Below, piece by piece: positions 1-64,000 of a stretch of 64,000 nt of DNA. Source of the stretch: Streptomyces sp. NBC_00250 (GTDB lineage Bacteria; Actinomycetota; Actinomycetes; Streptomycetales; Streptomycetaceae); NCBI RefSeq assembly GCF_036192275.1, contig NZ_CP108088.1, forward strand, positions 8,356,001 to 8,420,000. The letters are read 5' to 3'. A program made the position numbers and the translations under genes. Positions within the stretch are counted from its first letter, which is position 1. Each line of letters begins with the position of its first letter. Below the pieces are notes generated by a model. That model did no database searches. It worked only from the letters and a program-made list of their open reading frames with translations, and was not told the DNA's origin.

Positions 1-1548
1 CGCGACAAAATCGCCGCGGTGTACCGCGAGCTCCGCCCCGACAGCGAGAGCACGTGCGGTCAGCAGCGGATCGTGCAGCGTGCGCGCCAGCGCCAGGCCT
101 TCCTCCCAGGCCGCCTCCGCAGCGGCGAGGTCCTGCTGGCTGGCGCAGATCGAGGCCAGGTTCCGCAGGGACATGACGCGTGCAGGGCTCGGCTCCGTGC
201 TTGCGGTCAGGGCACGCTCCAGCCACGCCCGCCCCTCGGCCATTTGGCCGCTGCCGTGCCAGTACTGCAGGAGGGCGGCGGTGAACCTGAGTCCGGCGTG
301 TTCCTCCCCCTGCGTGGAGAGGCAGTGCTCCATGGCGGCGCGCAGGTTGCGGTAGTCGCGGCGCAGACGGCGTGACCACGACAGCTGGTCGGGGCCGTAC
401 CACTGCGCTGCCATCTGCTCGGCGAGCTGGAGGTACCAGTCGCGGTGGCGTCGGACCAGTTCCGCTTCCTGGCCCGTGGCGCGCAGCCGGGTGCGTCCGT
501 AGTGGGCCAGGGTCTCCAGCAGCCGGTACTGCGCCTGCCCGAGATGCTCCTCTTGGACGAGGACGGACTTGTCCAGCAGCCCGGCGACCAGCACCATGAC
601 CGCCTCGGGCGGGACGTCCTCGCCGGAGCAGACTCCCTCGGCCGCGTCGAGGTCGAACCAGCCGGCGAAGACCGAGGCACGTGCCCACAGCAGCCGCTCC
701 TGCGGCGAGCAGAGCTCATAGCTCCAGTCGATCGCCGCCTCAAGGCTGCGATGCCGGGCCGGCGCCGTGCGGTCGGAGGTGCCCAGAGAGCCCAGCCGCT
801 CCTCGAAGCCCCGCACGAGCTGTCCCGGTGTGAACATCCGGGTTTGGACCGCGGCCAGCTCGATGGCCAGCGGCAGGCCGTCCAGCCGTCGGCACAGCCG
901 AGCCACGTCGGGCCAGTCGTCCCGGGCCAGGGCGGCCCCACCGACTGCGGCGGCTCGCTCCGCGAACAGCACCAGCGCCGGGTACTGCGGGGGCCCGGTG
1001 GAGCTGCGGGCGAAGTCCTCACCGGGCTCCGGATCCGCGGCCGGGACGGACAGCGGTGGCACCCGCCACACGTGCTCACCGGTGAGCCACAGCCGTTCGC
1101 GGCTCGTCGCCAGCACCCGTACCTGCGGAGCCTGCCGGATGACGGCGTTGATGAGGGCCGCGCACTCTTCGACGACCTGCTCGCAGTTGTCGAAGACCAG
1201 CAGCATCTGCCGCTCGCGCAGGAACTCGGTGATGATCTCTGTCGGATCACGGTCCGACTGGTCGTGGATCTCCAGGGTCTCCACCACGGCGGATCCCAGT
1301 GCTGACCGATCCGACACCGAGGAGAGGTCGAGGAAGCGCACCCCGTCCGAGAACGCCCGACGCAGTCCTGTCGCCACACGCGTCGCCAGCCGTGTCTTGC
1401 CGATGCCGCCGACGCCCGTCAGGGTTACCACCCGGGCCTCGGACAGCGCGGCCTTGACCGCGCCGATCTCCTGTCGCCGCCCCACGAAGCTCGTCAACTC
1501 GACCGGCAGGCCGGCGTCACCCCAGCGGGTCTGCACGGCAGTGGCCAT
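1..1548 (-). CDS. LuxR-family ATPase transcriptional regulator (NB-ARC-like), 3'-truncated by window edge
   Basis: Reading the minus strand from the ATG at 1548 gives an open frame through base 1 (516 codons), so the C-terminus lies outside the window. The N-terminus reads MATAVQTRWGDAGLPVEL, followed by a Walker A motif GVGGIGKT at residues 45-52 and a Walker B-like MLLVFDNCEQV near residue 120. Both closely match the full-length proteins at 21897-24236 and 24294-26657, which end in a LuxR HTH. The expected role is an ATP-dependent cytoplasmic transcription regulator with a TPR-like sensor region; its ligand is unknown. The HTH cannot be seen here and is inferred from the paralogues. A sigma-70-type promoter placed for a leaderless mRNA lies directly upstream. 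Confidence 0.9.
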   Translation of the reverse strand, partial: MATAVQTRWGDAGLPVELTSFVGRRQEIGAVKAALSEARVVTLTGVGGIGKTRLATRVATGLRRAFSDGVRFLDLSSVSDRSALGSAVVETLEIHDQSDRDPTEIITEFLRERQMLLVFDNCEQVVEECAALINAVIRQAPQVRVLATSRERLWLTGEHVWRVPPLSVPAADPEPGEDFARSSTGPPQYPALVLFAERAAAVGGAALARDDWPDVARLCRRLDGLPLAIELAAVQTRMFTPGQLVRGFEERLGSLGTSDRTAPARHRSLEAAIDWSYELCSPQERLLWARASVFAGWFDLDAAEGVCSGEDVPPEAVMVLVAGLLDKSVLVQEEHLGQAQYRLLETLAHYGRTRLRATGQEAELVRRHRDWYLQLAEQMAAQWYGPDQLSWSRRLRRDYRNLRAAMEHCLSTQGEEHAGLRFTAALLQYWHGSGQMAEGRAWLERALTASTEPSPARVMSLRNLASICASQQDLAAAEAAWEEGLALARTLHDPLLTARALAVGAELAVHRGDFVA

Positions 1549-1555
1549 ATTCGGA

Positions 1556-1584
1556 ACTGTAGGTCGGCCCTGGAGGAACGTCAA
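1556..1584 (-). promoter_or_regulatory. HrdB-type promoter, probably leaderless transcript
   Basis: On the minus strand TTGACG (1579-1584) is separated by 17 bases from TACAGT (1556-1561). Only seven bases separate TACAGT from the ATG, so transcription would begin at or next to the start codon. No Shine-Dalgarno sequence is visible. The paralogue at 21897 has the same arrangement. Confidence 0.6.
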
Positions 1585-1714
1585 AAGGTGCTCGGCCCGG
1601 TGGCCGGCCGCTGCTGGTGTGTTGTTGCAGGTGTGGATATAACGTTTTGCCCGATTTGATGGTGGCGTAGGGCGCCGAAGCTCATGATCGCGGCGGCCTA
1701 GTCGAGGTGCCGGT

Positions 1715-2083
1715 GTGTCCAGCCCCGCGGTGTTCCGAGCGCTGGCTGCGCTGGCGGGTGCCTGGGTGGTGGAGTTCCTGGTAACCGAGGACAGCGGCGC
1801 CGGCCGCCCCGCGGCGCGCTCGGTTCCCGTGGAATGCGGGCACGTGACGGGCGTCGACATCGGCCCCCACGAGCTCTTTGTGACGGTCGCCGACCCGGCG
1901 GGCACCGTGCTTGCAGAGCGGCGTGTGGTCACTCCACTCGGGGCGGCCGCAGTCACGGCGGTACGTCCTTCAGTGGCGCATTGTCCAGCAGTGCCTGCTG
2001 CTCTCGCCCCTGACACCGACGTCTACGACGTGGTTGCCTTGTGCTCTCCCATCCCGCTCGGCTCCCATCTCCCTCAGGCCTGA
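1715..2083 (+). pseudogene. Remnant of a ROK-family transcriptional repressor
   Basis: The plus-strand frame carries a degraded end of a winged HTH (RALAALAGAWVVEFL followed by GAGRPAA). It continues into a ROK-domain start (VTGVDIGPHELFVTVADPAG, then TVLAERRV) and a further ROK-like stretch DVYDVVALCSPIP. A complete ROK repressor is about 380-400 residues, while this frame has 122 and lacks the first HTH helix, the kinase-like core and the zinc motif. ROK repressors usually control sugar operons, which fits the adjacent sugar-binding lipoprotein on the opposite strand. The family call rests on motif recognition. The fragment is very unlikely to be functional. Confidence 0.6.
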
Positions 2084-2154
2084 AGTGTGCCGGCGCAGGG
2101 GCGAGAACCGCTCTGCCGGACGAGTCGTCCTCGGGTCCGATTGCCGTCCGTCGC

Positions 2155-3429
2155 CTAACGCGGCTGCCCCTCGGCCTTCTTGGCGTCGTTGGCTATTACG
2201 TCCAGGGTGGTGGCGGGACTGCCGCCGGAGGTCATCGCAGTGCCTATGTTTCGCTTGATGCTGTCACTCACCACGGCCCATGAGCTCTTGCCGACGGGGG
2301 GCAGTTCCGAGGCCGGCAGCTCCTCCAGGAACCTCCCCAGGTCTTCGTGCTCGGCATCCGCTTTCATCTGCTCGGTCACCGACACGGTGACGGGCAGCAG
2401 ATTGTTGCGAGTTGCGAATTCCCAAACGTTCTTGTCCTTGAAGACGAAGTTGAGGAACGTGCCCAGTTCCTTGCGGTGCCCGTTCCGCTTGAACCCCATC
2501 ATCCAGTCGACCACCGCCGGTGCCGGAATGCTCTTGCCGCTGTGACTCGGCACAGGTACTACACCGACTCTGATCCCTGCAGCCTTCGCAGCCTGCAGCA
2601 AGGACGGGTGCCCGTTGACCATGCCCGCCTCGCCACGCAGGAACGCCGCGTAGGCGTCCCTGCGGTTGAGCTTGTTCACCGGGACGGGGCCGGTGAGCCC
2701 CTCCGTGACGAGGTTCTCCTTCAGCCATGTCAAGCTGTTGAGGTTGTTCTTCGAACTGATCGCATACGACCCAGTGAAGTTGGTGTATCCGCCTTCGCCT
2801 CCCAGCATCCAGGCCATCGCCTCGATGTGGGCCTCCTCGGGTCCCAGCGGCACGGCTATCGGGTACGGGACACGGGTGCGGCTGTTCAGCTTCTGCGCCG
2901 CCGCCTTCAGCTCGTCCCAGGTCTTCGGGGGGTTGCTGATGCCTGCTTTTGCGAACAGATCCTTGTTGTAGAAGAGGAGCCTGGTCGAGGCCGTGAACGG
3001 CATGGCGTACTGGGTCCTGTCGCGTTCTCCCGCGACGGCGAGCGAATGCACGAAGTTCGACTGCACGGGGATGGAGACCAGGCTGTCGACGGAGTAGAGA
3101 TCGCCTCGCTCTGCGAAGTCGGCGTACGACTTCAGCTGCGCCAGGTCCGGTGCTTGGCCCGCCTTGGCCATGGCGGCGACCTTGCCGTCCACGTAGTCCC
3201 AGGGCTCGACGTCCACCTTGACCTTGATGTCGGGATGCGCGGCCTCGAACGCGGTGATCAGATCGTTCCAGTACTGCTCGGTGTTGTCGGACTGGCCCCT
3301 CACCTCGTAGTCGGCCACCACCAACCGCAAGGTGACTCCCTCGACGTGCTTGTCGGCGCAGCCTGCCGTGGAGACGGAGAGAAGCAGAGCGGTAGTGGCC
3401 GCTGTCAGGACATGGCGGTGCCTCGGCAC
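2155..3429 (-). CDS. Sugar ABC transporter substrate-binding lipoprotein
   Basis: This is a 424-residue extracellular solute-binding protein of the SBP_bac_1 (MalE-like) family. The N-terminus is a lipoprotein signal: a basic MPRHRH start, a hydrophobic core and the lipobox STAGC, giving an acylated Cys near residue 24. The mature part contains typical family segments such as WNDLITAFEAAHPDIKVKV and LLFYNKDLFAKAGI. It would capture a carbohydrate outside the membrane and deliver it to permeases. No intact permease or ATPase gene accompanies it; only a C-terminal permease scrap lies just upstream at 3517-3621. It is therefore an orphan that must use permeases encoded elsewhere, or is idle. Confidence 0.9.
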   Translation of the reverse strand: MPRHRHVLTAATTALLLSVSTAGCADKHVEGVTLRLVVADYEVRGQSDNTEQYWNDLITAFEAAHPDIKVKVDVEPWDYVDGKVAAMAKAGQAPDLAQLKSYADFAERGDLYSVDSLVSIPVQSNFVHSLAVAGERDRTQYAMPFTASTRLLFYNKDLFAKAGISNPPKTWDELKAAAQKLNSRTRVPYPIAVPLGPEEAHIEAMAWMLGGEGGYTNFTGSYAISSKNNLNSLTWLKENLVTEGLTGPVPVNKLNRRDAYAAFLRGEAGMVNGHPSLLQAAKAAGIRVGVVPVPSHSGKSIPAPAVVDWMMGFKRNGHRKELGTFLNFVFKDKNVWEFATRNNLLPVTVSVTEQMKADAEHEDLGRFLEELPASELPPVGKSSWAVVSDSIKRNIGTAMTSGGSPATTLDVIANDAKKAEGQPR

Positions 3430-3516
3430 GGTGTTACCACCTTCTTGTGTGAGGGAACTGACGGCAGAATTGCCCGCCTCGCCGCCGGATGTGGAGGAGG
3501 CGGGCAGCTCGTGGTG

Positions 3517-3621
3517 CTACTCGACGGATACGGCCGCCAAGTAGGAGACGACCTTGCGCTCGATGAGCGCGAACAGGATGGTGACGGGCACGATGGCGAT
3601 GATCGGGCGGGCGAACAGTGG
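3517..3621 (-). pseudogene. C-terminal scrap of a sugar ABC transporter permease (MalG-like)
   Basis: The minus-strand frame ending at the TAG at 3517 finishes with FARPIIAIVPVTILFALIER and KVVSYLAAVSVE. This resembles the last membrane helix and tail of carbohydrate permeases (pattern P-I-I-..-F-..-R-..-V-G-L-..-A-V-K). About 33 residues remain of a roughly 280-residue protein, and no EAA loop is present. It lies upstream of, and on the same strand as, the solute-binding gene, as a permease in an old sugar-uptake operon could. Confidence 0.5.
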
Positions 3622-3686
3622 TGAGGTGGTGGAGCTCTCCGTAGGCCTCGCCGCGTCGCTGAGTCGGACCCAAAGGGAGGGCGTGG

Positions 3687-3900
3687 GTGACCCGCATCTT
3701 GGAACAGCACCGGGCGGTCTACGAGGCCATCGCCAGCCGCAATGGTGACCTTGCACGCTCGTGGATGACCGCGCACGTCGCTGGGGTGGACGTTCGCGCC
3801 ACGCCATATCGGCGCCCGCGCGGTCGGGTTGGAGCTCCCGTCGATCAGCGAGCATAGCACCGGGTTCCCGCTTCCGGCGGTGATCAGTTCATTGCCTCGA
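3687..3900. pseudogene. Scrambled remnant of an FCD-domain GntR regulator (two pieces on opposite strands)
   Basis: Two adjacent pieces look like consecutive parts of one FCD ligand-binding domain but lie on opposite strands. The plus strand, 3687-3791, reads VTRILEQHRAVYEAIASRNG followed by DLARSWMTAHVAGVD, the C-terminal FCD helices with the H-R-A-I/V and AHVAGV signatures. The minus strand, from about 3900 to 3795, reads ASGNPVL-like ITAGSGNPVLCSLIDGSSN followed by TARAPIWRG, the segment that normally precedes it. A single in-place inversion of about 100 bp would explain the arrangement. The assignment rests on recognising the family pattern and has not been searched. Confidence 0.45.
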
Positions 3901-4676
3901 GCTCCTCGGCCGCTCCCACGCAGTCGTCGGATCCGTCGCGGATGAATAGGTACAGGCCCGTATTGTTCCGCTGGCGACAAGGCGCTTCTGTGGGACATGT
4001 CCGGTCCGTTCTTCAGGTCGGACAGGGGGCCTCACTGCAGGGAGTCGCCATGAACCGTCCTCATGCTCCCGACCACCGTCAGGTCGCTCGGTCTGCTCGG
4101 TCGTGGTGGGCCTCCGCCCTCCTCTCGCTTTCCTTGGTCCATACGGGCCGACGGATCAGGCGAAGGATGAGGCCTCCATTCGGGGCCGGCGACAGCCCTG
4201 GCGAACCGCACGTCCGGCCGTGGTCCCGGATGCCCGGGTTTCGGTAGCCCCACCGCCCGCCGTCTGACGACGGCGCCCCTGAGCGACGGCCCGCGGCCGC
4301 CTTCCCGCCCTGACCGGCGCGGCCGTGGGCCGTCTTCCTGTGCCACGCGGACGGTTCCATCAAGGTGCGATCCCTCCCTTGTTCGTCGCTGATGCAGCCA
4401 TTTTTTACCGGGGTGTTGACTAGATAAAACAATTGGATTTACAGTCCTGGCCACCGGAGTAGCCGTAGGGCACGAAGGCCGGCAGACCCTCCACCAGGAA
4501 CGGGCCCTGGTCCCCGGTATGCCGATCACCGAGAACGTCCAGTACCCCACCATCGACGGGGTCGCCGCCCCTCCGCCGCGTATCGGTGGCGGCCCCTCGA
4601 ACGGGCTTCCCCTCGCCGGCGCATCACCCCGGAAGGTCCTGCACCACACCCCTGCCACACCCATCAAGGAGCCGCC
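3901..4676. other. Non-coding interval with an AT-rich promoter-like patch
   Basis: I find no convincing gene here. A strikingly AT-rich stretch at about 4403-4440 contains TTGACT and AAAACAATTGGATTTACAG, unlike the surrounding roughly 70% GC. It may be the promoter or operator of the secreted-protein gene starting at 4677, although a further 235 bases separate them. A good ribosome site (AAGGAG) precedes 4677. Confidence 0.35.
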
Positions 4677-6146
4677 ATGTCCGGAATCAGCCGTCGCAAC
4701 ATCAACCGGGGCGCGTTGAGCGTCATCGGACTGTGCCTGGCCGCAACGGCGTTGCCGGCGGGCGCAAGCACAGTGCTCCTGGCCAGTCCCGCCAGCGCAG
4801 CGACCAGTAGCGTCGTCCCGATCGATTTCTCCTCGCTGACCCAGCCCACCGACGCCGTCTCCAACCAGGTGGTCACGGTCCTGCGCAACAGCAACAAGTT
4901 CGCGGTGACCACTTGGTGGGACACCACGAAGAACTACGACGCGCAGACGGGCGCCTACCTGGACTTCGGCGGCACCGGTGAGAACAACATCCGCCCGGGG
5001 GCCGCGCAGGTATTCGGTCTGGCGACCGCGCTGAGCATGGGCGTGTACTCCCCGACCCAGACCGGGGTGACCAAGGCGGCGGCAGAGGCGATGACCGTCA
5101 AGCTGATCAGCTCGCTGGCCTACCGGCACAAGGTCAACCTCGGCAGCACCGGCTGGGGTGACCACTGGCAGAGCGCGCACTGGACGGCCTTCGCCGGCAC
5201 CGCCGGCTGGCTCATGTGGGACAAGCTGTCCACCACGGACCGAGAGAATGTCCGCAAGATGGTGGAGTACGAGGCCAACCGCTACAACAACTACCAGCCC
5301 GGCTACTACCGCAACGCCGACGGCACCTACGCCTCCCCCGGCGACACCAAGGCCGAGGAAGTCGCCTGGAACAACACCGTCCTCGCCCTGGCCGCATCCA
5401 TGATGCCCGACCACGCCAACAAGACGACGTGGATGAAGCAGGTCGTCGCGCTCTCGCTCAAGGCCAACTCGCGGCCCTCGGACGTCGGCACCGGCGTGGA
5501 CGCGTGGAAGTCCGTCAACGGCTTCCAGCTGGGCAGCATGGCCGGCTCCAACGTCAACCAGGACGGCACCGTCGTCAACCACGACCTCGTCCACCCCGAC
5601 TACATGGAGTCGTTCGCGATCAACCTCAGCGGCGCGCTCACCCTGGGCCTGTCCAAGCAGGACACCCCCTACGCGGTACGCCGCAGCTACGACCGCATGT
5701 ACGACGCCCTCGTCGACCTCAACTTCCCCGCCGGCACTATGCCCTACACCGACCCCAAGATGGCGGGCAAGACGTTCAGGGCGCCCGGCGGGAAGATCTA
5801 CGCGGGCACCAACACCAACCCGACCGACAACAGCGACATCTACTACCCCATGGGCAACGACTGGGGCACCTCCCGGCGCATGCAGTTCGCCACCATGGAC
5901 GTCTTCGCCGACAGCTTCAAGGAAGACGGCCTCGCCAGCGTCAAGGGCGCCACCTGGGCTGCCCAGCACCTCAACAAGGTCCAGAAGATGCAGGAAAGGT
6001 CCGCGGACCGACGCACCTACACCAGCGCAGGCGAGGACAACTACCCCGGCCGGGAAGAGTGGGTCTCCCACCACGCCGCCTGGGCCTACCTCGCCCGAGT
6101 CATCAGCTCCAACGGCATGTACAACGTCACCCAGGCCGCCTACTGA
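4677..6146 (+). CDS. Secreted protein of unknown family, probably glycan-active
   Basis: The 489-residue protein begins with MSGISRRNINRG, a twin-arginine-like motif (SRRNI), then a hydrophobic core and an ASPASAA cleavage region, so it is exported. AAGGAG lies seven bases before the ATG. The mature part is rich in Trp, Tyr, His and Asn. Notable segments are GDHWQSAHWTAFAG, EEVAWNN and VVNHDLVHPDYMESF, spaced like the helical repeats of (alpha/alpha)-toroid enzymes such as polysaccharide lyases and some glycoside hydrolases. I cannot assign it to a named family. Its position beside GH31 and GH27 genes and a sugar-binding lipoprotein suggests a role in extracellular polysaccharide or glycoprotein breakdown. 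A hairpin terminator follows. Confidence 0.8.
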   Translation: MSGISRRNINRGALSVIGLCLAATALPAGASTVLLASPASAATSSVVPIDFSSLTQPTDAVSNQVVTVLRNSNKFAVTTWWDTTKNYDAQTGAYLDFGGTGENNIRPGAAQVFGLATALSMGVYSPTQTGVTKAAAEAMTVKLISSLAYRHKVNLGSTGWGDHWQSAHWTAFAGTAGWLMWDKLSTTDRENVRKMVEYEANRYNNYQPGYYRNADGTYASPGDTKAEEVAWNNTVLALAASMMPDHANKTTWMKQVVALSLKANSRPSDVGTGVDAWKSVNGFQLGSMAGSNVNQDGTVVNHDLVHPDYMESFAINLSGALTLGLSKQDTPYAVRRSYDRMYDALVDLNFPAGTMPYTDPKMAGKTFRAPGGKIYAGTNTNPTDNSDIYYPMGNDWGTSRRMQFATMDVFADSFKEDGLASVKGATWAAQHLNKVQKMQERSADRRTYTSAGEDNYPGREEWVSHHAAWAYLARVISSNGMYNVTQAAY

Positions 6147-6688
6147 CGGGACACTCCACCGCGACGACGGTCCGCTGGTCTCCAGCGGGCCGTCTGCGGT
6201 CCCCGCCTCAGCGGCCCTGTCTGTCTGACGTTCCAGGCGGCGATGTGGGCACGGGAGGTGAAGCCGAGCTTGGCGAGGATGTGCTCGACGTGCCCTTCCA
6301 CGGTCCGTGGGGAAACCACGAGCTGCGCGGCGATCTGCTTGTTCGACATGCCCTGTGCCACCAGTGCTGCGACCTGTTCTTCCCGTGGGGTCAGCGCGAC
6401 GGTGGGGGCCTCCTCCTGTGCGCTGCCCGTCTCGGTGGCAGGTGCGGGTTCCTCCTTGATGCCGAGCGCGTAGTCGAGCGCTCCGTTGAGATCGTGGGCG
6501 AAGCCGCGGGCCACTGTCGCCTCGCCGAGTTCCGCTCTGATCCGTGTGGCAGCCGCGTCGATGATGTCCGACTCGGCGGAGGCGGCGACGCCGGTGATGC
6601 CAAGGGCGTGGCGGACCCGTTGCCGCGCTCCGAGAAGTACGGCACCGCGTACGGCATCGCCCTCGGCCGCCGTGGAGCTCAGCGGGCG
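6140..6688 (-). pseudogene. 5'-truncated LuxR-type ATPase regulator (C-terminal HTH retained)
   Basis: The minus-strand frame from about 6688 encodes only the last part of a regulator like those at 21897 and 24294. It has GAVLLGARQRVRHALG, then VARGFAHDLNGALDYALGIK, then a complete LuxR HTH (LTPREEQVAALVAQGMSNKQ with SPRTVEGHVEHILAKLGF). Upstream of about 6688 the similarity stops and an in-frame stop occurs. The NB-ARC and TPR parts are missing. An ATG at 6514 could still give a 124-residue DNA-binding fragment. The tail runs past the usual family end, through the hairpin at 6166-6194, which suggests the original stop was lost. Confidence 0.7.
6166..6194. terminator. Hairpin terminator between convergent genes
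   Basis: GACGGTCCGCTGG (6166-6178) pairs with CCAGCGGGCCGTC (6182-6194) across a three-base loop. The stem is 13 bp with one G-U pair. It lies 20 bases after the stop of the secreted-protein gene and would also face transcription from the minus strand. Confidence 0.7.
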
Positions 6689-6819
6689 ACGTCATGGCGT
6701 CGTCCGGAGGGTCAACGACCGCTGGATCAACACCAACGACTACCCCCTCGACAAGGGACCCCGCCGGGTGGGTATCGGCGGGGTCCGAAGGAACGCGGGG
6801 CCGGGACGGGCCGTCGTCG

Positions 6820-7257
6820 TCACCTGAGGAGGCACCAGACGGTCTTCCCGTTCGGGAGGGGAATGCTGCCCCAGCAGGTTGCCAGTGCGTCCACGAGTGC
6901 GAGGCCGCGTCCGTGCTCTTCGTCGCCGTCGGAGGTCCTGGCGACCGGCGGCCGCGGGTCCGCGTCGGTCACGGCGATGGTCAGGTCGTAGCCGCTCCAG
7001 TACATGTCCAGGCGGACCGCGCGGGGCGCGCTGCCGGTGTCGGCGTGCGTCAGTCCGTTGCTGAGCAGCTCGGTCGCCAGCAGTGCGGCCGTGTCGACCA
7101 GGTCCTCGGTGCAGCCGAGGGCCTCGAGGGTCTCGACGACACGCCGGCGCAGGGCGCTGATGCCCGCGACGTGGTCGATGGTGAGACTCAGCTCAGGGCG
7201 CTGATCGGCGTCCACAGAGGTGGACCGAGGCTGGAGCTGGACGGCTGCGGTGGACAT
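6820..7257 (-). CDS. HATPase (RsbW/anti-sigma-like) ATP-binding protein
   Basis: A 145-residue single-domain GHKL ATPase of the Streptomyces anti-sigma-like family (HATPase_c_2). The N-box is ATELLSNGLTHA, the G1 box is VTDADPRPP and the G2-like box is HGRGLALVDALATCWG. Such proteins usually phosphorylate or bind STAS anti-anti-sigma factors or sigma factors; no partner gene is adjacent. It is a close paralogue of 26890-27318, sharing DHVAGISA and LLATELL at equivalent places. Both genes have the same promoter module (here 7290-7342). It lies upstream of, and on the same strand as, the truncated LuxR relic. Confidence 0.88.
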   Translation of the reverse strand: MSTAAVQLQPRSTSVDADQRPELSLTIDHVAGISALRRRVVETLEALGCTEDLVDTAALLATELLSNGLTHADTGSAPRAVRLDMYWSGYDLTIAVTDADPRPPVARTSDGDEEHGRGLALVDALATCWGSIPLPNGKTVWCLLR

Positions 7258-7289
7258 TTGGACTCCCGGGATTGTGCATATCGGGTGGT

Positions 7290-7342
7290 GTATCCAGATT
7301 TGCCGGTCCGGGTGTGGCGCACAGCCGTAGTACTACCTGTTC
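7290..7342 (-). promoter_or_regulatory. Shared promoter module, copy 1
   Basis: Read on the minus strand, a 24-bp box occupies 7342-7319, beginning GAACAGGTAGTACTACGG and ending CTGTGC. GGACCGGC begins exactly ten bases beyond it and is followed by TGGATACA. The 24-bp box is identical to that at 26809-26832 and has one mismatch to that at 7803-7826. It contains the perfect palindrome GTAGTACTAC. It lies about 60-85 bases upstream of the HATPase start. Confidence 0.7.
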
Positions 7343-7393
7343 GGTACCCGTAAGTGGAGCACGTAGTGTCACTCGGGCGGGCGCGGGCCAACG

Positions 7394-7610
7394 TTCACAC
7401 CGGAGCGCAACCTCAGGAGCACCTCGCGCGGCTCGCTGCGGGACCAGAAGGCCCTGGTCGAGGAGCTGAGGGCCGGCCGCCTCAATGCGGTCCTCGACGC
7501 CTCCACGCCGGATGCTCCGCCGGGTGGCTCACCCGTGTTCGACCTGCCCGAACGTGCTCCTCACCCCGTACGTCGCCGGCTCGCTCGGACACGTGACCTC
7601 GCGCCCGTGA
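7394..7610 (+). pseudogene. Frameshifted remnant of a D-2-hydroxyacid dehydrogenase
   Basis: The plus strand reads STSRGSLRDQKALVEELRAG and then RLNAVLDASTPDAPPGGSPV, matching the Arg-containing catalytic segment and following helix of D-2-hydroxyacid dehydrogenases. After VFDLP the frame shifts by one base near 7546 and continues in another frame as NVLLTPYVAGSLG, the segment that normally carries the catalytic His (here Tyr), up to a TGA at 7610. Only the last fifth of the gene is present, so it is a dead fragment. It is unrelated in position to the intact dehydrogenase at 32091. Confidence 0.6.
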
Positions 7611-7802
7611 CGGGTTCGTAAAGGTTGCTATTTCGGCCCGGATGCTCCAGGGGAGGCCGCCGCGACGGAAGCCGTCCCCTCCACCATTCCGTCCAGCCGC
7701 CCCGCCTTCGGAGACGCCGAGGGCGGGCGGTGGGGTCCGCCCCGGTCGGATTCAAGTCGGCGCCACCGGCATGAGTACTGCCCGGACGCACGTGTAGGTA
7801 GA

Positions 7803-7855
7803 GAACAGGTAGTACCACGGCTGTGCAGGGAACCCGGCCGGGCGAGTGTGGAGGC
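7803..7855 (+). promoter_or_regulatory. Shared promoter module, copy 2
   Basis: GAACAGGTAGTACCACGG and CTGTGC occupy 7803-7826, with one difference from the other two copies. A GGCCGGGC box starts ten bases after it, as in copies 1 and 3, and GGCGAGTGTGGA follows, matching copy 3. It lies about 75-125 bases upstream of the large ATPase regulator that starts at 7928. Confidence 0.65.
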
Positions 7856-7927
7856 ACGACCTGAGGCGCCCGTCAGCGACTGGGCCCGTGGCGGCGTCCG
7901 AGCAGACCCTGCGAAAAGGTACTCATC

Positions 7928-10864
7928 ATGATCGGAAGGTCCGTGGACAGGTCCACAGGGGACGAAACCGCGCAGCACGGTTACCCGATGGTAGGCAGGG
8001 AGCGTGAGCTGTCCCTGCTGGCTTCCGTGCTCTCGCGTCCGACGGCGGTCGTCTTCGTGGAGGGTGAGGCAGGGGTCGGCAAGACCCGCCTGGTCCAGGA
8101 AGCGACGCGTGCGCTCTGCGACCGTGGCCTACGCGTGCTCGTCGGCCGGTGCCACCCGCTGCGGGAGCCGATTCCGTTCGGCCCGGTACTCGAGGCGTTG
8201 TCGGCAGCAGCCGAATGGCTCCCCGACGTGGCTCGGCTCAGCCCCCAGACCGGCGCGCTCGCGCCGCTGCTCCCCGGATTGGCCGACCGCCTTCCGCCGG
8301 AACCGCATACGTCGGCGGACCCCCGTGTCGCGCGGCTCCAGATCCTGGGGGGCCTCCGCAACCTCCTGGAAGCCCTCTGCCCGGCGGTACTCGTGGTCGA
8401 GGACATGCACTGGGCCGACGAGACCACACGGGAGCTCCTGCTGTGGCTGACACGTGACCCGCCGCCGGGCCTGACGCTCGTGTTCACCTACCGCAGCGAG
8501 GACCTGCCCCGGGCCACTCCGGTCCTGGGCGCCCCCTACCGGCGACCGCCCGGGACCAACGGGGCGGAGATCCGTCTCGATGTTCTCACCGAGCGAGACG
8601 TATGCGAACTCGTCGGCGCCGTTCTCGGCGCGAGGGCCACCTCGAGGCTGGCGCGTTCGGTCCACGAGCGCAGTGCGGGGCTGCCGCTCGTCGTGGAGGA
8701 GGACCTTCTCAGCCTGACAGGCCGGGTGGCGGAGCGCCGGACGCAGGACGAGGAGGCGGACGCGCACGACGAGCTTGCGCTGCTGGAGAGCGCGGAGGTG
8801 CCCCGAGCGCTTCAGGAGGCGGTGCACATGCGCATGGCGCGCCTGTCGGAGCCGGCGATCGCCCTCGTCCAGGCCGCCGCGGTCCTTTCCGTCCCCTCTG
8901 ACTTCCGCACCCTGGCCGAGGTGGCAGTCATGGACCTGGATCAGGCCACCGCGGCCCTCGCTGAGACGGTCCGGTCGGCCCTGCTGCGCGAGGCCGGCCC
9001 CGCACTGTACGGCTTCCGCCACGCCTTGGCCCAGCAGGCCGTCTACCGCGACATCATCGGGCCGGTGCGCGACGGCCTTCACAGGCGCGCTCGGCGAATC
9101 CTGGAGGCGCAGCCGACTCCGCCCCTCGTGCAGATCGCTCACCACACCCGAGCTCTCGGCGACGTCCGCAGGTGGCTTCGGGAGGCCGAGGCGGCGGCCG
9201 GCCAGGCCCTCACCCTCGGGGACGACGGAGTGGCCATCGCCCTCAACCATGACATTCTCAGGCAGTCGGACGTGAGCCCCGATGTCCGCTCACGCGTCGC
9301 GCTGAACCTGGCACGCATCGCCGATTACAGCGTCGACTACGCCGCGGGCGCCACGGCGCTGCAGCGGATCGTCGCGGATCCCGAGCTGGAGCCGGAAGCG
9401 CGTGGGGAGGTCCGACTCGCCCTCGGACTGTTCCTGATCGATCAGCGGAGCGACGAGCAGGGCTATGCCGAGCTCGAACGCGCCGTGGACGAATTGCGGA
9501 ACCGGCCCGACCTCTCCGTACGTGCCATGACGTCCCTGGCCCGGGGTGAGCCACACGTGCCCCGCACGACGGCCATGGCGTGGATGCGGCGGGCCGAACG
9601 CGCGGTGTTCGAGGTTCCGTCGGCGCTTGCCAAGTCGGCGGTGCATGCCACCAGCCTGGACCTGATGGCTCTCGACGGGAACCCGGAAGTCTGGGACCTC
9701 GTGGACCAGCTCCCGAGGGACGTCGAGGACCGCGAGGTCATGGGGCACCATCTGCGCGCCCTGAAGAACGTCGGCGTCGCCGCTGTGGAGCGCGGCTTCG
9801 ACGGACGGGGCACCCGTCTGCTGGAGGAGTGCCGCGTGCTCAGCTCCCGGTCCGGCTTCCGGACGACGGAGTGCAACAGCCGTATCGCTCTGCTGACTCT
9901 TGACTGGCTGGGTGGCCGGTGGGACGGACTGGAGGAGCGGTTCCGCGTGCTCGGCGCCGAGGCGCCCGACATGGTTCCGGTCACGCGTGCCGCGGCGGGG
10001 ATCAGGGGAAACCTCGCCACTGCCCGAGGCCAATGGGCGCGTGCTCTGCAGGAGTTCCGTCGGGCGGCGTCCTTGGAGGGCCGGTGCACCGGGGCAGGCG
10101 GGGTGGTGTCGGCTGTCAGCGGCATCGCGCAGGTCCACCTCGCCCAAGGCGATGCGGAGGCGGCGTGGGCGGTCGTCGCCCCGGTCCTGGACCCCCCGCC
10201 CACGGCTCCGCGGGCATGGGCCAACGGGCTGCTGCTCGTGGCGGTCAGAGCCGCTCTCGAGAGCGGCCACCGCGAGGCCGCCGAGCGACTGGTCGACGCG
10301 GTGGAGGAGGACACCCGGGGTACGGACTCGCCGGCGGTTGCGGCCGTGTTCGCCCTCACTCGTGGCATGATCCTGCGGCAGGACGGCGATCTGGAGGGGG
10401 CAGCGCTCCGCTTCGGCCGTGCCCGGTCGGTCTACGAGGACATGACGCGGCCCTACGCCGCCGCAAACGCGGCCGAGCTTCTGGCCGAGGCGATGAGTAC
10501 GCGGGACCGCGAAGCCGCCGGCGGCGAGCTCGCGCAGGCGGCCGACACGTACGCGGCCCTGGGGGCCACGGCCGACACCGCCCGCTGCGAGGGAAAGTTG
10601 AGAGATCTCGGTCTGTGGCGGCCTTCCTCTCCCGGCCGCCGGGGATACGGCCTCGACCTCTCACCCCGGGAGAAGCAGGTTGCCCACCTTCTCGCGGACG
10701 GTGCGGCCAACCAGGACATCGCCCGGGCGCTGGTCCTGTCCGTCAGAACGGTCGAGCACCATGTGGCCCGGACACTGAAGAAGCTGGGTGTCACGCGTGA
10801 GGTGCTGCGCCGTACGGACGTGCTTGCTCGGCCCGACCACCTCCTGCGCTCCGACAATGGCTGA
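7928..10864 (+). CDS. Large ATP-dependent LuxR-family regulator (LAL/MalT-type)
   Basis: A 978-residue regulator. Near residue 20 begins VGRERELSLLASVL, followed by a Walker A GEAGVGKT, a Walker B with LVVEDMHWAD, a long helical TPR-like middle region and a C-terminal LuxR HTH (LSPREKQVAHLLADGAANQD then SVRTVEHHVARTLKKLG). This is the LAL class, cytoplasmic ATPase sensors that activate catabolic or antibiotic genes. It belongs to a different ATPase subfamily (AAA_16-like) from the NB-ARC-like paralogues nearby. The promoter carries the shared module at 7803. It lies directly upstream of the glycoside hydrolase genes and is a plausible activator of them. ATG 7928 is used; an ATG at 7988 is an alternative start. 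Confidence 0.88.
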   Translation: MIGRSVDRSTGDETAQHGYPMVGRERELSLLASVLSRPTAVVFVEGEAGVGKTRLVQEATRALCDRGLRVLVGRCHPLREPIPFGPVLEALSAAAEWLPDVARLSPQTGALAPLLPGLADRLPPEPHTSADPRVARLQILGGLRNLLEALCPAVLVVEDMHWADETTRELLLWLTRDPPPGLTLVFTYRSEDLPRATPVLGAPYRRPPGTNGAEIRLDVLTERDVCELVGAVLGARATSRLARSVHERSAGLPLVVEEDLLSLTGRVAERRTQDEEADAHDELALLESAEVPRALQEAVHMRMARLSEPAIALVQAAAVLSVPSDFRTLAEVAVMDLDQATAALAETVRSALLREAGPALYGFRHALAQQAVYRDIIGPVRDGLHRRARRILEAQPTPPLVQIAHHTRALGDVRRWLREAEAAAGQALTLGDDGVAIALNHDILRQSDVSPDVRSRVALNLARIADYSVDYAAGATALQRIVADPELEPEARGEVRLALGLFLIDQRSDEQGYAELERAVDELRNRPDLSVRAMTSLARGEPHVPRTTAMAWMRRAERAVFEVPSALAKSAVHATSLDLMALDGNPEVWDLVDQLPRDVEDREVMGHHLRALKNVGVAAVERGFDGRGTRLLEECRVLSSRSGFRTTECNSRIALLTLDWLGGRWDGLEERFRVLGAEAPDMVPVTRAAAGIRGNLATARGQWARALQEFRRAASLEGRCTGAGGVVSAVSGIAQVHLAQGDAEAAWAVVAPVLDPPPTAPRAWANGLLLVAVRAALESGHREAAERLVDAVEEDTRGTDSPAVAAVFALTRGMILRQDGDLEGAALRFGRARSVYEDMTRPYAAANAAELLAEAMSTRDREAAGGELAQAADTYAALGATADTARCEGKLRDLGLWRPSSPGRRGYGLDLSPREKQVAHLLADGAANQDIARALVLSVRTVEHHVARTLKKLGVTREVLRRTDVLARPDHLLRSDNG

Positions 10865-11035
10865 CCAGGCCTCAGGTGACACGGTCCATGCAGCATGACT
10901 GCTCAATCATGTTTGTAATCAACCGTAACTGCGCATCTCTTTTCATGTGGCTTTCGTCTCGCGTACATTGCGGGCCAACCTACTAAGAGTCCGGCCTCGC
11001 GCCCCGCGTACCCCGGACCGTCTCAGGGAGCCTCG

Positions 11036-14000
11036 ATGAGATACGGGTCGAACCCGGGCGTACGCCCACCCCGCAGGAGATTCACAGCCACCGCGATCGC
11101 AATGGTCCTCGCCGGCGCCGGGATGGCGACCGCGGGGACCGTGGGAGTCGCCACGGCGGCCGTCGAGACGGCCGGTTCGGTGACGGATTTCAGTCAGTCG
11201 GGTTCCACGTTCACCGCCACGACGTCCTCGGGCGCCAAGGCACGCATCTCCTTTGCCCGCAGTGACATCTTCCGCATATGGCTCGCACCTGATGGTTCGT
11301 TCACGAACGATCCTGCCGGGAGCGCCCTCGCGGTCAAGACGGACTTCGGACCCGTGACGACGAGCTACAGCGATGCGGGCTCGTACTACCGGATCACCAC
11401 TCCGGAACTTTCGATCCGGGTCAACAAGGCGCCGCTGAAATTCTCCGTCTACCGGGCGGACAACACCACGCTGGTGTGGCAGGAGACAGCGCCCACCAGT
11501 TGGGACAGCGGGAAGACCACGCAGCACCTCGCGCAGGGTGCGGACGAGCAGTTCTACGGCACGGGTCTGCGGCTCGGCGAGTGGGCGCTGCGCGGCAAGA
11601 CCGTCCCGGTCGCGGTCGACAACAAGTGGAACGAGAACGACAACGCCAGCCCGGCGCCGTTCTACATGTCCACCAAGGGTTACGGCGTCATGCGCAACAC
11701 CTGGGCGCCCGGCGCGTACGATTTCCGCTCTCCCGGGGCGTTCACCCACAACGAGAACCGGTTCGACGCCTGGTATTTCGTCGACACCTCGCTCAAGGGC
11801 GTCCTCGACGACTACACCGATGTCAGCGGCAAGCCGTTCATGGCCCCCCACTGGGGCTTCGAGCTCGGCAACGCCGACTGCTGGAACGCGTCCAACCCCG
11901 ACTACCGGGGTGATCACACACGTGCCGAACACCAGACGACCAGGGACGTCGTCGGATACGCCTCGGACGCCCGCGCCGCCGACATGCCGTCGGGCTGGTT
12001 CCTGCCCAACGACGGATACGGCTGCGGCTACACGGACCTTGCCGACACCGTGAAGGCGCTCGGCGAGAAGGGCTTCAAGACCGGCCTGTGGACTTCCACC
12101 GGCCTCGCGAACATCAAGGACGAGGTCGGGGTCTCCGGCAGTCGGGGTGTCAAGACGGACGTCGCCTGGATCGGCGGCGGCTACAAGTCGGCGTTCAACG
12201 GAGTCCAGCAGGCCGTCGACGGCATCGAGAAGAACTCCGACGCGCGCCGTTTCGTGTGGACGGTCGACGGCTGGGCCGGCACCCAACGCAACGCGGTCGT
12301 CTGGACAGGCGACACCAGCGGCACCTGGGACGACATGCGCTGGCACGTGCCCGCCATCACGGGCGCCGGCCTGTCCGGTCTCAACTACGCGACCGGTGAC
12401 GTGGACGGTATCTACGGCGGCAGCCCCAAGACGTACGTCCGGGACCTGCAGTGGAAGTCGTTCACGCCGGCGTTCATGACGATGTCCGGCTGGGGCCTCA
12501 CCAACCCCGAGGCCGGTTACCAGGACAAGCAGCCCTGGCGCTTCGCGGAGCCGTACCTGTCGATCAACCGCAAGTACCTACAGCTGAAGATGCGCCTCAT
12601 GCCGTACCTGTACAGCATGAGCCGCGTCGCGCACGAGACCGGTGTCCCCAGCACCCGGGCCATGGTGCTCGAGTACCCGAACGACCCCGTGGCCCGCGGC
12701 AACGAGACCAGCGGTCAGTTCATGGCGGGTGACTCCTTCCTCGTCGCCCCGGTCGTCTCCGACACCGACGTGCGCAACGGCATCTACCTCCCGGCGGGCA
12801 CCTGGACCGACTACTGGACGGGCAAGACCTACACGGGGCCGGGCTGGATCAACGGCTACAGCGCCCCGCTCGACACGCTCCCCCTGTTCGTCAAGGGCGG
12901 CGCCATCGTCCCGATGTGGCCGAAGATGAACTACACGGGCGAAAAGAGCGTCTCGACGCTCACCTACGACATTCACCCACGTGGCAACTCCTCCTTCACC
13001 CTCTACGAGGACGACGGCATCACCCGCGCGCACGAGGGTGGCGCCTTCGCCGAGCAGAAGGTGGATGTCACAGCCCCGGCCTCCGGGTCCGGCGACGTCA
13101 CCGTCTCCGTGGGGGCCGCCACCGGTTCCTACACCGGAAAGCCCGCCTCGCGCGGCTATGAGTTCAGCGTCCACACTGCGAAGGCGCCCACCGGTGTCAC
13201 CGTCGGCAGCACGGCGCTGGCACAGCAGAGCTCCAAGAGCGCCTACAACGCCGCGACCACCGGCTGGTACTTCGACGCGACCGACCGCGGCGGCATCCTG
13301 TGGATCAAGTCCGGCAGCAAGTCCGGCGCGTTCACCGTCAAGGCGACCGGGACCACCCTCCCGACCGCCGGCGCGATCCCGGTCTCCCCTCAGATTTCGA
13401 AGACGAACTGGACCGCCACGGCCGACAGTCAGGAAGCCTCCCAGCCCGCGGGCAACGCGATCGACGGCAACCCCGCCTCGCTGTGGCACACCGCCTGGTC
13501 CTCCGGCACCCCCACGGCGCTGCCCCACGAGCTCCGGATCGACCTCGGCAAGCGGTACACCGTGGACGGCCTCTCCCACCAGCCGCGTCAGGACGGGGGA
13601 GTGAACGGCCGGATCGGCCGGTACGAGGTGTACGTATCCGACAGCACGGCCGACTGGGGTTCCCCGGTTGCGACCGGCACCCTTGCGGACATCGCCGGAA
13701 GCACCTCCCTGCACCTGACTCCGAAGACCGGCCGCTACCTGAAACTCAAGGCGCTCAGCGAAGCGGGCAGCCGCGGCCCCTGGACGAGCCTCGGCGAACT
13801 CTCCGCCACGGGCACGGCGGCACCGCTGCCGAGCAACACGCAACTGATCAACGCCGCTTCCGGCAGTTGCGCCGACCTGCCGGGCAGCAGCACCACACCC
13901 GGGACGAAGCCCACGCTGTACAGCTGCCACGGCGGCGGCAACCAGACGTGGTCGTTCCAGTCGGACGGGCGGCTGACCGGTCTGAACGGCGTCTGTCTCG

Positions 14001-14200
14001 ATGGCGGTGCCGCCACGGAAGTCACCGTGCAGACGTGCAACACGAGTGCCGGACAGAAGTGGTCCCTCGGGGCCGAGGGATCGATCCGCAGCGGGGGCAA
14101 GTGCCTGGCGCCGGTGGGATCGGCCACGGCGAACGGCACGCGGCTGACCCTGACGACGTGTGGCAGTGGCACGGATCAGCGGTGGTCCTTCACCTCCTGA
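11036..14200 (+). CDS. Secreted GH31-family glycoside hydrolase with F5/8-type and ricin-type lectin modules
   Basis: A 1054-residue exported enzyme. A basic N-terminus and hydrophobic signal ending near VATAAVETA are followed by a beta-sandwich, a GH31 barrel (residues about 260-620), a C-terminal beta domain, an F5/8 type C-like carbohydrate-binding module (about 785-925) and a ricin B-like trefoil (about 935-1054). The candidate nucleophile is Asp375 in KTDVAWIGGGY and the candidate acid/base is Asp426 in WTGDTSGTW. The TDVAW nucleophile context differs from the usual W-x-D-M-N-E of alpha-glucosidases. From memory it resembles the GH31 alpha-N-acetylgalactosaminidase group, which is an inference only. 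It would act outside the cell on alpha-linked terminal sugars, beside the GH27 gene. Confidence 0.88.
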   Translation: MRYGSNPGVRPPRRRFTATAIAMVLAGAGMATAGTVGVATAAVETAGSVTDFSQSGSTFTATTSSGAKARISFARSDIFRIWLAPDGSFTNDPAGSALAVKTDFGPVTTSYSDAGSYYRITTPELSIRVNKAPLKFSVYRADNTTLVWQETAPTSWDSGKTTQHLAQGADEQFYGTGLRLGEWALRGKTVPVAVDNKWNENDNASPAPFYMSTKGYGVMRNTWAPGAYDFRSPGAFTHNENRFDAWYFVDTSLKGVLDDYTDVSGKPFMAPHWGFELGNADCWNASNPDYRGDHTRAEHQTTRDVVGYASDARAADMPSGWFLPNDGYGCGYTDLADTVKALGEKGFKTGLWTSTGLANIKDEVGVSGSRGVKTDVAWIGGGYKSAFNGVQQAVDGIEKNSDARRFVWTVDGWAGTQRNAVVWTGDTSGTWDDMRWHVPAITGAGLSGLNYATGDVDGIYGGSPKTYVRDLQWKSFTPAFMTMSGWGLTNPEAGYQDKQPWRFAEPYLSINRKYLQLKMRLMPYLYSMSRVAHETGVPSTRAMVLEYPNDPVARGNETSGQFMAGDSFLVAPVVSDTDVRNGIYLPAGTWTDYWTGKTYTGPGWINGYSAPLDTLPLFVKGGAIVPMWPKMNYTGEKSVSTLTYDIHPRGNSSFTLYEDDGITRAHEGGAFAEQKVDVTAPASGSGDVTVSVGAATGSYTGKPASRGYEFSVHTAKAPTGVTVGSTALAQQSSKSAYNAATTGWYFDATDRGGILWIKSGSKSGAFTVKATGTTLPTAGAIPVSPQISKTNWTATADSQEASQPAGNAIDGNPASLWHTAWSSGTPTALPHELRIDLGKRYTVDGLSHQPRQDGGVNGRIGRYEVYVSDSTADWGSPVATGTLADIAGSTSLHLTPKTGRYLKLKALSEAGSRGPWTSLGELSATGTAAPLPSNTQLINAASGSCADLPGSSTTPGTKPTLYSCHGGGNQTWSFQSDGRLTGLNGVCLDGGAATEVTVQTCNTSAGQKWSLGAEGSIRSGGKCLAPVGSATANGTRLTLTTCGSGTDQRWSFTS

Positions 14201-14560
14201 CGCATCACCGTCACCGAGGGAGTCGCCGTTCCCCGCCCGCTACAGGTGCGGAACGGCGGCACACACGGGCGGCGGGCACGCGGTGGACCGCCCCCGCCTG
14301 CCCGCCGTCGCACACGGGCCGAGTCCTTCCGGACACCCAGGCCGGCGGTGCAGGGGGCATCCAGAAGCGGTGCCCGCGCCGCGAGCGCGTGGCCGGCCTG
14401 CCCGCGCAACCACCGCAGCCGCAACGCGTCCCGGTCGGACGGTCGGCCCACGGCGTCGTACACGGACATGAGTTCTGTCTGGAACCGGGCTTCTGCCATC
14501 ACCGGAACCCGTGCGTGCTGCGGTCTCCCGCAGACACTCGACATGAATTGGGAGGTCCTA
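14201..14560. other. Intergenic region, no gene supported
   Basis: No recognisable gene lies between the GH31 stop and the GH27 start. A minus-strand frame containing MAEARFQTELMSVYDAVGR looks mildly protein-like but has no family match that I know, and it runs into GC-biased sequence. No clear terminator hairpin is visible after 14200. Confidence 0.4.
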
Positions 14561-16972
14561 GTGGCCGACTCGGTACCGGCGGTCCGCCGGGCAAGAACAA
14601 CCCGTTCGCTCGGAAGGCGCGTCACCAGCGTGGCCGTGAGCGCCGCAGTGGTCCTTGGGGGATCGCTGGTGGTGACGGCCGTCAGCGATCCGACTCCTGC
14701 CGAGGCGTTGGTGCCGCCCGGTGTGTACGGTGCGACGAAGCCGCACATGGGCTGGAACTCCTGGTTCTTCTACGGGAAGGCGATCTCCGCCAAGATCATC
14801 GCCGACCAGGCGGCCGGGATGGCGACACCGAACGCGAACCTCCCGCTCAACGGCTCGGGCCGGCACAAGAGCCTGGCCGACCTCGGCTACCGCAACGTCG
14901 GCATCGACGACGGCTGGGGGTCCGGAGGCGGCAAGGGACGCGACGCAAACGGCGTCTTCGTCCCCAATGCCGGCTTCCTGACAGGCGCACATACCAAGGC
15001 GATCACGCTGTCCAACGGCACCACCGTTGCCGCGCGTGCGTTGAACACCATGAAGGACCTCACCGACTACATCCACGACCTCGGCCTGCAGGCCGGCATG
15101 TACACGGACACGGGCGCCACGGGCTGCGGAGGCATGGACGGCAGTGCCGGTCACGAGGCCCAGGACGTGACCACGTTCGCGGACTGGGGTTTCGACTTCT
15201 TGAAGCTGGACCACTGCGGCGGCATGCCGTCCAGCTACCCCACGGTCAGGGACAACTACAAGGCGTGGGGCAGCCTCATGGCCGACGCCAAGACCTCCGC
15301 CGGCGTCAAGCACCCGATGGCGCTGGACATCTGCCAGTGGGGCGCAGCCTCCCCGGACGGCCCGTGGATGTGGGGCGGTGCCGCAGGTCGCAGCTGGCGG
15401 ACCGGTCGCGACCTCTCGGGCAATGTCGGCTACGGGACGACGTCCAACGGCGGGTCGACCTGGGTCAACTGGGGCCAGGTCAACGAGAACTTCAAGTTGA
15501 ACGACCACCCCAGCAATCACGCCGCCGGCCAGTACAACGACCCGGACTACCTGATGATCGGGCCCGGGTTCGGCAATGACCCGGCCACCGGGAAGCAGCA
15601 GACCCATGGAACATCGAGCACGCTGTACGGTCTGTCCCCGGACGAGCAGCAGTCCTACTTCGGGATGTGGTCCATCCAAGGTGCGCCGCTCGTGTTGGCG
15701 ACCGACCTCACCGACCTCACCGCGGCGAGTGCGGCGATCATCGGCAACGAGTCCGTGATCGGGGTTGCCCAGGACAGCGCCAACCGCCAGGGGGAGAAGG
15801 TCCTGGACGACGGATCCGTTCAGGTCTGGTCCAAGCGACTGTCGGCCCGGGGCACCCGGGCCGTCCTGCTCCTGAACACCAGCAGCAGCTCGAAGACCCA
15901 CTCGTTCACCACGAAGGACCTCGGCCTCGACGGCACGCCGGCGGTGCAGAACCTCTACACCGGTCAGAGCCTGGGAACCCTCAGCCCGACGGGTTCGAAG
16001 CCGTTCACCCTCGCCCCCCACCAGTCCGTGATGCTCAAGCTGACCGGCGCCACTGACCAGCGGCCGGAAACGCTCTTCGTCCCGACCGCGACGGGCGTGA
16101 GTCAGAAGAACTGGAACGGCACCTCCTGGTCCGCGTGGCAGACCCTGGCGCTGGGCACCGCGGGTTCGACCGGCCCCGGCACCATCAAGGGCGAGCCCGC
16201 CGTGGTCTCGACTGCCGGAGGCACGGACGTGTTCGTCCGGGGCGCGAACGACACGCTGTGGACGAACACCTACAAAAACGGAGCATGGGGCAACTGGTCC
16301 AGCTTCCCCGGAATGGTGCTGACGTCGAGCCCGACCGCGGCGAGCCTGGGTCGGGACCGCATCGACGTGTTCGCCCGCGGCACCGACGGTCGGATGTACC
16401 AGCGGACCTTCCAGCAGACGCCCGGCGCGGATGACAAGCCGGCGTACTGGTACGACGTCAAGTGGACGACCAGCTCGGTCGCCCACGCCGGCCCCAGTAC
16501 TCCCACCGGGAGCGGCACCATCGTCGGCGCCCCGGCCGCGGTGGCATCGCTCAACCGCATCGACGTCTTCGCCCGCGGCAACGACAACGCGCTGTGGCAG
16601 AAGAGCTACGTCAGCGGCGAGTGGACGGGCTGGACCAGCCGCGGTGGAGCGCTGGCTTCGTCGCCGACCGCGGTCAGCGGCGGCCCCGGCCAGATCGAGG
16701 TTTTCGCCAAGCTGGCCTCCACAGGTAACGTCGGCCAGCTCAGCTGGACCGCCCCCGGTGGCTGGTCGTCCTCCTGGTACGACCTCGGCCGCGCGAGCGT
16801 CGGCGCGCCGACGGCTGCCCAGGTGGGTTCCCGGGTCAATGTCTATGCCCGCGCCACCGACAACACCCTGTGGCAGTGGTACCGCATCGGAGACGGACCG
16901 TCAGGCACCTGGCAGCAGTTGGACAGCACCCTGCAGCTCACCGGCAGCCCCGCCGCGGCGGGCCATTACTAG
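14561..16972 (+). CDS. Secreted GH27 alpha-galactosidase-type enzyme with C-terminal beta-propeller/tectonin-like repeats
   Basis: GGGAGG five bases before the GTG at 14561 fixes the start better than the in-frame ATG at 14543. The 803-residue product has a signal peptide ending at PAEA, then a GH27 barrel beginning KPHMGWNSWFFYGK. The nucleophile is Asp217 in FDFLKLDHC, and the acid/base is in NDPDYLMIG (Asp327/Asp329). GH27 enzymes remove alpha-galactose or alpha-GalNAc. After residue about 500 come repeats such as DVFVRGANDTLW, DVFARGTDGRMYQ, DVFARGNDNALWQ and NVYARATDNTLWQW, typical of a lectin-like beta-propeller. It follows the GH31 gene on the same strand, and a strong palindromic terminator lies about 95 bases after the stop. 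Confidence 0.9.
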   Translation: MADSVPAVRRARTTRSLGRRVTSVAVSAAVVLGGSLVVTAVSDPTPAEALVPPGVYGATKPHMGWNSWFFYGKAISAKIIADQAAGMATPNANLPLNGSGRHKSLADLGYRNVGIDDGWGSGGGKGRDANGVFVPNAGFLTGAHTKAITLSNGTTVAARALNTMKDLTDYIHDLGLQAGMYTDTGATGCGGMDGSAGHEAQDVTTFADWGFDFLKLDHCGGMPSSYPTVRDNYKAWGSLMADAKTSAGVKHPMALDICQWGAASPDGPWMWGGAAGRSWRTGRDLSGNVGYGTTSNGGSTWVNWGQVNENFKLNDHPSNHAAGQYNDPDYLMIGPGFGNDPATGKQQTHGTSSTLYGLSPDEQQSYFGMWSIQGAPLVLATDLTDLTAASAAIIGNESVIGVAQDSANRQGEKVLDDGSVQVWSKRLSARGTRAVLLLNTSSSSKTHSFTTKDLGLDGTPAVQNLYTGQSLGTLSPTGSKPFTLAPHQSVMLKLTGATDQRPETLFVPTATGVSQKNWNGTSWSAWQTLALGTAGSTGPGTIKGEPAVVSTAGGTDVFVRGANDTLWTNTYKNGAWGNWSSFPGMVLTSSPTAASLGRDRIDVFARGTDGRMYQRTFQQTPGADDKPAYWYDVKWTTSSVAHAGPSTPTGSGTIVGAPAAVASLNRIDVFARGNDNALWQKSYVSGEWTGWTSRGGALASSPTAVSGGPGQIEVFAKLASTGNVGQLSWTAPGGWSSSWYDLGRASVGAPTAAQVGSRVNVYARATDNTLWQWYRIGDGPSGTWQQLDSTLQLTGSPAAAGHY

Positions 16973-17065
16973 GAGTCGCGCCGGGTCATGGTCGTGATCC
17001 GTCCGCTGCGTCCACCCCGAGGCGGAGACTGATCCGACTCGTCCCCCGTGAACAGATCTCAGCTG

Positions 17066-17109
17066 ATGGGCGAGGGCCGTACCCGCCGGCGGGTACGGCC
17101 CTCGCCCAT
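17066..17109. terminator. 44-bp perfect palindrome, bidirectional terminator
   Basis: Bases 17066-17087 are the exact reverse complement of 17088-17109, starting ATGGGCGAGGGCCGTACCCG. The hairpin is unusually long and GC-rich. It lies about 95 bases after the GH27 stop and would block transcription from either side. Confidence 0.8.
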
Positions 17110-17193
17110 TGGTGCGGCGGCTCCCTGCGCACCCGCACCCGTTTACACAGTCGCCGTAGCTCCAGAGCGTCACTCGGCGGGTGTGCTGGGTGA

Positions 17194-17212
17194 CTGAGTA
17201 GCGCTTACTCAG
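17194..17212. promoter_or_regulatory. Inverted repeat CTGAGTA-5-TACTCAG
   Basis: CTGAGTA (17194-17200) and TACTCAG (17206-17212) are perfect inverted arms around GCGCT. The size suits a dimeric repressor site. No well-supported gene starts immediately beside it. Confidence 0.4.
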
Positions 17213-17456
17213 GCACGCAGGATCGCCCCTTTCGACCATGGAAGTCCGATCAACCTCAGGTGGTGGTTTCCATGCGTCAGGTACTGCAGCGTCGAATCCG
17301 GCGTCCGGCTCCGCGGCCTCCACAGGACCTGCGGACACCGTCCGGCATGCCGATGCCCTACTGAGGTCTGGTGACCTCGTGAGGGACGACCAGGAAGCCG
17401 GTTCGGATCAGCCGCCCGGACCGCGGAACCGCGGGGATCTCCGGACGGGGCTGGAC

Positions 17457-17867
17457 ATGGCAAGGGATTGTCCGTGCTGTGAGAGCCGGCGGGGAGCGTC
17501 GGGTGGCCGGCAACGGCTCGCCCGGCGGCTGAGGGTTTGGTGCGAGGCCGGAGCGAGCCTTCGGTTGCTGGCGTGGGGCTACCGGCGTTCGGTGGCCGTC
17601 ATCGTCCGTCTGCTCGCCGAGGACGGTGCACCGCTGCCCGGCTCTGTGCGCCACCGGCGCACCGCGTCGCGGTGCGCCGCCGCCGGCCCGGACGGGGTTG
17701 GGCCGGGACCGGGGGAGGGGTCGGGTCGCGACTCGGCAGACGGTCCGTTGGGCAGCGATCCGGAAGAGGGCGGCCCCCGCAGTCGCCACGTCATGGGGGA
17801 GGTGTTTCCGGGGCTGCCGCAGGGTCCGGGCCTCGTGCCCCGCCAGATGCGGCGTACGGCCTCGTAG
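17457..17867 (+). CDS. Possible small HTH protein (weak)
   Basis: The frame starting MARDCPCCESRRG contains RLRVWCEAGASLRLLAW then RRSVAVIVRLLAEDGAPLPG. This resembles the small HTH family common in Streptomyces (pattern Y-E-A-G-A-S-L-R-x-L-A-x-x-x-G-R-S-x-x-x-V-x-x-L-L). The C-terminal half is low-complexity Gly/Pro/Arg. There is no good Shine-Dalgarno site. It may be a decayed gene; the DNA-binding call is an inference from one motif. Confidence 0.35.
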   Translation: MARDCPCCESRRGASGGRQRLARRLRVWCEAGASLRLLAWGYRRSVAVIVRLLAEDGAPLPGSVRHRRTASRCAAAGPDGVGPGPGEGSGRDSADGPLGSDPEEGGPRSRHVMGEVFPGLPQGPGLVPRQMRRTAS

Positions 17868-18336
17868 GGGCAGGGCGGTCGTGGGCCTGTGCGTCGAACG
17901 GCAGTCCGCCCTCAGTTCGTGACCGCCGGTGTGCCGAACTTCCAGCACCGATCCGCGCGGCAGCAAGCTCGTCGTCAACCCATCCTCACCATGCCCGGTC
18001 GGATGCATGAGAGGTCGGACTATGTGGTGGAAGGTTGATCAATTGTGACAGCCAGAGTGAGCTCTTCTGCTTGAGCAGGCAAAAATAAGAACAGGAATCT
18101 CCAAACCGCTTGTGGATTCGGTACGCTAGCTCCGTCGCGACAGCGATTCATCCCAGGAATTGAGCTCTGCTCCGGGCTTGCGTTGCCCCCCGAAGGTCGG
18201 AACATCGGTCTGGCCTTCCGGGCGCAACGACGGAAGCTCCGTCCCCCCCGATGCGGCCACGGACCAGGGCGCCCTACCCCCTGCGCCCCCGAGCCGCGTG
18301 CGTCACCACACCCCCAAGTCAAAGGTCTCCCCTCCG
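17868..18336. other. Intergenic region upstream of the metalloprotease gene
   Basis: I see no gene. An AT-rich patch at about 18040-18120 (TTGATCAATTGTGACAG, then AAAAATAAGAACAGG) stands out from the flanks. It is the likeliest promoter or operator region for the gene starting at 18337. No precise promoter could be fixed. Confidence 0.35.
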
Positions 18337-19740
18337 ATGGCATTTCGCCTATTCCCCTCCCGAGCCGCTACCGGCTTACCTGCCCTGCTCACCGGGCCCG
18401 CGCGGCGCCCGGCCTTCAAGGTCGCCCCGCTGATCGCGGCGGGCACCACGTGCGTCGTGGCCGCCGCTCAGGCGCTCTTCGCGTCACCGGTCGCTGCCGC
18501 CCCGGAACTCGTCGACCGCCACGCTGTGGTGCTCGTCAACTTCAAGAACCACCCTCTCGCCGACGCACAGAAGACGCATGACCTGGCCGTGCAGAACTTC
18601 TTCGGCGCTGGCGACTCCCTCGCCTCGTACTACGCGGAAAACTCCGGCCATCGGATGAGCGTCGTCCCAGCCAAGGGCGATGGCGTGTTCGGGCCGTTCA
18701 CGATCGACCTGGACGACTCCGCCGCGTGTGAAACCGGCAAGATAGCCGAACTCGCCCGCAAAGCGGTCTCCGACGTGGAGTACGACCGCATCTCGGTCGT
18801 CTTCCGAACCGATTTCTGCGGCAGCTGGTGGGGGCTGGGCTCACAGCCCGGCCCCGTCACCTGGTTCCACGAAGGAGCGGTCGCCGACAAGGCCGCCGTC
18901 TACCACGAGGTGGGACACAACCTCGGATTCGCTCACCAGGAACGTGAGTTGTGCCCGGCCGGCACCCTTACCGACTGCACTCGCGACGGCTACAGCAGCC
19001 GCACTCCCATGGGCGCCGGCGGTGCGAAGAAGGGCCTGAGCGCGCCCGAGCTCCTGGCCCACCAGTGGCTCACGACCCAGCAGACCGTCACACCCACCGG
19101 CTCCACGACGGTGCGTCTCACCCCACTGCACACGGCGGGCACCTCCGGGGTCCGCGCGGTCGACCTTCCGCTCAACGCGCACGGCGACCGCATCGTCATC
19201 GAATACCGCATCCCCGATGCCGCCACCCGTGACATCGACATCGCCCAGGGTGTGAACCTCTACCGCGTCCCGGAAGGCCGCTACGACCACGCGGTCATGG
19301 TCAGCAATGCCAAGCGGGACGACACGTCGGCCCGCGGCTCGTTCGCAGCCGGCAGCACCCCGCTCACCGACACCGCGGCGCAGCTGTCGATCAGCGTCGA
19401 GCGGGTCAGCGCCACGGGGGCCGACGTCCGGATCCGGCTCGGCGCCGATGCCAAGACCGATCCGGGTGCGGCGCTTCCCGCGGCCCGACCCTCCGGGGTG
19501 CGTTCCCGGTCCGCCAGCACCGCGGCCCCGGCACCCCACACCACCGAAGACCCTGCTGCCATCGGCCCCGTCACCGTCGCCCCCGGCCCGTCGGCCCACG
19601 GCGAAGCGCTCGCCACCACCGGAGCCGGTCCCGCCGCCGAAAATGCCGTGAGCGCCGGCATCATCGGATGCGCCCTCATCGCCGTCGGCGGCGGCACCGT
19701 CTTCTTCCTGCGTCGACGCAGCGCGCGCGGGAGGCACTGA
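18337..19740 (+). CDS. Secreted, wall-anchored metzincin-type zinc metalloprotease (M11/gametolysin-like) with LAxTG signal
   Basis: The 467-residue protein has a signal peptide ending SPVAAAPE. Its extended zinc site HEVGHNLGFAH (His190, His194, His200) is the HExxHxxGxxH signature of metzincins, close to the gametolysin/M11 type. The C-terminus has a Pro/Ala/Thr-rich linker, then LATTG (residues 425-429), a hydrophobic segment and an RRRSARGRH tail. This is the signal layout recognised by class E sortases of high-GC Gram-positives, so the protease is probably attached to peptidoglycan. It lies between glycosidase and ThuA-lectin genes, which suggests joint attack on a glycoprotein. ATG 18337 was chosen because translation upstream lacks a signal-like start. 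Confidence 0.85.
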   Translation: MAFRLFPSRAATGLPALLTGPARRPAFKVAPLIAAGTTCVVAAAQALFASPVAAAPELVDRHAVVLVNFKNHPLADAQKTHDLAVQNFFGAGDSLASYYAENSGHRMSVVPAKGDGVFGPFTIDLDDSAACETGKIAELARKAVSDVEYDRISVVFRTDFCGSWWGLGSQPGPVTWFHEGAVADKAAVYHEVGHNLGFAHQERELCPAGTLTDCTRDGYSSRTPMGAGGAKKGLSAPELLAHQWLTTQQTVTPTGSTTVRLTPLHTAGTSGVRAVDLPLNAHGDRIVIEYRIPDAATRDIDIAQGVNLYRVPEGRYDHAVMVSNAKRDDTSARGSFAAGSTPLTDTAAQLSISVERVSATGADVRIRLGADAKTDPGAALPAARPSGVRSRSASTAAPAPHTTEDPAAIGPVTVAPGPSAHGEALATTGAGPAAENAVSAGIIGCALIAVGGGTVFFLRRRSARGRH

Positions 19741-19883
19741 GACTCATCCGGCCCGGGGCGGCGGCATCCTCGTCGCCGACCCGGGCCCGTACCGCATCGT
19801 CGACCTCGGCAGCCTCGCGGCTGGCACGAAGATGTGGTGCGCACGTGTCAAGGCACCCTTACCCAGAAGCGGAAGGACTCCAC

Positions 19884-21437
19884 GTGATCAGAAGAGCCTT
19901 GTCGTTCCTCGCCACGGCCCTGGCGACCACGCTCGCCCTCGCCCCGGCGGCGGATGCGTCGGCGGCTCCGGCCGACCCGTCGTACAAGGTGCTCGTGTTT
20001 TCGAAGACGGACACCTTCCGGCACGACTCCATTCCCACGGCCATCCAGACGATCAAAGATCTGGGGGCCGCCAACGGATTCACCGTGGACGTCACGGAGG
20101 ACGACACCGTCTTCACCCGGACCGGTCTCTCCCCCTACAAAACGGTCGTGTTCGCCTCCACCACCGGCGATGTCCTCAACGACGCGGAGCAGGCGGCGTT
20201 TGAGGGGTACATCCGCAGTGGCGGCGGCTACGTGGGGATCCACGCCGCCGCCGACACCGAGTACTCCTGGCCGTTCTACGGGGAGCTCGTCGGTGCGTAC
20301 TTCAAGACCCACCCCGCCCAGCAGCAAGCTGCTGTCAAGGTCGAGGACCTGGTTAACCCCAGCACCGCGCACCTGCCCGCATCATGGAGCCGTTTCGACG
20401 AGTGGTACGCCTACAGGTCGAACCCCCGGACCACCGTGCATGTCCTGGCGTCCCTCGACGAGACCAGCTACAGCGCCGGCAGCGGCGCCATGGGTGACCA
20501 CCCGATCACGTGGTGCAAGAACCACCAGGGTGGACGCTCCTGGTACACCGGCATGGGCCACACCAAGGACTCCTATGCCGACCCGGCGTTCCGGAAGATG
20601 CTTCTGGGCGGGATCCGCTACACGGCAGGGGCAGTCAATGCCGACTGCACACCCTCGGGCGGCGGGACGGGCACCGTCCAAGCCGAGTCGTTCCAGACGG
20701 GGCAGGGTGTCCGGCCCGTCACCAAGGAGGGGGCCGACAACGGCCAGACGCTCGGCTACCTCGACCCGGGCGACTGGGTCTCGTACGCGAACCTCCCGGT
20801 CGGCGGATCGACCACCTTCAAGGCGCGTGTCGTTTCTGGCGGGGCGGGCGGCACGATCCAGATCCGTGACGGCTCCCCGACCGGCCCGGTCCTCGGCTCC
20901 GTCGCCGTCCCGAACACCGGGGGCTGGACGGCCTTCAAGGACGTCTCGACGACCTTGAAGGCCGTGCCCTCTGGTCGCGCAGACGTCCATCTGACCTTCA
21001 CCGGTACAGGCTCAAGCCTCTTCGACGTCGACGACTTCGCCTTCAGTGCCCCGGCACCCGGCCCGATGCTCGGCCTCGCGGGCAAGTGCCTGGACGTCTC
21101 CGGCGCCGCCACCACGAACGGCACCCAGGTTCAGCTCTCCACGTGCAACGGCGGGTACGCCCAACAGTGGACCCGCACCCCGTCCGGTGAACTGCGCGCC
21201 CTCGGCAAGTGCCTCGACGTCTTCGGCGGAGGTATCGCCGACGGCACCAAGGTCGAGCTGTGGGACTGCAACGCGACGGGCGCCCAGCAGTGGACGCCCA
21301 CCCCGGCCGGCGAGCTGCGCAACCCCCGGTCCGGCAAGTGCCTGGACGTCCTCGGTGGAGGTACCACCGACGGAACCAAGGTCCTGTTGTGGACCTGCTG
21401 GGGTGGCGCCAACCAGCGGTGGAGTCTCCCCGCCTGA
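19884..21437 (+). CDS. Secreted ThuA-domain protein with CBM6-like and ricin-type lectin modules
   Basis: GGAAGG seven bases before the GTG at 19884 sets the start of a 517-residue protein. A signal peptide ends near ADASAAPA. The ThuA-like class-I-glutamine-amidotransferase-fold domain (about residues 30-250) starts YKVLVFSKTDTFRHDSIP and has GGGYVGIHAAADTEY. A CBM6-like beta-sandwich follows (VQAESFQTGQGV to DVDDFAFS, about 255-385). A ricin B trefoil with three QQW/QRW repeats (GKCLDV) fills 388-517. ThuA-type domains occur in sugar-catabolic proteins; the exact reaction is not known. The lectin modules indicate binding to polysaccharide or glycoprotein outside the cell. Confidence 0.87.
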   Translation: MIRRALSFLATALATTLALAPAADASAAPADPSYKVLVFSKTDTFRHDSIPTAIQTIKDLGAANGFTVDVTEDDTVFTRTGLSPYKTVVFASTTGDVLNDAEQAAFEGYIRSGGGYVGIHAAADTEYSWPFYGELVGAYFKTHPAQQQAAVKVEDLVNPSTAHLPASWSRFDEWYAYRSNPRTTVHVLASLDETSYSAGSGAMGDHPITWCKNHQGGRSWYTGMGHTKDSYADPAFRKMLLGGIRYTAGAVNADCTPSGGGTGTVQAESFQTGQGVRPVTKEGADNGQTLGYLDPGDWVSYANLPVGGSTTFKARVVSGGAGGTIQIRDGSPTGPVLGSVAVPNTGGWTAFKDVSTTLKAVPSGRADVHLTFTGTGSSLFDVDDFAFSAPAPGPMLGLAGKCLDVSGAATTNGTQVQLSTCNGGYAQQWTRTPSGELRALGKCLDVFGGGIADGTKVELWDCNATGAQQWTPTPAGELRNPRSGKCLDVLGGGTTDGTKVLLWTCWGGANQRWSLPA

Positions 21438-21860
21438 GGTCCCATCCTGGTGGCGGACCCCCTCCCGCATTGCACAGGTAAGCGATTTCCCTGGGTGCCT
21501 TCCGTTCGTCGAGTTGTGGCCAGGTGGCGATGCGCCGCCGCGATCTCGCGATCGAGGGATTCACGGCTCTGCGGGCCGCGTACGCCAGGGGTCGAACAGT
21601 GGCTGCGCGGCACCCTCGGCGCAGCAGGGTCCGCGCTCGGCTGACACCTCCCCGAGGCACGCTGGCGGAGCGATCTGGAAGCACCCCTCACGGTGCGTGC
21701 TGCGGCCGTGACACTGCGGGTCTGCGGTCATCTGCCCGCACGCCGGGCAGCCGCCGCGCCGGACATGCCCCCTGGAGAACGCGCCATCGCCCGGCCCAAC
21801 AGCGGCAGGGCTCGGAAAACAAGGCGCCGCGCGTGTTTTGCCTGTGTTGTGGGCGCCACG
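21438..21860. other. Intergenic region, no gene recognised
   Basis: The region between the ThuA gene and the LuxR promoter holds only short frames that mirror one another on both strands. No terminator with a convincing stem was seen. Confidence 0.4.
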
Positions 21861-21889
21861 TTGCCGTGTCTGCTGGATCGACCTACCGT
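21861..21889 (+). promoter_or_regulatory. HrdB-like promoter, probably leaderless transcript
   Basis: TTGCCG (21861-21866), a 17-base spacer and TACCGT (21884-21889) lie seven bases before ATG 21897. The stretch from GACCTAC to ATGGCCACT is nearly identical to that of the paralogue starting at 1548. There is no Shine-Dalgarno sequence. Confidence 0.6.
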
Positions 21890-21896
21890 TCCGGAT

Positions 21897-24236
21897 ATGG
21901 CCACTCCTGTGCGGACTCGCTGGGGTGATACCGGCATGCCGGTGGAGTTGACGACCTTCGTGGGGCGTCGGGAGGCCATCACTGCGGTCAGGGCCGCGCT
22001 GTCCGAGTTCCGGGTTGTGACCCTGACGGGTATCGGCGGCGTTGGCAAGACGCGGCTGGCGATGCGGGTGGCTACCGCCCTTCGGAGGGCGTTCGCGGAC
22101 GGTGTGTGGTTCATCGACCTGTCCGCGGCGACGACTCGCACGGCGTTGGACGCGTCCGTGATCGAGGCCCTGCGGATCCACGACCGGTCGGGGCATGAGG
22201 CCGCGGACGTCATCCTGGACTTCCTGTCCGAGCGGCAGGTTCTGCTCCTCCTCGACAACTGCGAACAGATCGTCGCTGAGGCCGCGTCCTTGATCAACAG
22301 GGTGATCCGCCGGGCGCCGCGGGTACGGATCTTGGCGACGAGCCGCGAACGCCTGTGGGCGACCGGTGAGTGTGTGTGGCGGGTTCCGCCACTGCGCGTC
22401 CCGGATCCGGATCTCAGAGTGGGAGGCGCGCGGAGTGCACCGGCGCCGGTGCAGTACCCGGCGCTGGTGCTGTTCGCGGAGCGGGCCGCGGCGGCCAGTG
22501 GGGCCTCCCCTGACAGGGAGGACTGGCCGGAGGTGGCGCGGTTGTGCCGCAGGCTGGACGGTTTGCCTCTGGCCATCGAGCTGGCCGCCGTCCAGACCCG
22601 GGTGTTCTCCCCGGGGCAGCTGGTCCGGCGTTACGACGAGCGGCTCGGGGCGATGGGCACGCCCGACCGCACGGTGCCCGACCGGCACCGCACCCTGGAG
22701 GCGGCGATCGAATGGAGTTATGAACTGTGCACGCCGCACGAGCGGCTCCTGTGGTCCCGGGCTTCGGTGTTTGCCGGCAGGTTCGGCCTGGATGCGGCCG
22801 AAGGCGTCTGCTCGGGCGAGGACCTACCGCGGGAGGAGGTCCTGGACATCCTCGCCGGACTGGTGGACAAATCGATCCTGGTCCCCGAGGAAGAACTCGG
22901 CGAGCTGCAGTACCGGCTGCTCGAAACCCTCGCCCAGTACGGGGCCACCCGGCTGCGCGCAGCGGGCGAAGAGGGGATGCTCGCCAGGCGCCACCGCGAC
23001 TGGTACCTGCAGCAGACCGAGAAGATGGCCACGCAGTGGTGGGGCCCCGACCAGCTGGACTGGTCGCGGTGGTTGCGTCGTGAGTACCGCAATCTGCGGG
23101 CCGCTGTGGAGTACTGCGTGACGACGACAGGGGAAGGACAGGCCGGGCTGAAGCTCACCGCCGGACTGCTGCCGCACTGGCATGCGGGCGCTGAGGCGAG
23201 TGAGGGGCGGCTGTGGCTGGAGAGGGCCCTGGCCGCCGACACGGAACCCACCCTGGCCCGCGCGATGGCCCTCCGGAGTCTGGCCTCGATCTGCGCCAGG
23301 CGGGCGGACTACGCCCCTGCCGAGGCGGCCCTGAAAGACTGCCACATCGTGGCGCGGCACCTGAACGACCCGCTCATGGTCGCCCGTGCGCACAGCGTCG
23401 AGGCGGAGCTGGCGGTGAACCAGGCCGACTACGCCACGGTGCTCGCCCGCGCGAAGCAGGCACTGGCGTGCCCCGAGTACGCCGGAGGGCCGGAGCGGGC
23501 ACAGCTGTTGGCCGCTGTGATCATCGCGCACGCGATGCTCGGCCACTACGACGAGGCGGTCAGCGCCCACGAGGAGGCAGAACGCTGCAGCGTGGAGTTC
23601 GGGGGGCATGCGGACCTAGTGTGGGCGCTGGCCGGCCGGGCCATCGCGGAGTTCGGCGCCGGCGACCACCAAGCGGTGATCCGGTATGCGAGGGAATGCA
23701 TCCGGATCGCACGTGACTATGACAACGTGATGGGTCTGGCCACTTCCTTTTTGCTACTGGTTCGCTCCTTGGTGGCCGAGGGCGATTTCGGACGCGCCGC
23801 CGAACTCCTCGGAGCGCGTCGGCAGGTCTGCAACGAGCTCGGAGTACCTGCCCTCAGCGAGATGGAGTCCGCGGTGAATGATGCTCTCGCCGCGCAGCTC
23901 AGAGCGGAGCTCGGTGGGACGCCCTTCGAGGCGGCCGTGGCGCGGGGCTACGCCCTCGATCTCGACGCGGCGATCGACCATGCGCTCGGCATCGAAGGCG
24001 ATGAACCCGGGCGGTCTGCCGATGCGGGCACCGCGGACGCGGAGCCCAGTCTGCTGACCCCACGGGAACGCCAGGTCGCGGGCCTGGTGGCAAGGGGCCT
24101 GTCCAACCGGAAGATCGCCGAGGACCTGGTGATCTCCCCACGGACCGTCGAAGGGCACGTGGATCACATCCTCACGAAGCTCGGCTTCACCTCTCGCGCC
24201 CACATAGCCGCCTGGGCCGCCCGTCAGGGCGGCTGA
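21897..24236 (+). CDS. LuxR-family ATPase transcriptional regulator (NB-ARC-like)
   Basis: The 779-residue protein begins MATPVRTRWGDTGMPVEL. It has Walker A GIGGVGKT near residue 50, Walker B VLLLLDNCEQI, and a GLPLAIELAA motif typical of NB-ARC/STAND ATPases. A helical TPR-like sensor region follows. A C-terminal LuxR HTH (LTPRERQVAGLVARGLSNRK then SPRTVEGHVDHILTKLGF) ends at residue 779. It is a cytoplasmic ATP-dependent regulator with an unknown inducer. It is the full-length sister of the gene cut by the left window edge. The next gene, 24294, is a further paralogue about 57 bases downstream and is probably co-transcribed. Confidence 0.9.
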   Translation: MATPVRTRWGDTGMPVELTTFVGRREAITAVRAALSEFRVVTLTGIGGVGKTRLAMRVATALRRAFADGVWFIDLSAATTRTALDASVIEALRIHDRSGHEAADVILDFLSERQVLLLLDNCEQIVAEAASLINRVIRRAPRVRILATSRERLWATGECVWRVPPLRVPDPDLRVGGARSAPAPVQYPALVLFAERAAAASGASPDREDWPEVARLCRRLDGLPLAIELAAVQTRVFSPGQLVRRYDERLGAMGTPDRTVPDRHRTLEAAIEWSYELCTPHERLLWSRASVFAGRFGLDAAEGVCSGEDLPREEVLDILAGLVDKSILVPEEELGELQYRLLETLAQYGATRLRAAGEEGMLARRHRDWYLQQTEKMATQWWGPDQLDWSRWLRREYRNLRAAVEYCVTTTGEGQAGLKLTAGLLPHWHAGAEASEGRLWLERALAADTEPTLARAMALRSLASICARRADYAPAEAALKDCHIVARHLNDPLMVARAHSVEAELAVNQADYATVLARAKQALACPEYAGGPERAQLLAAVIIAHAMLGHYDEAVSAHEEAERCSVEFGGHADLVWALAGRAIAEFGAGDHQAVIRYARECIRIARDYDNVMGLATSFLLLVRSLVAEGDFGRAAELLGARRQVCNELGVPALSEMESAVNDALAAQLRAELGGTPFEAAVARGYALDLDAAIDHALGIEGDEPGRSADAGTADAEPSLLTPRERQVAGLVARGLSNRKIAEDLVISPRTVEGHVDHILTKLGFTSRAHIAAWAARQGG

Positions 24237-24293
24237 CAAGGAGCAGCAGTCGCAGATGCGATCGTCCCAAGAGAGCGGGTGCAACCATTGAAC

Positions 24294-26657
24294 ATGGCAG
24301 ATACCGTTCCGTTCCACCGCGGCTCCACCGGGGAGATGCCCGCCGAGCTGACGAGCTTCGTGGGGCGGATGGAGGACATCGGCAAAGTGAGTGCGCTCCT
24401 GTCCGATTCCAGGGTGGTCACGCTGACCGGACCCGGAGGCATCGGCAAGACACGGCTCGCCCTGCAGGTGGCCACTCGGGTTCGCCGGTCGTTCGGGGGC
24501 GGCATGCGCTTCGTCGACCTGGCGCCCCTGACGGACGGTGGTCTACTGGCCTACTCGCTGGTGGACGCACTGAGGATCGACAGCGCGGCCAGGGGCGGTG
24601 GGCTGGAGGCTGTCACTGCCTTCCTTCGCGAGCGGAACATGCTCCTGGTGCTCGACAACTGCGAGCACGTCGCTTCGGCCTGTGCGGAACTCATCCGTGT
24701 GGTCCTGCAGCAGGCCCCTGATGTCCGGATGCTCGTGACCAGCCGGCACTCCTTGGGCATGAGAGGAGAGCCCGAGTGGCCTGTGAAGGCGCTTCCGGTG
24801 CCGGCTCCGCAGGATCCGGGCGGTGGTCGTCCCATGACGCTTGCGGCTGCCGCCGAGTATCCAGGGATTACGCTGTTCGCCCAGCGCGCCGCAGCAGCGA
24901 GCGGATTCCTTCTCTCGGAGGAGAACGTAGCCACGGTCGCACTGGTCTGCCTTCGGCTGGACGGCCTGCCGCTGGCGCTCGAGTTGGCCGCAGGCCTGAC
25001 TCGGGTGTTGTCCCCGGGGCAGATCCTCCAGTATATCGAGAACCAGTCTGGTGTCCTGGCGACGAGGGACCGCGCGGTCCCCACCCGGCAACGCTCCCTG
25101 AGGGCCACCGTCGACTGGAGCCATGAGCTCTGTTCGGACGAAGAACGCCTGCTGTGGGCTCGGTCCTCTGTGTTCGCCGGCTGGTTCGGCCTGGCTGCGG
25201 CCGAGGACGTGTGCGGCGGGGAGGACCTGCCGGCCGGGCTGGTCCTCGAGACGGTCACCGGCCTCGCGGACAAGTCGATCTTGATGAGGCAGGAGCGGCT
25301 CGGAGGCGTGCAGTACCGGTTTCTGGACACGCTCGCTCAGTACGGGCGGGAGCGCTTGCAAGAGTCCGGCCGTCAGCCTGAATTCGCCCGGCGGCATCGG
25401 AACTGGTTCCTTGCCGTGGCCACGCAGATGGAGAAGGAGTGGTTCGGCCCCGAGCAAGTCCGTTGGGCGGGGCGGATGCGGGCGATGCGCGCCGATCTGC
25501 GCGCCGCTCTCGAGTTCAGTCTCTCCGCTCCTGGTGAGAGCCAGGAGGCCATTCGGATCCTCGCGGCCATGGACGCATGTTGGGTTGCGTCCGGGCCTGT
25601 AGGGGAAGGCCGCCACTGGCTGAAGCGGGCGCTCGCCCTCGATACCGAGCCGTCACGTGCGCGGGCCGGCGCCCTGAGGACCTTGGGGCATCTTACCTCC
25701 ATCCAGGGCGATCAGGCCGCTTCCGCAGGGGTGCAGCGGGAGTGCGAGAGCCTCGCGGAGCGATTCGGAGACCGGCCACTGGCGGCGAGTTCCCTGGCCA
25801 GTCAAGGGCTGATCGCCCTGAGCGACGGTGACCTGGCCGCGGCAGTCGCACTGGGTAAAGAAGCTCTGCGACGCCTTGGAGAGGTGGACGGGACGGACTC
25901 GGCCGAGCTGCAGGCCAAGGTGCAGGCGCTCCTCCTGCTGGCCCTGGCCCAAGACCAGCTCGGAGACTTCGACCAAGCCGCAGCAGCCGCCGAGGAGGCC
26001 CTCGGCTACTGCGTGAACCACGGGGAGCAGTGGTTTCGCTCCTGGGCGCTCATCGCCCTCGGCTTCGCCGAACTCGGCCGACTCGATCCGATCGCAGCAG
26101 TCGGCCGAGGGCGTGAAGTCCTCCGGATCGCGCAGGCCTTCAGGGACATCACGGGCACGGGCCTGGCCACCCTGCTCATGGCGGGGGCGGGTGTCGTCAG
26201 TGGCGAGAACGAGCGCGGCGCCGTTCTCCTGGGCATCACCGAGAGGCTGGGCGAGAAGGCCACGCTGCTCAGGTCCATCGCCTTCTACGACAGCACGAGG
26301 AAGCTCTTTGGGAAACTGGCCCGCGAGCAACTCGGCGAGGGCCCGTTCGACGCAGCCGTGGCCCGCGGGCACGGCTTCGGCATCGACCAGGCGGTCGCTT
26401 TCGCCCTCGGCGTGACCATTGGCGAGGATGCGACTGCCCGGACCGGGTCGCCCGCGTCTGGCAAGGATCTGCTGAGCCGCCGGGAGTGGGAGGTCGCCAC
26501 TCAGGTCTTCCGGGGTCTGTCCAATAAGGAGATCGCCGCAGCACTGGCCATCTCCCCGCGCACCGCTGAGGGCCATGTCCAGAAGATCCTCGTCAAGCTC
26601 GGGTTCCGCTCCCGCACACAGATCGTCACCTGGATGGCCGGCCACTCAGACGCTTGA
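24294..26657 (+). CDS. LuxR-family ATPase transcriptional regulator, second tandem paralogue
   Basis: This 787-residue regulator has the same layout as its upstream neighbour: MADTVPFHRGSTGEMPAEL, Walker A GPGGIGKT, Walker B MLLVLDNCEHV, GLPLALELAAGLTRV, a TPR-like region and a C-terminal HTH (LSRREWEVATQVFRGLSNKE then SPRTAEGHVQKILVKLGF). The start is chosen at ATG 24294 because it aligns with the paralogues; a GTG at 24279 would add five residues. The tandem copies share overall design but have diverged, so they probably sense different signals. The HATPase gene follows after its own promoter module. Confidence 0.88.
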   Translation: MADTVPFHRGSTGEMPAELTSFVGRMEDIGKVSALLSDSRVVTLTGPGGIGKTRLALQVATRVRRSFGGGMRFVDLAPLTDGGLLAYSLVDALRIDSAARGGGLEAVTAFLRERNMLLVLDNCEHVASACAELIRVVLQQAPDVRMLVTSRHSLGMRGEPEWPVKALPVPAPQDPGGGRPMTLAAAAEYPGITLFAQRAAAASGFLLSEENVATVALVCLRLDGLPLALELAAGLTRVLSPGQILQYIENQSGVLATRDRAVPTRQRSLRATVDWSHELCSDEERLLWARSSVFAGWFGLAAAEDVCGGEDLPAGLVLETVTGLADKSILMRQERLGGVQYRFLDTLAQYGRERLQESGRQPEFARRHRNWFLAVATQMEKEWFGPEQVRWAGRMRAMRADLRAALEFSLSAPGESQEAIRILAAMDACWVASGPVGEGRHWLKRALALDTEPSRARAGALRTLGHLTSIQGDQAASAGVQRECESLAERFGDRPLAASSLASQGLIALSDGDLAAAVALGKEALRRLGEVDGTDSAELQAKVQALLLLALAQDQLGDFDQAAAAAEEALGYCVNHGEQWFRSWALIALGFAELGRLDPIAAVGRGREVLRIAQAFRDITGTGLATLLMAGAGVVSGENERGAVLLGITERLGEKATLLRSIAFYDSTRKLFGKLAREQLGEGPFDAAVARGHGFGIDQAVAFALGVTIGEDATARTGSPASGKDLLSRREWEVATQVFRGLSNKEIAAALAISPRTAEGHVQKILVKLGFRSRTQIVTWMAGHSDA

Positions 26658-26778
26658 GCCCTGGGCGGTGATCCTCTACCGACCGCCGACGATGACGATT
26701 CTGGCGGGGTAGGGCCCGGCCCGCGTAGACCTTCCCCCCAGTACCTGGAACGTGCTGCCACACCTGCCATCCGGCACC

Positions 26779-26804
26779 CCAGGTACTACGCGGGTCGTAC
26801 CTGG
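26779..26804. promoter_or_regulatory. Operator-like inverted repeat CCAGGTAC-10-GTACCTGG
   Basis: CCAGGTAC (26779-26786) and GTACCTGG (26797-26804) form perfect 8-bp arms just five bases upstream of the shared promoter box at 26809. The spacing fits a dimeric regulator site. The other two copies of the promoter module lack this repeat. Confidence 0.5.
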
Positions 26805-26808
26805 CAGC

Positions 26809-26861
26809 GAACAGGTAGTACTACGGCTGTGCGGGGTGGGTGGACCGGCGAGTGTGGATAC
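26809..26861 (+). promoter_or_regulatory. Shared promoter module, copy 3
   Basis: The 24-bp box at 26809-26832 is identical to copy 1 and differs by one base from copy 2. GGACCGGC begins ten bases downstream (26842) and GTGTGGATACA ends near 26862, as in the other copies. It lies about 30-80 bases upstream of the HATPase start at 26890. Confidence 0.7.
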
Positions 26862-26889
26862 ATCGTCCGATTCATCCCTTGGAGTCCTG

Positions 26890-27318
26890 ATGACTACAGC
26901 AGCCGTTTGTACCCGGCCTTGCGTCGTAGGCGCTTCCGGGCCGGATCTGACTCTCAGCACGGATCACGTCGCGGGCATCAGCGCGATGAGGCGGCGGCTG
27001 ATCGAGACCCTCAAGGTTCGCGGATGTGCCGAGCCGATGGTCGACACGGTGGCGCTGCTGGCCACGGAGCTGCTCGGAAACGCGCTGACGCACGCCGACG
27101 TGGGCGGTGAGCCGTTCCCGGTCCGGCTGGACGTGTACTGGAACGCGTGCGGTCTGACGATCGTGGTGACCGACCCGGACCCGCGGCTGCCGGTCGTCAC
27201 GAACGCCGACGACGACGCGGAGCACGGTCGGGGCCTCGAGCTGGTGCAGGCGCTGGCCACCCGCTGGGGCGCCTGCCAGGTCGCGGACGGCAAGACCGTG
27301 TGGTGTCACATCGCCTGA
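26890..27318 (+). CDS. HATPase (RsbW/anti-sigma-like) ATP-binding protein, paralogue of 6820-7257
   Basis: GGAG five bases before the ATG supports the start. The 142-residue GHKL ATPase has the N-box ATELLGNALTHA, the G1 box VTDPDPRLP and the G2-like HGRGLELVQALATRWG, and ends DGKTVWCHIA. It shares its domain, promoter module and N-terminal DHVAGISA segment with 6820-7257. It probably acts in a partner-switching pathway by phosphorylating or sequestering a regulator. No STAS or sigma gene is adjacent, so the partner is unknown. Confidence 0.88.
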   Translation: MTTAAVCTRPCVVGASGPDLTLSTDHVAGISAMRRRLIETLKVRGCAEPMVDTVALLATELLGNALTHADVGGEPFPVRLDVYWNACGLTIVVTDPDPRLPVVTNADDDAEHGRGLELVQALATRWGACQVADGKTVWCHIA

Positions 27319-27420
27319 GCGGCGATGGACCGCCGGACCCGGCCCGCCCATCGACATGCACGTCTCTGTGCCCTGAGTGGTGACCCGGGGCCCGTTCCGG
27401 AGCGGCCCGACCCACCGACG

Positions 27421-28311
27421 CTACATCCCGTGAGCGGCTCTGCCCACGGCGCGGCTGATGCGATCACGGACCACCTCGGTGGAGACGTAGGAGAGCGCCT
27501 CTACCAGCGAGTCAGCGACGGCGGTGAACTGGCCCTCCTGCTGGCCCAGATGGGCGTCGAGGAAGGGGACCACAGACCCTGTGGCGGCACGGCGGGCCTG
27601 CCGTGCGTACAGCACGGTGAGGGAGAAGGCCCAGCAGGCGTGCAGGAAGCCGTAGACGGGGCGCTGGGTGCCTCGCCAGGGGGAGAAGAAGGTGACGTCG
27701 GCGGGGAGGTGCACGTCGTGCGCGGCCAGGGCGTCGTTGAGCCAGTTGTGGGCGGCCTCGTGGATCAGGTCGCGGGCCAGGATCTCGGGGTGGGCGGTGT
27801 AGTCGGTGAAGACGGTGCCGGGGAGGCGGGTGAGGGCCCAGCTGTGGAGGGTCTCGTCGAGTCGGCGGCGGTTGAGCAGGCAGATGACGGGGGCGTGCTG
27901 GGTGAGCAGGGTGCCGAAGCCGTGCTCGGTCGCGGAGGCGAGGGCGGCACGAACGAGGTCACGGGCCTCGGGTGAGGCCGGGCTGGTGTCGGGGCCTACG
28001 AGGTAGTACGCGGTTTCGGAGATCTCTGAGCGGAGCAGTTCCCCCGGGCGCGGGCTGAGCACGATGTGCGGGCCGGCCGACAGGTGGGTCAGGTCTCGCA
28101 CCGTCGCATTGCGGTACCAGTCGAGGCGGTCCGCGTCCCGGGCGCGTGCGGAGTGTTCGGCGCCTTCGAGCAGGTGGTGGGCCACGGCGTAGTCGAGGGC
28201 GGACGAGCCGAGGCGGTTGCCGAGTACGGAGGCGACACGGCTGGTCCGTAGGCGCTGGTGGTCGGCGATGCCGTCGAGGGCGACCAGGACTTCCGGGGAG
28301 AGAGTGCTCAT
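27421..28311 (-). CDS. HExxH-motif putative peptide-modification protein (RiPP maturation)
   Basis: The ATG at 28311 gives 296 residues with HEAAH at residues 184-188 inside ARDLIHEAAHNWLNDAL, the hallmark of the HExxH family found in RiPP clusters. Members of this family have been reported to act as iron/2-oxoglutarate beta-hydroxylases of peptide residues; that activity is inferred here. There is no signal peptide, so it is cytoplasmic. It is the last gene of the minus-strand operon and follows the 53-residue peptide gene after a GC-rich hairpin. The combination with radical SAM and oxygenase genes supports a peptide-tailoring role. Confidence 0.8.
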   Translation of the reverse strand: MSTLSPEVLVALDGIADHQRLRTSRVASVLGNRLGSSALDYAVAHHLLEGAEHSARARDADRLDWYRNATVRDLTHLSAGPHIVLSPRPGELLRSEISETAYYLVGPDTSPASPEARDLVRAALASATEHGFGTLLTQHAPVICLLNRRRLDETLHSWALTRLPGTVFTDYTAHPEILARDLIHEAAHNWLNDALAAHDVHLPADVTFFSPWRGTQRPVYGFLHACWAFSLTVLYARQARRAATGSVVPFLDAHLGQQEGQFTAVADSLVEALSYVSTEVVRDRISRAVGRAAHGM

Positions 28312-28330
28312 CTGGGGCTCCGGGGATGGA

Positions 28331-28361
28331 ACGGGGCCGGGCGGGACGGGCCCGGCCCCGT
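28331..28361 (-). terminator. Attenuator-like hairpin between peptide gene and HExxH gene
   Basis: ACGGGGCCGGGC (28331-28342) and GCCCGGCCCCGT (28350-28361) form a perfect 12-bp stem with a seven-base loop. It lies six bases beyond the peptide-gene stop. There is no T-run. Such a structure would favour peptide mRNA over the distal HExxH gene, a common arrangement in RiPP operons. Confidence 0.6.
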
Positions 28362-28366
28362 GGCGG

Positions 28367-28528
28367 TCAGGCCTCGGTGGTGGGCTCAGCGGCGTCGGGC
28401 TGCACCGTGGTGGCCAGCCAGGTCTCGGTGGCCGCGTTGGAGGTGTGCGCGGTGGTGCGCACGGGGTCGCTGTCGCGCAGGGACGCGACTGCCTCCAGGA
28501 ACTCGTCGAACGTCTTGTCTTCTGCCAC
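28367..28528 (-). CDS. Candidate RiPP precursor peptide (53 residues)
   Basis: A GTG start at 28528, preceded by AGGAG about ten bases upstream, encodes 53 residues. The N-terminal part (MAEDKTFDEFLEAVASLRDS) is acidic and helical, as expected of a leader. The C-terminal part runs from DPVRTTAHTSNAATETW through LATTVQPDAAE to PTTEA. It has no Cys, one Trp, one His and many Thr/Ser, so thioether chemistry is unlikely. C-C crosslinking at Trp and beta-hydroxylation of Asn, Asp or His are more plausible. It lies between the oxygenase and HExxH genes in the same direction and is followed by a hairpin. The precursor role is inferred from context and size. Confidence 0.65.
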   Translation of the reverse strand: MAEDKTFDEFLEAVASLRDSDPVRTTAHTSNAATETWLATTVQPDAAEPTTEA

Positions 28529-28618
28529 TGCTCGCTCTCTCCTCTGGTCGGGGCCGTGGGTTGGGGGAGGGGCCGTTGTGGGGCGGGCCGCGGGGGTCGG
28601 TCATGGCGGCGAAGCCTC

Positions 28619-29338
28619 CTACCCGGAGACGAAGAGTGTGAGGAACTTGCGAACGCGGCCGGTGCGGACCGGTTCGGTGCCGTGGACGAGCTGGCTGCCG
28701 AAGAGCACGAGCGTGCCGGGAGCGGGTGCGACGCTCCATCGGGTGCGGGGCATGGTGCGGAACCAGGGGGAGGACATGTCCGTCCCGTCGTGTGCGAAGC
28801 GCATCCTCTGGGCGTAACCCGACCCTGTCGGCGCCTCGGCGGTGGTCCAGATGGTGTCGCTGCCCGTGGTCTCCACGTAGAACGCGCCGCCAGTCTCCTG
28901 GACGTCGGTGAGAGTGACCGTCGCGGCGGCGATCTGGCGGGGACGGGTGAGGGGATCGGGGGCGATGCCGTCGGCATGTGGGGTGACGTACTGGCCGGCA
29001 CCGTATTCGAGGTAGATCCACGGCCGGTGGCCGGTGACCGACGGCAGCGTGCGCGTGATGGCGGGCATGTGGACCTTCAGGGCCTGGTCGAGGAGGGTGG
29101 TCGCCTCGCGCGGGATGTCGGTCATCTCGATCCGGCTGGCCGGCTCGTAGACGTCCTGCGCCTCGGCGGGGGAGTGACCGGGGATCTCGTGGATGGTGGT
29201 GCGGCGGCCAGTGCCGTACCGGTCGCGTCCGAGGGAGTTGAGCGTGTCGTCCATGACGAGGTTGAGTCGCTCGACCTCGTCCGGCTTGAGGAAGCCCTCC
29301 ACGGTACGGATCGACAGAGTCTCGGCGATGTGGATCAT
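28619..29338 (-). CDS. 2-oxoglutarate/Fe(II)-dependent oxygenase
   Basis: The ATG at 29338 overlaps the radical SAM stop as ATGA, giving translational coupling and a 239-residue protein. The iron-binding facial triad is visible as His121/Asp123 in YVTPHADG and His219 in SQLVHGTEPV. Arg228 or Arg230 is suited to holding 2-oxoglutarate. The fold is that of prolyl-4-hydroxylase/2OG-Fe(II) enzymes. It probably hydroxylates or desaturates the neighbouring peptide or a small-molecule intermediate. It is immediately upstream of the peptide gene. Confidence 0.82.
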   Translation of the reverse strand: MIHIAETLSIRTVEGFLKPDEVERLNLVMDDTLNSLGRDRYGTGRRTTIHEIPGHSPAEAQDVYEPASRIEMTDIPREATTLLDQALKVHMPAITRTLPSVTGHRPWIYLEYGAGQYVTPHADGIAPDPLTRPRQIAAATVTLTDVQETGGAFYVETTGSDTIWTTAEAPTGSGYAQRMRFAHDGTDMSSPWFRTMPRTRWSVAPAPGTLVLFGSQLVHGTEPVRTGRVRKFLTLFVSG

Positions 29339-31194
29339 TGCTCGCCTCCGCATGCGCAGGGGGTGGAAGGCGGGGCAGAGGCGGCCTCGGCCAGGGCCTC
29401 CGTGAGTACGTGTACGGCCTGGGCGAGGTCCTCGAAGTACTCGGCAGGCGTGGTGCCGGGAGCGGGTACGAGATGGAGGTCGAGCGTCGGATACACCCGG
29501 CCGGTGGTGCGGCACGTGAGCTCGCTGCGACCGAGGAGCAGCGAACACGCGCCGGGTAGGGAGGACTCGGCACGGCTGGCGGCTCGGCACAGGCGCGCTG
29601 CTGTACGTGTGTACTCGCCGCGGTCGCGCGGCAGGATGCCGACCGCGGCGAAGCGGGGCTCGGTTTCGGGGAGGCCGGCGTAGGTGTGGCCCTGGCAGCT
29701 GTCATAGGTGACGGTGTTCCAGCCCGCCGCGAGCACGTCGACGACCGGGCGGACGCCGGGCTCGATGCCCTCGTACCACTGAGGATGGTGGGGGTCGAGA
29801 TCGTCTGCCTCGTGCACGCCGGGGAGGCCGACCGTGTTGATGTTGCCGTGGGTGCTGACTTGCAGGTGCGCGGGCGTGCGGGGCACCGTGGGGTCGTCCC
29901 AGCGGGCCAGGAAGGCGGCGACGTGGTGCATGTCGTTGGGGCGGACGGGACGCCAGCGCAGCCGGGAACAGGAGGTGCCGGGCGGTAGGTCCGGCTGGGC
30001 GAGCAGGGCTGCGACGCCGTCGATCAGGCGCATGCGATGGTCGCAGTACGCGTCTTCGTCGCCCGCGGCGGCGAAGCGGAGGCGGACCGCCGGGCAGCCC
30101 GCGCCGCAGGTGTCGCGGTAGTCGCAGGTCGTGCACTTCGTGACCAGGGAGCGTGCTTGCTGAAGCAGGGGAGAGCGGCCCTGGGCGCTGGCTACGTCCG
30201 GCTCGGCGTGCACGCCGCCGAGCGCGGCGAGGCCGGCCTGCGGCCAGGGCAGCTCGTCGCAGCTTCCCAGGCGGTCATCGGGATAGAGGGTGAGGACGTG
30301 GTCGCACTTCAAGTCGGAGAAGTGACAGGACCGGGTTTGTAGACCCCTTAGGCGGCGGATGACGGAGACGACGGGTTCCAGCTTGACGCGGCGGAACAGG
30401 CCGTCGCCGACCCAGTGGCGGGCGGCCTCCAGCACGAAGTCGGCGTACTGGCGAGGCGTGACGGCCCAGGCCGGGCCGGTGGGGCCGATGGCACGTCGCT
30501 GGAGTGCCCGACTGGTCGGCGCACGAGATCCGGCCGCCGTGGTCGACCGGGTGACCGCCGCGTCGAAGCACGGCACCAGGCTGACCGTCGTCACGGCGGG
30601 AAAGGAGGAGAGGTGCTCCATGACCTCGGAGGCCCGACCGAGGACGTACGGGGTGACGGCGCAGATGACGCCTACTCGGCGGTCCCGACGGCCGAGGAGT
30701 TCCAGGGCTTCGACCACTCGGGGATGCGTGGGGCGGCCGTCGTAACCGACCCGCCACGAGTTCCCGAGCGCGTCCCCGTCGAGGGAGATGCCGATCTCCA
30801 GCTCCGGACAGTGCCGCTCGAACAGGTCCAGCCAGGCGTCGTCGAGCTGGAGGCCGTTGGTCTGGAGGCTCACGCGGATGACGTTCGGCTGTGCGGCGAG
30901 CGCGTCCAGGATCTCCGCGATCCGTTCCCGGCCGGCGGTCAGGGGCTCCCCGCCGTGGAGCTCGACGCTGAGCGGACGCCCGGAGAAGATCGAACCGAGG
31001 CGGTGGACCTGTGCCGCGCTGATACGGGCACCGCCCGGTGACTCCTTGCGCTTCTCGAAGCAGTACAGGCAGTCGATGTCGCAGGTCTCTCCCCGGAGCT
31101 TGAGGATGACGGAGACCGCCGTGTCCGGTCCGGTGCTCGACAACGGGGCGTAGAGATTCTCCAGGTTCGTGGGTGCGGTGCGGGCGACGGGCAT
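29335..31194 (-). CDS. Radical SAM/SPASM peptide-maturation enzyme
   Basis: A 619-residue enzyme with the CxxxCxxC cluster at Cys38, Cys42 and Cys45 (GETCDIDCLYC). VELHGGEPL follows as the usual GGEP SAM contact. A SPASM-type cysteine group, KCTTCDYRDTCGAGCP, lies near residue 370. This layout is typical of peptide-modifying enzymes such as FxsB-like cyclophane synthases. About 180 further residues follow, including STHGNINTVGLPGVHEAD and DSCQGHTY, a C-terminal domain I do not recognise. The product would be an iron-sulfur enzyme acting on the peptide encoded downstream. The start at 31194 has GGAG about eight bases upstream. Confidence 0.85.
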   Translation of the reverse strand: MPVARTAPTNLENLYAPLSSTGPDTAVSVILKLRGETCDIDCLYCFEKRKESPGGARISAAQVHRLGSIFSGRPLSVELHGGEPLTAGRERIAEILDALAAQPNVIRVSLQTNGLQLDDAWLDLFERHCPELEIGISLDGDALGNSWRVGYDGRPTHPRVVEALELLGRRDRRVGVICAVTPYVLGRASEVMEHLSSFPAVTTVSLVPCFDAAVTRSTTAAGSRAPTSRALQRRAIGPTGPAWAVTPRQYADFVLEAARHWVGDGLFRRVKLEPVVSVIRRLRGLQTRSCHFSDLKCDHVLTLYPDDRLGSCDELPWPQAGLAALGGVHAEPDVASAQGRSPLLQQARSLVTKCTTCDYRDTCGAGCPAVRLRFAAAGDEDAYCDHRMRLIDGVAALLAQPDLPPGTSCSRLRWRPVRPNDMHHVAAFLARWDDPTVPRTPAHLQVSTHGNINTVGLPGVHEADDLDPHHPQWYEGIEPGVRPVVDVLAAGWNTVTYDSCQGHTYAGLPETEPRFAAVGILPRDRGEYTRTAARLCRAASRAESSLPGACSLLLGRSELTCRTTGRVYPTLDLHLVPAPGTTPAEYFEDLAQAVHVLTEALAEAASAPPSTPCACGGEQ

Positions 31195-31224
31195 CAGAGG
31201 ACTCCCGAGGAGGAGAGGCGCGGT

Positions 31225-32094
31225 CTACGCGCCATCGGTGGAAACCGTGGACAGCCACCCGAGAAGCTGTCCGCCGGTGATGGGGATGTGGACGTCGCCG
31301 CGGCGAAGGAACCAGCCGTCGGCGTACCGCTGGGGCAGCCAGCCGGCGTCAGGGGCGCCCAGGTTGGGGGGCTTCTGCAGCGGGTCGTCGACGGGCCAGC
31401 AGTCCAGGAGCGCTCTGGTCACGCGTCGCTGAACCGGACGGAACCACTCCCACGTTTCCGGGCGGGCGGGGTCGATCGGCGGATGGAACGGCGCGCTGGG
31501 TACAAGTAGCGGCAGCCACTTGTCGCCCAGGACCGGGTGGCCGGCCGCCGCGCAGCCGAGCGCGGCGAGACAGGTTTCCAGCTTCCGGCACACGACGTCG
31601 GCCGACTCGACCAAGCCGTCTTCGACGAGGCCGGTCAGGTCCTCGGCGAGACTCGCCGCCACCTCGGCCTGGTCGGCGACCGCCCAGCGTCGGTAGCCCT
31701 GGCGCTCCCCGGGAGCGAGCACCGGGTTCCATTTTCCGGAGCTGTAGGAGAGAGCGGTACGCAGACACATGAGGTCGTGCATCGAGGCGCGTACCCGGCG
31801 GAACGATCCGAGGTCGTCGCGGTGGACGTCGAAGGAGCGGAGCAGGTGACGGAGCTCTTCTGCCCGCTGCGGCGCCGTCGCCTGGAGGTCGACACGGACG
31901 CCGTCCACGATGCGCGACTCCCATGTCGGAAAGGCGCCGTCCACGATGCCACGCAGGTCGATGTCGCTCGCCGCGTGGGCGAAGCCGCAGGCGAGGGCTC
32001 CCTCCAGCCAGACCTCGCGGGCCTCGCCGGACGCGAGCAGTGCCTGGGCGACTCTGTCGGCGATCTCCCGGCGCAGTCGTGCCGATGGGTTCAC
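31225..32094 (-). CDS. Nucleotidyltransferase-fold protein
   Basis: The GTG at 32094 overlaps the dehydrogenase stop (GTGA), giving 289 residues. The segment EGALACGFAHAASDIDLRG matches the NTase fingerprint hG-x(9-13)-D-h-D with Asp-Ile-Asp metal ligands. A helical C-terminal half resembles that of aminoglycoside-type nucleotidyltransferases. It could transfer a nucleotide to a small molecule or peptide; the substrate is unknown. Its place between the dehydrogenase and radical SAM genes, with coupled start codons, ties it to the operon. Confidence 0.7.
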   Translation of the reverse strand: MNPSARLRREIADRVAQALLASGEAREVWLEGALACGFAHAASDIDLRGIVDGAFPTWESRIVDGVRVDLQATAPQRAEELRHLLRSFDVHRDDLGSFRRVRASMHDLMCLRTALSYSSGKWNPVLAPGERQGYRRWAVADQAEVAASLAEDLTGLVEDGLVESADVVCRKLETCLAALGCAAAGHPVLGDKWLPLLVPSAPFHPPIDPARPETWEWFRPVQRRVTRALLDCWPVDDPLQKPPNLGAPDAGWLPQRYADGWFLRRGDVHIPITGGQLLGWLSTVSTDGA

Positions 32095-33014
32095 CGGTGG
32101 CCTCCTTCGATCAGGATCTTGTCGTCGGCGGTGATCTCCCTGAGGAGATCGATGGCCCATCGGTCGAGCGCGCCGCGCACGTCGGACCGCTGGGCGCCGA
32201 TGTGGGGCGAGGTCAGGAAGTTGAGCGGCGTCGTGGAGCCGGTGAGGAGCGGCAGGTGCTCCCGCTCGACCGGGTCGAGGGCGAGGCCCGAGAGCCTCTC
32301 GTCCGCCAGCGCCCGCAGGCAGGCGGCGACGTCGAGGGTCTCCAGCCGCCCGGCGCAGATCAGCAGAGGCCGCTGCGGAGCGACGCGTGTGAGGAAGTCC
32401 TCGCCGATGAGCTGCTCGGTCGTGGGACGCAGCGGCAGAGCGATCACGTGTACCTGCGACTGCTCCATGAGGGCTGTCGGCGACAGCTCCCGCAGACCGG
32501 GAGGGTTCGACGGCCACGCAGCGAAGGCCGTGCGGTCCATGAAGGGCGCGAGGGCCCAGTCGGCGGCCAGCCCTACCGGGCCCGCGCCCCAGATCCCTGC
32601 GGCCAGGCTCCCGAGTGACGCACCCATGCACGCCTGCTTCTCGTGCTGGCCGAGCAATAGCGCGTGCTGCCCCAACGGGATCCGCCGGGCCAGGGCGAGG
32701 GCGGCGGCGAGTACCCACTCGCCCACGGCGCCCGCGCCTGCCTCGGCGTTGCGGTGCAGTGTGATGCCACGGTGCCGGAGGGCGTTCACGTCGATGTGGT
32801 CGATGCCGGAGCCGGTCCGTATGACGTGCCGCAGACGAGGGAGCGCGTCGAGCTCCCGCTCGCCTAGGCGGACGCCGGAACGCAGGACGAGCATGCCCGT
32901 GTCGGCGGGCGGAGGCGAGTGCAGGTCCGGCAACTCGTGCACGAGGACATCGGGCAGGGCGCGGCGGATCGCGTTCGTGTCCGCCGCACCGCGTAGCACC
33001 AGGACAGTGTTCAT
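32091..33014 (-). CDS. D-isomer-specific 2-hydroxyacid dehydrogenase
   Basis: A 307-residue NAD(P)-dependent enzyme of the phosphoglycerate/D-lactate dehydrogenase family. The Rossmann nucleotide site is seen as GIWGAGPVGLAADWAL. The catalytic triad is Arg in LICAGRLETLD, Glu in LDPVEREHLP and His in TSPHIGAQRSD. It would interconvert a 2-oxo acid and a D-2-hydroxy acid. Next to a PEP-mutase-like enzyme, phosphonopyruvate is one imaginable 2-oxo acid substrate, but this is inference only. Four-base overlaps link it to the genes on both sides. Confidence 0.82.
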   Translation of the reverse strand: MNTVLVLRGAADTNAIRRALPDVLVHELPDLHSPPPADTGMLVLRSGVRLGERELDALPRLRHVIRTGSGIDHIDVNALRHRGITLHRNAEAGAGAVGEWVLAAALALARRIPLGQHALLLGQHEKQACMGASLGSLAAGIWGAGPVGLAADWALAPFMDRTAFAAWPSNPPGLRELSPTALMEQSQVHVIALPLRPTTEQLIGEDFLTRVAPQRPLLICAGRLETLDVAACLRALADERLSGLALDPVEREHLPLLTGSTTPLNFLTSPHIGAQRSDVRGALDRWAIDLLREITADDKILIEGGHR

Positions 33015-33682
33015 CCGAGGGACTCCGGCTTCTCGTACCGGCCGAAGGCGAGATCGCCCTCGCCGACGACGACGGTCACGGGCGAAGGTGCGCCGAAGTA
33101 CGCGTCGCAGGCGCGCTTCACCCCCGGGAGCCCGTCCCAGGCCCGCGGATTGACCGCGGTGTCCGCGTAGTCGTCGACGAGCAACACGCCCGTCGGGGCC
33201 AGGCGGGTGACGCAGTGCTTGAGTCCCGTGAAAGTCGAGCCGTAGAAGTCGCCATCCAGGTAGGCGAACGCGATCTCCTCGGGCAGCTCATTGGGAAGGG
33301 TCTCGTCGAACCATCCCGCATGTATGACCGGCGCCGGCCTGCCCCACGTCGTGTGCGTGGCGCGCACGTCGTCCGGGGACGACCGGAGCTCGCCTGTCGC
33401 CAGATGGTCCGAGTCCTCGGCGCCGGGCGCGGGCATGCCCTGGAAGGAGTCGTAGACGTGGATCTCGCGGTCGCGGTCGCGGTCGCCCAGCGAGTCGAGC
33501 ACGCTACGGATCCAGAGGGCCATCGCGCCCCTGTAGCAGCCGAGTTCCACCACGGCTCCCGGCAGACCGCAGGCGGTCAGGTCGGCGAGCTCGTCGGCGA
33601 CCACACGGAGCCGGTCGGCACAGACCGTCCCGGAATGCTCCCGTAGCAGCCACTCCCGCAGATCCTTCAGCGTCGGATCCAT
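33011..33682 (-). CDS. TylF/macrocin-O-methyltransferase-like SAM-dependent methyltransferase
   Basis: The 223-residue protein has the SAM site VVELGCYRGAMALWIRSVL, then HVYDSFQGMP, LDGDFYGSTFTGLKH and GVLLVDDYAD. This order is typical of the TylF/MycF class, in which the two Asp residues bind Mg2+. Family members methylate sugar or other hydroxyls in natural products. ATG 33682 is used; in-frame GTG codons at 33691 and 33694 are alternatives. It overlaps the dehydrogenase start by four bases. Confidence 0.82.
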   Translation of the reverse strand: MDPTLKDLREWLLREHSGTVCADRLRVVADELADLTACGLPGAVVELGCYRGAMALWIRSVLDSLGDRDRDREIHVYDSFQGMPAPGAEDSDHLATGELRSSPDDVRATHTTWGRPAPVIHAGWFDETLPNELPEEIAFAYLDGDFYGSTFTGLKHCVTRLAPTGVLLVDDYADTAVNPRAWDGLPGVKRACDAYFGAPSPVTVVVGEGDLAFGRYEKPESLG

Positions 33683-33687
33683 GAAGG

Positions 33688-34158
33688 TCACCACCTGTCC
33701 ACGAAGGGGTCGGCGAGCTCCCCGCTCAACGCCGCCGACAGCGGCCGGTTGATCCGGGGCAGCAGGTACACGTCGCCCAGACGTTCCAGCGGAACCCACT
33801 CGAAGCCCACCTGGATGGGGTCCGGCGGTTCCGGCATGCGCGGCTCGGCGTCGTCCACCTGCTCGGCGAGGAAGTTGAACTGGACCTTCTGTACGTCCCC
33901 GAACTCGCCCTGCCACGACTCGGGGACGTACTCGACGACGCACAGCAGACGCCGGGCCACGACCTGGAGGCCGGTCTCCTGGGCGACCTTGCGGTTCACG
34001 GCCTGGCGCAGGTCCTCGCCGACCTGGGCCTTGCCGCCGGGAAGGTTGTAGTGGAACCCGGCCTCGTCGTCGTACGACAGCAGCAGGACGGCACCGTCGC
34101 GCACGATCGCCGCCTTCACGGAGACACTGATCCGAGGCAGTTCGGGCGTCAGAGGCAC
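33688..34158 (-). CDS. Nudix hydrolase-like protein with degenerate Nudix box
   Basis: A 156-residue Nudix-fold protein starting at GTG 34158. The Nudix box is GGKAQVGEDLRQAVNRKVAQ followed by ETGL. The REUxEExGU core reads RKVAQETG, so two of the conserved Glu positions are Lys and Gln. Catalytic metal binding may therefore be altered or lost, and it might bind a nucleotide without hydrolysing it. Nudix proteins cleave nucleoside diphosphate-X bonds; here it may remove a nucleotide intermediate in the pathway. It overlaps the PEP-mutase-like gene by ten bases. Confidence 0.75.
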   Translation of the reverse strand: MPLTPELPRISVSVKAAIVRDGAVLLLSYDDEAGFHYNLPGGKAQVGEDLRQAVNRKVAQETGLQVVARRLLCVVEYVPESWQGEFGDVQKVQFNFLAEQVDDAEPRMPEPPDPIQVGFEWVPLERLGDVYLLPRINRPLSAALSGELADPFVDRW

Positions 34159-35018
34159 GACAGCGCCTCCGGTTCGCCGACGCGCATCAGGTCGCCGACC
34201 TCCGCCAGAGACCCCGCGACGGTGGAGCGGAAACTCCCTCCGCGCCGGAACTGACGAGCGGCGGTGCGCATACCCGCGAGGGCGGCACGGCTGAGCTGGT
34301 TCGCGTAGATACAGAGGCCGAAGCCGGCCTCGCCGAGTTCAGCGGCGCTCAGGTCAGGGAACGCCGTCGGCACGCTGACCAGCGGTACGCCGTGACTCCA
34401 CGCACGTCCGATGCCCCACGCCTGATCACCGGTCGCGTCCTTGGAGTGGATGAGTACCGCATCCGCCCCGGCCTCGGCGTACGCCTCGGCGCGCGCGATC
34501 GCCGTGGCCATGTCCTCCCCGGCGATCAGGGCCTCGGTGCGGGCCACGACCACGAGGCCGTCACCGGCGACCTTCCGTATACGCCCCACCTGCTCGCACA
34601 GAAGGTCCCGGTCGGCGAGCTTCTGGGCCCGGTGGGCCGCGAAGCTGTTGCACTTCGGGTACGCGCTGTCCTCGACACACACCGCAGCGGCTCCGGCGCG
34701 CATCAGGTCGTACGCGAACCGCTCCGCCGTGCGCCCCGAGCCGCCCGCGTTGTCGATGTCCACGATGACGGGCAGTTCGGTGACACGGCCGAGTGAGGCG
34801 ACCACGTCGGACAGGTCCCGGGGGCCCAGAACGTTGGCGTCCGGCAGCCCGGAGGCCGCGGACACCTCCAGACCGCTCACCCACAGGGCGTCGAAGCCCG
34901 ATTCCGCTGCGACATGCGCGGCGAGCGCGTTGACCGCACCGATCGCCAGGAGCGGGTGCTTCCGCTCGCTGTCGGCGAGGGCCTCACGCAGATGCATCGC
35001 CTTCGTGCCGTCAGTCAT
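34149..35018 (-). CDS. PEP mutase / phosphonopyruvate hydrolase-like enzyme (isocitrate lyase superfamily)
   Basis: GGAGGAG seven bases before ATG 35018 supports this 289-residue protein. It has family segments LWVSGLEVSAASGLPDANVL, VDIDNAGGSG (Asp87 and Asp89, Mg2+ ligands) and VVARTEALIAG. The signature EDKx5NS of PEP mutases appears as EDSAYPKCNS (116-125), with Ser replacing the catalytic Lys. PEP mutase forms the C-P bond of phosphonates, and relatives with other residues here hydrolyse phosphonopyruvate or cleave C-C bonds. The true reaction is therefore uncertain. Its operon with a hydroxyacid dehydrogenase, kinase and nucleotidyltransferase suggests a phosphonate-like or carboxylate branch. 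Confidence 0.78.
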   Translation of the reverse strand: MTDGTKAMHLREALADSERKHPLLAIGAVNALAAHVAAESGFDALWVSGLEVSAASGLPDANVLGPRDLSDVVASLGRVTELPVIVDIDNAGGSGRTAERFAYDLMRAGAAAVCVEDSAYPKCNSFAAHRAQKLADRDLLCEQVGRIRKVAGDGLVVVARTEALIAGEDMATAIARAEAYAEAGADAVLIHSKDATGDQAWGIGRAWSHGVPLVSVPTAFPDLSAAELGEAGFGLCIYANQLSRAALAGMRTAARQFRRGGSFRSTVAGSLAEVGDLMRVGEPEALSCL

Positions 35019-35697
35019 GAGTTTCTCCTCCTTCCGCACGGGCGGCGAGCGACGGCACCAGCTGCCGTTCGCGCAGTACGTCCCAGGCGGTGAGCAGCAC
35101 CTCGGACCGGGGCCGGCGGGCGTCCAGGCGGACCACGTCGCCGAGGAGCGGGAACTCGTCGGGCTTCGTGACCACGGCCTCGTAGGTCTCGCGAACCCGG
35201 CTCTGGACGTCGTGCACGTCCCAGTCGGCCCGGACGGCGTCACCCTGGCGGGCCTGCGCCCGGCTCATCGAGGCGTCGGTCTCCAGGTCCAGGACGAGCG
35301 TGAGATCCGGGGCCGCGGTGAGCTGCGCGGCCAGCACCTCGTACGTCTCCGACACCCTCATGTCGTGTTTCACGGCGAAGAAGGCCAGCTCGCTGAGGAG
35401 CCAGCGATCCGCGATCACGGGCCGGGCCGGCCGCTGGGGGAGCACGAGGCGATCCAGCGTGGCCCGCTTGTCCGCCGCGATCGCGGACAGGTAGGCGTCA
35501 CGGTTCCCGGCGTTCGGCTGGTACTTGCCGGTGACGATGGCGGCGGCCTGGTCTGCGGCAAGGAAGTTGGTGGTGAGCATGCACAGCGGGGTGACGCCGT
35601 AGAGCCCCTCCCAGAGCCGGAACAGGCCCTTGCGCAGCGTCGTCTTGCCGGTGCCGTCGAGCCCCTCGATGACGATGAACGGATAGCGGTGGTTCAT
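35011..35697 (-). CDS. Thymidylate-kinase-like P-loop kinase
   Basis: A 228-residue NMP-kinase-fold protein with Walker A EGLDGTGKTT at residues 11-20, VIADRWLLSELAF (compare the DRY/H motif of dTMP kinases), DLTLVLDLETDASMSRAQAR and a C-terminal helix. Housekeeping Tmk is usually elsewhere in the genome, so this is probably a pathway-specific kinase acting on a nucleotide or an unusual phosphate acceptor. The ATG at 35697 overlaps the upstream gene by four bases, and the stop overlaps the next gene by eight. Confidence 0.75.
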   Translation of the reverse strand: MNHRYPFIVIEGLDGTGKTTLRKGLFRLWEGLYGVTPLCMLTTNFLAADQAAAIVTGKYQPNAGNRDAYLSAIAADKRATLDRLVLPQRPARPVIADRWLLSELAFFAVKHDMRVSETYEVLAAQLTAAPDLTLVLDLETDASMSRAQARQGDAVRADWDVHDVQSRVRETYEAVVTKPDEFPLLGDVVRLDARRPRSEVLLTAWDVLRERQLVPSLAARAEGGETHD

Positions 35698-36455
35698 TCG
35701 ACCTGCCCCGCCCCCGTGCCGCCGGCGTACTTGGTGAAGCGACCCCGCCAGCGCGCCGTGGTGGACACCAGGTCCACCAGCCGCAGCTCTGCCAACTCGT
35801 CGATGAGGCGGGGGAGCTCGGGCTCGGCGCAGATGCCGGCCTCGATGGCCCGGCAGTACGCGGCGCGGAGGGCCGGGTCATCGTCGGAGTCACGCAGCGC
35901 CGCCTCCAGCACCCGCGTGGCCATGCCGTGGGCCACGACGCCCACCGCGGTGCCCAGGGCCCGTTCGTGGAGGGGGCCCGGGTGCGGCTCCAGCGTGATG
36001 TGGTGCACCCCGCGGTGGCGGATGACCGTGAAGAAGCCCACCCACCACGCGGCGGCGGCGGCGACGGCGGTCACGGCGTCGGACCAGGACGCCCCTGTCT
36101 GCCCCGCGAGGACGTTCTGGGCAGCGGTGTCGGCGGCGCGGTGAAGCGCCCCGCGCCGGTTCCGCGACTCCGCTCCGTGCCGCTGGGGCAGCTCCCACCA
36201 GAAGCCGAGCCCGGCGTCCTCCAGCAGCGCCATCGCGGGCCCGTCGCCTGCCAGCAGCGGAGACGGGCGTTGGGCCAGCACGGAGACATCGGCGCCCGGC
36301 ACGTCCGGCAGCGCCTTCTCCTCGGCGACGGCAGCCCGCCATTCGTCGAGATGGAGATGGAGCCGCTGGGTCAGCAGCCCGTCCGCCAGCGTCTGCCAGG
36401 CATGGGCCAGCGGCGGCGAACCGGGTGGCCGGGGCGGCATGGTCAACGAGGTCAC
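35694..36455 (-). CDS. Unknown protein, first gene of the minus-strand operon
   Basis: The GTG at 36455 (GAGG nine bases upstream) gives 253 residues with no family that I recognise. It is soluble and Ala/Arg-rich. A middle helical part has DAVTAVAAAAAWWVGFF and HRGVHHITLEPHPG, and the end is RFTKYAGGTGAGQVE. Possible metal-binding His residues occur in RGVHHI and VVAHGM. Its stop overlaps the kinase start as ATGA, so it belongs to the operon. The gap to the divergent XRE regulator (36456-36602) should hold the operon promoter. Confidence 0.65.
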   Translation of the reverse strand: MTSLTMPPRPPGSPPLAHAWQTLADGLLTQRLHLHLDEWRAAVAEEKALPDVPGADVSVLAQRPSPLLAGDGPAMALLEDAGLGFWWELPQRHGAESRNRRGALHRAADTAAQNVLAGQTGASWSDAVTAVAAAAAWWVGFFTVIRHRGVHHITLEPHPGPLHERALGTAVGVVAHGMATRVLEAALRDSDDDPALRAAYCRAIEAGICAEPELPRLIDELAELRLVDLVSTTARWRGRFTKYAGGTGAGQVE

Positions 36456-36543
36456 AGGTCGGATCCTCACGTCCGGGGAGTCGCGGCACGCGGCTCCGGT
36501 CGGTGGTGCTCCACCACGATGGCCGCCACGAAGGCCCACACCT

Positions 36544-36559
36544 ATGAGTGTTTATGAGC
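36544..36559 (+). promoter_or_regulatory. Candidate operator ATGAGTGTTTATGAGC
   Basis: This 16-bp motif lies in the divergent gap between the biosynthetic operon and the XRE regulator. It recurs with two changes at 40429-40444 on the minus strand. It contains two TATGAG half-sites ten bases apart. A binding site for the adjacent XRE protein is the simplest reading. Confidence 0.45.
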
Positions 36560-36602
36560 CCCACCAGCGGAACGTGTCCGGGTGGTCGCAGAGCGAGAGA
36601 GA

Positions 36603-38174
36603 ATGCCGACCATGGTCGACAGCGGACAGCGGCGGTGTACGCGCTGCGGTGCCCTTCTCAGTCGCTTCAACGCCGGTACACGATGCGCCTCGTGCCAGGA
36701 CGGGCCGGCCGCCCGACGGGCCGACCCGGCCTTCTGGCGTGATCCGACGGTCCGGCGAGCCGTGGCCGCATGGGAACTCGGCACCGTCGTCAAGCTGTTC
36801 AGGAAGCACACGGGCCTCTCCCAGGCCGGCGTGGCGCGGATGGTCAGCATCGACCAGGCCGAGGTCAGCAGATTGGAACGTGGCCTCAAGCAGATCCGCG
36901 ACCGACGGCAGTTCGTCCAGTGGACCGATGCGCTGGGAGTCCCGGAGGAGCTGCTCGGGCTCCTGCCCACGGCCGATCCGCACATTCCCGACGCCACGCT
37001 CCGACCGGGAACGGCAGACACTGGAGCCCGCGGGTACGCGGCGCTGCCGGAAGGTCCGGGCCAGCTTCTGTTACCCGCCGGCCGGTCCGTGTCGACGACG
37101 GCGCTCCCCGTACTGACCCTTCCCGCGGCCTCCTTCCTCGGGGACAGCCTGAGACTCGACTCCCGCCCGGAGCTGGATGCCTGGCGCACCATGCCGATGC
37201 GCGCGCTCGTCGTCGCGAACCGCACGGTGGACGGGGCGGTCCGGCAGTTCGTCACCGACGCCCGACCGAGCGGCGTACGTGCCGCCGCCTCCGACCCGGT
37301 CGACATCCCCGCCGCGTACGAACTGGACGACCTGACTTACGGCATCCTGTGGGCCGTATCGGGATTCGAGGCGGCACTGCTCGGCGACGACCAGACCCTG
37401 CACACCTCGCTGGCTTCGCTCACCGCTTCCCCAGGCTCGCCGATCGCCTCCGACCAGGGACTGACCGAGGTCTCCCGGATGCTCATCGGCTCGGAGACCG
37501 CCGCCCGGTACATCCTGGGCCAGCGTGACCACCTGGGCGACGCACCCGTCTTCTGGACCAGGGAACAGCGCGGTGAGGAGGCGGCCACCTGGCTGTTCTT
37601 CCGGCACAAGTACCGCTATCTCGAACGAATGGCACCCCGGCGTCCGGGCGGTACCAGCGGCCGGGGGTTCTGCGTCCCCGAGACGGCGGTCGCCTCCTCG
37701 CCGGCGTACGAGCGCGTTCTGCTCTTCCTCGCCATCGCGGTCATGGAGTCCTTCGGCATCCGCACCTGGGTGACCGGTGACGGAGGCTTCGCCCACACCG
37801 ACGGCTTCGCGCTCTCCCACGGGCGCCGCGCCGTCATCGCCTCATGGGTACGCACCGATGGAGCGTCCCACCTCGCGGTCACCGCGCGGCCGGGAGCCCT
37901 CCGGACGTTCGCCGATGTGACGGGCCACGTCAGCCACCACTCGGCCACGGCGGCCGAGCGGGCCGGACAGCGCCTCGCGGCAACGGCGGAGTACCTCGGC
38001 CTCGACGCCTCCTGGCTCGGTCGCCGGTGCGCACAGTTGTCGGCCGTCGGCACGGAGCGGCTCGCCAGGCCGCGCAGTCGGCTGCTCGGCCTCGAAGGGC
38101 TGGAGGCCGCCTGCCGGTTCGTCGCCGAGCAGCTGGTGATCATTCCTCGGACCCGGACGGCGCCGACCCGATAG
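36603..38174 (+). CDS. XRE-family regulator with N-terminal zinc-ribbon-like motif
   Basis: The protein of about 523 residues begins with a four-Cys motif (CTRCGALLSRFNAGTRCASC). It is followed by an XRE HTH (FRKHTGLSQAGVARMVSIDQ, AEVSRLERG). About 400 residues without a recognised domain come next, perhaps a ligand-binding region. It is divergent from the biosynthetic operon and is the likeliest regulator of it, with the candidate operator at 36544. ATG 36603 is used; ATG 36612 is an alternative and has a better-spaced GAGAG ribosome site. Confidence 0.82.
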   Translation: MPTMVDSGQRRCTRCGALLSRFNAGTRCASCQDGPAARRADPAFWRDPTVRRAVAAWELGTVVKLFRKHTGLSQAGVARMVSIDQAEVSRLERGLKQIRDRRQFVQWTDALGVPEELLGLLPTADPHIPDATLRPGTADTGARGYAALPEGPGQLLLPAGRSVSTTALPVLTLPAASFLGDSLRLDSRPELDAWRTMPMRALVVANRTVDGAVRQFVTDARPSGVRAAASDPVDIPAAYELDDLTYGILWAVSGFEAALLGDDQTLHTSLASLTASPGSPIASDQGLTEVSRMLIGSETAARYILGQRDHLGDAPVFWTREQRGEEAATWLFFRHKYRYLERMAPRRPGGTSGRGFCVPETAVASSPAYERVLLFLAIAVMESFGIRTWVTGDGGFAHTDGFALSHGRRAVIASWVRTDGASHLAVTARPGALRTFADVTGHVSHHSATAAERAGQRLAATAEYLGLDASWLGRRCAQLSAVGTERLARPRSRLLGLEGLEAACRFVAEQLVIIPRTRTAPTR

Positions 38175-38232
38175 CCTGCGTGAACCACTCGTGAGGCCGC
38201 GCTCGGCGGCGTCCGGACAGGGGAGCAGGGAT

Positions 38233-39237
38233 ATGACGGAGTCGGTCAGGAACGTGGCGGTCTTCTCCCTCGGCGGCACTATCGCCATGACCACCGATCC
38301 CGCCACCGGAGGAGTCGTACCGGCGCTCTCGGCGCACGAACTCCTCGCTGCGGTACCCGCCCTGGCCACGAGCGGCATCGGCCTCAAGGTTCGGGACTTC
38401 CGACGTCTGCCCGGCGCCTCCCTGACCTTCGAGGACCTCACCGCACTGTCGGCCGCGGTCGCGGCGGAGCTGGAGACCGGAGACGTCGACGGTGTCGTCA
38501 TCACCCAGGGCACCGACACCATCGAGGAGACCGCCTTCCTCCTCGACCTCTACCACGGCCACGAGCAGCCGGTCGTCGTCACCGGCGCGATGCGCAACCC
38601 CACCCTGCCCGGCGCCGACGGTCCGGCCAACCTCCACGCCGCCGTCCAGGCCGCCGCCGACCCCGTACTCCGGGGCGCCGGCTGCCTCGTCGTACTCGGC
38701 GACGAGGTCCACTCGGCACGGACCGTCCGCAAGTCCCACACCACCAGCCCCGCCGCCTTCACCTCACCGGCGTGCGGCCCGGTCGCGCGGATCGCGGAGA
38801 ACCGGGTGCGGATGGTGGGTGGCGGCTTGTCGTCCCGTGGACCGTTGGTCGGCGCCCCCGACCGGGAGGCGCGTGTCGGGCTCTATACCGTCACCCTCGG
38901 CGACGACGGCGCCCTGCTCGACCTGTGGCAAGGCAACTGCGATGGGCTCGTGGTCGCGGCCTTCGGCGTGGGCCACGTCCCGGAGCGTCTCGTCGAAGGG
39001 CTCACCAAGCTCGCGTCCCGCATCCCCGTGGTCCTCGCCTCCCGCATCGGCAACGGCCCCGTCCTGTCCGACACGTACGGCTTCCCCGGCTCCGAGAAGG
39101 ACCTCCTCGGCCGCGGGCTCATCGGCGCCGGAGACCTCGGCCCGTACCAGGCGCGGCTCCTGCTGCACGCCCTGCTCGCCCAGGGCGCCGACGGGGCGAC
39201 GGTCCGCGCTACCTTCACCACCGCCTCCGCCCGCTGA
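38233..39237 (+). CDS. Asparaginase (type I/II family)
   Basis: A 334-residue protein with both active-site motifs. The first is FSLGGTIAM with the nucleophilic Thr near residue 15; the second is TQGTDTIEETAF. GGAG and AGGG lie upstream of ATG 38233. Asparaginases hydrolyse Asn to Asp and ammonia, or related amides. No signal peptide is seen. It lies in line with the XRE regulator and the PPC gene. An amidase role in the linked pathway is possible but not shown. Confidence 0.88.
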   Translation: MTESVRNVAVFSLGGTIAMTTDPATGGVVPALSAHELLAAVPALATSGIGLKVRDFRRLPGASLTFEDLTALSAAVAAELETGDVDGVVITQGTDTIEETAFLLDLYHGHEQPVVVTGAMRNPTLPGADGPANLHAAVQAAADPVLRGAGCLVVLGDEVHSARTVRKSHTTSPAAFTSPACGPVARIAENRVRMVGGGLSSRGPLVGAPDREARVGLYTVTLGDDGALLDLWQGNCDGLVVAAFGVGHVPERLVEGLTKLASRIPVVLASRIGNGPVLSDTYGFPGSEKDLLGRGLIGAGDLGPYQARLLLHALLAQGADGATVRATFTTASAR

Positions 39238-39264
39238 TCCCACCCCATCAGGAGACACCCGCGC

Positions 39265-39723
39265 ATGCGTGCTCACGAGCTGACCGTCGGCCGTACCTTC
39301 GGCGTCACCTTCGACCACGGGGAGGACTTCTTCGCGGCGCTGTCCACCTTCTGCCGGGACAACGGCGTACGGCAGGGCTACATCCCCTCGTTCATCGGAG
39401 CCTTCGCGGAGGCCGAGATCGTGGGTGCCTGCGAGAAGCTCGCGGACCCGGACGCGCCGGTCTGGGCGAAGACGTACGTCACCAACGTCGAAGCGTTCGG
39501 CGCCGGCACCCTCGCTCACGACCCGGCCACCGGCGGGATACTCCCGCACATCCATGTCAGCGCCGGCCTGAAGGCCCAGTCGGCCGACGGCAGGACGAGC
39601 CACCTCCTCAGCGCCAAAGTCCAGTTCCTCAGCGAGCTGCTGGTCGTAGAAGTCACGTCGCCCACGATGACCCGGCCCCGGAACCCCGACCTCTACGACG
39701 TTCCGCTGCTCACGTTCGGCTGA
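39265..39723 (+). CDS. PPC (DUF296) domain protein
   Basis: A 152-residue single PPC/DUF296 domain, seen in RTFGVTFDHGEDFFAALSTF, GYIPSFIGAFAEAEIVG and LPHIHVS. Bacterial PPC proteins form trimers and are often annotated as DNA-binding, although a small-molecule role is possible. It starts 27 bases after the asparaginase gene and is likely co-transcribed. Its end overlaps the convergent nucleotidyltransferase gene by 14 bases. Confidence 0.82.
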   Translation: MRAHELTVGRTFGVTFDHGEDFFAALSTFCRDNGVRQGYIPSFIGAFAEAEIVGACEKLADPDAPVWAKTYVTNVEAFGAGTLAHDPATGGILPHIHVSAGLKAQSADGRTSHLLSAKVQFLSELLVVEVTSPTMTRPRNPDLYDVPLLTFG

Positions 39724-40333
39724 CCGGCAGGAGCCGCCTGAGCCAGGGGTGATCGGGCGCGATCACACTGATCGCGTCCGCCAGCCAGGTGCGTGCCGGA
39801 GCGCCGAGCAGCGACAGCACCGCTTCGAAGTCGATCTCGTCCTTCTCCCGGGGCGCCTTCGCCTTGTAGAAGAGCTGCACCTCGGGCGCGAGATACGGGA
39901 TGCCCGTCTCGCTCGTCCGCCCGAGTCGGTCGATCGGGAGCCGGATCTCCGGGGTGCGCCGCGAGACCCACTGGGTACCCTCGGCCTCGTCCAGCATGAG
40001 CTGCACCGACCAGGGCGCCTCGGGTGTGCGGCGGCACCAGATGTCGTGGAGCGGCGGCCGAAGGACCTCTCCGGGACGCCACGGTCGAAGCTCCCCCTGG
40101 CCGGGCGGGTCCGCCACGTACAGGTCCCAGTCGGCCAGGAGATCCCGTACGCGGTCCTGGTCACGCCGGAGGACGAGGACGTCGAGATCGCCATGTGCGC
40201 GCAGCTCGCGGCCGACCGCGAGTTCGATCGCGTAGCCACCGGCGATCCACCACGGGAAGTCCGCCTTGGCGAAGACCGTGGCCACATCCTCGGGACGATC
40301 CGGCACCCAGCGTCCCAACACGTCAGCGCTCAC
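39710..40333 (-). CDS. Aminoglycoside-adenylyltransferase-like nucleotidyltransferase
   Basis: The frame contains WWIAGGYAIELAVGRELRAH followed by GDLDVLVLRRDQ, the GG-x-D-x-D signature of the ANT(2'')-like NTase family, and ends at 39710. GTG 40333 gives 207 residues and has GGGAG upstream. An ATG at 40444 would add 37 residues, but it coincides with the candidate operator at 40429. The biological substrate is unknown; most chromosomal members are not proven resistance genes. Confidence 0.75.
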   Translation of the reverse strand: MSADVLGRWVPDRPEDVATVFAKADFPWWIAGGYAIELAVGRELRAHGDLDVLVLRRDQDRVRDLLADWDLYVADPPGQGELRPWRPGEVLRPPLHDIWCRRTPEAPWSVQLMLDEAEGTQWVSRRTPEIRLPIDRLGRTSETGIPYLAPEVQLFYKAKAPREKDEIDFEAVLSLLGAPARTWLADAISVIAPDHPWLRRLLPVSRT

Positions 40334-40428
40334 CCGCTCATACTCCCAGTGACCAGACGGGCGGAGGTGAAGGCCGGCGGCGGGTCGGCGGTCTCGCAGG
40401 AGCGCCCTGTCGCCCACTCGCACCCTGC

Positions 40429-40444
40429 GCTCATAAACGCCCAT
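40429..40444 (-). promoter_or_regulatory. Second copy of the XRE-linked 16-bp motif
   Basis: Read on the minus strand this is ATGGGCGTTTATGAGC, matching 14 of 16 bases of the motif at 36544-36559. It lies about 95 bases upstream of GTG 40333 and would overlap the start if ATG 40444 were used. Confidence 0.4.
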
Positions 40445-40659
40445 GAGCATCAGGGGCACCGGCAGCCATCGTTGAGCGCGTGACTCGCGACCGGCCTCGT
40501 GGCTGGTGCTTGAGCCACGATCCTTCTGGGGCCGCGTACCCGAAGCCAGGTGCTCCCTGCGGCGTACGCCTTTCAGCGGCGTACTGGTCGTACTTCCGCG
40601 ACCAAGCCGCAGCCCCGGGAGAAGGCCATCGCTGTCACCCACAGGAGGTCCGTCGCCCG

Positions 40660-41346
40660 ATGATCAGCGCGCCATCCGCCGCTCTCGGCCTCGTGTACCG
40701 CTGGACCGACCACACCCTCAACCCGACCGGCGAAGCCCGCGCGGTCCTGCGACGCGTCCTCAAGGACCTGGGCCTGTCCGGGGACGTCATCAGTGACGGA
40801 GTCCTAGCCGTCTCGGAGCTCGTGGCGAACGCGCACGAGCACGCGTGTGGCCCGTACGAGGTGCACGTCCGCTCGGCCGCCGGGAGGTACATCTGCGAGA
40901 TCCACGACGGGGACCCGCTGCTCCCCACGGGCCTCTACCTCGGTGCCACGCCCCCGCCGGACGTCGAACCGACCGAGGGAGCGGGCAGGTTGCTCGTCGA
41001 GCGGGGACGCGGCCTGCGCATCGTGAACGAGTTGGCCCGGGGGCAGTGGGGGTTCCACGTCACGGAACGTGGCGCCAAGGCCGCCTGGATCGTGCTGGCC
41101 ACGGCGTCGGCGGACACGTCCGACGGGAACGACGCTGACGGTACTCGGGTATACCGTGTCGGGAAGGAGCCGAAGCTCCAAGGGCTTGGCAAGGCATCAG
41201 AATCCCACGAGGGCAGCGGTCAAGCCCGCCTCCGGCAGGAATCGGACAGAGATGCTCCACGTGCCCGGTGTGGCGGAGCTCCTCCCCTAGCCAACGTGTA
41301 CGGTCCATCGAACAGCCTGGTGGGCGAAGGTACGGGGGAGTCTTGA
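40660..41346 (+). CDS. HATPase (anti-sigma-like) protein with C-terminal extension
   Basis: AGGAGG is eleven bases before ATG 40660. The first 150 residues are a GHKL ATPase: SELVANAHEHACGPYEV is the N-box, EIHDGDPLLPTG the G1 region and VERGRGLRIVNELARGQWG the G2 region. The last 75 residues are polar, low-complexity and unlike the family, which normally ends near residue 150. The stop overlaps the TTG start of the toxin gene as TTGA. The extension may be readthrough into former intergenic DNA. Confidence 0.8.
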   Translation: MISAPSAALGLVYRWTDHTLNPTGEARAVLRRVLKDLGLSGDVISDGVLAVSELVANAHEHACGPYEVHVRSAAGRYICEIHDGDPLLPTGLYLGATPPPDVEPTEGAGRLLVERGRGLRIVNELARGQWGFHVTERGAKAAWIVLATASADTSDGNDADGTRVYRVGKEPKLQGLGKASESHEGSGQARLRQESDRDAPRARCGGAPPLANVYGPSNSLVGEGTGES

Positions 41347-42883
41347 ATCTTCAACACAAGGCCGGGAACTACGTCAACGCTTCGTGGTCCATGGTGCGGC
41401 TGCGGGACCTGATCTACGACATGCTGGGTCTGCTGTTCACCGAACTCAGCGCCCATGGCGGGATGGCAGGAGACGACAACGCCGGCCGTGCCTTCGCCGC
41501 CGTGTACAAGCCGGCGGTGAAGACGGTCTTCGAGGCGGCAGGCCTCGCCCATCAGGTGATGGCGAACGGAGCCGGCGCCATGCTCAAGGCCGCCGAGGAC
41601 TTCCTCAAGCAGGAGAGCGCGATCGCAGCGTCCCTGCTCGGCCAGAGCACAGCGCCCGACATCGGCTCCCAGCCCTCCAGGCCAGACTGCAACCCACGTG
41701 GAAGCTACAACGCCGAGGAACTGCCCGAGGTCGTCGGCGAGACCAGCTGGACCGACCAGTACCTGCTCAGCTCCCGCTTCCACGGCCAGCGCGACAAGCT
41801 CACCAAGACGGCGAACGCCTGGCGCTCGGCGGCAAGCATCCTCGACGACGCCTACTGGGACTCCGACAGCGCCTGGCGTACCGCGAGCGCCCAGCAACTC
41901 GGGGAGACGGCCGAGGCGGTCCAGACCTTCTTCACCGTGTTCGTGGGCAAGACCCCGCCTCCCTCCGAAGCCGGCGAGGAGGAGACCCTGATGGCGAACC
42001 TGCCGTCCGCGTGCCGGATGATCGCCAGCGCCTGCGAGGCGTACGCGGACCACATCGGCACTGCGCTCCAGCGGATCCCGGAAGAGGACAACCCGCTCAT
42101 CGGCGAGCCGCTCGCCATCTGGGAGCGCCCACTCTTCGGCGGCGAGGGGCACGAGGGCGGGCTCCACGAACTCGTCACGGGCGACACGCGCATTGCCCGC
42201 CTGGGCAACATCCCGCCCGCGCTCGACAGCTCGGCGTCCAGGGTCCCCATGCCGCAACCTGACGGAGGCGGCTTCCTCCCTCTCCCGTCGCTGCCGCCCT
42301 TCCTCGCACCGCTGATCCGGCTTCCCCTCCCGGTCCCCGTGGTCTATCGACCGCCGACCGGGCCTCGCGTACAGCCGATGGCCGCACCGACAGCTCAGGA
42401 CCCCCGCTTCCCGTCCCTCATTGCGCCCGAGCAGCAGAACTTCCAGACGTGGTTGAACTCCCTGCGCGCCGGAGATGTGTCCGGCGGGAATCCCGCCGAG
42501 ATCGCCTACCAGAAGCGGGTCGCCGGATACCCGGAGTACGAGGTCCCATCCCGCTCGGCATCAGCGCCAACAGCACCCTGATGGTCGACGGCTTCCGTAA
42601 CCGCGATGGCATGGCGATCGAGGCCAAGTACGTCAACAACCCGAACAAGCCGTGCTACCGCTCGCTCGACGAACTCCGCACGAACCACCGGTCCGGCAAG
42701 AAGGACTTCCTGTACGACAAGGACCGCAAGGAGCTCGCGAAGTACAACGCCGCTCTCAACGACCCTCGGAACAAGGAGATGCGAGGCGTCGAGACGGTCA
42801 CCAACAACGCGGACTCCGTGGCCTACTGGCGCGTCATGATGGCCGCCTACGGCGTCAAGGGCTACGCCCGATACGTACCCTGA
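41343..42883 (+). pseudogene. WXG-like polymorphic toxin with restriction-endonuclease-fold C-terminus, frameshifted
   Basis: Frame one (41343-42581, TTG start) encodes an N-terminal WXG/ESX-like helical region (NYVNASWSMVRLRDLIYDM), a proline-rich linker and a start of the toxin domain (IAYQKRVAGYPEYEV). At about 42546 the sequence GAGGTCCCATCC appears to lack one C. After that point the continuation is in another frame: PIPLGISANSTLMVDGFRN, GMAIEAKYVNNPNKPC, up to YGVKGYARYVP at 42883. The second part matches the Tox-REase-5-like nuclease fold, with a GMAIEAKY catalytic stretch (E-x-K). Joined, it would be a secreted antibacterial nuclease of about 510 residues. A sequencing indel is possible. 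The downstream gene is the expected immunity protein. Confidence 0.7.
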
Positions 42884-42918
42884 CCAACCGCAGCAGCACA
42901 CGACGAGAGAGCGAACGC

Positions 42919-43365
42919 GTGGACGCGTCCGAACTGGCCGAACTCCGCACCATGTACGTCTTCGGCCCGGCCGAGGGTTCCGCATGGGGTCTGACCTACG
43001 AGGGGATCGAGGCCAAGCTGCGCGAGCGGAAGATGGACACGTTCGTCCGTGTCGAAGAGGGGGACGAAGGCCCCGTGCACGGGTCCGTCATGCACTTCGG
43101 CATCGCGCTCGGCGAGGAGGAACTGGAGGGCATCGCCAAGCGGTCCCCGGAAGGGGTCGCCATCGAGGACTGCACGGCCCATGCCGCAGCGGAGTTCGCT
43201 AAGTGGCTGTGGGACAGCGTCGTCCCGGACGGCACCAGTATCACCTTCAACACGGAGTGGGGCCTTGAAGCCGACCTGGCCGACGCGCTTGTTCCCGACG
43301 TCCCCCGCCCCCGCCTCGTGGCCACCTTCCTTGCTCACCTCGAAGCCACCGGCGGGCTGGACTGA
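42919..43365 (+). CDS. Probable immunity protein for the upstream toxin
   Basis: The GTG at 42919 gives a 148-residue acidic cytoplasmic protein (MYVFGPAEGSAWGLTYEGIE, VHGSVMHFGIALGEEELEGI). It is placed 36 bases after the toxin, the position usual for immunity genes. I do not recognise a named immunity family. Function is inferred from location, size and acidity. Confidence 0.65.
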   Translation: MDASELAELRTMYVFGPAEGSAWGLTYEGIEAKLRERKMDTFVRVEEGDEGPVHGSVMHFGIALGEEELEGIAKRSPEGVAIEDCTAHAAAEFAKWLWDSVVPDGTSITFNTEWGLEADLADALVPDVPRPRLVATFLAHLEATGGLD

Positions 43366-43426
43366 GAGTGAGCATGTCCCTGGGGATCACGGCCACGTGA
43401 GCGACAGGCGCAGGGCTTGGGCACTA

Positions 43427-44109
43427 TGACAGAGAAGAACTTCCGAACCTCGGGCGAAGAGGCCGTTCGCGGTGCCCGCCCAGTTGGCGCTCCGGTCATC
43501 CTGAGGCTGCGGGGCTGGACCGAGGCCGGCGTCTGGCCACGCCTGTACGCCGCCCTACTGACCGAGCTTCGCCACGCCGGCCTGTTGGACCTGAACGACT
43601 GCTCCGTAGACGGGTCGCACGTCCGGGCCCTCAAAGGGGGCATCATGTCGGACCCTGGCCGGTCCCCCGTGCCCGTCCCGGCTCCAAGTACCACCTGATC
43701 GTCGACCGACGTGGAACCCCGCTCGCCGTCATGCCCACCGGCGGCAACCGGCACGACGTCACCCAGCTCCTGTCGTTCCTGGACGCCATCCCATCGATCC
43801 GGGACTGCTGGGACGTCCCCGCCACAAGCCCCGTCCGTATGCCGACCGGGGCCACGACTTCGACAAGTACCGCCGCCTGCTGTGGAAACGTGGCATCAAA
43901 CCCCTGATCGCCCGACGCGGCGGCGCCCACGGCTCCGGACCGGGCAAGGTGCGCCGGGTGGTCGAGCGCACTTTCGCCGGCTGCACCAAATCGAACAACT
44001 CCGCACCCGCTACGAACGACGCGCCAACCTCCACCACGGGCTGCTCGAACTGGCCTGCAGCCTGATATGTCTTCGCCGGCGTGCGGACAGCCAACCGCTG
44101 TGTCAGTAA
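43427..44109 (+). pseudogene. Decayed IS5-family transposase
   Basis: Starting MTEKNFRTSGE, the frame contains RLRGWTEAGVWPRLYAALLT and LNDCSVDGSHVRALKGG (first catalytic Asp region). It then continues in other frames as VDRRGTPLAVMPTGGNRHDV, HDFDKYRRLLWKRGIKPLIA and VERTFAGLHQIEQLRTRYER. At least two frame changes break it, and the normal N-terminus is missing. This is an old IS5-type DDE transposase. No terminal repeats were located. Confidence 0.75.
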
Positions 44110-44411
44110 CGGAGGCGAGCCTCAGACCCATCGATACGCACCATGCAGTTCTTGAAGAGCTGCAACGGAGGCTGCCGGCCGTCAACCGGAGCCAGTGTGA
44201 GCCCCAAGTCCTGCAACGGCTTGGCCAGGGCGACGAACCTGGCCCCATCCGGATCCGGGCCTCTGAAGGCCGCCCAGGCCTCGAACAACGCCCTCACGCT
44301 CTCCCCGCCTGGTCCCGGGGTGAAACGCGCCAGGAAGAACGGCTGATCACAGCCGTACTCACTGAGCTCACCGACCAGGACATCTCCCCGCAAGAGCCGC
44401 CACTGCGTCAT
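44103..44411 (-). CDS. Small conserved hypothetical protein
   Basis: The ATG at 44411 yields about 102 residues: MTQWRLLRGDVLVGELSEYG, FFLARFTPGPGGESVRALFE and NCMVRIDGSEARLRY. This resembles a small Streptomyces family of unknown function that I recall only by its pattern. Its end touches the transposase relic, and the IS fragment at 44502 lies just upstream. The IS may have removed its promoter. Confidence 0.6.
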   Translation of the reverse strand: MTQWRLLRGDVLVGELSEYGCDQPFFLARFTPGPGGESVRALFEAWAAFRGPDPDGARFVALAKPLQDLGLTLAPVDGRQPPLQLFKNCMVRIDGSEARLRY

Positions 44412-44501
44412 CTGGTGCCCCCGTCCTCCACCGTCCGGTCGAGGTCGCATCTTCGCAGCGCACATCCATCTGACCAAGCGCGTCATTCTGAAACGATCAG
44501 C

Positions 44502-44683
44502 GAGCCTTTTCCAACCTCACACTGAGGCGTGATGAAGGACGAGAACGGCTTGGACGATCGCGGTGATGCGGTTGGTGCTGCAGCGGAGCTTCCGTAGGAG
44601 TCGCCAGCCCTTCAGGGTGGCCATGGCCTGCTCTCCGAGGCAGCGGATCTTGGCGTGTGTGCTGTTGTGCCGGTGCTGCCACC
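44502..44683 (-). mobile_element. Right-end fragment of the IS present at 52279-53156
   Basis: Over about 182 bases the minus strand is, by eye, identical to the last part of the complete IS. It covers the transposase C-terminus (AKIRCLGEQAMATLKGWRLL) and the terminal GAGCCTTTTCCAA. Similarity stops at 44683. It is a truncated copy left by deletion or by recombination between IS copies. Confidence 0.85.
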
Positions 44684-44760
44684 TTCGAATGCAGTTCACC
44701 GGCGTCCGTACCGGTGCTGACCTGCGGCGGAGGTGGTTGTTGGCCAGTCGTTGAACCTGG

Positions 44761-44791
44761 CCGGACGGTGGTGAATGAGACCAGAACTGAG
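44761..44791 (+). repeat. 31-bp direct repeat, left copy
   Basis: Bases 44761-44791, containing GAATGAGACCAGAACTGAG, match 29 of 31 bases at 51250-51280 in the same orientation. The two copies flank the MacAB-type efflux and two-component genes. Confidence 0.7.
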
Positions 44792-44845
44792 ACCGGGGAG
44801 TTGCTTGTCCGCGTGAGGAGCACCGGGTGTGGTGAACGGTGGTGG

Positions 44846-46075
44846 TCAGCTGGATGCGAGTGCTTCGGCGGGGGAGGTGCGGGCAGCGCGGGTTGCCGGG
44901 TAGAGGCCGGCGAGGGCTCCGATGGTGACGGCGGCCCCTACGCCGGCGAGGACGGCTTGGGTGGGGATGGTGACGGGCCAGTTCTGGTTGAGTGCCCAGC
45001 CGACGCTGACGGCCAGACCGATGACCACGCCGCTGATGCCACCGAGGGCGGAGAGGGCCACAGATTCGGTGAGGAACTGCAGCTTGATCTGGCCGCGGCC
45101 GGCTCCGATGGCCCGGCGCAGGCCGATCTCGGCTCGTCGTTCGAGCACGGAGATGACCATGGTGTTGGCGACTCCGATACCTCCGACCAGCAGGGCGATC
45201 GCTCCCAGCCCGAGGAACATCAGCTTGAAGGTGTTCTTGACGGCGAGCGCGGTGGTGAGGGCGTCGGAGGGGCGGCTGATGTTCACCTGTTCGGGGTGCT
45301 GCGGGTTGACCGTCTGTGCGAGAACGTCGTGCACGTCGTTGACCGCCTCGTCGGCGGAGCGTACGTAGATGGTGGTCGGGTGTCCGTCGAAGCCGAGCTT
45401 GGCGGCGGCGTCCCAGCCGATCAGGGCGGAGCGGTCGATCTCGGGGGCGAGGGTGACGGGGCTCAGAATGCCGGCGACGGTGAACCACTGGCCGCCCAGG
45501 TAGACGGCCGTGCCGGGGGTGTGGATGCCGAACCGGTCGGCGGCGACGGAGCCGAGGACGACTGCGGGGTATTGCTCGGTGGCCGCGTTGAGCCAGGTGC
45601 CCTTGGCGATCGTGGCGCCGATGGTGGCGGGCAGGTCGAGCCGGGTGGCCTGGACGGCGATGCCGGCGGTGTCGCGCTGGTCGGTCTTGTCGTTGCGGTG
45701 CACGGTGGCGTTGGAGACCGTGCCCACGGCGGAGACCTGGCGCACGGGTGCGATCCGGCTCACCATGGTCGCGGATTCCGCGGGCAGTTCGGACTTGGTT
45801 CCGAACGGGTCCTGTCCGGTGGTGGCGGTGAGCAGGTTGGTGCCGACCTTGGCGATCTGGGCCTCGATCTGTGCCTGACTGCCGGCGGTGATGCCGAGGA
45901 TGGCGACCATCGCGGCGATGCCGATCGCGATGCCGAGGGCGGACAGGCACGCGCGCAGCGGGCGCCCGCGGACGCCGACCAGTCCGACACGGATGACGTC
46001 GCCGGGGCTGAGGCGGGCGGACGCCGGTAGTGGGGCGGGTGCCTCGGTCCGGGTCGGTGCGGTGACCGTGTTCAC
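44846..46075 (-). CDS. MacB-type ABC transporter permease (FtsX-like)
   Basis: A 409-residue membrane protein. An N-terminal helix ([20 protein letters not shown]) is followed by a large extracellular MacB-PCD domain and three C-terminal helices beginning [20 protein letters not shown]. The signature [19 protein letters not shown] is typical of FtsX/MacB. It ends with [12 protein letters not shown]. With the ATPase and fusion-like protein it would form a tripartite-like efflux or envelope machine. The ATG overlaps the ATPase stop by four bases. Confidence 0.9.
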
Positions 46076-46809
46076 GTCTCGTCCCTAGGCTCGTAGCGCG
46101 GCGGGGGCAGTATCACCGCGGCTGTCATCGGGTCGAGTGGTTCGCTGTCGTAGCGAATGCGGCCGTCGAGGATCTCGACCCGGCGGGGCAGCGATCGGGC
46201 GATGGTCTGGTCGTGGGTGATGACGGCGATGGTGGTGCCGTCGGCATTGAGCTCGTGCAGCAGCCGCATCACCTGGGTGCCGGAGGCGGAGTCCAGCGCT
46301 CCGGTGGGCTCGTCGGCGAGCACGATCGCGGGCCGCCCCACCAGGGCGCGGGCGATGGCCACGCGCTGGCGTTCACCGCCGGAGAGTTCGTGGGGCCGGT
46401 GGGCGAGCCGGTGGCCCAGGCCTACGCGTCCCAGCGCCTCGGCGGCGAGGGAGCGGCGGCGGCGTCGTGGCACACCGTGGTAGAGCAGCCCGGTGGCGAC
46501 GTTCTCCACCGCGCTCAGGTGTGGGGTGAGGAAGAACTGCTGGAAGACGAAGCCGATCCAGCGGGAGCGCACGGCTGACAGCTGACGGTCGGTCAGGCGG
46601 GCGGCGTTGTGGCCCATCACCCTGACGTGTCCAGCGGTTGGCCGGTCCAGGGTTCCCATGAGCTGCAGCATCGTCGACTTGCCGGACCCGGAGGGGCCGA
46701 CGACGGCCAGCAGCTCGCCGGGCCATACCCGCAAGGAGACCTCGCGCAGTGCGTGTACGCCCCCGGGGTAGGACTTGCCGACGCCGTCGAGTTCGATGAC
46801 GGGGATCAT
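46072..46809 (-). CDS. MacB/LolD-type ABC transporter ATPase
   Basis: A 245-residue ATPase with Walker [10 protein letters not shown], signature [15 protein letters not shown], Walker [15 protein letters not shown] and the H-loop VITHDQ. This is the LolD/MacB subfamily, which drives FtsX-like permeases by mechanotransmission. It is coupled by four-base overlaps to the fusion protein upstream and the permease downstream. Confidence 0.93.
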
Positions 46810-48119
46810 GAGGAGGGGACCTCCACTTTCACGCCTTCGTGCAGGTCCGGGCTGGTGACCTCCACGTTGCCACCGGCGAAGATGCCGAGCGTGACGGGCA
46901 CCAGGCGGGTGGTGCCGTCGTCGGCCACGACCTGGACGGCGTAGGCGCCCTGGACGGTGGCCAGCAGCGACGTCACCGGTACGGCCAGCACGTTCTTGCG
47001 CTCGTCGCTGGTGAACAGCACCGTGACCGGGGCCCCGTCGAGTCTGCCCGCGTCCGCGGGTTTGTCGAGCGTGACCTTCACCTTGATGGTGGCGTTGTCG
47101 GTGCCGGAGCCGGCCTGGCTGTTGCCTGCCGGGCCCGCCCTGCCGGCGTTGTCGGGGGCTGTGGCGACGGTGCCGACGTCGCTGATGTGACCTGAGGTCG
47201 TCGTGCCGCCAGGCAGCTGTACCTGCACGGCCGCTCCCTGCTTGGCCAAGGCCACCTTGCCGGTCGCCAGGTTCACGCTGACCACCCGGTTCGTACCGGT
47301 GGCGCTCAGCACCGTGCCGGAAGCGGGGGCGCCGACCGTCCCGGTGACGGAGGCGACCCGGATCGCGGTGGGCTCCACCACGACATCCCCGAGCGCGACC
47401 GTGCCGGTCTGTGACCGCCCCTGAGCCTTCTGCCAGCTCTTGACCGCCTGGGCGGTGGCATCGCTGAAGTGCTTGTCGTCGGCCAGGTCGCTGCCGTAGC
47501 CGAGGGCCTTGAGATTCTCCTTCAGCTCCTGCACGTCCGCACCGTCGGACACGCCCACTTTCAGGTCACGCCAGGACGGGACCGACCCGTACAGCAGCGG
47601 AACCGGCTTGTCATCCACGCGGTAGACCTGCTGGCCGCGCTCGATGGTCTGTCCCTGAGCGGGCAGCCACGTCAGCACGTTGGCACCCGCGTTCGACGCA
47701 CCGGACGTCCTGGATGGGCCGCCACCCGCCGTGCCGGGACCGGAACCGGAGCCCGCGGTGATCGTGTAGGAGCCGTCGAAGCCGAGCGTCCCGTCGACCT
47801 TGTCCTGCTCCACCAGGTCGGTTCTGGTGACCGCTGCTGTCGTCGGCCGGGCCGTGCCGGCTACCTGCTTGTCTCCCGTGGGGCGGACCGCGAGGTACGC
47901 TGCGGCGCAGCCTGCCACCAAGACCAGCGCCGTGCAGACGACCAGCCAGCGACCTCCCCGCCGGCCAGGGCGCGCCGCCTCGGAGGCAGGCGTGCCGGGT
48001 ACCGGGAGGGCAGCGGTGATCGGGTCGGGGTCGGGTGGGCCGGTGACCGTGCCGGGGCCGGCCGCTGCGCCGTGGTCAGGGTTCATTGGCACGTCATCCT
48101 GTTCTTGTCGGTGGATCAT
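46806..48119 (-). CDS. Membrane-fusion-like efflux protein with peptidoglycan-binding domain
   Basis: ATG 48119 overlaps the lipoprotein stop (ATGA) and has GGAG nine bases upstream; ATG 48086 is an alternative. After a cytoplasmic tail comes one membrane helix ([20 protein letters not shown]). A HlyD/MacA-like region follows with a PG_binding_1-type insert ([20 protein letters not shown]), then beta-barrel strands. Such proteins partner MacB-type ATPases and permeases in Gram-positive bacteria. The gene is second in the operon lipoprotein - this gene - ATPase - permease. Confidence 0.86.
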
Positions 48120-48700
48120 CCCGCACCGCTCCCGGGCGCAGAGCCGGCCGGCTTCGACATGACCGACTGGCACGCCTTGTTCGCCGCGTCCATCTTCTGC
48201 GGGTCCACATTTCCTTCGACGCGCAGCGAACCGCTTCCGTCCGGGTCCTGCATGTTCACGCCGTGCTCGCGCATGCACTGGGCCATCTTGGTGAGCATGT
48301 CCTTGGCCTTCGGGTCGTTCATGTTCGAACCGCCGGCGCTGAGGAAATGCTGGCATTCCTGCAGGGCCGCCTGCACCTTGGTCGGGTCCTGGCCCGGACC
48401 GCCGAGCCTGACGGAACCGCCCGCCTGCGCGTCCGGCACGTCCACGCCCTTGTCGCGCATGCAGCGGGCGAACTGCAACTGTGCGTCCTCGGGGTTCGCC
48501 GCCCCCGGAGACGGACTCGCCGAACTCCCGGCTTGCGAGCCGTTGCCGAGGCTGGCCACCTTCGGGCCGCCGTCCTGGCCGCCGCCGCAGCCGGCCAGCA
48601 CCAGTGCCGCCACTCCCACCCCCACACCGGCCAGCCCCCGCCGGAGCCTGGAAGGCGTGCGCAGCGTGGGAGCAGGCCGGATCAGTGTGCTGATCTTCAT
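48116..48700 (-). CDS. Efflux-operon lipoprotein
   Basis: The 194-residue protein has a lipoprotein signal with lipobox LVLAGC and a Gly/Ser-rich linker. Two similar segments contain CMRDKGVDVPD and CMREHGVNMQD, an internal duplication with conserved Cys. It is first in the efflux operon. This Cys-repeat family commonly accompanies MacAB-like operons with PG-binding fusion proteins. Its role is unknown; substrate presentation or sensing is possible. Confidence 0.8.
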   Translation of the reverse strand: MKISTLIRPAPTLRTPSRLRRGLAGVGVGVAALVLAGCGGGQDGGPKVASLGNGSQAGSSASPSPGAANPEDAQLQFARCMRDKGVDVPDAQAGGSVRLGGPGQDPTKVQAALQECQHFLSAGGSNMNDPKAKDMLTKMAQCMREHGVNMQDPDGSGSLRVEGNVDPQKMDAANKACQSVMSKPAGSAPGSGAG

Positions 48701-48892
48701 CTTCTCGTACCCTTCGTCCTAGGGCCGGATTCGGCCGTCGGCACCAAGGAATACGCGGCTCGGCATTTCATGGGCGTTCCAGTTTTCTGTTATGCCGCAG
48801 AAACATTCGACGCGATACCACTTGGCGCAGGGAAAGCCGGCGCCCGATATATGCCCGGCGGCGACCCGCGGACAGGAAGAAGGGAACGAGCG

Positions 48893-49546
48893 ATGCGCGT
48901 ACTGGTGGCCGAGGACGAGCACGTGCTCGCCGACCTGGTGGCAGCGGGTCTGCGCGCGTACGCGATGGCCGTCGATATCGCCTACGACGGCCCCAGCGTC
49001 CAGCAGCGGCTGGCGGTCAACGACTACGACGTGCTCGTGCTGGACCGCGACCTGCCCGGCGTCCACGGTGACCAGATCTGCCGGGAGCTGACCGGGAGAG
49101 GCGCCCGCACCCGCATCCTCATGCTCACCGCAGCCGGCACGGTGGCCGACCGGGTCCAAGGACTGCGGCTGGGCGCCGACGACTACCTGCCCAAGCCCTT
49201 CGAATACGACGAACTGGTCGCCCGAGTCCAGGCGCTCGGCCGCCGCACCCAGACCGCACTGCCGCCCATCCTGGAAAAGGGCGGCCTCGTGCTCGACGCC
49301 GCGAACCGCCAGGTCCACCGGAACGGCCGCTATCTGGCGTTGTCCCGCAAGGAGTTCGCCGTCCTCGAAGTGCTGCTGCGGGCCAGGGGGGCGGCGGTCA
49401 GCACGGAGGAGCTGCTGGAACGCGCCTGGGACGAGAACGCCGACCCGTTCACCAACGCCGTCCGCGTCACCCTCTCCAGGCTCCGCAGCAAACTCGGACA
49501 GCCCCCGATGATCGAGACCCTGCCTGGCATCGGCTACCGGATATGA
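48893..49546 (+). CDS. OmpR-type response regulator
   Basis: The 217-residue protein has a receiver domain (VAEDEHVLADLVAAGL; phospho-Asp in DVLVLDRDLPG; KPF near residue 103). A winged-helix Trans_reg_C domain follows (LSRKEFAVLEVLLRARGAAV, ending LPGIGYRI). GAAGGG lies upstream of ATG 48893. It is divergent from the efflux operon and coupled to the kinase gene by an ATGA overlap, so it probably controls efflux. Confidence 0.92.
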   Translation: MRVLVAEDEHVLADLVAAGLRAYAMAVDIAYDGPSVQQRLAVNDYDVLVLDRDLPGVHGDQICRELTGRGARTRILMLTAAGTVADRVQGLRLGADDYLPKPFEYDELVARVQALGRRTQTALPPILEKGGLVLDAANRQVHRNGRYLALSRKEFAVLEVLLRARGAAVSTEELLERAWDENADPFTNAVRVTLSRLRSKLGQPPMIETLPGIGYRI

Positions 49547-50892
49547 ACGCGGCGCCCGTGCACCCCAACCCCGTCCACCCGCCCGTCCAGGCCGACCACC
49601 CCAGGAAGGTACGCCGCCTGCTGCCGACCGTACGGGTCCGCCTGACCGCCCTGTACGGCGGACTGTTCTTCCTCGCCGGCACGCTACTGATCACCGTCAT
49701 CTACCTGTGGTTCCAGCAGCGCACGGCCACTGCTAGGACCGTGTCCGTCGGAACCGAAGCGGGCACACCGCTCGGCTCCCGACCCCCCATCGTCGGACCG
49801 CTCCCCTCGCTGCCCGGGCAATGGCGGCAGTCGGCCGTGCAGCCGCCGAACATCGTGCCGGGGGCGGTGACCGACGCCATCGCGCGATACAGGCACGAAA
49901 TGCTGCAGGAGCTACTGACCGTCTCCGGCATCGCACTCGCCCTGCTGGTGCTCCTCGCTATGCTGCTGGGCTGGTGGATGGCCGGGCACGTCCTGCGACC
50001 GGTCCACGCGATCACTACGACCGCCCGGCGGCTGTCCTGGGAGAACCTGCACGAACGGATCGCCCTCACCGGCCCCCGCGACGAGTTCAAGGAACTCGCC
50101 GACACCTTCGACGACCTCCTTGACCGGCTGCACAACGCCTTCTCCAGTCAGCGGCGCTTCATCGCCAACGCCTCCCACGAACTACGCACCCCCCTGACCA
50201 TCCAACGCGCCGCCATCCAGATCGGTCTCGCCGACACCTCCCCCTCACCCGACAGCCTCAACACGGTCAGGCAGCAGCTCCTCGACGCCAACCGCCGTGC
50301 CGAACGCCTCATCGACGGACTGCTGCTCCTCGCCCAGGGCGAACAAGGGCTCACCCACCGCGAACCGGTCGCGCTGGACGAAGTGGCCGCCGAGGTGGCC
50401 CGCCAACATGAGTCCGTCGCGACCGCCTCCGGCGTCACGGTCGACCTGGACCTGCACCCGGTCAGCGTCCTGGGCAACCCGGTCCTGCTCACCCACCTCG
50501 TGACCAACCTGGTCCAGAACGCGATCCGGCACAACCACCGCGGCGGCGCGCTGCAGATCCGCACATCCCCGCACGGTGGACTGGTCGTCCACAACAGCGG
50601 ACCCTACGTGCCCGCGGACACCCTCCCCGAGCTGTTTGAGCCCTTCCGGCGAGGCGTCACCGCTCGCACCGGCTCCACCAAGGGCGCCGGACTGGGCCTG
50701 TCCATCGTCCGCTCCATCGCCCAGGTCCATGCCGGGACCGTCACCGCCCGTCCGAACCCCGACGGGGGCCTGGAGGTCCACGTCAGCCTGCCTCAACTAC
50801 CCACCGTCGCCATCGGTACCCGCAGCCCGCAGCCGGCGCCCGCCGGGTATCGGTCCCCGCAGACCAACAGCCCCGTATCGCCCAGCACGTGA
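49543..50892 (+). CDS. Sensor histidine kinase
   Basis: A 449-residue membrane kinase. The first helix is ALYGGLFFLAGTLLITVIYLW, a short extracellular loop of about 90 residues follows, and the second helix is TVSGIALALLVLLAMLLGWW. HAMP, HisKA (FIANASHELRTPL, phospho-His) and HATPase_c (NLVQNAIRHN, then GAGLGLSIVRSIAQVHAG) domains complete it. With the response regulator it probably senses envelope stress or an antibiotic and adjusts the divergent efflux operon. Confidence 0.92.
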   Translation: MNAAPVHPNPVHPPVQADHPRKVRRLLPTVRVRLTALYGGLFFLAGTLLITVIYLWFQQRTATARTVSVGTEAGTPLGSRPPIVGPLPSLPGQWRQSAVQPPNIVPGAVTDAIARYRHEMLQELLTVSGIALALLVLLAMLLGWWMAGHVLRPVHAITTTARRLSWENLHERIALTGPRDEFKELADTFDDLLDRLHNAFSSQRRFIANASHELRTPLTIQRAAIQIGLADTSPSPDSLNTVRQQLLDANRRAERLIDGLLLLAQGEQGLTHREPVALDEVAAEVARQHESVATASGVTVDLDLHPVSVLGNPVLLTHLVTNLVQNAIRHNHRGGALQIRTSPHGGLVVHNSGPYVPADTLPELFEPFRRGVTARTGSTKGAGLGLSIVRSIAQVHAGTVTARPNPDGGLEVHVSLPQLPTVAIGTRSPQPAPAGYRSPQTNSPVSPST

Positions 50893-51116
50893 GGTGTCGG
50901 GTGCCCTTCGGAACCAGAGGTTCGAGTGACCTCGGCCAGAAGTTCGCTCTGGGCTCCGCTGGCTCGCGGCAACACCGCGATGCCGCCCAGAGGCTCCTGA
51001 TCGATGCTGATGACAGTGCCTGATCGGGTGACCTGAACCGAATCTGCAACCACGGAACGATGAAGGCCCCGACCGCACTGCGGTCGAAGCCTTACGTTTG
51101 CCCTGGCGGGCGGGTG

Positions 51117-51171
51117 CGGAGGATACGAGATTCGAACTCGTGAGGGGTTGCCCGCAACACGCTTTCCAAAC
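51117..51171 (-). other. 3' fragment of tRNA-Ser(GGA): putative attachment site of an integrated element
   Basis: The minus strand carries a recognisable 3' half of tRNA-Ser. It has an anticodon loop TTGGAAA with GGA, a long variable arm, a T arm with TTCGAAT between ACGAG and CTCGT, and the acceptor strand ATCCTCC plus G. The partner GGAGGAT acceptor strand and a D arm are missing upstream, so it is not a functional tRNA. Such 3' fragments mark the far end of elements integrated at a tRNA gene. With this orientation the element would extend to the right, towards an intact tRNA-Ser beyond the window. Confidence 0.7.
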
Positions 51172-51249
51172 GTTCGTATGGCCGTACGCCGGGGGTCATA
51201 CCCATCCTGACCTGGGGCGGAGTGTTCGGGTTGGCCCTTCGGGACGTGT

Positions 51250-51280
51250 CCGGACGGGGATGAATGAGACCAGAACTGAG
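51250..51280 (+). repeat. 31-bp direct repeat, right copy
   Basis: This matches 29 of 31 bases of 44761-44791, in direct orientation. It lies about 80 bases from the tRNA-Ser fragment. Its origin is not recognised. Confidence 0.7.
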
Positions 51281-51520
51281 CCCACCGAGGGTGGGCAGAA
51301 CGCCGACTCGCAGGGTCATCAGGCCGATGGGCCGGGACCCCGAGCCCTCGGCGGTGTCATCCGAGACCTGCTGCTGGCGCCCGCCTGGTGAGATCGGGCT
51401 GAAGCCGCTGGGCGCCCGTCGGCCGGATCTACTCACTCACCACGGGCGCAGCAGGGCGTGACGCATGTCACATATCGGTCCCGGAGAATGTTTGCCGATA
51501 CGACCTCGTCCCAGGCCTAG

Positions 51521-51543
51521 AGGTAGCAACCTCGTCGCTACCT
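51521..51543 (+). promoter_or_regulatory. Inverted repeat AGGTAGC-9-GCTACCT just before the ribosome site
   Basis: Perfect 7-bp arms (51521-51527, 51537-51543) lie immediately upstream of AAGGAG (51546-51551) and GTG 51557. The element could be an operator or an RNA hairpin controlling the next gene. Confidence 0.5.
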
Positions 51544-51556
51544 GTAAGGAGCATGT

Positions 51557-52348
51557 GTGGCCCTCCTCTGTTACTCGGACCTCAGCGATGGTCGTGCCGC
51601 CGCCTCAACGCTAGACGGGCTGAATGCCGCCTTGAAGGGGTGGGTGTTTGGCCTCCTGGCCGACATTGCGATTCAAGATCGCTCTTCCAGGCCGATTGAG
51701 CGCTTCACCGTTTCGCTCGGAGATCGCAGCGTGGAAGCCGAGGGGATCGCTTTGGAAGCGATTCGGCTCATCAAGTATGCCCAGGAGCAGTTGCTGTCCC
51801 GGAACGCATACCTTCGTTACCTTTGCCCCGACTGTCCGCGGGACGGGCGCTCCTCATGCCGCAGAGGCAAAAAGCCCTTCCCATCGGTGAGCACCGCACC
51901 CACGCCTGAGGTTCAGTTCGCGGGGATCCGCGTCGGACCGACGCTCCCGCTTCCCACAGCCTCGAAAGTTGTCGAACGGCTTCAGCTGATGGCTTCGACG
52001 TTCCAGGAGTCGCCGGTCAGTGAAGAGGATGCGTCAGCCCGAGCGAGATTCCTCCTCCATCTCCGTCATATTGCGAATCAGTGGCGGGCGCGGGGCATCG
52101 ACGACAGAGCCGTGGACGTCGAGGAGCCGGACCCTGTGATGTTCTACGGAAAGGTCCTCTTGACGCTCAGCAGTGCCAACAACGTCGAGCGGGAGAGTAC
52201 GGATGCTCGACACTCTCCTGTGAACTTCATCGCGGCCGTACTTAAGACGCTGGCCAGTCAACTCGTCACTTTGTCAGTGAGCCTTTTCCAAGCTGGCGGT
52301 GCTGACCGTGAGTTGGACAGTCCTGCGCAACGACGAAGCTCCTGGTAG
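51557..52348 (+). pseudogene. Unknown cytoplasmic protein gene, 3' end displaced by IS insertion
   Basis: From GTG 51557 (AAGGAG at good spacing) the native frame runs to 52278, where the IS begins. The current frame reads 23 further IS-encoded residues to a stop at 52348. If the IS and one AGT target copy are removed, the frame continues from 53160 to TAA 53244. The restored protein has about 268 residues. It contains a Cys-rich CPDCPRDGRSSCRRGKK patch near residue 95 that could bind metal. I do not recognise the family. It may retain function, because only the last 28 residues are replaced. Confidence 0.7.
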
Positions 52349-53156
52349 ACGGGTTCTCGACCAAGATCACCTGTGTCTGCCAGGAGCTTCGCGTGCTTGT
52401 CTACCCGTCCTCGATTGATCTGTCCAGCCGCACCTTGCGGTTCCTGACCGGACAGCTGGCAGCCAGGCGGCGGGAGATCGGGACGCGATGGCGACGCCTT
52501 TCCGCCGCACGTCAGGCTCTGCTCGCCTTGGCCCACCTGCGGTGCGGTGACACCTACGCCCAGCTCGCCGCCGGATTCGGCATCGGGATCGCGACCGTCT
52601 ACCGCTACATACGTGAAGCCGTCGAGGCCCTGTCCGCCCTCGCCCCGTCCCTGGCCGAGGCGATGAGGACGATCCGAACTTCGTCATCCTCGACGGCACC
52701 CTGCTGCCGATCGACCGGATCGCCGCCGACACTCCGTACTACTCCGGGAAACACAAACGTCACGGCATGAACGTCCAAGTCCTCACCGATCCCTTCGGGC
52801 GGCTGCTATGGGCCTCGCCCGCGCTGCCCGGCTCCACCCACGACCTGACCGCCGCCCGCACCCACGGCATCGTCAACGCACTCACCGAGGCCGGCCTCAA
52901 GTGCTGGGCCGACAAGGCGTATCAGGGCGCCGGCGGCTGCATCCGGGTACCATTCCGCGGCCGTCGTCTCAAACGGTGGCAGCACCGGCACAACAGCACA
53001 CACGCCAAGATCCGCTGCCTCGGAGAGCAGGCCATGGCCACCCTGAAGGGCTGGCGACTCCTACGGAAGCTCCGCTGCAGCACCAACCGCATCACCGCGA
53101 TCGTCCAAGCCGTTCTCGTCCTTCATCACGCCTCAGTGTGAGGTTGGAAAAGGCTC
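52279..53156 (+). mobile_element. IS5-family insertion sequence, 878 bp, with 3-bp target duplication
   Basis: Terminal inverted repeats GAGCCTTTTCCAA (52279-52291) and TTGGAAAAGGCTC (53144-53156) bound the element. Direct AGT flanks lie at 52276-52278 and 53157-53159. A partial copy lies at 44502-44683. The perfect ends and target duplication indicate recent insertion. Confidence 0.88.
52393..53141 (+). pseudogene. IS transposase (DDE_Tnp_4 type) in two frames
   Basis: Frame A starts at GTG 52393 and encodes the HTH part (RRLSAARQALLALAHLRCGD, FGIGIATVYRYIREAVEAL). Frame B, entered before about 52675, encodes the catalytic part (FVILDGTLLPIDRIAADTPY, SGKHKRHGMNVQVLTDPFG, SWVG-like CWADKAYQGAGG and the C-terminus), ending at 53141. 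The join shows a frameshift with a few residues missing relative to the family pattern. Either programmed frameshifting makes the full protein or this copy is defective. Confidence 0.8.
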
Positions 53157-53159
53157 AGT

Positions 53160-53244
53160 GAAGGCGTCCTGCCCCGACCGGACTGGACCGCGCAAGCACA
53201 GGTGGACCAGCCTCACCTCAGAAGCATTCAAAAAGATCAATTAA
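53160..53244 (+). pseudogene. Detached 3' end of the IS-interrupted gene
   Basis: Continuing the pre-insertion frame across the IS gives KASCPDRTGPRKHRW, then TSLTSEAFKKIN and TAA at 53242-53244. Frame and target duplication agree exactly, so this is the original end of the gene at 51557. Confidence 0.75.
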
Positions 53245-53468
53245 CGCGCCGTCACTAAATTTCGATCTTGGAATCCAGATTGCGAGACTGTCGCGCTTGG
53301 TGACCTTCACAACACGCCCGTCCGCATGGACCACACTTTCCTCCTTGTACGATTAGGCGTAGACAGAGCGTGTCGGCCGACCACCGCGCACCTCAAACAC
53401 AAGCTCCTGGCTACTAGCGCCTCGCGGGCTGGCAGTGAACACCTCAGTGGCATTTCAATGGAGCGACT

Positions 53469-54026
53469 ATGCGTTGGCGTAGAGACCCTTCACGGCGCGC
53501 CCTCGTGAAGGAGTGCGAGAGACTGCTCGCCGATCTCCCTATCCCCGCTCCTTTCAGCGTCGAGGCGCTGGTGCGGAATATGGAGGGCGCGTTGGGTCGC
53601 CAGATTCAGCTAGTGCCACTGGATGACACCGACGGGGGCCTGGGCACAGCATGCGGCCTTCGGGTCAAAGCGCCGGAGTTCACGATCATTCTCTATCGCC
53701 GCCGTTCGTGTCGCAATCAAACCGAGCACATCATCCTCCATGAGCTCGCGCACGAGTGGCTGGACCACGGGACCTCCCTGACGGATGCCGAGATCGAGCG
53801 ATACGTCCCCGAGCGCGTTCGTCAGGAAGTCCTTCGGCGTTTCCCGTCGGCCCTGGTCCAAGGGCGCGTAGATTTCGGCAGCCCCGAGGAAAAGCAGGCC
53901 GAGCTTTCGGCCTCGTTGATAAAGCGGCTGGCGCGCCGTCAGTCGTTCACGGGAGATGACTTGGTCAGCCTCCTGGAGCATTCACTTGCTCATCCAGTCG
54001 CTGCTCCACCGCGGCGCCGAATCTAA
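53469..54026 (+). CDS. ImmA/IrrE-like zinc metallopeptidase-fold protein
   Basis: GGAG six bases before ATG 53469 supports a 185-residue protein. It has HELAHEWLDH at residues 91-100 (HExxH with a following Asp-His) and a short helical C-terminus. The upstream QTEHIILHELAHEW resembles the ImmA/IrrE peptidase group, which often cleaves XRE repressors on mobile elements. The following gene encodes a MAB_1171c-like membrane protein, a frequent partner. No cleavage target is known. Confidence 0.78.
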   Translation: MRWRRDPSRRALVKECERLLADLPIPAPFSVEALVRNMEGALGRQIQLVPLDDTDGGLGTACGLRVKAPEFTIILYRRRSCRNQTEHIILHELAHEWLDHGTSLTDAEIERYVPERVRQEVLRRFPSALVQGRVDFGSPEEKQAELSASLIKRLARRQSFTGDDLVSLLEHSLAHPVAAPPRRRI

Positions 54027-54176
54027 CCGCGATCGGCTGGCGACCGCCGAGGCACCGTTCCTGGCCTTACGGCTTCCGCCGCATCGCGCAGTCCACCTAC
54101 TGGCAGCTATGGCTGCGGTCAGCCGACCTTTCCGGGCCGGCGAAACGTGCAGCCGGCGCAGATATCCTCTGGTTCC

Positions 54177-55412
54177 GTGTTCGACTACATTAAATACCTT
54201 ACTGCGGCTGTGATGACCGTCATCGCCGTATGGCGATTCCCTGCAGTTCGGTACGCTGATGCTCACCGCCGGGCGCTCTGGGGCGGCTATGCGGGATTCG
54301 CCGTAGCTCTGTGGCTCTACACGCCAGCAGCAATGGATGCGGTGGATCGCATTCCTGTAGTGGACCTGAGCGCCTTGCTCAGGCACTTCGCCAGTACTGC
54401 AGCGATCATCGCGGCCCTGGCCTACGTCGCCACCAGCTACGGGAAGAGCTCGGAGACAGTCGTACCCCGGCACGTAGCGGTCTCCCGCCGGATCGCCCGC
54501 GCATCTTATGGCGTGGGGGCGATAGGTGTCATCCTGCTCACGGTCCTGTTTTTCACCGTGGTGGACCGCGACAAGCCGAGCCGAAACTTCCTCATCGACC
54601 ACGCTGGGCAATGGGGGGTTGCGGTCTACATGACCGTCTTCTACTTCTTCCCGCTCATCACGACCGCGGTTTGTGGCTACCAGTGGACGAGAGCGGCACG
54701 ACAGGCCGAGAGCACAAGCATGCGTGTCGGGCTGGGCTTGATGGGGCTTTCGATGTGGATGGGCCTGACCCATACAGCGGCCCGTATCAGCATCGTTTGG
54801 GCTACCGTCGCATTCCCTCTAAGCGCTACCACGGTGCAGCTGCTTGTAGATTCCACATCGATATGGATGAACGTGCTCTTCCTGATCGTTGCCGTAGGCG
54901 CGAGCATCCCCACCACCCGCGCGGCGGCGGCCCGATGGAAGACTTGGCGCACCCTTTGCAGGACTTACCCGCTCTGGTTTGACCTGGTGGATGCTTTTCC
55001 CGGGACGAGCCTGTATCCACCGGGAAGACGCCTCGCGGAACTCATGCACATCCGCGTCCCTATCGATGTTCGCCTGGACCGATGGACGCAGGACATTGCT
55101 GACGCTTGCGAGAAGCTGCGCTATTACGCTCCACGAGACTTGATGTTCGCCGCCGAGGACATCACCGCCTCGCACCCCGACCCAGAGCCGGCCGCGGAAG
55201 CGTACTGGATCAAGGCCGCACTCCAGGCCGCTGACACCGTGCCAGCCAATCTGTATGCCGCTGTCACCCTGCGAGAGAAGCCATTCGTTGACACCGACAG
55301 TGAATCGGCGTGGCTAGCACGAGTCAGCACGGCCTACTCGCACATCACCACGGATCAAGCCCGGGAGCTTCTCCTGCACTCCGCAGAGGTGGAATCCGAA
55401 CCGGGTCGGTAG
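54177..55412 (+). CDS. MAB_1171c-family putative transporter (multi-pass membrane protein)
   Basis: The GTG at 54177 gives a 411-residue protein with about seven hydrophobic helices in the first 265 residues (such as YIKYLTAAVMTVIAVW, GVGAIGVILLTVLFF and WMNVLFLIVAVGASI). A soluble tail follows (WKTWRTLCRTYPLWFDLVDA, LYPPGRRLAELMHIRVPIDV). This layout matches the MAB_1171c/DUF6545 family, of unknown function. TATCCT at 54163-54168 lies eight bases before the GTG, so the mRNA may be leaderless. It pairs with the ImmA-like gene upstream. Confidence 0.8.
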   Translation: MFDYIKYLTAAVMTVIAVWRFPAVRYADAHRRALWGGYAGFAVALWLYTPAAMDAVDRIPVVDLSALLRHFASTAAIIAALAYVATSYGKSSETVVPRHVAVSRRIARASYGVGAIGVILLTVLFFTVVDRDKPSRNFLIDHAGQWGVAVYMTVFYFFPLITTAVCGYQWTRAARQAESTSMRVGLGLMGLSMWMGLTHTAARISIVWATVAFPLSATTVQLLVDSTSIWMNVLFLIVAVGASIPTTRAAAARWKTWRTLCRTYPLWFDLVDAFPGTSLYPPGRRLAELMHIRVPIDVRLDRWTQDIADACEKLRYYAPRDLMFAAEDITASHPDPEPAAEAYWIKAALQAADTVPANLYAAVTLREKPFVDTDSESAWLARVSTAYSHITTDQARELLLHSAEVESEPGR

Positions 55413-55701
55413 CCTGCAATGAGGTTCACAGTCTGATTTCTCGGTTCAGACCCTATTTCCCGTCGAGCGGGACCAGGCTGCATAGCGATCTTGAATGGCG
55501 GGATGGTGAGTGAGATTTGGCACCATCTGCTGTATGAACTGGGCTGGTACCGTGGGTCATGCGGACTGATAGGTCATGCTCCGCCCCGTAAGTGCACCCC
55601 GGCCTGCGACGCACAGCTACTCCCGTCGCCACACGTAACCGGGCCGCGACGCTGTCCGTTCTGGATGGGCGTCCGAAATCTCAGCAATCTGGAGTTCTCG
55701 C

Positions 55702-56331
55702 ATGTCCAACCGCCGCACCGGCCTCATCCTCGATTTCGGAGGCGTTCTCACCACTCCGCTGCTGCCCGCAGTGCTCGCCTTCGAGCAGCGCGAGGGACTT
55801 CCACAGGGCGCCTGCCTCACGGCCCTGTACAAGGACGACGAGGGCGTCCGGATCACCAGCGACCTCGAGCGCGGAGCGGTCTCCCAGACCGAGTGGAACG
55901 AGTTTGCCGGCAAGATGCTGGGCGTGCCGGCTGGCAACTTGATGGGCCGCATCTTCGGCGACCTTCGCCCCGAGCCGCTGATGATCAGTGCGGCTGCCGC
56001 AGCGAGGCGAGCCGGGATCAAGGTGGGCATCCTGTCCAACTCCGTGGGCTTGACGCCTTGGGACCTGTACGACGGCTACGAGCTTGAGCGGCTGTACGAC
56101 GTCGTGGTGATCTCCGAGCAGCACCTGCTGCGCAAGCCTGACCCCGAGCTCTTCGAGATCACGCTCAAGCTCATGGATCTGCCGGCCGAGGAGTGCGTCT
56201 TCGTCGACGACACCGAGGGTTACGTCCAGGCAGCGGAGCAGCTCGGCCTCGCGGGGGTGCACAACCAGGACCCCCAGCAGACGGTGGCCACTCTCTCCGA
56301 GCTGCTCGGCGTGGACCTTACGGCGTCCTAG
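55702..56331 (+). CDS. HAD-superfamily hydrolase
   Basis: The 209-residue protein begins LILDFGGVLTTPLLPAVLAF, HAD motif I in the D-F-G-G-V form used by the IA/epoxide-hydrolase-N-like group. Motif II is GILSNS, motif III is the Lys in HLLRKPDPELFE and motif IV is CVFVDDTEG. It is a cytoplasmic phosphatase or dehalogenase-like enzyme with unknown substrate. A strong bidirectional terminator follows. Confidence 0.88.
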   Translation: MSNRRTGLILDFGGVLTTPLLPAVLAFEQREGLPQGACLTALYKDDEGVRITSDLERGAVSQTEWNEFAGKMLGVPAGNLMGRIFGDLRPEPLMISAAAAARRAGIKVGILSNSVGLTPWDLYDGYELERLYDVVVISEQHLLRKPDPELFEITLKLMDLPAEECVFVDDTEGYVQAAEQLGLAGVHNQDPQQTVATLSELLGVDLTAS

Positions 56332-56530
56332 CCCGGCGTCGGCCGCTCGGCGGTCCGACCGGTCCCGATGTCGGAACTGAGCCATCGCCCCTGCTCGCCC
56401 ACACCTCGGCACAGCAAAGTTGCCCAGGACGTCGACGTTCGCCCGCCGAGGCAGGCAGTCGCGGTAGCAGTGGCCGCGGAGGGTGAGCAAGCCTCCGCCT
56501 CCGGCGTTGGAGCGCCGGGAACAGCAAGAT

Positions 56531-56581
56531 CGAAGGGACTACGGCGATACCTCAGCAAGGGGTATCGCCGTAGTCCCTTCG
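56531..56581. terminator. 21-bp perfect stem, bidirectional terminator
   Basis: Bases 56531-56551 and 56561-56581 are exact reverse complements, starting CGAAGGGACTACGGCGATAC, around a nine-base loop. It lies between the convergent HAD and XRE genes. The rest of 56332-56723 shows no gene. Confidence 0.85.
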
Positions 56582-56723
56582 CTGTTGTCGGCCATTGACG
56601 CGGCTGCGAAACAGCTCGTACCGGCCTTGTCCACGCACGGTCGACGGTCCGTATCAGCTACCAAGCCGGCAGAGCGGATACACCTCGGACGTCCAAGCCC
56701 GCGAGTAGTGCTGACCGGCGGCG

Positions 56724-57596
56724 TCACTCCCCGTCGTGCACCTCGGGCAGCTTGTGCTTGAGCTCTCCGACGAGCTCGTTGATGTGGGCCATCATCTCGG
56801 CAGACAGGCCCCTGCTGTTGCCGCGGGCAGCCAGGCCGAGGATCTGCCCTCGGTGAATCGAGCCGAGGAAGCGGAGTGCCTCCAGGAACTCGCGGGCCGC
56901 AGGGTCGACCTGGGCATCGTCCTGGAAGAGGGCCGCGTCGACCTGGAGCGCCTCGGCTAGGCCGGCACGCACCACATCAGAAGCCTCCGTCGTGGCACCC
57001 GCGCGAAGAGCATCGATGTCGCCGGCGGTGACGGCCGCCACGCCCGCATGCTCATTGACGAGCCGTGCGATTTCCTCATCAGAGGGCGCTTCCTGACCAA
57101 CGTACCCGTGCTGCAGGAGGTAGTTGATCTTCTCTCCGACCGTGCGGGGGGCGGACGCCTGCTCGTCACGCGGGGCCCTGGGGCGAAGCCCGAACGAGCA
57201 GTCCTGGGCGTCCGACAGTTGCTCTGCGGTCACCCCGTACGCCCGTGCGAGCGGCTGCACGTAAGCATCGCTGAGTCGGCGCCGGCCGGATTCGGCGTTA
57301 CTCACCGGTACGCGGCTCGCGCCGATGATCGCAGCGGCCTGCGCCACGCTGAGGCCGGCGTCGCAGCGCAGGAGCTGCAGGTCCGGTGGACCGTCATGGG
57401 GGAAGAGGGCATCGAGCGGCTGGCCAAGCGCCGCGGCGATCGCGGGAAGCTTCTCGCCCTTGGGGAAGTCCTGGCCGCTCTCCCATCTCGCGATAGTGGG
57501 GGCGCTGACGCCCACCATCTCGGCCAACTCCTTCTGGTGGAGGTCCTTGCCCCGCCGGACAGCACGTACGCGACTGCCGTCGAACTGACGTGGCAC
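56724..57596 (-). CDS. Regulator with two tandem XRE HTH domains
   Basis: AGGAG five bases before GTG 57596 sets the start of this 290-residue protein. HTH 1 is GKDLHQKELAEMVGVSAPTI with ARWESG. HTH 2 is AGLSVAQAAAIIGASRVPVS with NAESGRRRLSDAYV. A helical C-terminus (APSDEEIARLVNEHAGVAAV) may be a sensor or dimer part. On an element carrying an ImmA-like protease, it is a candidate element repressor and protease target. Confidence 0.85.
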   Translation of the reverse strand: MPRQFDGSRVRAVRRGKDLHQKELAEMVGVSAPTIARWESGQDFPKGEKLPAIAAALGQPLDALFPHDGPPDLQLLRCDAGLSVAQAAAIIGASRVPVSNAESGRRRLSDAYVQPLARAYGVTAEQLSDAQDCSFGLRPRAPRDEQASAPRTVGEKINYLLQHGYVGQEAPSDEEIARLVNEHAGVAAVTAGDIDALRAGATTEASDVVRAGLAEALQVDAALFQDDAQVDPAAREFLEALRFLGSIHRGQILGLAARGNSRGLSAEMMAHINELVGELKHKLPEVHDGE

Positions 57597-58156
57597 ATGA
57601 ACTCCTGCAGGGCGGCTATCGGGCCCGTGGTGGGGGCCTCTGGAGCAACTGTAATCCAGACTTGATACATCTGCGCAACTGACGTACGTTTCCGTATCGC
57701 ACCTGGTCGTCAGGCTCCGGCTCTCTATGGCGCCAGGCCCTGGGGACCCCTATGCATGTTGCGTTGTCGTGCCGACTTGCGCAACGCGCCGTCGGATCCG
57801 GTTATCCAGTCGTTGTCGGCCGTTCGCGGCGCCACCTTCACCGATACCGGCCGTCGCGAGCCCTGTGTGACCTGCAACGAGCCGGGGATGGACTTGCCGC
57901 AGGTGTCTACGTATGTTCGTCGTCCCCCGCCGGGCGGCGCCCCGGGAGAGGGGTGGAACGAGCACCAGAGAGGAGGCGGGGCAAATGTGAGCGCACGGCC
58001 CATGACGTGGCTGGGCAACTGAAACCGGCGCCCGGGAGCTACCAACTCCCAAGCGCCGGGCCGGCACCCCGAGAGGTGCCAATTCACATCACGCGGGTGG
58101 CAGGGCTTCTTGCACGAGACCGCCGCACCGCGCTCCTACGAAAAACGGAGTATCGC
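57597..58156. other. Intergenic leader region of the replication genes
   Basis: No gene is supported. Two tandem hairpins occupy 58025-58080 and are listed separately. GTTGCG and CGCAAC inverted arms near 57760 and AT-richer DNA at 57655-57710 are likely control sites for the divergent XRE gene and the rightward operon. Confidence 0.45.
58025..58080 (+). promoter_or_regulatory. Two tandem hairpins upstream of the replication operon
   Basis: CCGGCGC (58025-58031) with GGGAG pairs with CTCCC and GCGCCGG (58053-58059) as a two-step stem. GGCACC (58063-58068) pairs with GGTGCC (58075-58080). They lie about 80-130 bases before the first gene of the operon and may act as a structured leader, attenuator or origin feature. 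Confidence 0.5.
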
Positions 58157-58483
58157 ATGCTCGCCATGCCGAGCGGAACCCTGACCTGCCCGGACACCGA
58201 CCGCCGACACCGCCTCGCGGCCCAGCTCGCCGCCGTGATCCCGGGCGCGGCCACAATCCGGGTCAGCCTCAACGATCCGAAGCAGAAGTGGCCCCACCTG
58301 CACGCCATCGTCAAGGACGCGGCCGGGAAGACCCTGGAGCCGAACCGTACGACCGTTCGGGTCGCCGCCCGCTGGATCCTGCGCGTCTGGCCGGAGGCGG
58401 ACTGGACCCGGCCGCACGTCTTCGAGCTCTCCGACGCCGCCCTCACCCGCAGCGACCTGACCGCCACCGGTCGGGGCCGCTGA
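58157..58483 (+). CDS. Small conserved protein of integrated actinobacterial elements
   Basis: ATG 58157 (ACGGAG upstream) gives 108 residues, including AAQLAAVIPGAATIRVSLND, WPHLHAIVKDAAGKTLEPNR and AARWILRVWPEADWTRPHVF. I cannot name the family. It is first in a tightly packed operon whose next gene starts one base after its stop, and it has no signal or membrane segment. A role in replication or maintenance of the element is likely. Confidence 0.7.
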   Translation: MLAMPSGTLTCPDTDRRHRLAAQLAAVIPGAATIRVSLNDPKQKWPHLHAIVKDAAGKTLEPNRTTVRVAARWILRVWPEADWTRPHVFELSDAALTRSDLTATGRGR

Positions 58484-58484
58484 C

Positions 58485-59504
58485 ATGGCGCGGATACGGA
58501 CCATCAAGCCGGAGGCGTTCTTCTCCGAGTCGCTCGCCGAAGTGAGCGTCGAGGCCGAGCGGACCTTCTTCGGGCTGCTCACGCAGTCCGACGACCACGG
58601 CCGCCACCGTGACAACGCCGCGATCATCGCCGGGCTCCTCTGGCCCCTCCGTGCCGAGCACACCTCGGTCCACGTCGAAGACGACCTCCACCAGCTCGCG
58701 ACCGCCGGCCTGATCTGCCGGTACACGGGCTGTGACGGCCGCCGCTACCTCCACATCGTGACCTGGTCCGAGCACCAGAAGATCGACAAGCCGAGCCAGT
58801 CTCGCCTGCCCTCCTGCCCGCAGCACCAGGCCGCCGCCCGGTGCGCCCCCTGCAAGGGCGCCTGCACCAAGCGGGCCGAGGACTCGTCCACCACTCGCCG
58901 CGGACTCGCCGAGGCTTCGCCGAACACTCCCCGAACCCTTGATCCGCCCCCGCCATCCACCGCGATTCTTCGCGAGCACGCGGACGAGACCTTCGCCGCC
59001 CGTCAGGACGCCTTCGAGGACATCGTCGGAACCCGTCACCACGAGGGTGCGAAAAGCGCAGGTCAGAACGCATTCGTCGAGGACTCCCCGAACCCTCCCC
59101 GAAAGCTCGGAGAAGGTTCGGCGCCTGGATCTAGGATCTTGGATCCTGGATCTCTTGTCCCTACGGGGCGCACGGCGCCCGCAGATGGCGTCTCGGCCAA
59201 TCAGCTCGTCGGCGAGTACGTCGCCGCCTGCGACGAGCGCCCGCCCAGCGACGTGATCGGACACCTCGGCCGGATCACCAAGAAGCTCCTGGGCGAGGGC
59301 ATCACCCCGGAGCACATCCGCGCCGGGCTGGCGAACTTCGCGGCCAACCCCAAGCACCCGAGCGTGCTGACCAGCATGGTCAACGAGGCCATGAACGCCC
59401 GCTCCGGCGGTTTGGCGCGACCGGGAATCCGGCCTAACGTGCCCGCCCACCAGGCGTGGACCAACCCGTCCAACGCCGCTGCCGCCTACGCCGAGGACCT
59501 GTGA
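58485..59504 (+). CDS. Phage/plasmid-type replication initiator with internal iterons
   Basis: The 339-residue protein begins MARIRTIKPEAFFSESLAEV, then VEAERTFFGLLTQSDDHGRH. This is the winged-helix N-terminus typical of phage replisome organisers and Rep-like proteins of Streptomyces elements. A variable linker (residues about 130-240) follows, then a helical C-terminal part (ANQLVGEYVAACDERPPSD). The linker DNA carries four 7-bp GGATC repeats at 59127-59154. This recalls phages in which the origin lies inside the initiator gene. The adjacent DnaC-like gene supports the assignment. Confidence 0.75.
   Translation: MARIRTIKPEAFFSESLAEVSVEAERTFFGLLTQSDDHGRHRDNAAIIAGLLWPLRAEHTSVHVEDDLHQLATAGLICRYTGCDGRRYLHIVTWSEHQKIDKPSQSRLPSCPQHQAAARCAPCKGACTKRAEDSSTTRRGLAEASPNTPRTLDPPPPSTAILREHADETFAARQDAFEDIVGTRHHEGAKSAGQNAFVEDSPNPPRKLGEGSAPGSRILDPGSLVPTGRTAPADGVSANQLVGEYVAACDERPPSDVIGHLGRITKKLLGEGITPEHIRAGLANFAANPKHPSVLTSMVNEAMNARSGGLARPGIRPNVPAHQAWTNPSNAAAAYAEDL
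59127..59154 (+). repeat. Four tandem 7-bp GGATCYN iterons
   Basis: GGATCTA, GGATCTT, GGATCCT and GGATCTC follow one another without gaps inside the initiator gene. They are more AT-rich than the surrounding sequence. They are a candidate replication origin. Confidence 0.6.
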
Positions 59505-60202
59505 TGCGCACCCGTCACCGCGAACCGCAGACCATCGGCGAGGGCACCCTGGACCGGATGGCCCGGATCCTGGCCGCCCGCAACATCGACTCCGCCGCCG
59601 CACAGGCCGAGGAGCCCGAGCCGTACTCCCCGCTGGAGGCCCTGTCGGCCGGGATGCCCCCGCGCTACCGGGCCGCTGTCGCCGACCACCCCCAGGTCCT
59701 GGCCTGGGTCCGGACCGTCACCGAGGCCGCCGTCGCTCCCAACCAGGGAGCCAGGCGACAGGTCACCACCGGCCCCAGCCTGCTGATGGCCGGCGTCGTC
59801 GGCGCGGGCAAGACGCACCAGGCGTACGGCGCCGTCCGGCGGCTGGTGCAGAGTGGAGTCGGCGTGCGCTGGCGCGCGGCCACCGCCGCCGACCTGTACG
59901 CCGACCTGCGGCCCCGTCCCGGAGCCGACAGCGAGCGGGAGCTGGCGGCCGTCAGCCGCTGCCCGCTGCTGATCATCGACGACCTTGGCGCGGCCAAGGC
60001 CAGCGAGTGGGTCGAGGAAGTGACGTACCGGCTGATCAACCGCCGGTACAACTACGAGCTTCCGACCCTGATCACCACCAACCTGGCGATCAGTGACCTC
60101 CGGGCCCACCTCGGTGACCGCGTCGCATCCCGGCTCGCACAGATGACCACCCGGGTCGAGTTCGAGCCGGTCGACCGCAGACGCCACCGTCTCGCGGCCT
60201 GA
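59504..60202 (+). CDS. DnaC/IstB-like ATPase (helicase loader)
   Basis: ATG 59504 overlaps the initiator stop by one base. The 232-residue AAA+ protein has Walker A AGVVGAGKTH, Walker B LLIIDDLGAAK, sensor 1 (LPTLITTNLAI) and an Arg finger near DRVASRLAQM. DnaC-like proteins load the replicative helicase at an origin. The pairing with the initiator gene matches phage and element replication modules. Confidence 0.86.
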   Translation: MRTRHREPQTIGEGTLDRMARILAARNIDSAAAQAEEPEPYSPLEALSAGMPPRYRAAVADHPQVLAWVRTVTEAAVAPNQGARRQVTTGPSLLMAGVVGAGKTHQAYGAVRRLVQSGVGVRWRAATAADLYADLRPRPGADSERELAAVSRCPLLIIDDLGAAKASEWVEEVTYRLINRRYNYELPTLITTNLAISDLRAHLGDRVASRLAQMTTRVEFEPVDRRRHRLAA

Positions 60203-60320
60203 CCCGCCCCAGGCCAACATGCCGGGCCGCGCCCTCTGCGCGCCGCCCCGAGCACCTCCCCGACCCAGCGCACCTCTCCGCCAACGCCCCTGCGCGCGGA
60301 GAGCGATCGGAGCACCCCGC

Positions 60321-60887
60321 ATGACCAGCACGACGATCCGCCCTGCTCGCCACCGGTCGCTCGGCGACCACACCTGGCAGGTCGATGCCGTCTGCCAGAG
60401 CACCGAGTACAACCCGGTGGACCCCGAGATCTTCTTCCCGGCCCCCGACGAGACCGACAAGATCACCGCAGCGAAGGCGCTGTGCGGCCAGTGCCCGGTC
60501 CGCCGCACCTGTCTGGACGCAGCCCTGGAAGGCAACGACACCGACGGCATCCGAGGCGGACTGACCGAGGAGGAGCGCGGACCTCTCCACGGGAAGATCG
60601 CCCACCGCCTCGACTACAGCCGTGTCAACGACACCATCGCCGGACGCGACGTCCACCTCACCACCGCCGAGCGCACTGCGGTCGTCCACGCCGCCTACCG
60701 CCACGGAGTGACCGAGCAGCGCCTGGCCTGGCTCCTGAAGATCAGCGGGGAGCACGCCAAGAAGCTCTACCGCGAACTCCGCCGTGCCCTGAGCCACCGA
60801 GACTTGAACCAGCCCGAGTCGGACACCGCCCCATCCGAGGCCGCCGGCGAGCACCTGGGCCGCGACGACTTCGGGACGGCGGCGTGA
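60321..60887 (+). CDS. WhiB-like iron-sulfur regulator
   Basis: ATG 60321 (GGAG upstream) yields 188 residues. The four cysteines of a WhiB cluster are seen: one in DAVCQSTE and three in LCGQCPVRRTCLDAAL, followed by the GIRGGLTEEER signature that contacts sigma. The C-terminal half has a further HTH-like helical region (LTTAERTAVVHAAYRHG). It probably regulates transfer or replication genes of the element. The stop overlaps the next gene (GTGA). Confidence 0.9.
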   Translation: MTSTTIRPARHRSLGDHTWQVDAVCQSTEYNPVDPEIFFPAPDETDKITAAKALCGQCPVRRTCLDAALEGNDTDGIRGGLTEEERGPLHGKIAHRLDYSRVNDTIAGRDVHLTTAERTAVVHAAYRHGVTEQRLAWLLKISGEHAKKLYRELRRALSHRDLNQPESDTAPSEAAGEHLGRDDFGTAA

Positions 60888-61999
60888 CCGCCACGACCGT
60901 GCCGAAGACTGCGCACATATCCGGCTGGGACCGAGCGGCCGTCATCGCCCTCGGCGGCGCGGGGTGCGCCCTGTCGTACGACGCCCTCCAGCAGATGGCC
61001 GTCGCCATCCACATCCGAGGCTTCCTCACCTACCTCTTCCCCCTGGTGATCGACGGGTTCATCGCCTACGGCATCCGAGCCCTCCTGGTCCTCCGTGACG
61101 CACCCCTGCGCGCCCGGCTCTACGTCTGGACGCTCTTCGGCACGGCCACCGCCGCCAGCATCTGGGCCAACGCACTCCACGCGGTACGGCTCAACGAGGA
61201 AGCGGTCGCCGGCACCGGGCTGCGGCTCGGCAACACGGTGGTCGCGGTGCTGTCCACCATCGCCCCTCTCGCACTGGCCGGTGCCGTCCACCTCTACATC
61301 CTCATCGCCCGGAAGCCGGTCGGGCACGCTGACCGCGAGGACGTCGGTCAGACCGGTGACCTCGGTCAGGGTGACCGGCGCGACGGCATCGAGGTCACCC
61401 GGGCCGACCGGGTCGGTCAGCGACCGGAGTCCGGTCAGGTCGAAGCCGGACAGCCGGTCACTGACCCGACCGGCCGGCCCCCGCTGTCCCTGGAGAAGCG
61501 GGTGCCCGCTCCTCGGTCACTGACCGGGGGCAGTGACCCGGTGGACAGCGGTATCCCGGTCATCGGCCGTCCGGGCAACGCCGCCTCGGTCACTGGCCAC
61601 CCCGGTCAGCCGGACAGGGGGGCTGACCGGGCGGGTCAGCCGGACGCGGTGCCGGGCACCGGCCTTCCGGCCACTCCGCCGGCGGTCACCGGTCACCCCG
61701 GTCAGCCGGACGAGGGCGCTGACCGGGCCGGTCAGCCGGGCACCGAGCCGCCGGTCACCGGCCTCCCGGTCACCGACCGGGAAGCTCGGACACCGAGTGT
61801 CCGGCGGTCCGACCCGGACACCGAGGAGCTACTGAAAATCGCCCGGTCAGCGGTCAGGGCCGAGGACAAGCTGACCCGCAAGGTGGTCGCCCAGGCGATC
61901 CGAGGTCAGCAGATCCCCCTGTCCAGCGACACCCTGACCGCCCTGATGGCCCAGCTTCGCCAGCAGCACGGACAGCCGGTCACCTCCGCCCGGAACTGA
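60884..61999 (+). CDS. DUF2637 membrane protein with repeat-rich tail
   Basis: GTG 60884 gives a 371-residue protein. Four hydrophobic helices (AAVIALGGAGCALSYDAL, LTYLFPLVIDGFIAYGIRAL, WTLFGTATAASIWANAL, VVAVLSTIAPLALAGAVHL) form the DUF2637 domain common on actinobacterial plasmids and prophages. A tail of about 200 residues is rich in Gly, Gln, Pro, Val, Thr and Asp (repeats of GHPGQPD and GADRAGQP). A short helical end follows (ELLKIARSAVRAEDKLTRKV). Its function is unknown; it may act in transfer or spread. Confidence 0.82.
   Translation: MTATTVPKTAHISGWDRAAVIALGGAGCALSYDALQQMAVAIHIRGFLTYLFPLVIDGFIAYGIRALLVLRDAPLRARLYVWTLFGTATAASIWANALHAVRLNEEAVAGTGLRLGNTVVAVLSTIAPLALAGAVHLYILIARKPVGHADREDVGQTGDLGQGDRRDGIEVTRADRVGQRPESGQVEAGQPVTDPTGRPPLSLEKRVPAPRSLTGGSDPVDSGIPVIGRPGNAASVTGHPGQPDRGADRAGQPDAVPGTGLPATPPAVTGHPGQPDEGADRAGQPGTEPPVTGLPVTDREARTPSVRRSDPDTEELLKIARSAVRAEDKLTRKVVAQAIRGQQIPLSSDTLTALMAQLRQQHGQPVTSARN
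61345..61860 (+). repeat. Dense degenerate GGTCA/TGACC repeat array
   Basis: About twenty GGTCA and roughly ten TGACC pentamers, mostly as CCGGTCA or GGTCAGCCGG, occur within the tail of the DUF2637 gene (counted by eye). A larger near-duplicate unit around CACCCCGGTCAGCCGGAC appears at about 61598 and 61693. Confidence 0.7.
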
Positions 62000-62088
62000 C
62001 CGGACACCACGGAGTGGGTGACCGAGCCGGTCACCCGCCCCCGGTCCCCCACCCCACATCCCTCTCGAAACGAGCGGAGAACACCCCC

Positions 62089-62313
62089 GTGCGCACCCAC
62101 CCGGCCACCCCCGCCGAGGTCGACTCCTGGCTGTCCGTCCTGCACCAGCGCGGCCACCTCCACCGCGCCCAGCCCGGTCCCGACACCACCTGGATCGTGC
62201 AGCGAGAGCAGCACGATCGCCCCCGGACCCTTCACCACCCGGTCCTCGCCATGGACTGGATCGAGGAACTCGTCCGAGAAATCCGGCAGCAGAACCCCGA
62301 GACGAGCCGGTGA
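62089..62313 (+). CDS. Small hypothetical protein of the mobilization operon
   Basis: GTG 62089 with GGAG upstream encodes 74 residues (VRTHPATPAEVDSWLSVLHQ, AMDWIEELVREIRQQNPE). It is hydrophilic with a C-terminal helix. The stop overlaps the next GTG as GTGA. Function is unknown; the position immediately before mobC suggests a part in mobilization. Confidence 0.65.
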   Translation: MRTHPATPAEVDSWLSVLHQRGHLHRAQPGPDTTWIVQREQHDRPRTLHHPVLAMDWIEELVREIRQQNPETSR

Positions 62314-62974
62314 CCACCGACGACCCGGCGGTGACCACGACCGAAGAGCAGCGTGCCCCCACGACGGCTCCCGGCGGAGCAAGCTATCGCGTACGACGGT
62401 CCTACGGCCCGTCGCACGCACTTGCCCCCGCCCCAGAGGGCGGGGAGGCCCGGCTGGTTCCCGAGCGAGGGCGCTCGGGAACCAGCCGGGCAACCAGCAC
62501 CAGGGGGCGCCGGTCACCGGGGGAGAAGCAGACGAGCCCGCCGACCGCGAGCAGCCGAGCCCGAGCCCGCCCGCCTTCCCCGACCGCAAGCCGCGCCGCC
62601 GCAGCCGCAACCCGAGCGAGCGCGCCCGCAAGACGACCACCCGCCTCTCCGACGCTGAGAAAGCCGAGATCGTCGCCGCCGCCGCGCTGCGCGGCGTCAC
62701 CGTCGCCCGATTCCTCGCCGCCGCCGGCCTGGCCGCCGCCCGCGGTTCGGCCGCCCTGCACACCAACGAACGACTCGACACGGCCATCGACGAACTCGCT
62801 GCCCTGCGTACCGCCCTGGCCCGGATCGGCAACAACATCAACCAGATAGCCTACGTCCACAACGTCGGCGGACAGCCCCTCCCCGGCGAACTCGACCACG
62901 CACTGAGCGTTCTGACCCGGTCCCTCGGCCGCCTCGACGACGCGGCGAACGACCTGGTCGACAGGCGGCTGTGA
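62310..62974 (+). pseudogene. MobC-like mobilization protein, apparent frameshift
   Basis: GTG 62310 is coupled to the upstream stop and reads VTTDDPAVTTTEEQRAPT. The recognisable MobC part lies in another frame: RKTTTRLSDAEKAEIVAAAA, LRGVTVARFLAAAGLAA, LARIGNNINQIAYVHNVGG and ALSVLTRSLGRLDDAAN, ending at 62974. No start codon serves that frame alone. The frames change somewhere between about 62400 and 62560, where two strong hairpins lie. MobC proteins assist relaxases at oriT. A sequencing indel, real mutation or recoding are all possible. Confidence 0.65.
62427..62490 (+). repeat. Two adjacent perfect hairpins, candidate oriT region
   Basis: CCCCGCCC (62427-62434) pairs with GGGCGGGG (62439-62446). 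CCGGCTGGTTCCCGAGCG (62451-62468) pairs with CGCTCGGGAACCAGCCGG (62473-62490) over a four-base loop. They lie just before the MobC coding part and about 480 bases before the relaxase gene, where an oriT is commonly found. Confidence 0.55.
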
Positions 62975-64000
62975 TGGTTCCCGACATTGGACGTGGCTCC
63001 CGCACCCACGGACTCCTCGTCTACCTCTACGGCCCCGGTCGGCGCGAGGAGCACACCGACGCGCACCTCGTCGGCTCCTGGGACGGCTTCGCCCCCGACC
63101 CTGGCCGCGACACCGACCCGCAAGTCACCCTCGCCCGCCTCACCGCCGCCCTCGACCTCCGGGTCAAGCAAGCCGGCGACCGCGCGCCCGCCAAGCACGT
63201 CTGGCACTGCTCGGTCCGGACCGCCCCCGGCGACCGGCGGCTCTCCGACGAGGAGTGGAACGCCGTCGCCCAGCGCATCGTCCACGCCACCGGCATAGCC
63301 CCGGCCGGTGATCCCGACGGTTGCCGGTGGATCGCCGTCCGTCACGCGGAAGACCACATCCACATCGTCGCCACTCTGGTCCGTGGCGACCTGCGCAATC
63401 CCCGCCTCAACTATGACTTCAACAAGGCCCAGGCCGTCTGCCGGCGCATCGAGGAGGAGATGGGCTTGCGCCGCCTCAACGCCGGCGACGGCACCGCAGC
63501 GAAGAACCCCACCAGCGCCGAGAAGTTCAAGGCCGAGCGCACCGGCCGCCCCGAGACCTCCCGCGAGACGCTCCGCGAAGCCGTCCGACAGGCCGTCGCG
63601 GGAGCAGACGACGAGAAGGAGTTCTTCACCCGGCTCCGCGAGGCGGGCCTACGCGTGAAGGTGCGCCACGCCCCGTCCGGCGACGCGCTCGGCTACAACG
63701 TGGCCCTGCCCGGCGACCGCAACCGCCACGGTGAACCGATCTGGTACCCCGGTTCCAAACTGGCCCCCGACCTGTCCCTTCCGAAGATCCGCCTCCGGCT
63801 CGCCGACGGTACCGCCGAGCGGGCAACGCCTTCAGCCGCCGGCGCCCGGGCGGACTGGTCCCCGCCCGCCCGAGAGCGACGCAGCGCCACCGGGATCGCC
63901 GAGCGTGCCGCCGTCCTGCTCGACGGCGACGACGATGAAGCCGCCGCCCAGCTCGTCGGCGTCGGAGAACTCCTGGACGCGGTCGCCCAGACCTCCCCGG
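62974..64000 (+). CDS. Relaxase/mobilization nuclease, 3'-truncated by window edge
   Basis: ATG 62974 overlaps the MobC stop, and the frame stays open to the window end (342 residues seen). Conserved parts are an N-terminal Tyr-containing segment (GLLVYLYGPGRREEHTD), HVWHCSVRTAPGDRRLSDEE, and the metal-binding His motif RHAEDHIHIVATLVRGD near residue 130. These fit a relaxase that nicks oriT and leads DNA transfer. The C-terminal part beyond 64000 is not visible. With MobC it makes the element mobilizable. Confidence 0.88.
   Translation, partial: MVPDIGRGSRTHGLLVYLYGPGRREEHTDAHLVGSWDGFAPDPGRDTDPQVTLARLTAALDLRVKQAGDRAPAKHVWHCSVRTAPGDRRLSDEEWNAVAQRIVHATGIAPAGDPDGCRWIAVRHAEDHIHIVATLVRGDLRNPRLNYDFNKAQAVCRRIEEEMGLRRLNAGDGTAAKNPTSAEKFKAERTGRPETSRETLREAVRQAVAGADDEKEFFTRLREAGLRVKVRHAPSGDALGYNVALPGDRNRHGEPIWYPGSKLAPDLSLPKIRLRLADGTAERATPSAAGARADWSPPARERRSATGIAERAAVLLDGDDDEAAAQLVGVGELLDAVAQTSP

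Follow-up and report, generated by a model that had tools for sequence, protein, structure and literature searches.

A conserved 53-residue peptide in a Streptomyces radical SAM operon as a candidate RiPP precursor with a predicted His-Ser cyclophane

The 64,000-nucleotide stretch of Streptomyces sp. NBC_00250 analysed here (the window) carries a minus-strand operon in which a 53-amino acid frame (28367..28528, GTG start and TGA stop) lies close to radical SAM and HExxH genes, and comparison with homologous sequences confirmed that this frame is a genuine, conserved peptide gene. Its role as a precursor is well supported, with the locus displaying the features expected of a RiPP, namely a short ribosomal precursor with a leader and a conserved core, and modifying enzymes adjoining it. 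Cross-linking, oxidation, and further decoration of the peptide by the neighboring enzymes probably yield a natural product. The reading that we favor, and hold to be somewhat probable, is a RiPP family in which the radical SAM enzyme forms a three-residue cyclophane between His28 and Ser30, the HExxH enzyme hydroxylates the peptide, and a kinase and type-specific enzymes decorate it. Its observed basis is the conserved precursor, the motif within it, and the linkage to the radical SAM and HExxH genes.

The translated frame contains no Cys, and a ribosome-binding site, AGAGGAG (28539..28545, minus strand, read by eye), is positioned 10 nt ahead of the GTG, as described in an earlier sequence-only reading of this DNA; that reading's proposal of an unannotated precursor inside a radical SAM/2OG/HExxH operon is supported by both the neighbors and the homologues. 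The ATGA coupling that it assigned to these genes does join the radical SAM and 2OG genes, but no such overlap occurs on either side of the precursor gene, where the spacers are 90 and 55 nt. A database search returned 24 homologues with a best E value of 3.8e-24, labeled "hypothetical protein" wherever sources name them. Comparison of 29 distinct 45-nt core segments gave an amino-acid identity of 0.654 in the precursor frame versus 0.535 and 0.546 in the other frames, with variation by codon position of 0.209, 0.185, and 0.339, the third position being the most variable. Long overlapping frames are common in the window, which favors an accidental frame in this GC-rich DNA. Relative to 17 close relatives, the precursor shows 65 non-synonymous and 34 synonymous codon changes, and this excess, like the lack of an invariant column past Trp37 in alignment A1, counts against coding constraint. 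The homologues, the frame-specific identity, the third-position variation, and the conservation of the motif at the protein level nevertheless contradict a chance origin, which we regard as having practically no likelihood.

In the sequences compared, the conserved center of the peptide is T-x-H-[T/S]-S and not the Trp stretch. The core T26-A27-H28-T29-S30 (28439..28453, minus strand) reads TAHTS in 136/141 proteins and TRHTS in the other 5/141, and Trp37 (28418..28420, minus strand) follows at a conserved spacing of seven residues C-terminal of Ser30. The full motif T-x-H-[T/S]-S-x6-W was present in 49/50 sequences examined, 49/50 likewise containing H-[T/S]-S as the aromatic-x-x motif demanded of triceptides. 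It is kept even where the adjoining radical SAM core is only ~42% identical, and a six-frame search of 910,531 bases gave no further match. Alignment A1 contains TAHTSN and W37 in 25/25 rows and no invariant column C-terminal of Trp37. The residue at Trp+2 is A (61), T (61), S (6), P (4), or M, E, I, or V (one each) among 136 proteins, and H in type 4 peptides. Thus, within the TETWLATTV end emphasized earlier, Trp37 is invariant but the LATTV that follows varies.

Comparison of 49 loci, fetched mainly via the radical SAM gene, placed a motif-bearing peptide in 48, the contig of the remaining locus ending before the peptide position. A thymidylate-kinase-like protein is encoded in 49/49 loci, the HExxH gene in 48/49, and the 2OG oxygenase in 46/49. 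Homologous small frames beside radical SAM homologues and co-occurrence of the enzymes, both proposed beforehand as checks, are therefore found, and a missing conserved peptide or a frame broken in close relatives, named in advance as refuting outcomes, were looked for and did not refute the gene. The uncommon pair of iron oxygenases suggested at the same time is not essential, as three loci lack the 2OG oxygenase and HExxH proteins matching TIGR04267 are common (85/101 genomes of the genus). The accessory gene sets differ strongly among the cluster types of the 49 loci, and no Pfam match was obtained for two proteins, of 210 and 247 aa, encoded in types 2 and 3. Streptomyces, Kitasatospora, Actinomadura, Nocardia, and Actinospica all have such loci, and Micromonospora is a further genus named for listed peptides; the distribution is patchy (24/392 genomes). 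In a phylum-wide draw of 396 genomes, the radical SAM search at E<=1e-60 matched the window's own genome only. Two linear plasmids matched the radical SAM query, and plasmid searches with the window's peptide and with a type 4 peptide gave no match. Two genomes, G149 and G358, contain the peptide and an HExxH gene or part of one with no radical SAM match. Genes for an M16 peptidase and an ABC exporter adjoin the type 4 locus L076 and an MFS gene is present at L025, which suggests export.

The radical SAM/SPASM maturase (619 aa; 29335..31194, minus strand) is recognized by its CxxxCxxC motif (CDIDCLYC), SPASM cysteines, and fold. Cysteines C38, C42, C45, C297, C312, C354, C357, C363, C367, and C384 are invariant in 25 radical SAM sequences; outside this set, the L015 enzyme lacks C38 and C354, and the type 4 enzymes (L076 and L077) lack C290, C297, C312, and C367 in window numbering. 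The auxiliary cluster site of the type 4 enzymes thus differs, and they may catalyze another reaction than the window enzyme. The protein scored below every NCBIfam cut-off displayed, placing it outside the known cyclophane-maturase families (bits/cut-off: FxsB 95.3/370, YhhB 92.2/445, AmcB 87.9/425, and GrrM 65.5/310) and also outside the anaerobic sulfatase maturases, although the model of the latter, TIGR03942, gave the best raw match (119.8 bits, cut-off 349.45). Six FxsB proteins score alike on TIGR03942 (117.7–145.1 bits; six of ten loci, three others representing the precursor's own family and L095 giving no frame), so this best raw score was set aside as not discriminating. In structure comparison the core has a fold like those of anSME and ChlB, and ChlB is the closest PDB sequence.

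Residues 400–619 of the maturase form a C-terminal extension (29338..29997, minus strand), weakly TYW3-like, for which L076 and L077 have a gene of its own. Structure comparison of the extension gave weak TYW3 matches. TYW3 identity by sequence was unsupported: the extension had no Pfam match above cut-off and no PDB sequence match at E<=10, PF02676 (TYW3) was absent among the Pfam matches of 25 members, and the window's genome gave 0 PF02676 matches at E<=0.01, the control being positive in two archaea. In wybutosine synthesis, one base is modified first by a radical SAM enzyme and at a later step by TYW3. By analogy, the fusion of a radical SAM enzyme to a TYW3-like transferase could define a RiPP class in which the two parts successively modify a peptide histidine, so that a His-Ser cyclophane is formed first and the cross-linked imidazole then alkylated, before the product is phosphorylated and decorated cluster by cluster, giving a series of His-centered natural products; we consider this extended scheme rather improbable.

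The HExxH gene (27421..28311, minus strand) encodes an aKG-HExxH-type peptide beta-hydroxylase, as indicated by a TIGR04267 score of 61.6 bits (cut-off 40) and HEAAH at residues 184–188, with H184, E185, H188, and H224 invariant among 11 HExxH sequences. The accessory 2OG-Fe(II) oxygenase (28619..29338, minus strand) matches PF13640 (34.4 bits, cut-off 27) and, above cut-off, PF05721. In the favored pathway, each chemical step of which we infer, the leader, acidic and helical with the pattern F-x-x-F-[LV]-x-A-V, would deliver the precursor to the radical SAM/SPASM enzyme, which would abstract hydrogen from the Ser30 beta carbon and bond this carbon to C2 of the His28 imidazole, closing a cyclophane over the three residues His-Thr-Ser. 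Next, the HExxH enzyme would beta-hydroxylate a residue within this ring or adjacent to it, a second oxidation would come from the 2OG oxygenase in loci that encode one, and the thymidylate-kinase-like enzyme would phosphorylate the product or an added group. Further decoration would fall to type-specific genes, here those for nucleotidyltransferase-like, NUDIX, PEP-mutase-like, hydroxyacid dehydrogenase, and O-methyltransferase proteins.

The ChlB/ChlH and FxsBH systems share with the window the SPASM radical SAM core fold, an HExxH beta-hydroxylase, and a small adjoining precursor. In contrast to these systems, the window has a maturase far below the FxsB, YhhB, and AmcB cut-offs that carries the C-terminal extension, a separate HExxH gene, the T-x-H-[T/S]-S-x6-W motif, and additional genes for a kinase and for decoration. 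Triceptides (XncB, OscB, MscB, HaaB, YhhB, and ScaB) also have a three-residue motif with the aromatic residue first, whereas the cyclophane of the window's peptide is a prediction. Precedents in the available text of the review PMC11002830 include His-C2 links and a Phe-x-Ser link, and a His-x-Ser link is not named among the triceptide links in that text. A published description of the peptide or its motif was not found in the literature compared, in which the triceptide-landscape and ChlBH papers figured as references only. Counted against the His-Ser cyclophane are the far-below-cut-off cyclophane model scores with a sulfatase maturase model as best raw match, an equally invariant Trp37 that a His-Ser link does not explain, the lack of a PqqD-like peptide-recognition Pfam match among the operon proteins scanned, the peptides without radical SAM in G149 and G358, and the type 4 cysteine losses. 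If the proposal is true, it adds a RiPP family across several actinobacterial genera and on the two linear plasmids, the conserved extension and the kinase in all loci represent new testable RiPP chemistry, and the H-x-S-x6-W rule makes such clusters easily located.

The radical SAM enzyme could instead act like an anaerobic sulfatase maturase, converting Ser30 to a formylglycine-like aldehyde that is trapped or decorated later, with His28 serving for recognition only. Six FxsB cyclophane maturases score alike on TIGR03942, the sequence matches ChlB better, His28 and Ser30 are equally invariant, and the 10 operon proteins scanned include no sulfatase, making this route unlikely. The Trp37 region as the cross-linked part, as originally put forward, draws on the invariance and fixed spacing of Trp37 and on known cyclophanes with Trp as partner (available text of PMC11002830). 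Such a link is possible yet less likely than one between His28 and Ser30, and we hold it to be quite doubtful, as conservation is tightest at T-x-H-x-S and the residues past Trp vary, leaving no fixed W-x-x motif.

Alternatively, the peptide may be a cofactor or signal precursor, trimmed to a small molecule from a few core residues, rather than a secreted defense peptide. PQQ and mycofactocin are precedents for peptide-derived cofactors or signals. The nearly frozen core beside a variable tail and the nucleotide- and sugar-like accessory enzymes are consistent with such a role, but the strongly different accessory sets would be unusual for a single cofactor, and the patchy distribution and the exporter-type genes at L076 and L025 also speak against it; we judge this explanation improbable.

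Upstream of the range first described, the operon runs on for seven more minus-strand genes to ~36539. These encode a nucleotidyltransferase-like protein (31225..32100; SDIDL read by eye, no Pfam match above cut-off), a D-2-hydroxyacid dehydrogenase-like protein (32091..33014; PF02826, 64.8 bits), a TylF-type methyltransferase (33011..33703, start approximate; PF05711, 98.2 bits), a NUDIX hydrolase (33688..34158; PF00293, 45.3 bits), a member of the PEP mutase/isocitrate lyase superfamily (34149..35018; PF13714, 145.6 bits, scanned as the longer frame 34149-35243), the thymidylate-kinase-like P-loop kinase (35011..35697; PF02223, 44.9 bits; TIGR00041, 65.6 bits, below the cut-off of 83.25), and the first operon gene (35694..36539, start approximate), with a sub-threshold M24 Pfam match only. 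Phosphonate clusters likewise pair PEP mutase-family with nucleotidyltransferase genes, and EDKxxxxxNS marks PEP mutase (available text of PMC6697681). The window protein and those of 27/27 loci having the gene contain EDSxxxxxNS instead and so lack this mark of PEP mutase, the Ser in place of Lys making true phosphonate synthesis less likely. A divergent XRE-type regulator (36582..38174, plus strand; PF13560, 39 bits) was matched in 21/45 loci (L002-L022).

In the 9.27-Mb genome containing the window, the candidate precursor is encoded on the reverse strand (28528–28367) by a Cys-free frame of 53 codons with a GTG start and a TGA stop, with AGAGGAG on the same strand ten bases ahead of the start. 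The gene is flanked by those of a 2OG-Fe(II) oxygenase (28619–29338, reverse) and an HExxH protein (27421–28311, reverse) and lies downstream of that of the 619-aa radical SAM/SPASM enzyme (29335–31194, reverse), which confirms the frame and placement proposed in the sequence-only reading. Further upstream the operon encodes nucleotidyltransferase-like, D-2-hydroxyacid dehydrogenase, TylF methyltransferase, NUDIX, PEP-mutase-like and thymidylate-kinase-like proteins and one unknown protein, with an XRE regulator divergent from it. This upstream order is conserved in the cluster loci L002–L022 and also in L027, L034, L036, L042 and L045, the latter without a match to the regulator. Converging on the operon end from the forward strand is a large regulator of the LuxR type (24279–26657), which includes NB-ARC and TPR parts; the frame at 21693–24236 looks similar to this scanned protein.

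The search for homologous small frames beside related radical SAM genes, which the sequence-only reading had called for, found a conserved peptide. Among 5.8 billion proteins searched, 24 homologues scored at E ≤ 1, annotated as hypothetical protein where named by their sources, and scanning GTDB genomes for the radical SAM enzyme yielded 45 loci; the close homologues with a named source come from Streptomyces. Among 17 diverse precursors Phe-10, Thr-26, Ala-27, His-28, Thr-29, Ser-30 and Trp-37 are invariant. At E ≤ 10 a profile search matched 326 proteins, the top 120 of these being considered; TAHTS is present in 136 and TRHTS in 5 of the 141 proteins compared, and because these are the best-scoring ones the motif variation is underestimated. 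Trp follows Ser by seven residues in all 136 TAHTS proteins and in 5/5 TRHTS sequences. Literature searches for the motif, and on radical SAM/HExxH RiPPs, cyclophanes and triceptides, radical SAM with kinase, PEP mutase with radical SAM, co-occurrence mining and TYW3 with radical SAM, brought up no publication that could be tied to this family.

The peptide and the enzyme also co-occur. In 392 genomes of the genus (two draws, the listed genomes agreeing between them) the precursor (E ≤ 0.01) was found in 24, the radical SAM enzyme (E ≤ 1e-40) in 27 and both in 22, and all 21 enzymes above 1000 bits are in precursor-bearing genomes. The precursor stands without the enzyme in G149, where it is near the end of a contig and HExxH is found as well, and in G358, which has part of HExxH, and the enzyme without a matched precursor in G024 and G378 (divergent type) and in G028, G191 and G380 (partial matches only). 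In G290, where the precursor gene is intact, the enzyme is split between core and C-terminal domain by an inserted 449-aa frame (locus L083, 8901–12459), by eye apparently of mobile-element origin. Regarding selection, identity across 29 distinct 45-nt core segments is 0.654 in the reading frame versus 0.535 and 0.546 in the other frames, with differences by codon position of 0.209, 0.185 and 0.339. Counting against a selection signal, codon changes relative to 17 close relatives are more often non-synonymous (65) than synonymous (34), and no column past Trp-37 is invariant in the alignment of close relatives.

In G024 and G378 the radical SAM core is ~42% identical to that of the window and the C-terminal part forms its own gene ~8 kb off. 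Comparison of small frames between these two loci gave 18 shared pairs, one being a 51-aa peptide with TAHSSAVSVKPW, for which four more homologues were found. The Kitasatospora cathayae plasmid cluster, where both the 2OG oxygenase and TylF are absent, encodes a 46-aa peptide with TMHSSREGADDW. On the basis of these divergent peptides the rule was widened to T-x-H-[T/S]-S-x6-W, and this pattern, generalised after they had been seen, gave 49 matches and none elsewhere in six frames of the window and 49 loci (910,531 bases), occurring once per sequence except in L009, where the contig stops ahead of the precursor gene. The enzymes of G024 (L076, 14502–15620) and G378 (L077, 9387–10505) retain CxxxCxxC, but T, E, S and A replace Cys-290, Cys-297, Cys-312 and Cys-367 of the window enzyme, respectively; the auxiliary cluster site is changed.

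Gene content was compared in the 49 loci by tblastn (E ≤ 1e-5), where the radical SAM enzyme is present by construction because the loci were mostly fetched by it. Its C-terminal domain and the thymidylate-kinase-like protein were each found in 49/49, although in types 3 and 4 the latter is only 28–30% identical, its assignment being backed by Pfam for L025 and L076. HExxH was found in 48 (missing in L009, a cut locus), the 2OG oxygenase in 46 and TylF in 28; HExxH proteins in general are frequent, 85 of 101 genomes in the genus having them. By genes present, type 1 (27 loci) has the gene set of the window, except that L085 lacks the 2OG oxygenase and TylF, and type 2 (18 loci) has NUDIX and protein-kinase-like genes, with a serine hydrolase in 15. 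Type 3 (2 loci) has TylF, a chloramphenicol-phosphotransferase-like kinase, an MFS protein and a serine hydrolase. In type 4 (L076, 6369–17620; L077, 1335–12494) precursor, radical SAM and HExxH genes accompany a nucleotide-sugar dehydrogenase, glycosyltransferase 2, an epimerase, a purH-like AICARFT and two APH-like proteins, as assigned by Pfam in L076, where genes for M16 peptidase and ABC exporter proteins also lie upstream of the cluster. AICARFT, a formyl-transfer enzyme, is an odd neighbour for a His-centred peptide.

In the simplest reading, a His-28–Ser-30 cyclophane would be formed first and then hydroxylated by HExxH, which accounts for the tolerance of Thr or Ser at the middle residue and leaves Trp-37 over. 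ChlBH, a radical SAM-HExxH fusion, is described as β-hydroxylating Asp and His and as requiring a cyclophane installed beforehand (PMC12636437), and His-C2 links to the β carbons of Ala or Arg and a Phe-to-Ser link are on record (PMC11002830). The kinase in every locus suggests a phosphorylation step. The PEP-mutase-like protein has EDSxxxxxNS in 27/27 loci having the gene, whereas the PEP mutase motif is EDKxxxxxNS (PMC6697681); with Ser in place of Lys, formation of a C-P bond cannot be taken for granted, and the window protein (34149–35018) possibly represents a new subfamily. Clusters are also located on linear plasmids, in L084 (S. clavifer) and L085 (K. cathayae), which may explain their patchy spread. 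In L003 (Streptomyces ipomoeae) the HExxH frame (10883–11530) is short and its tblastn match starts late, which suggests gene damage or a sequencing error.
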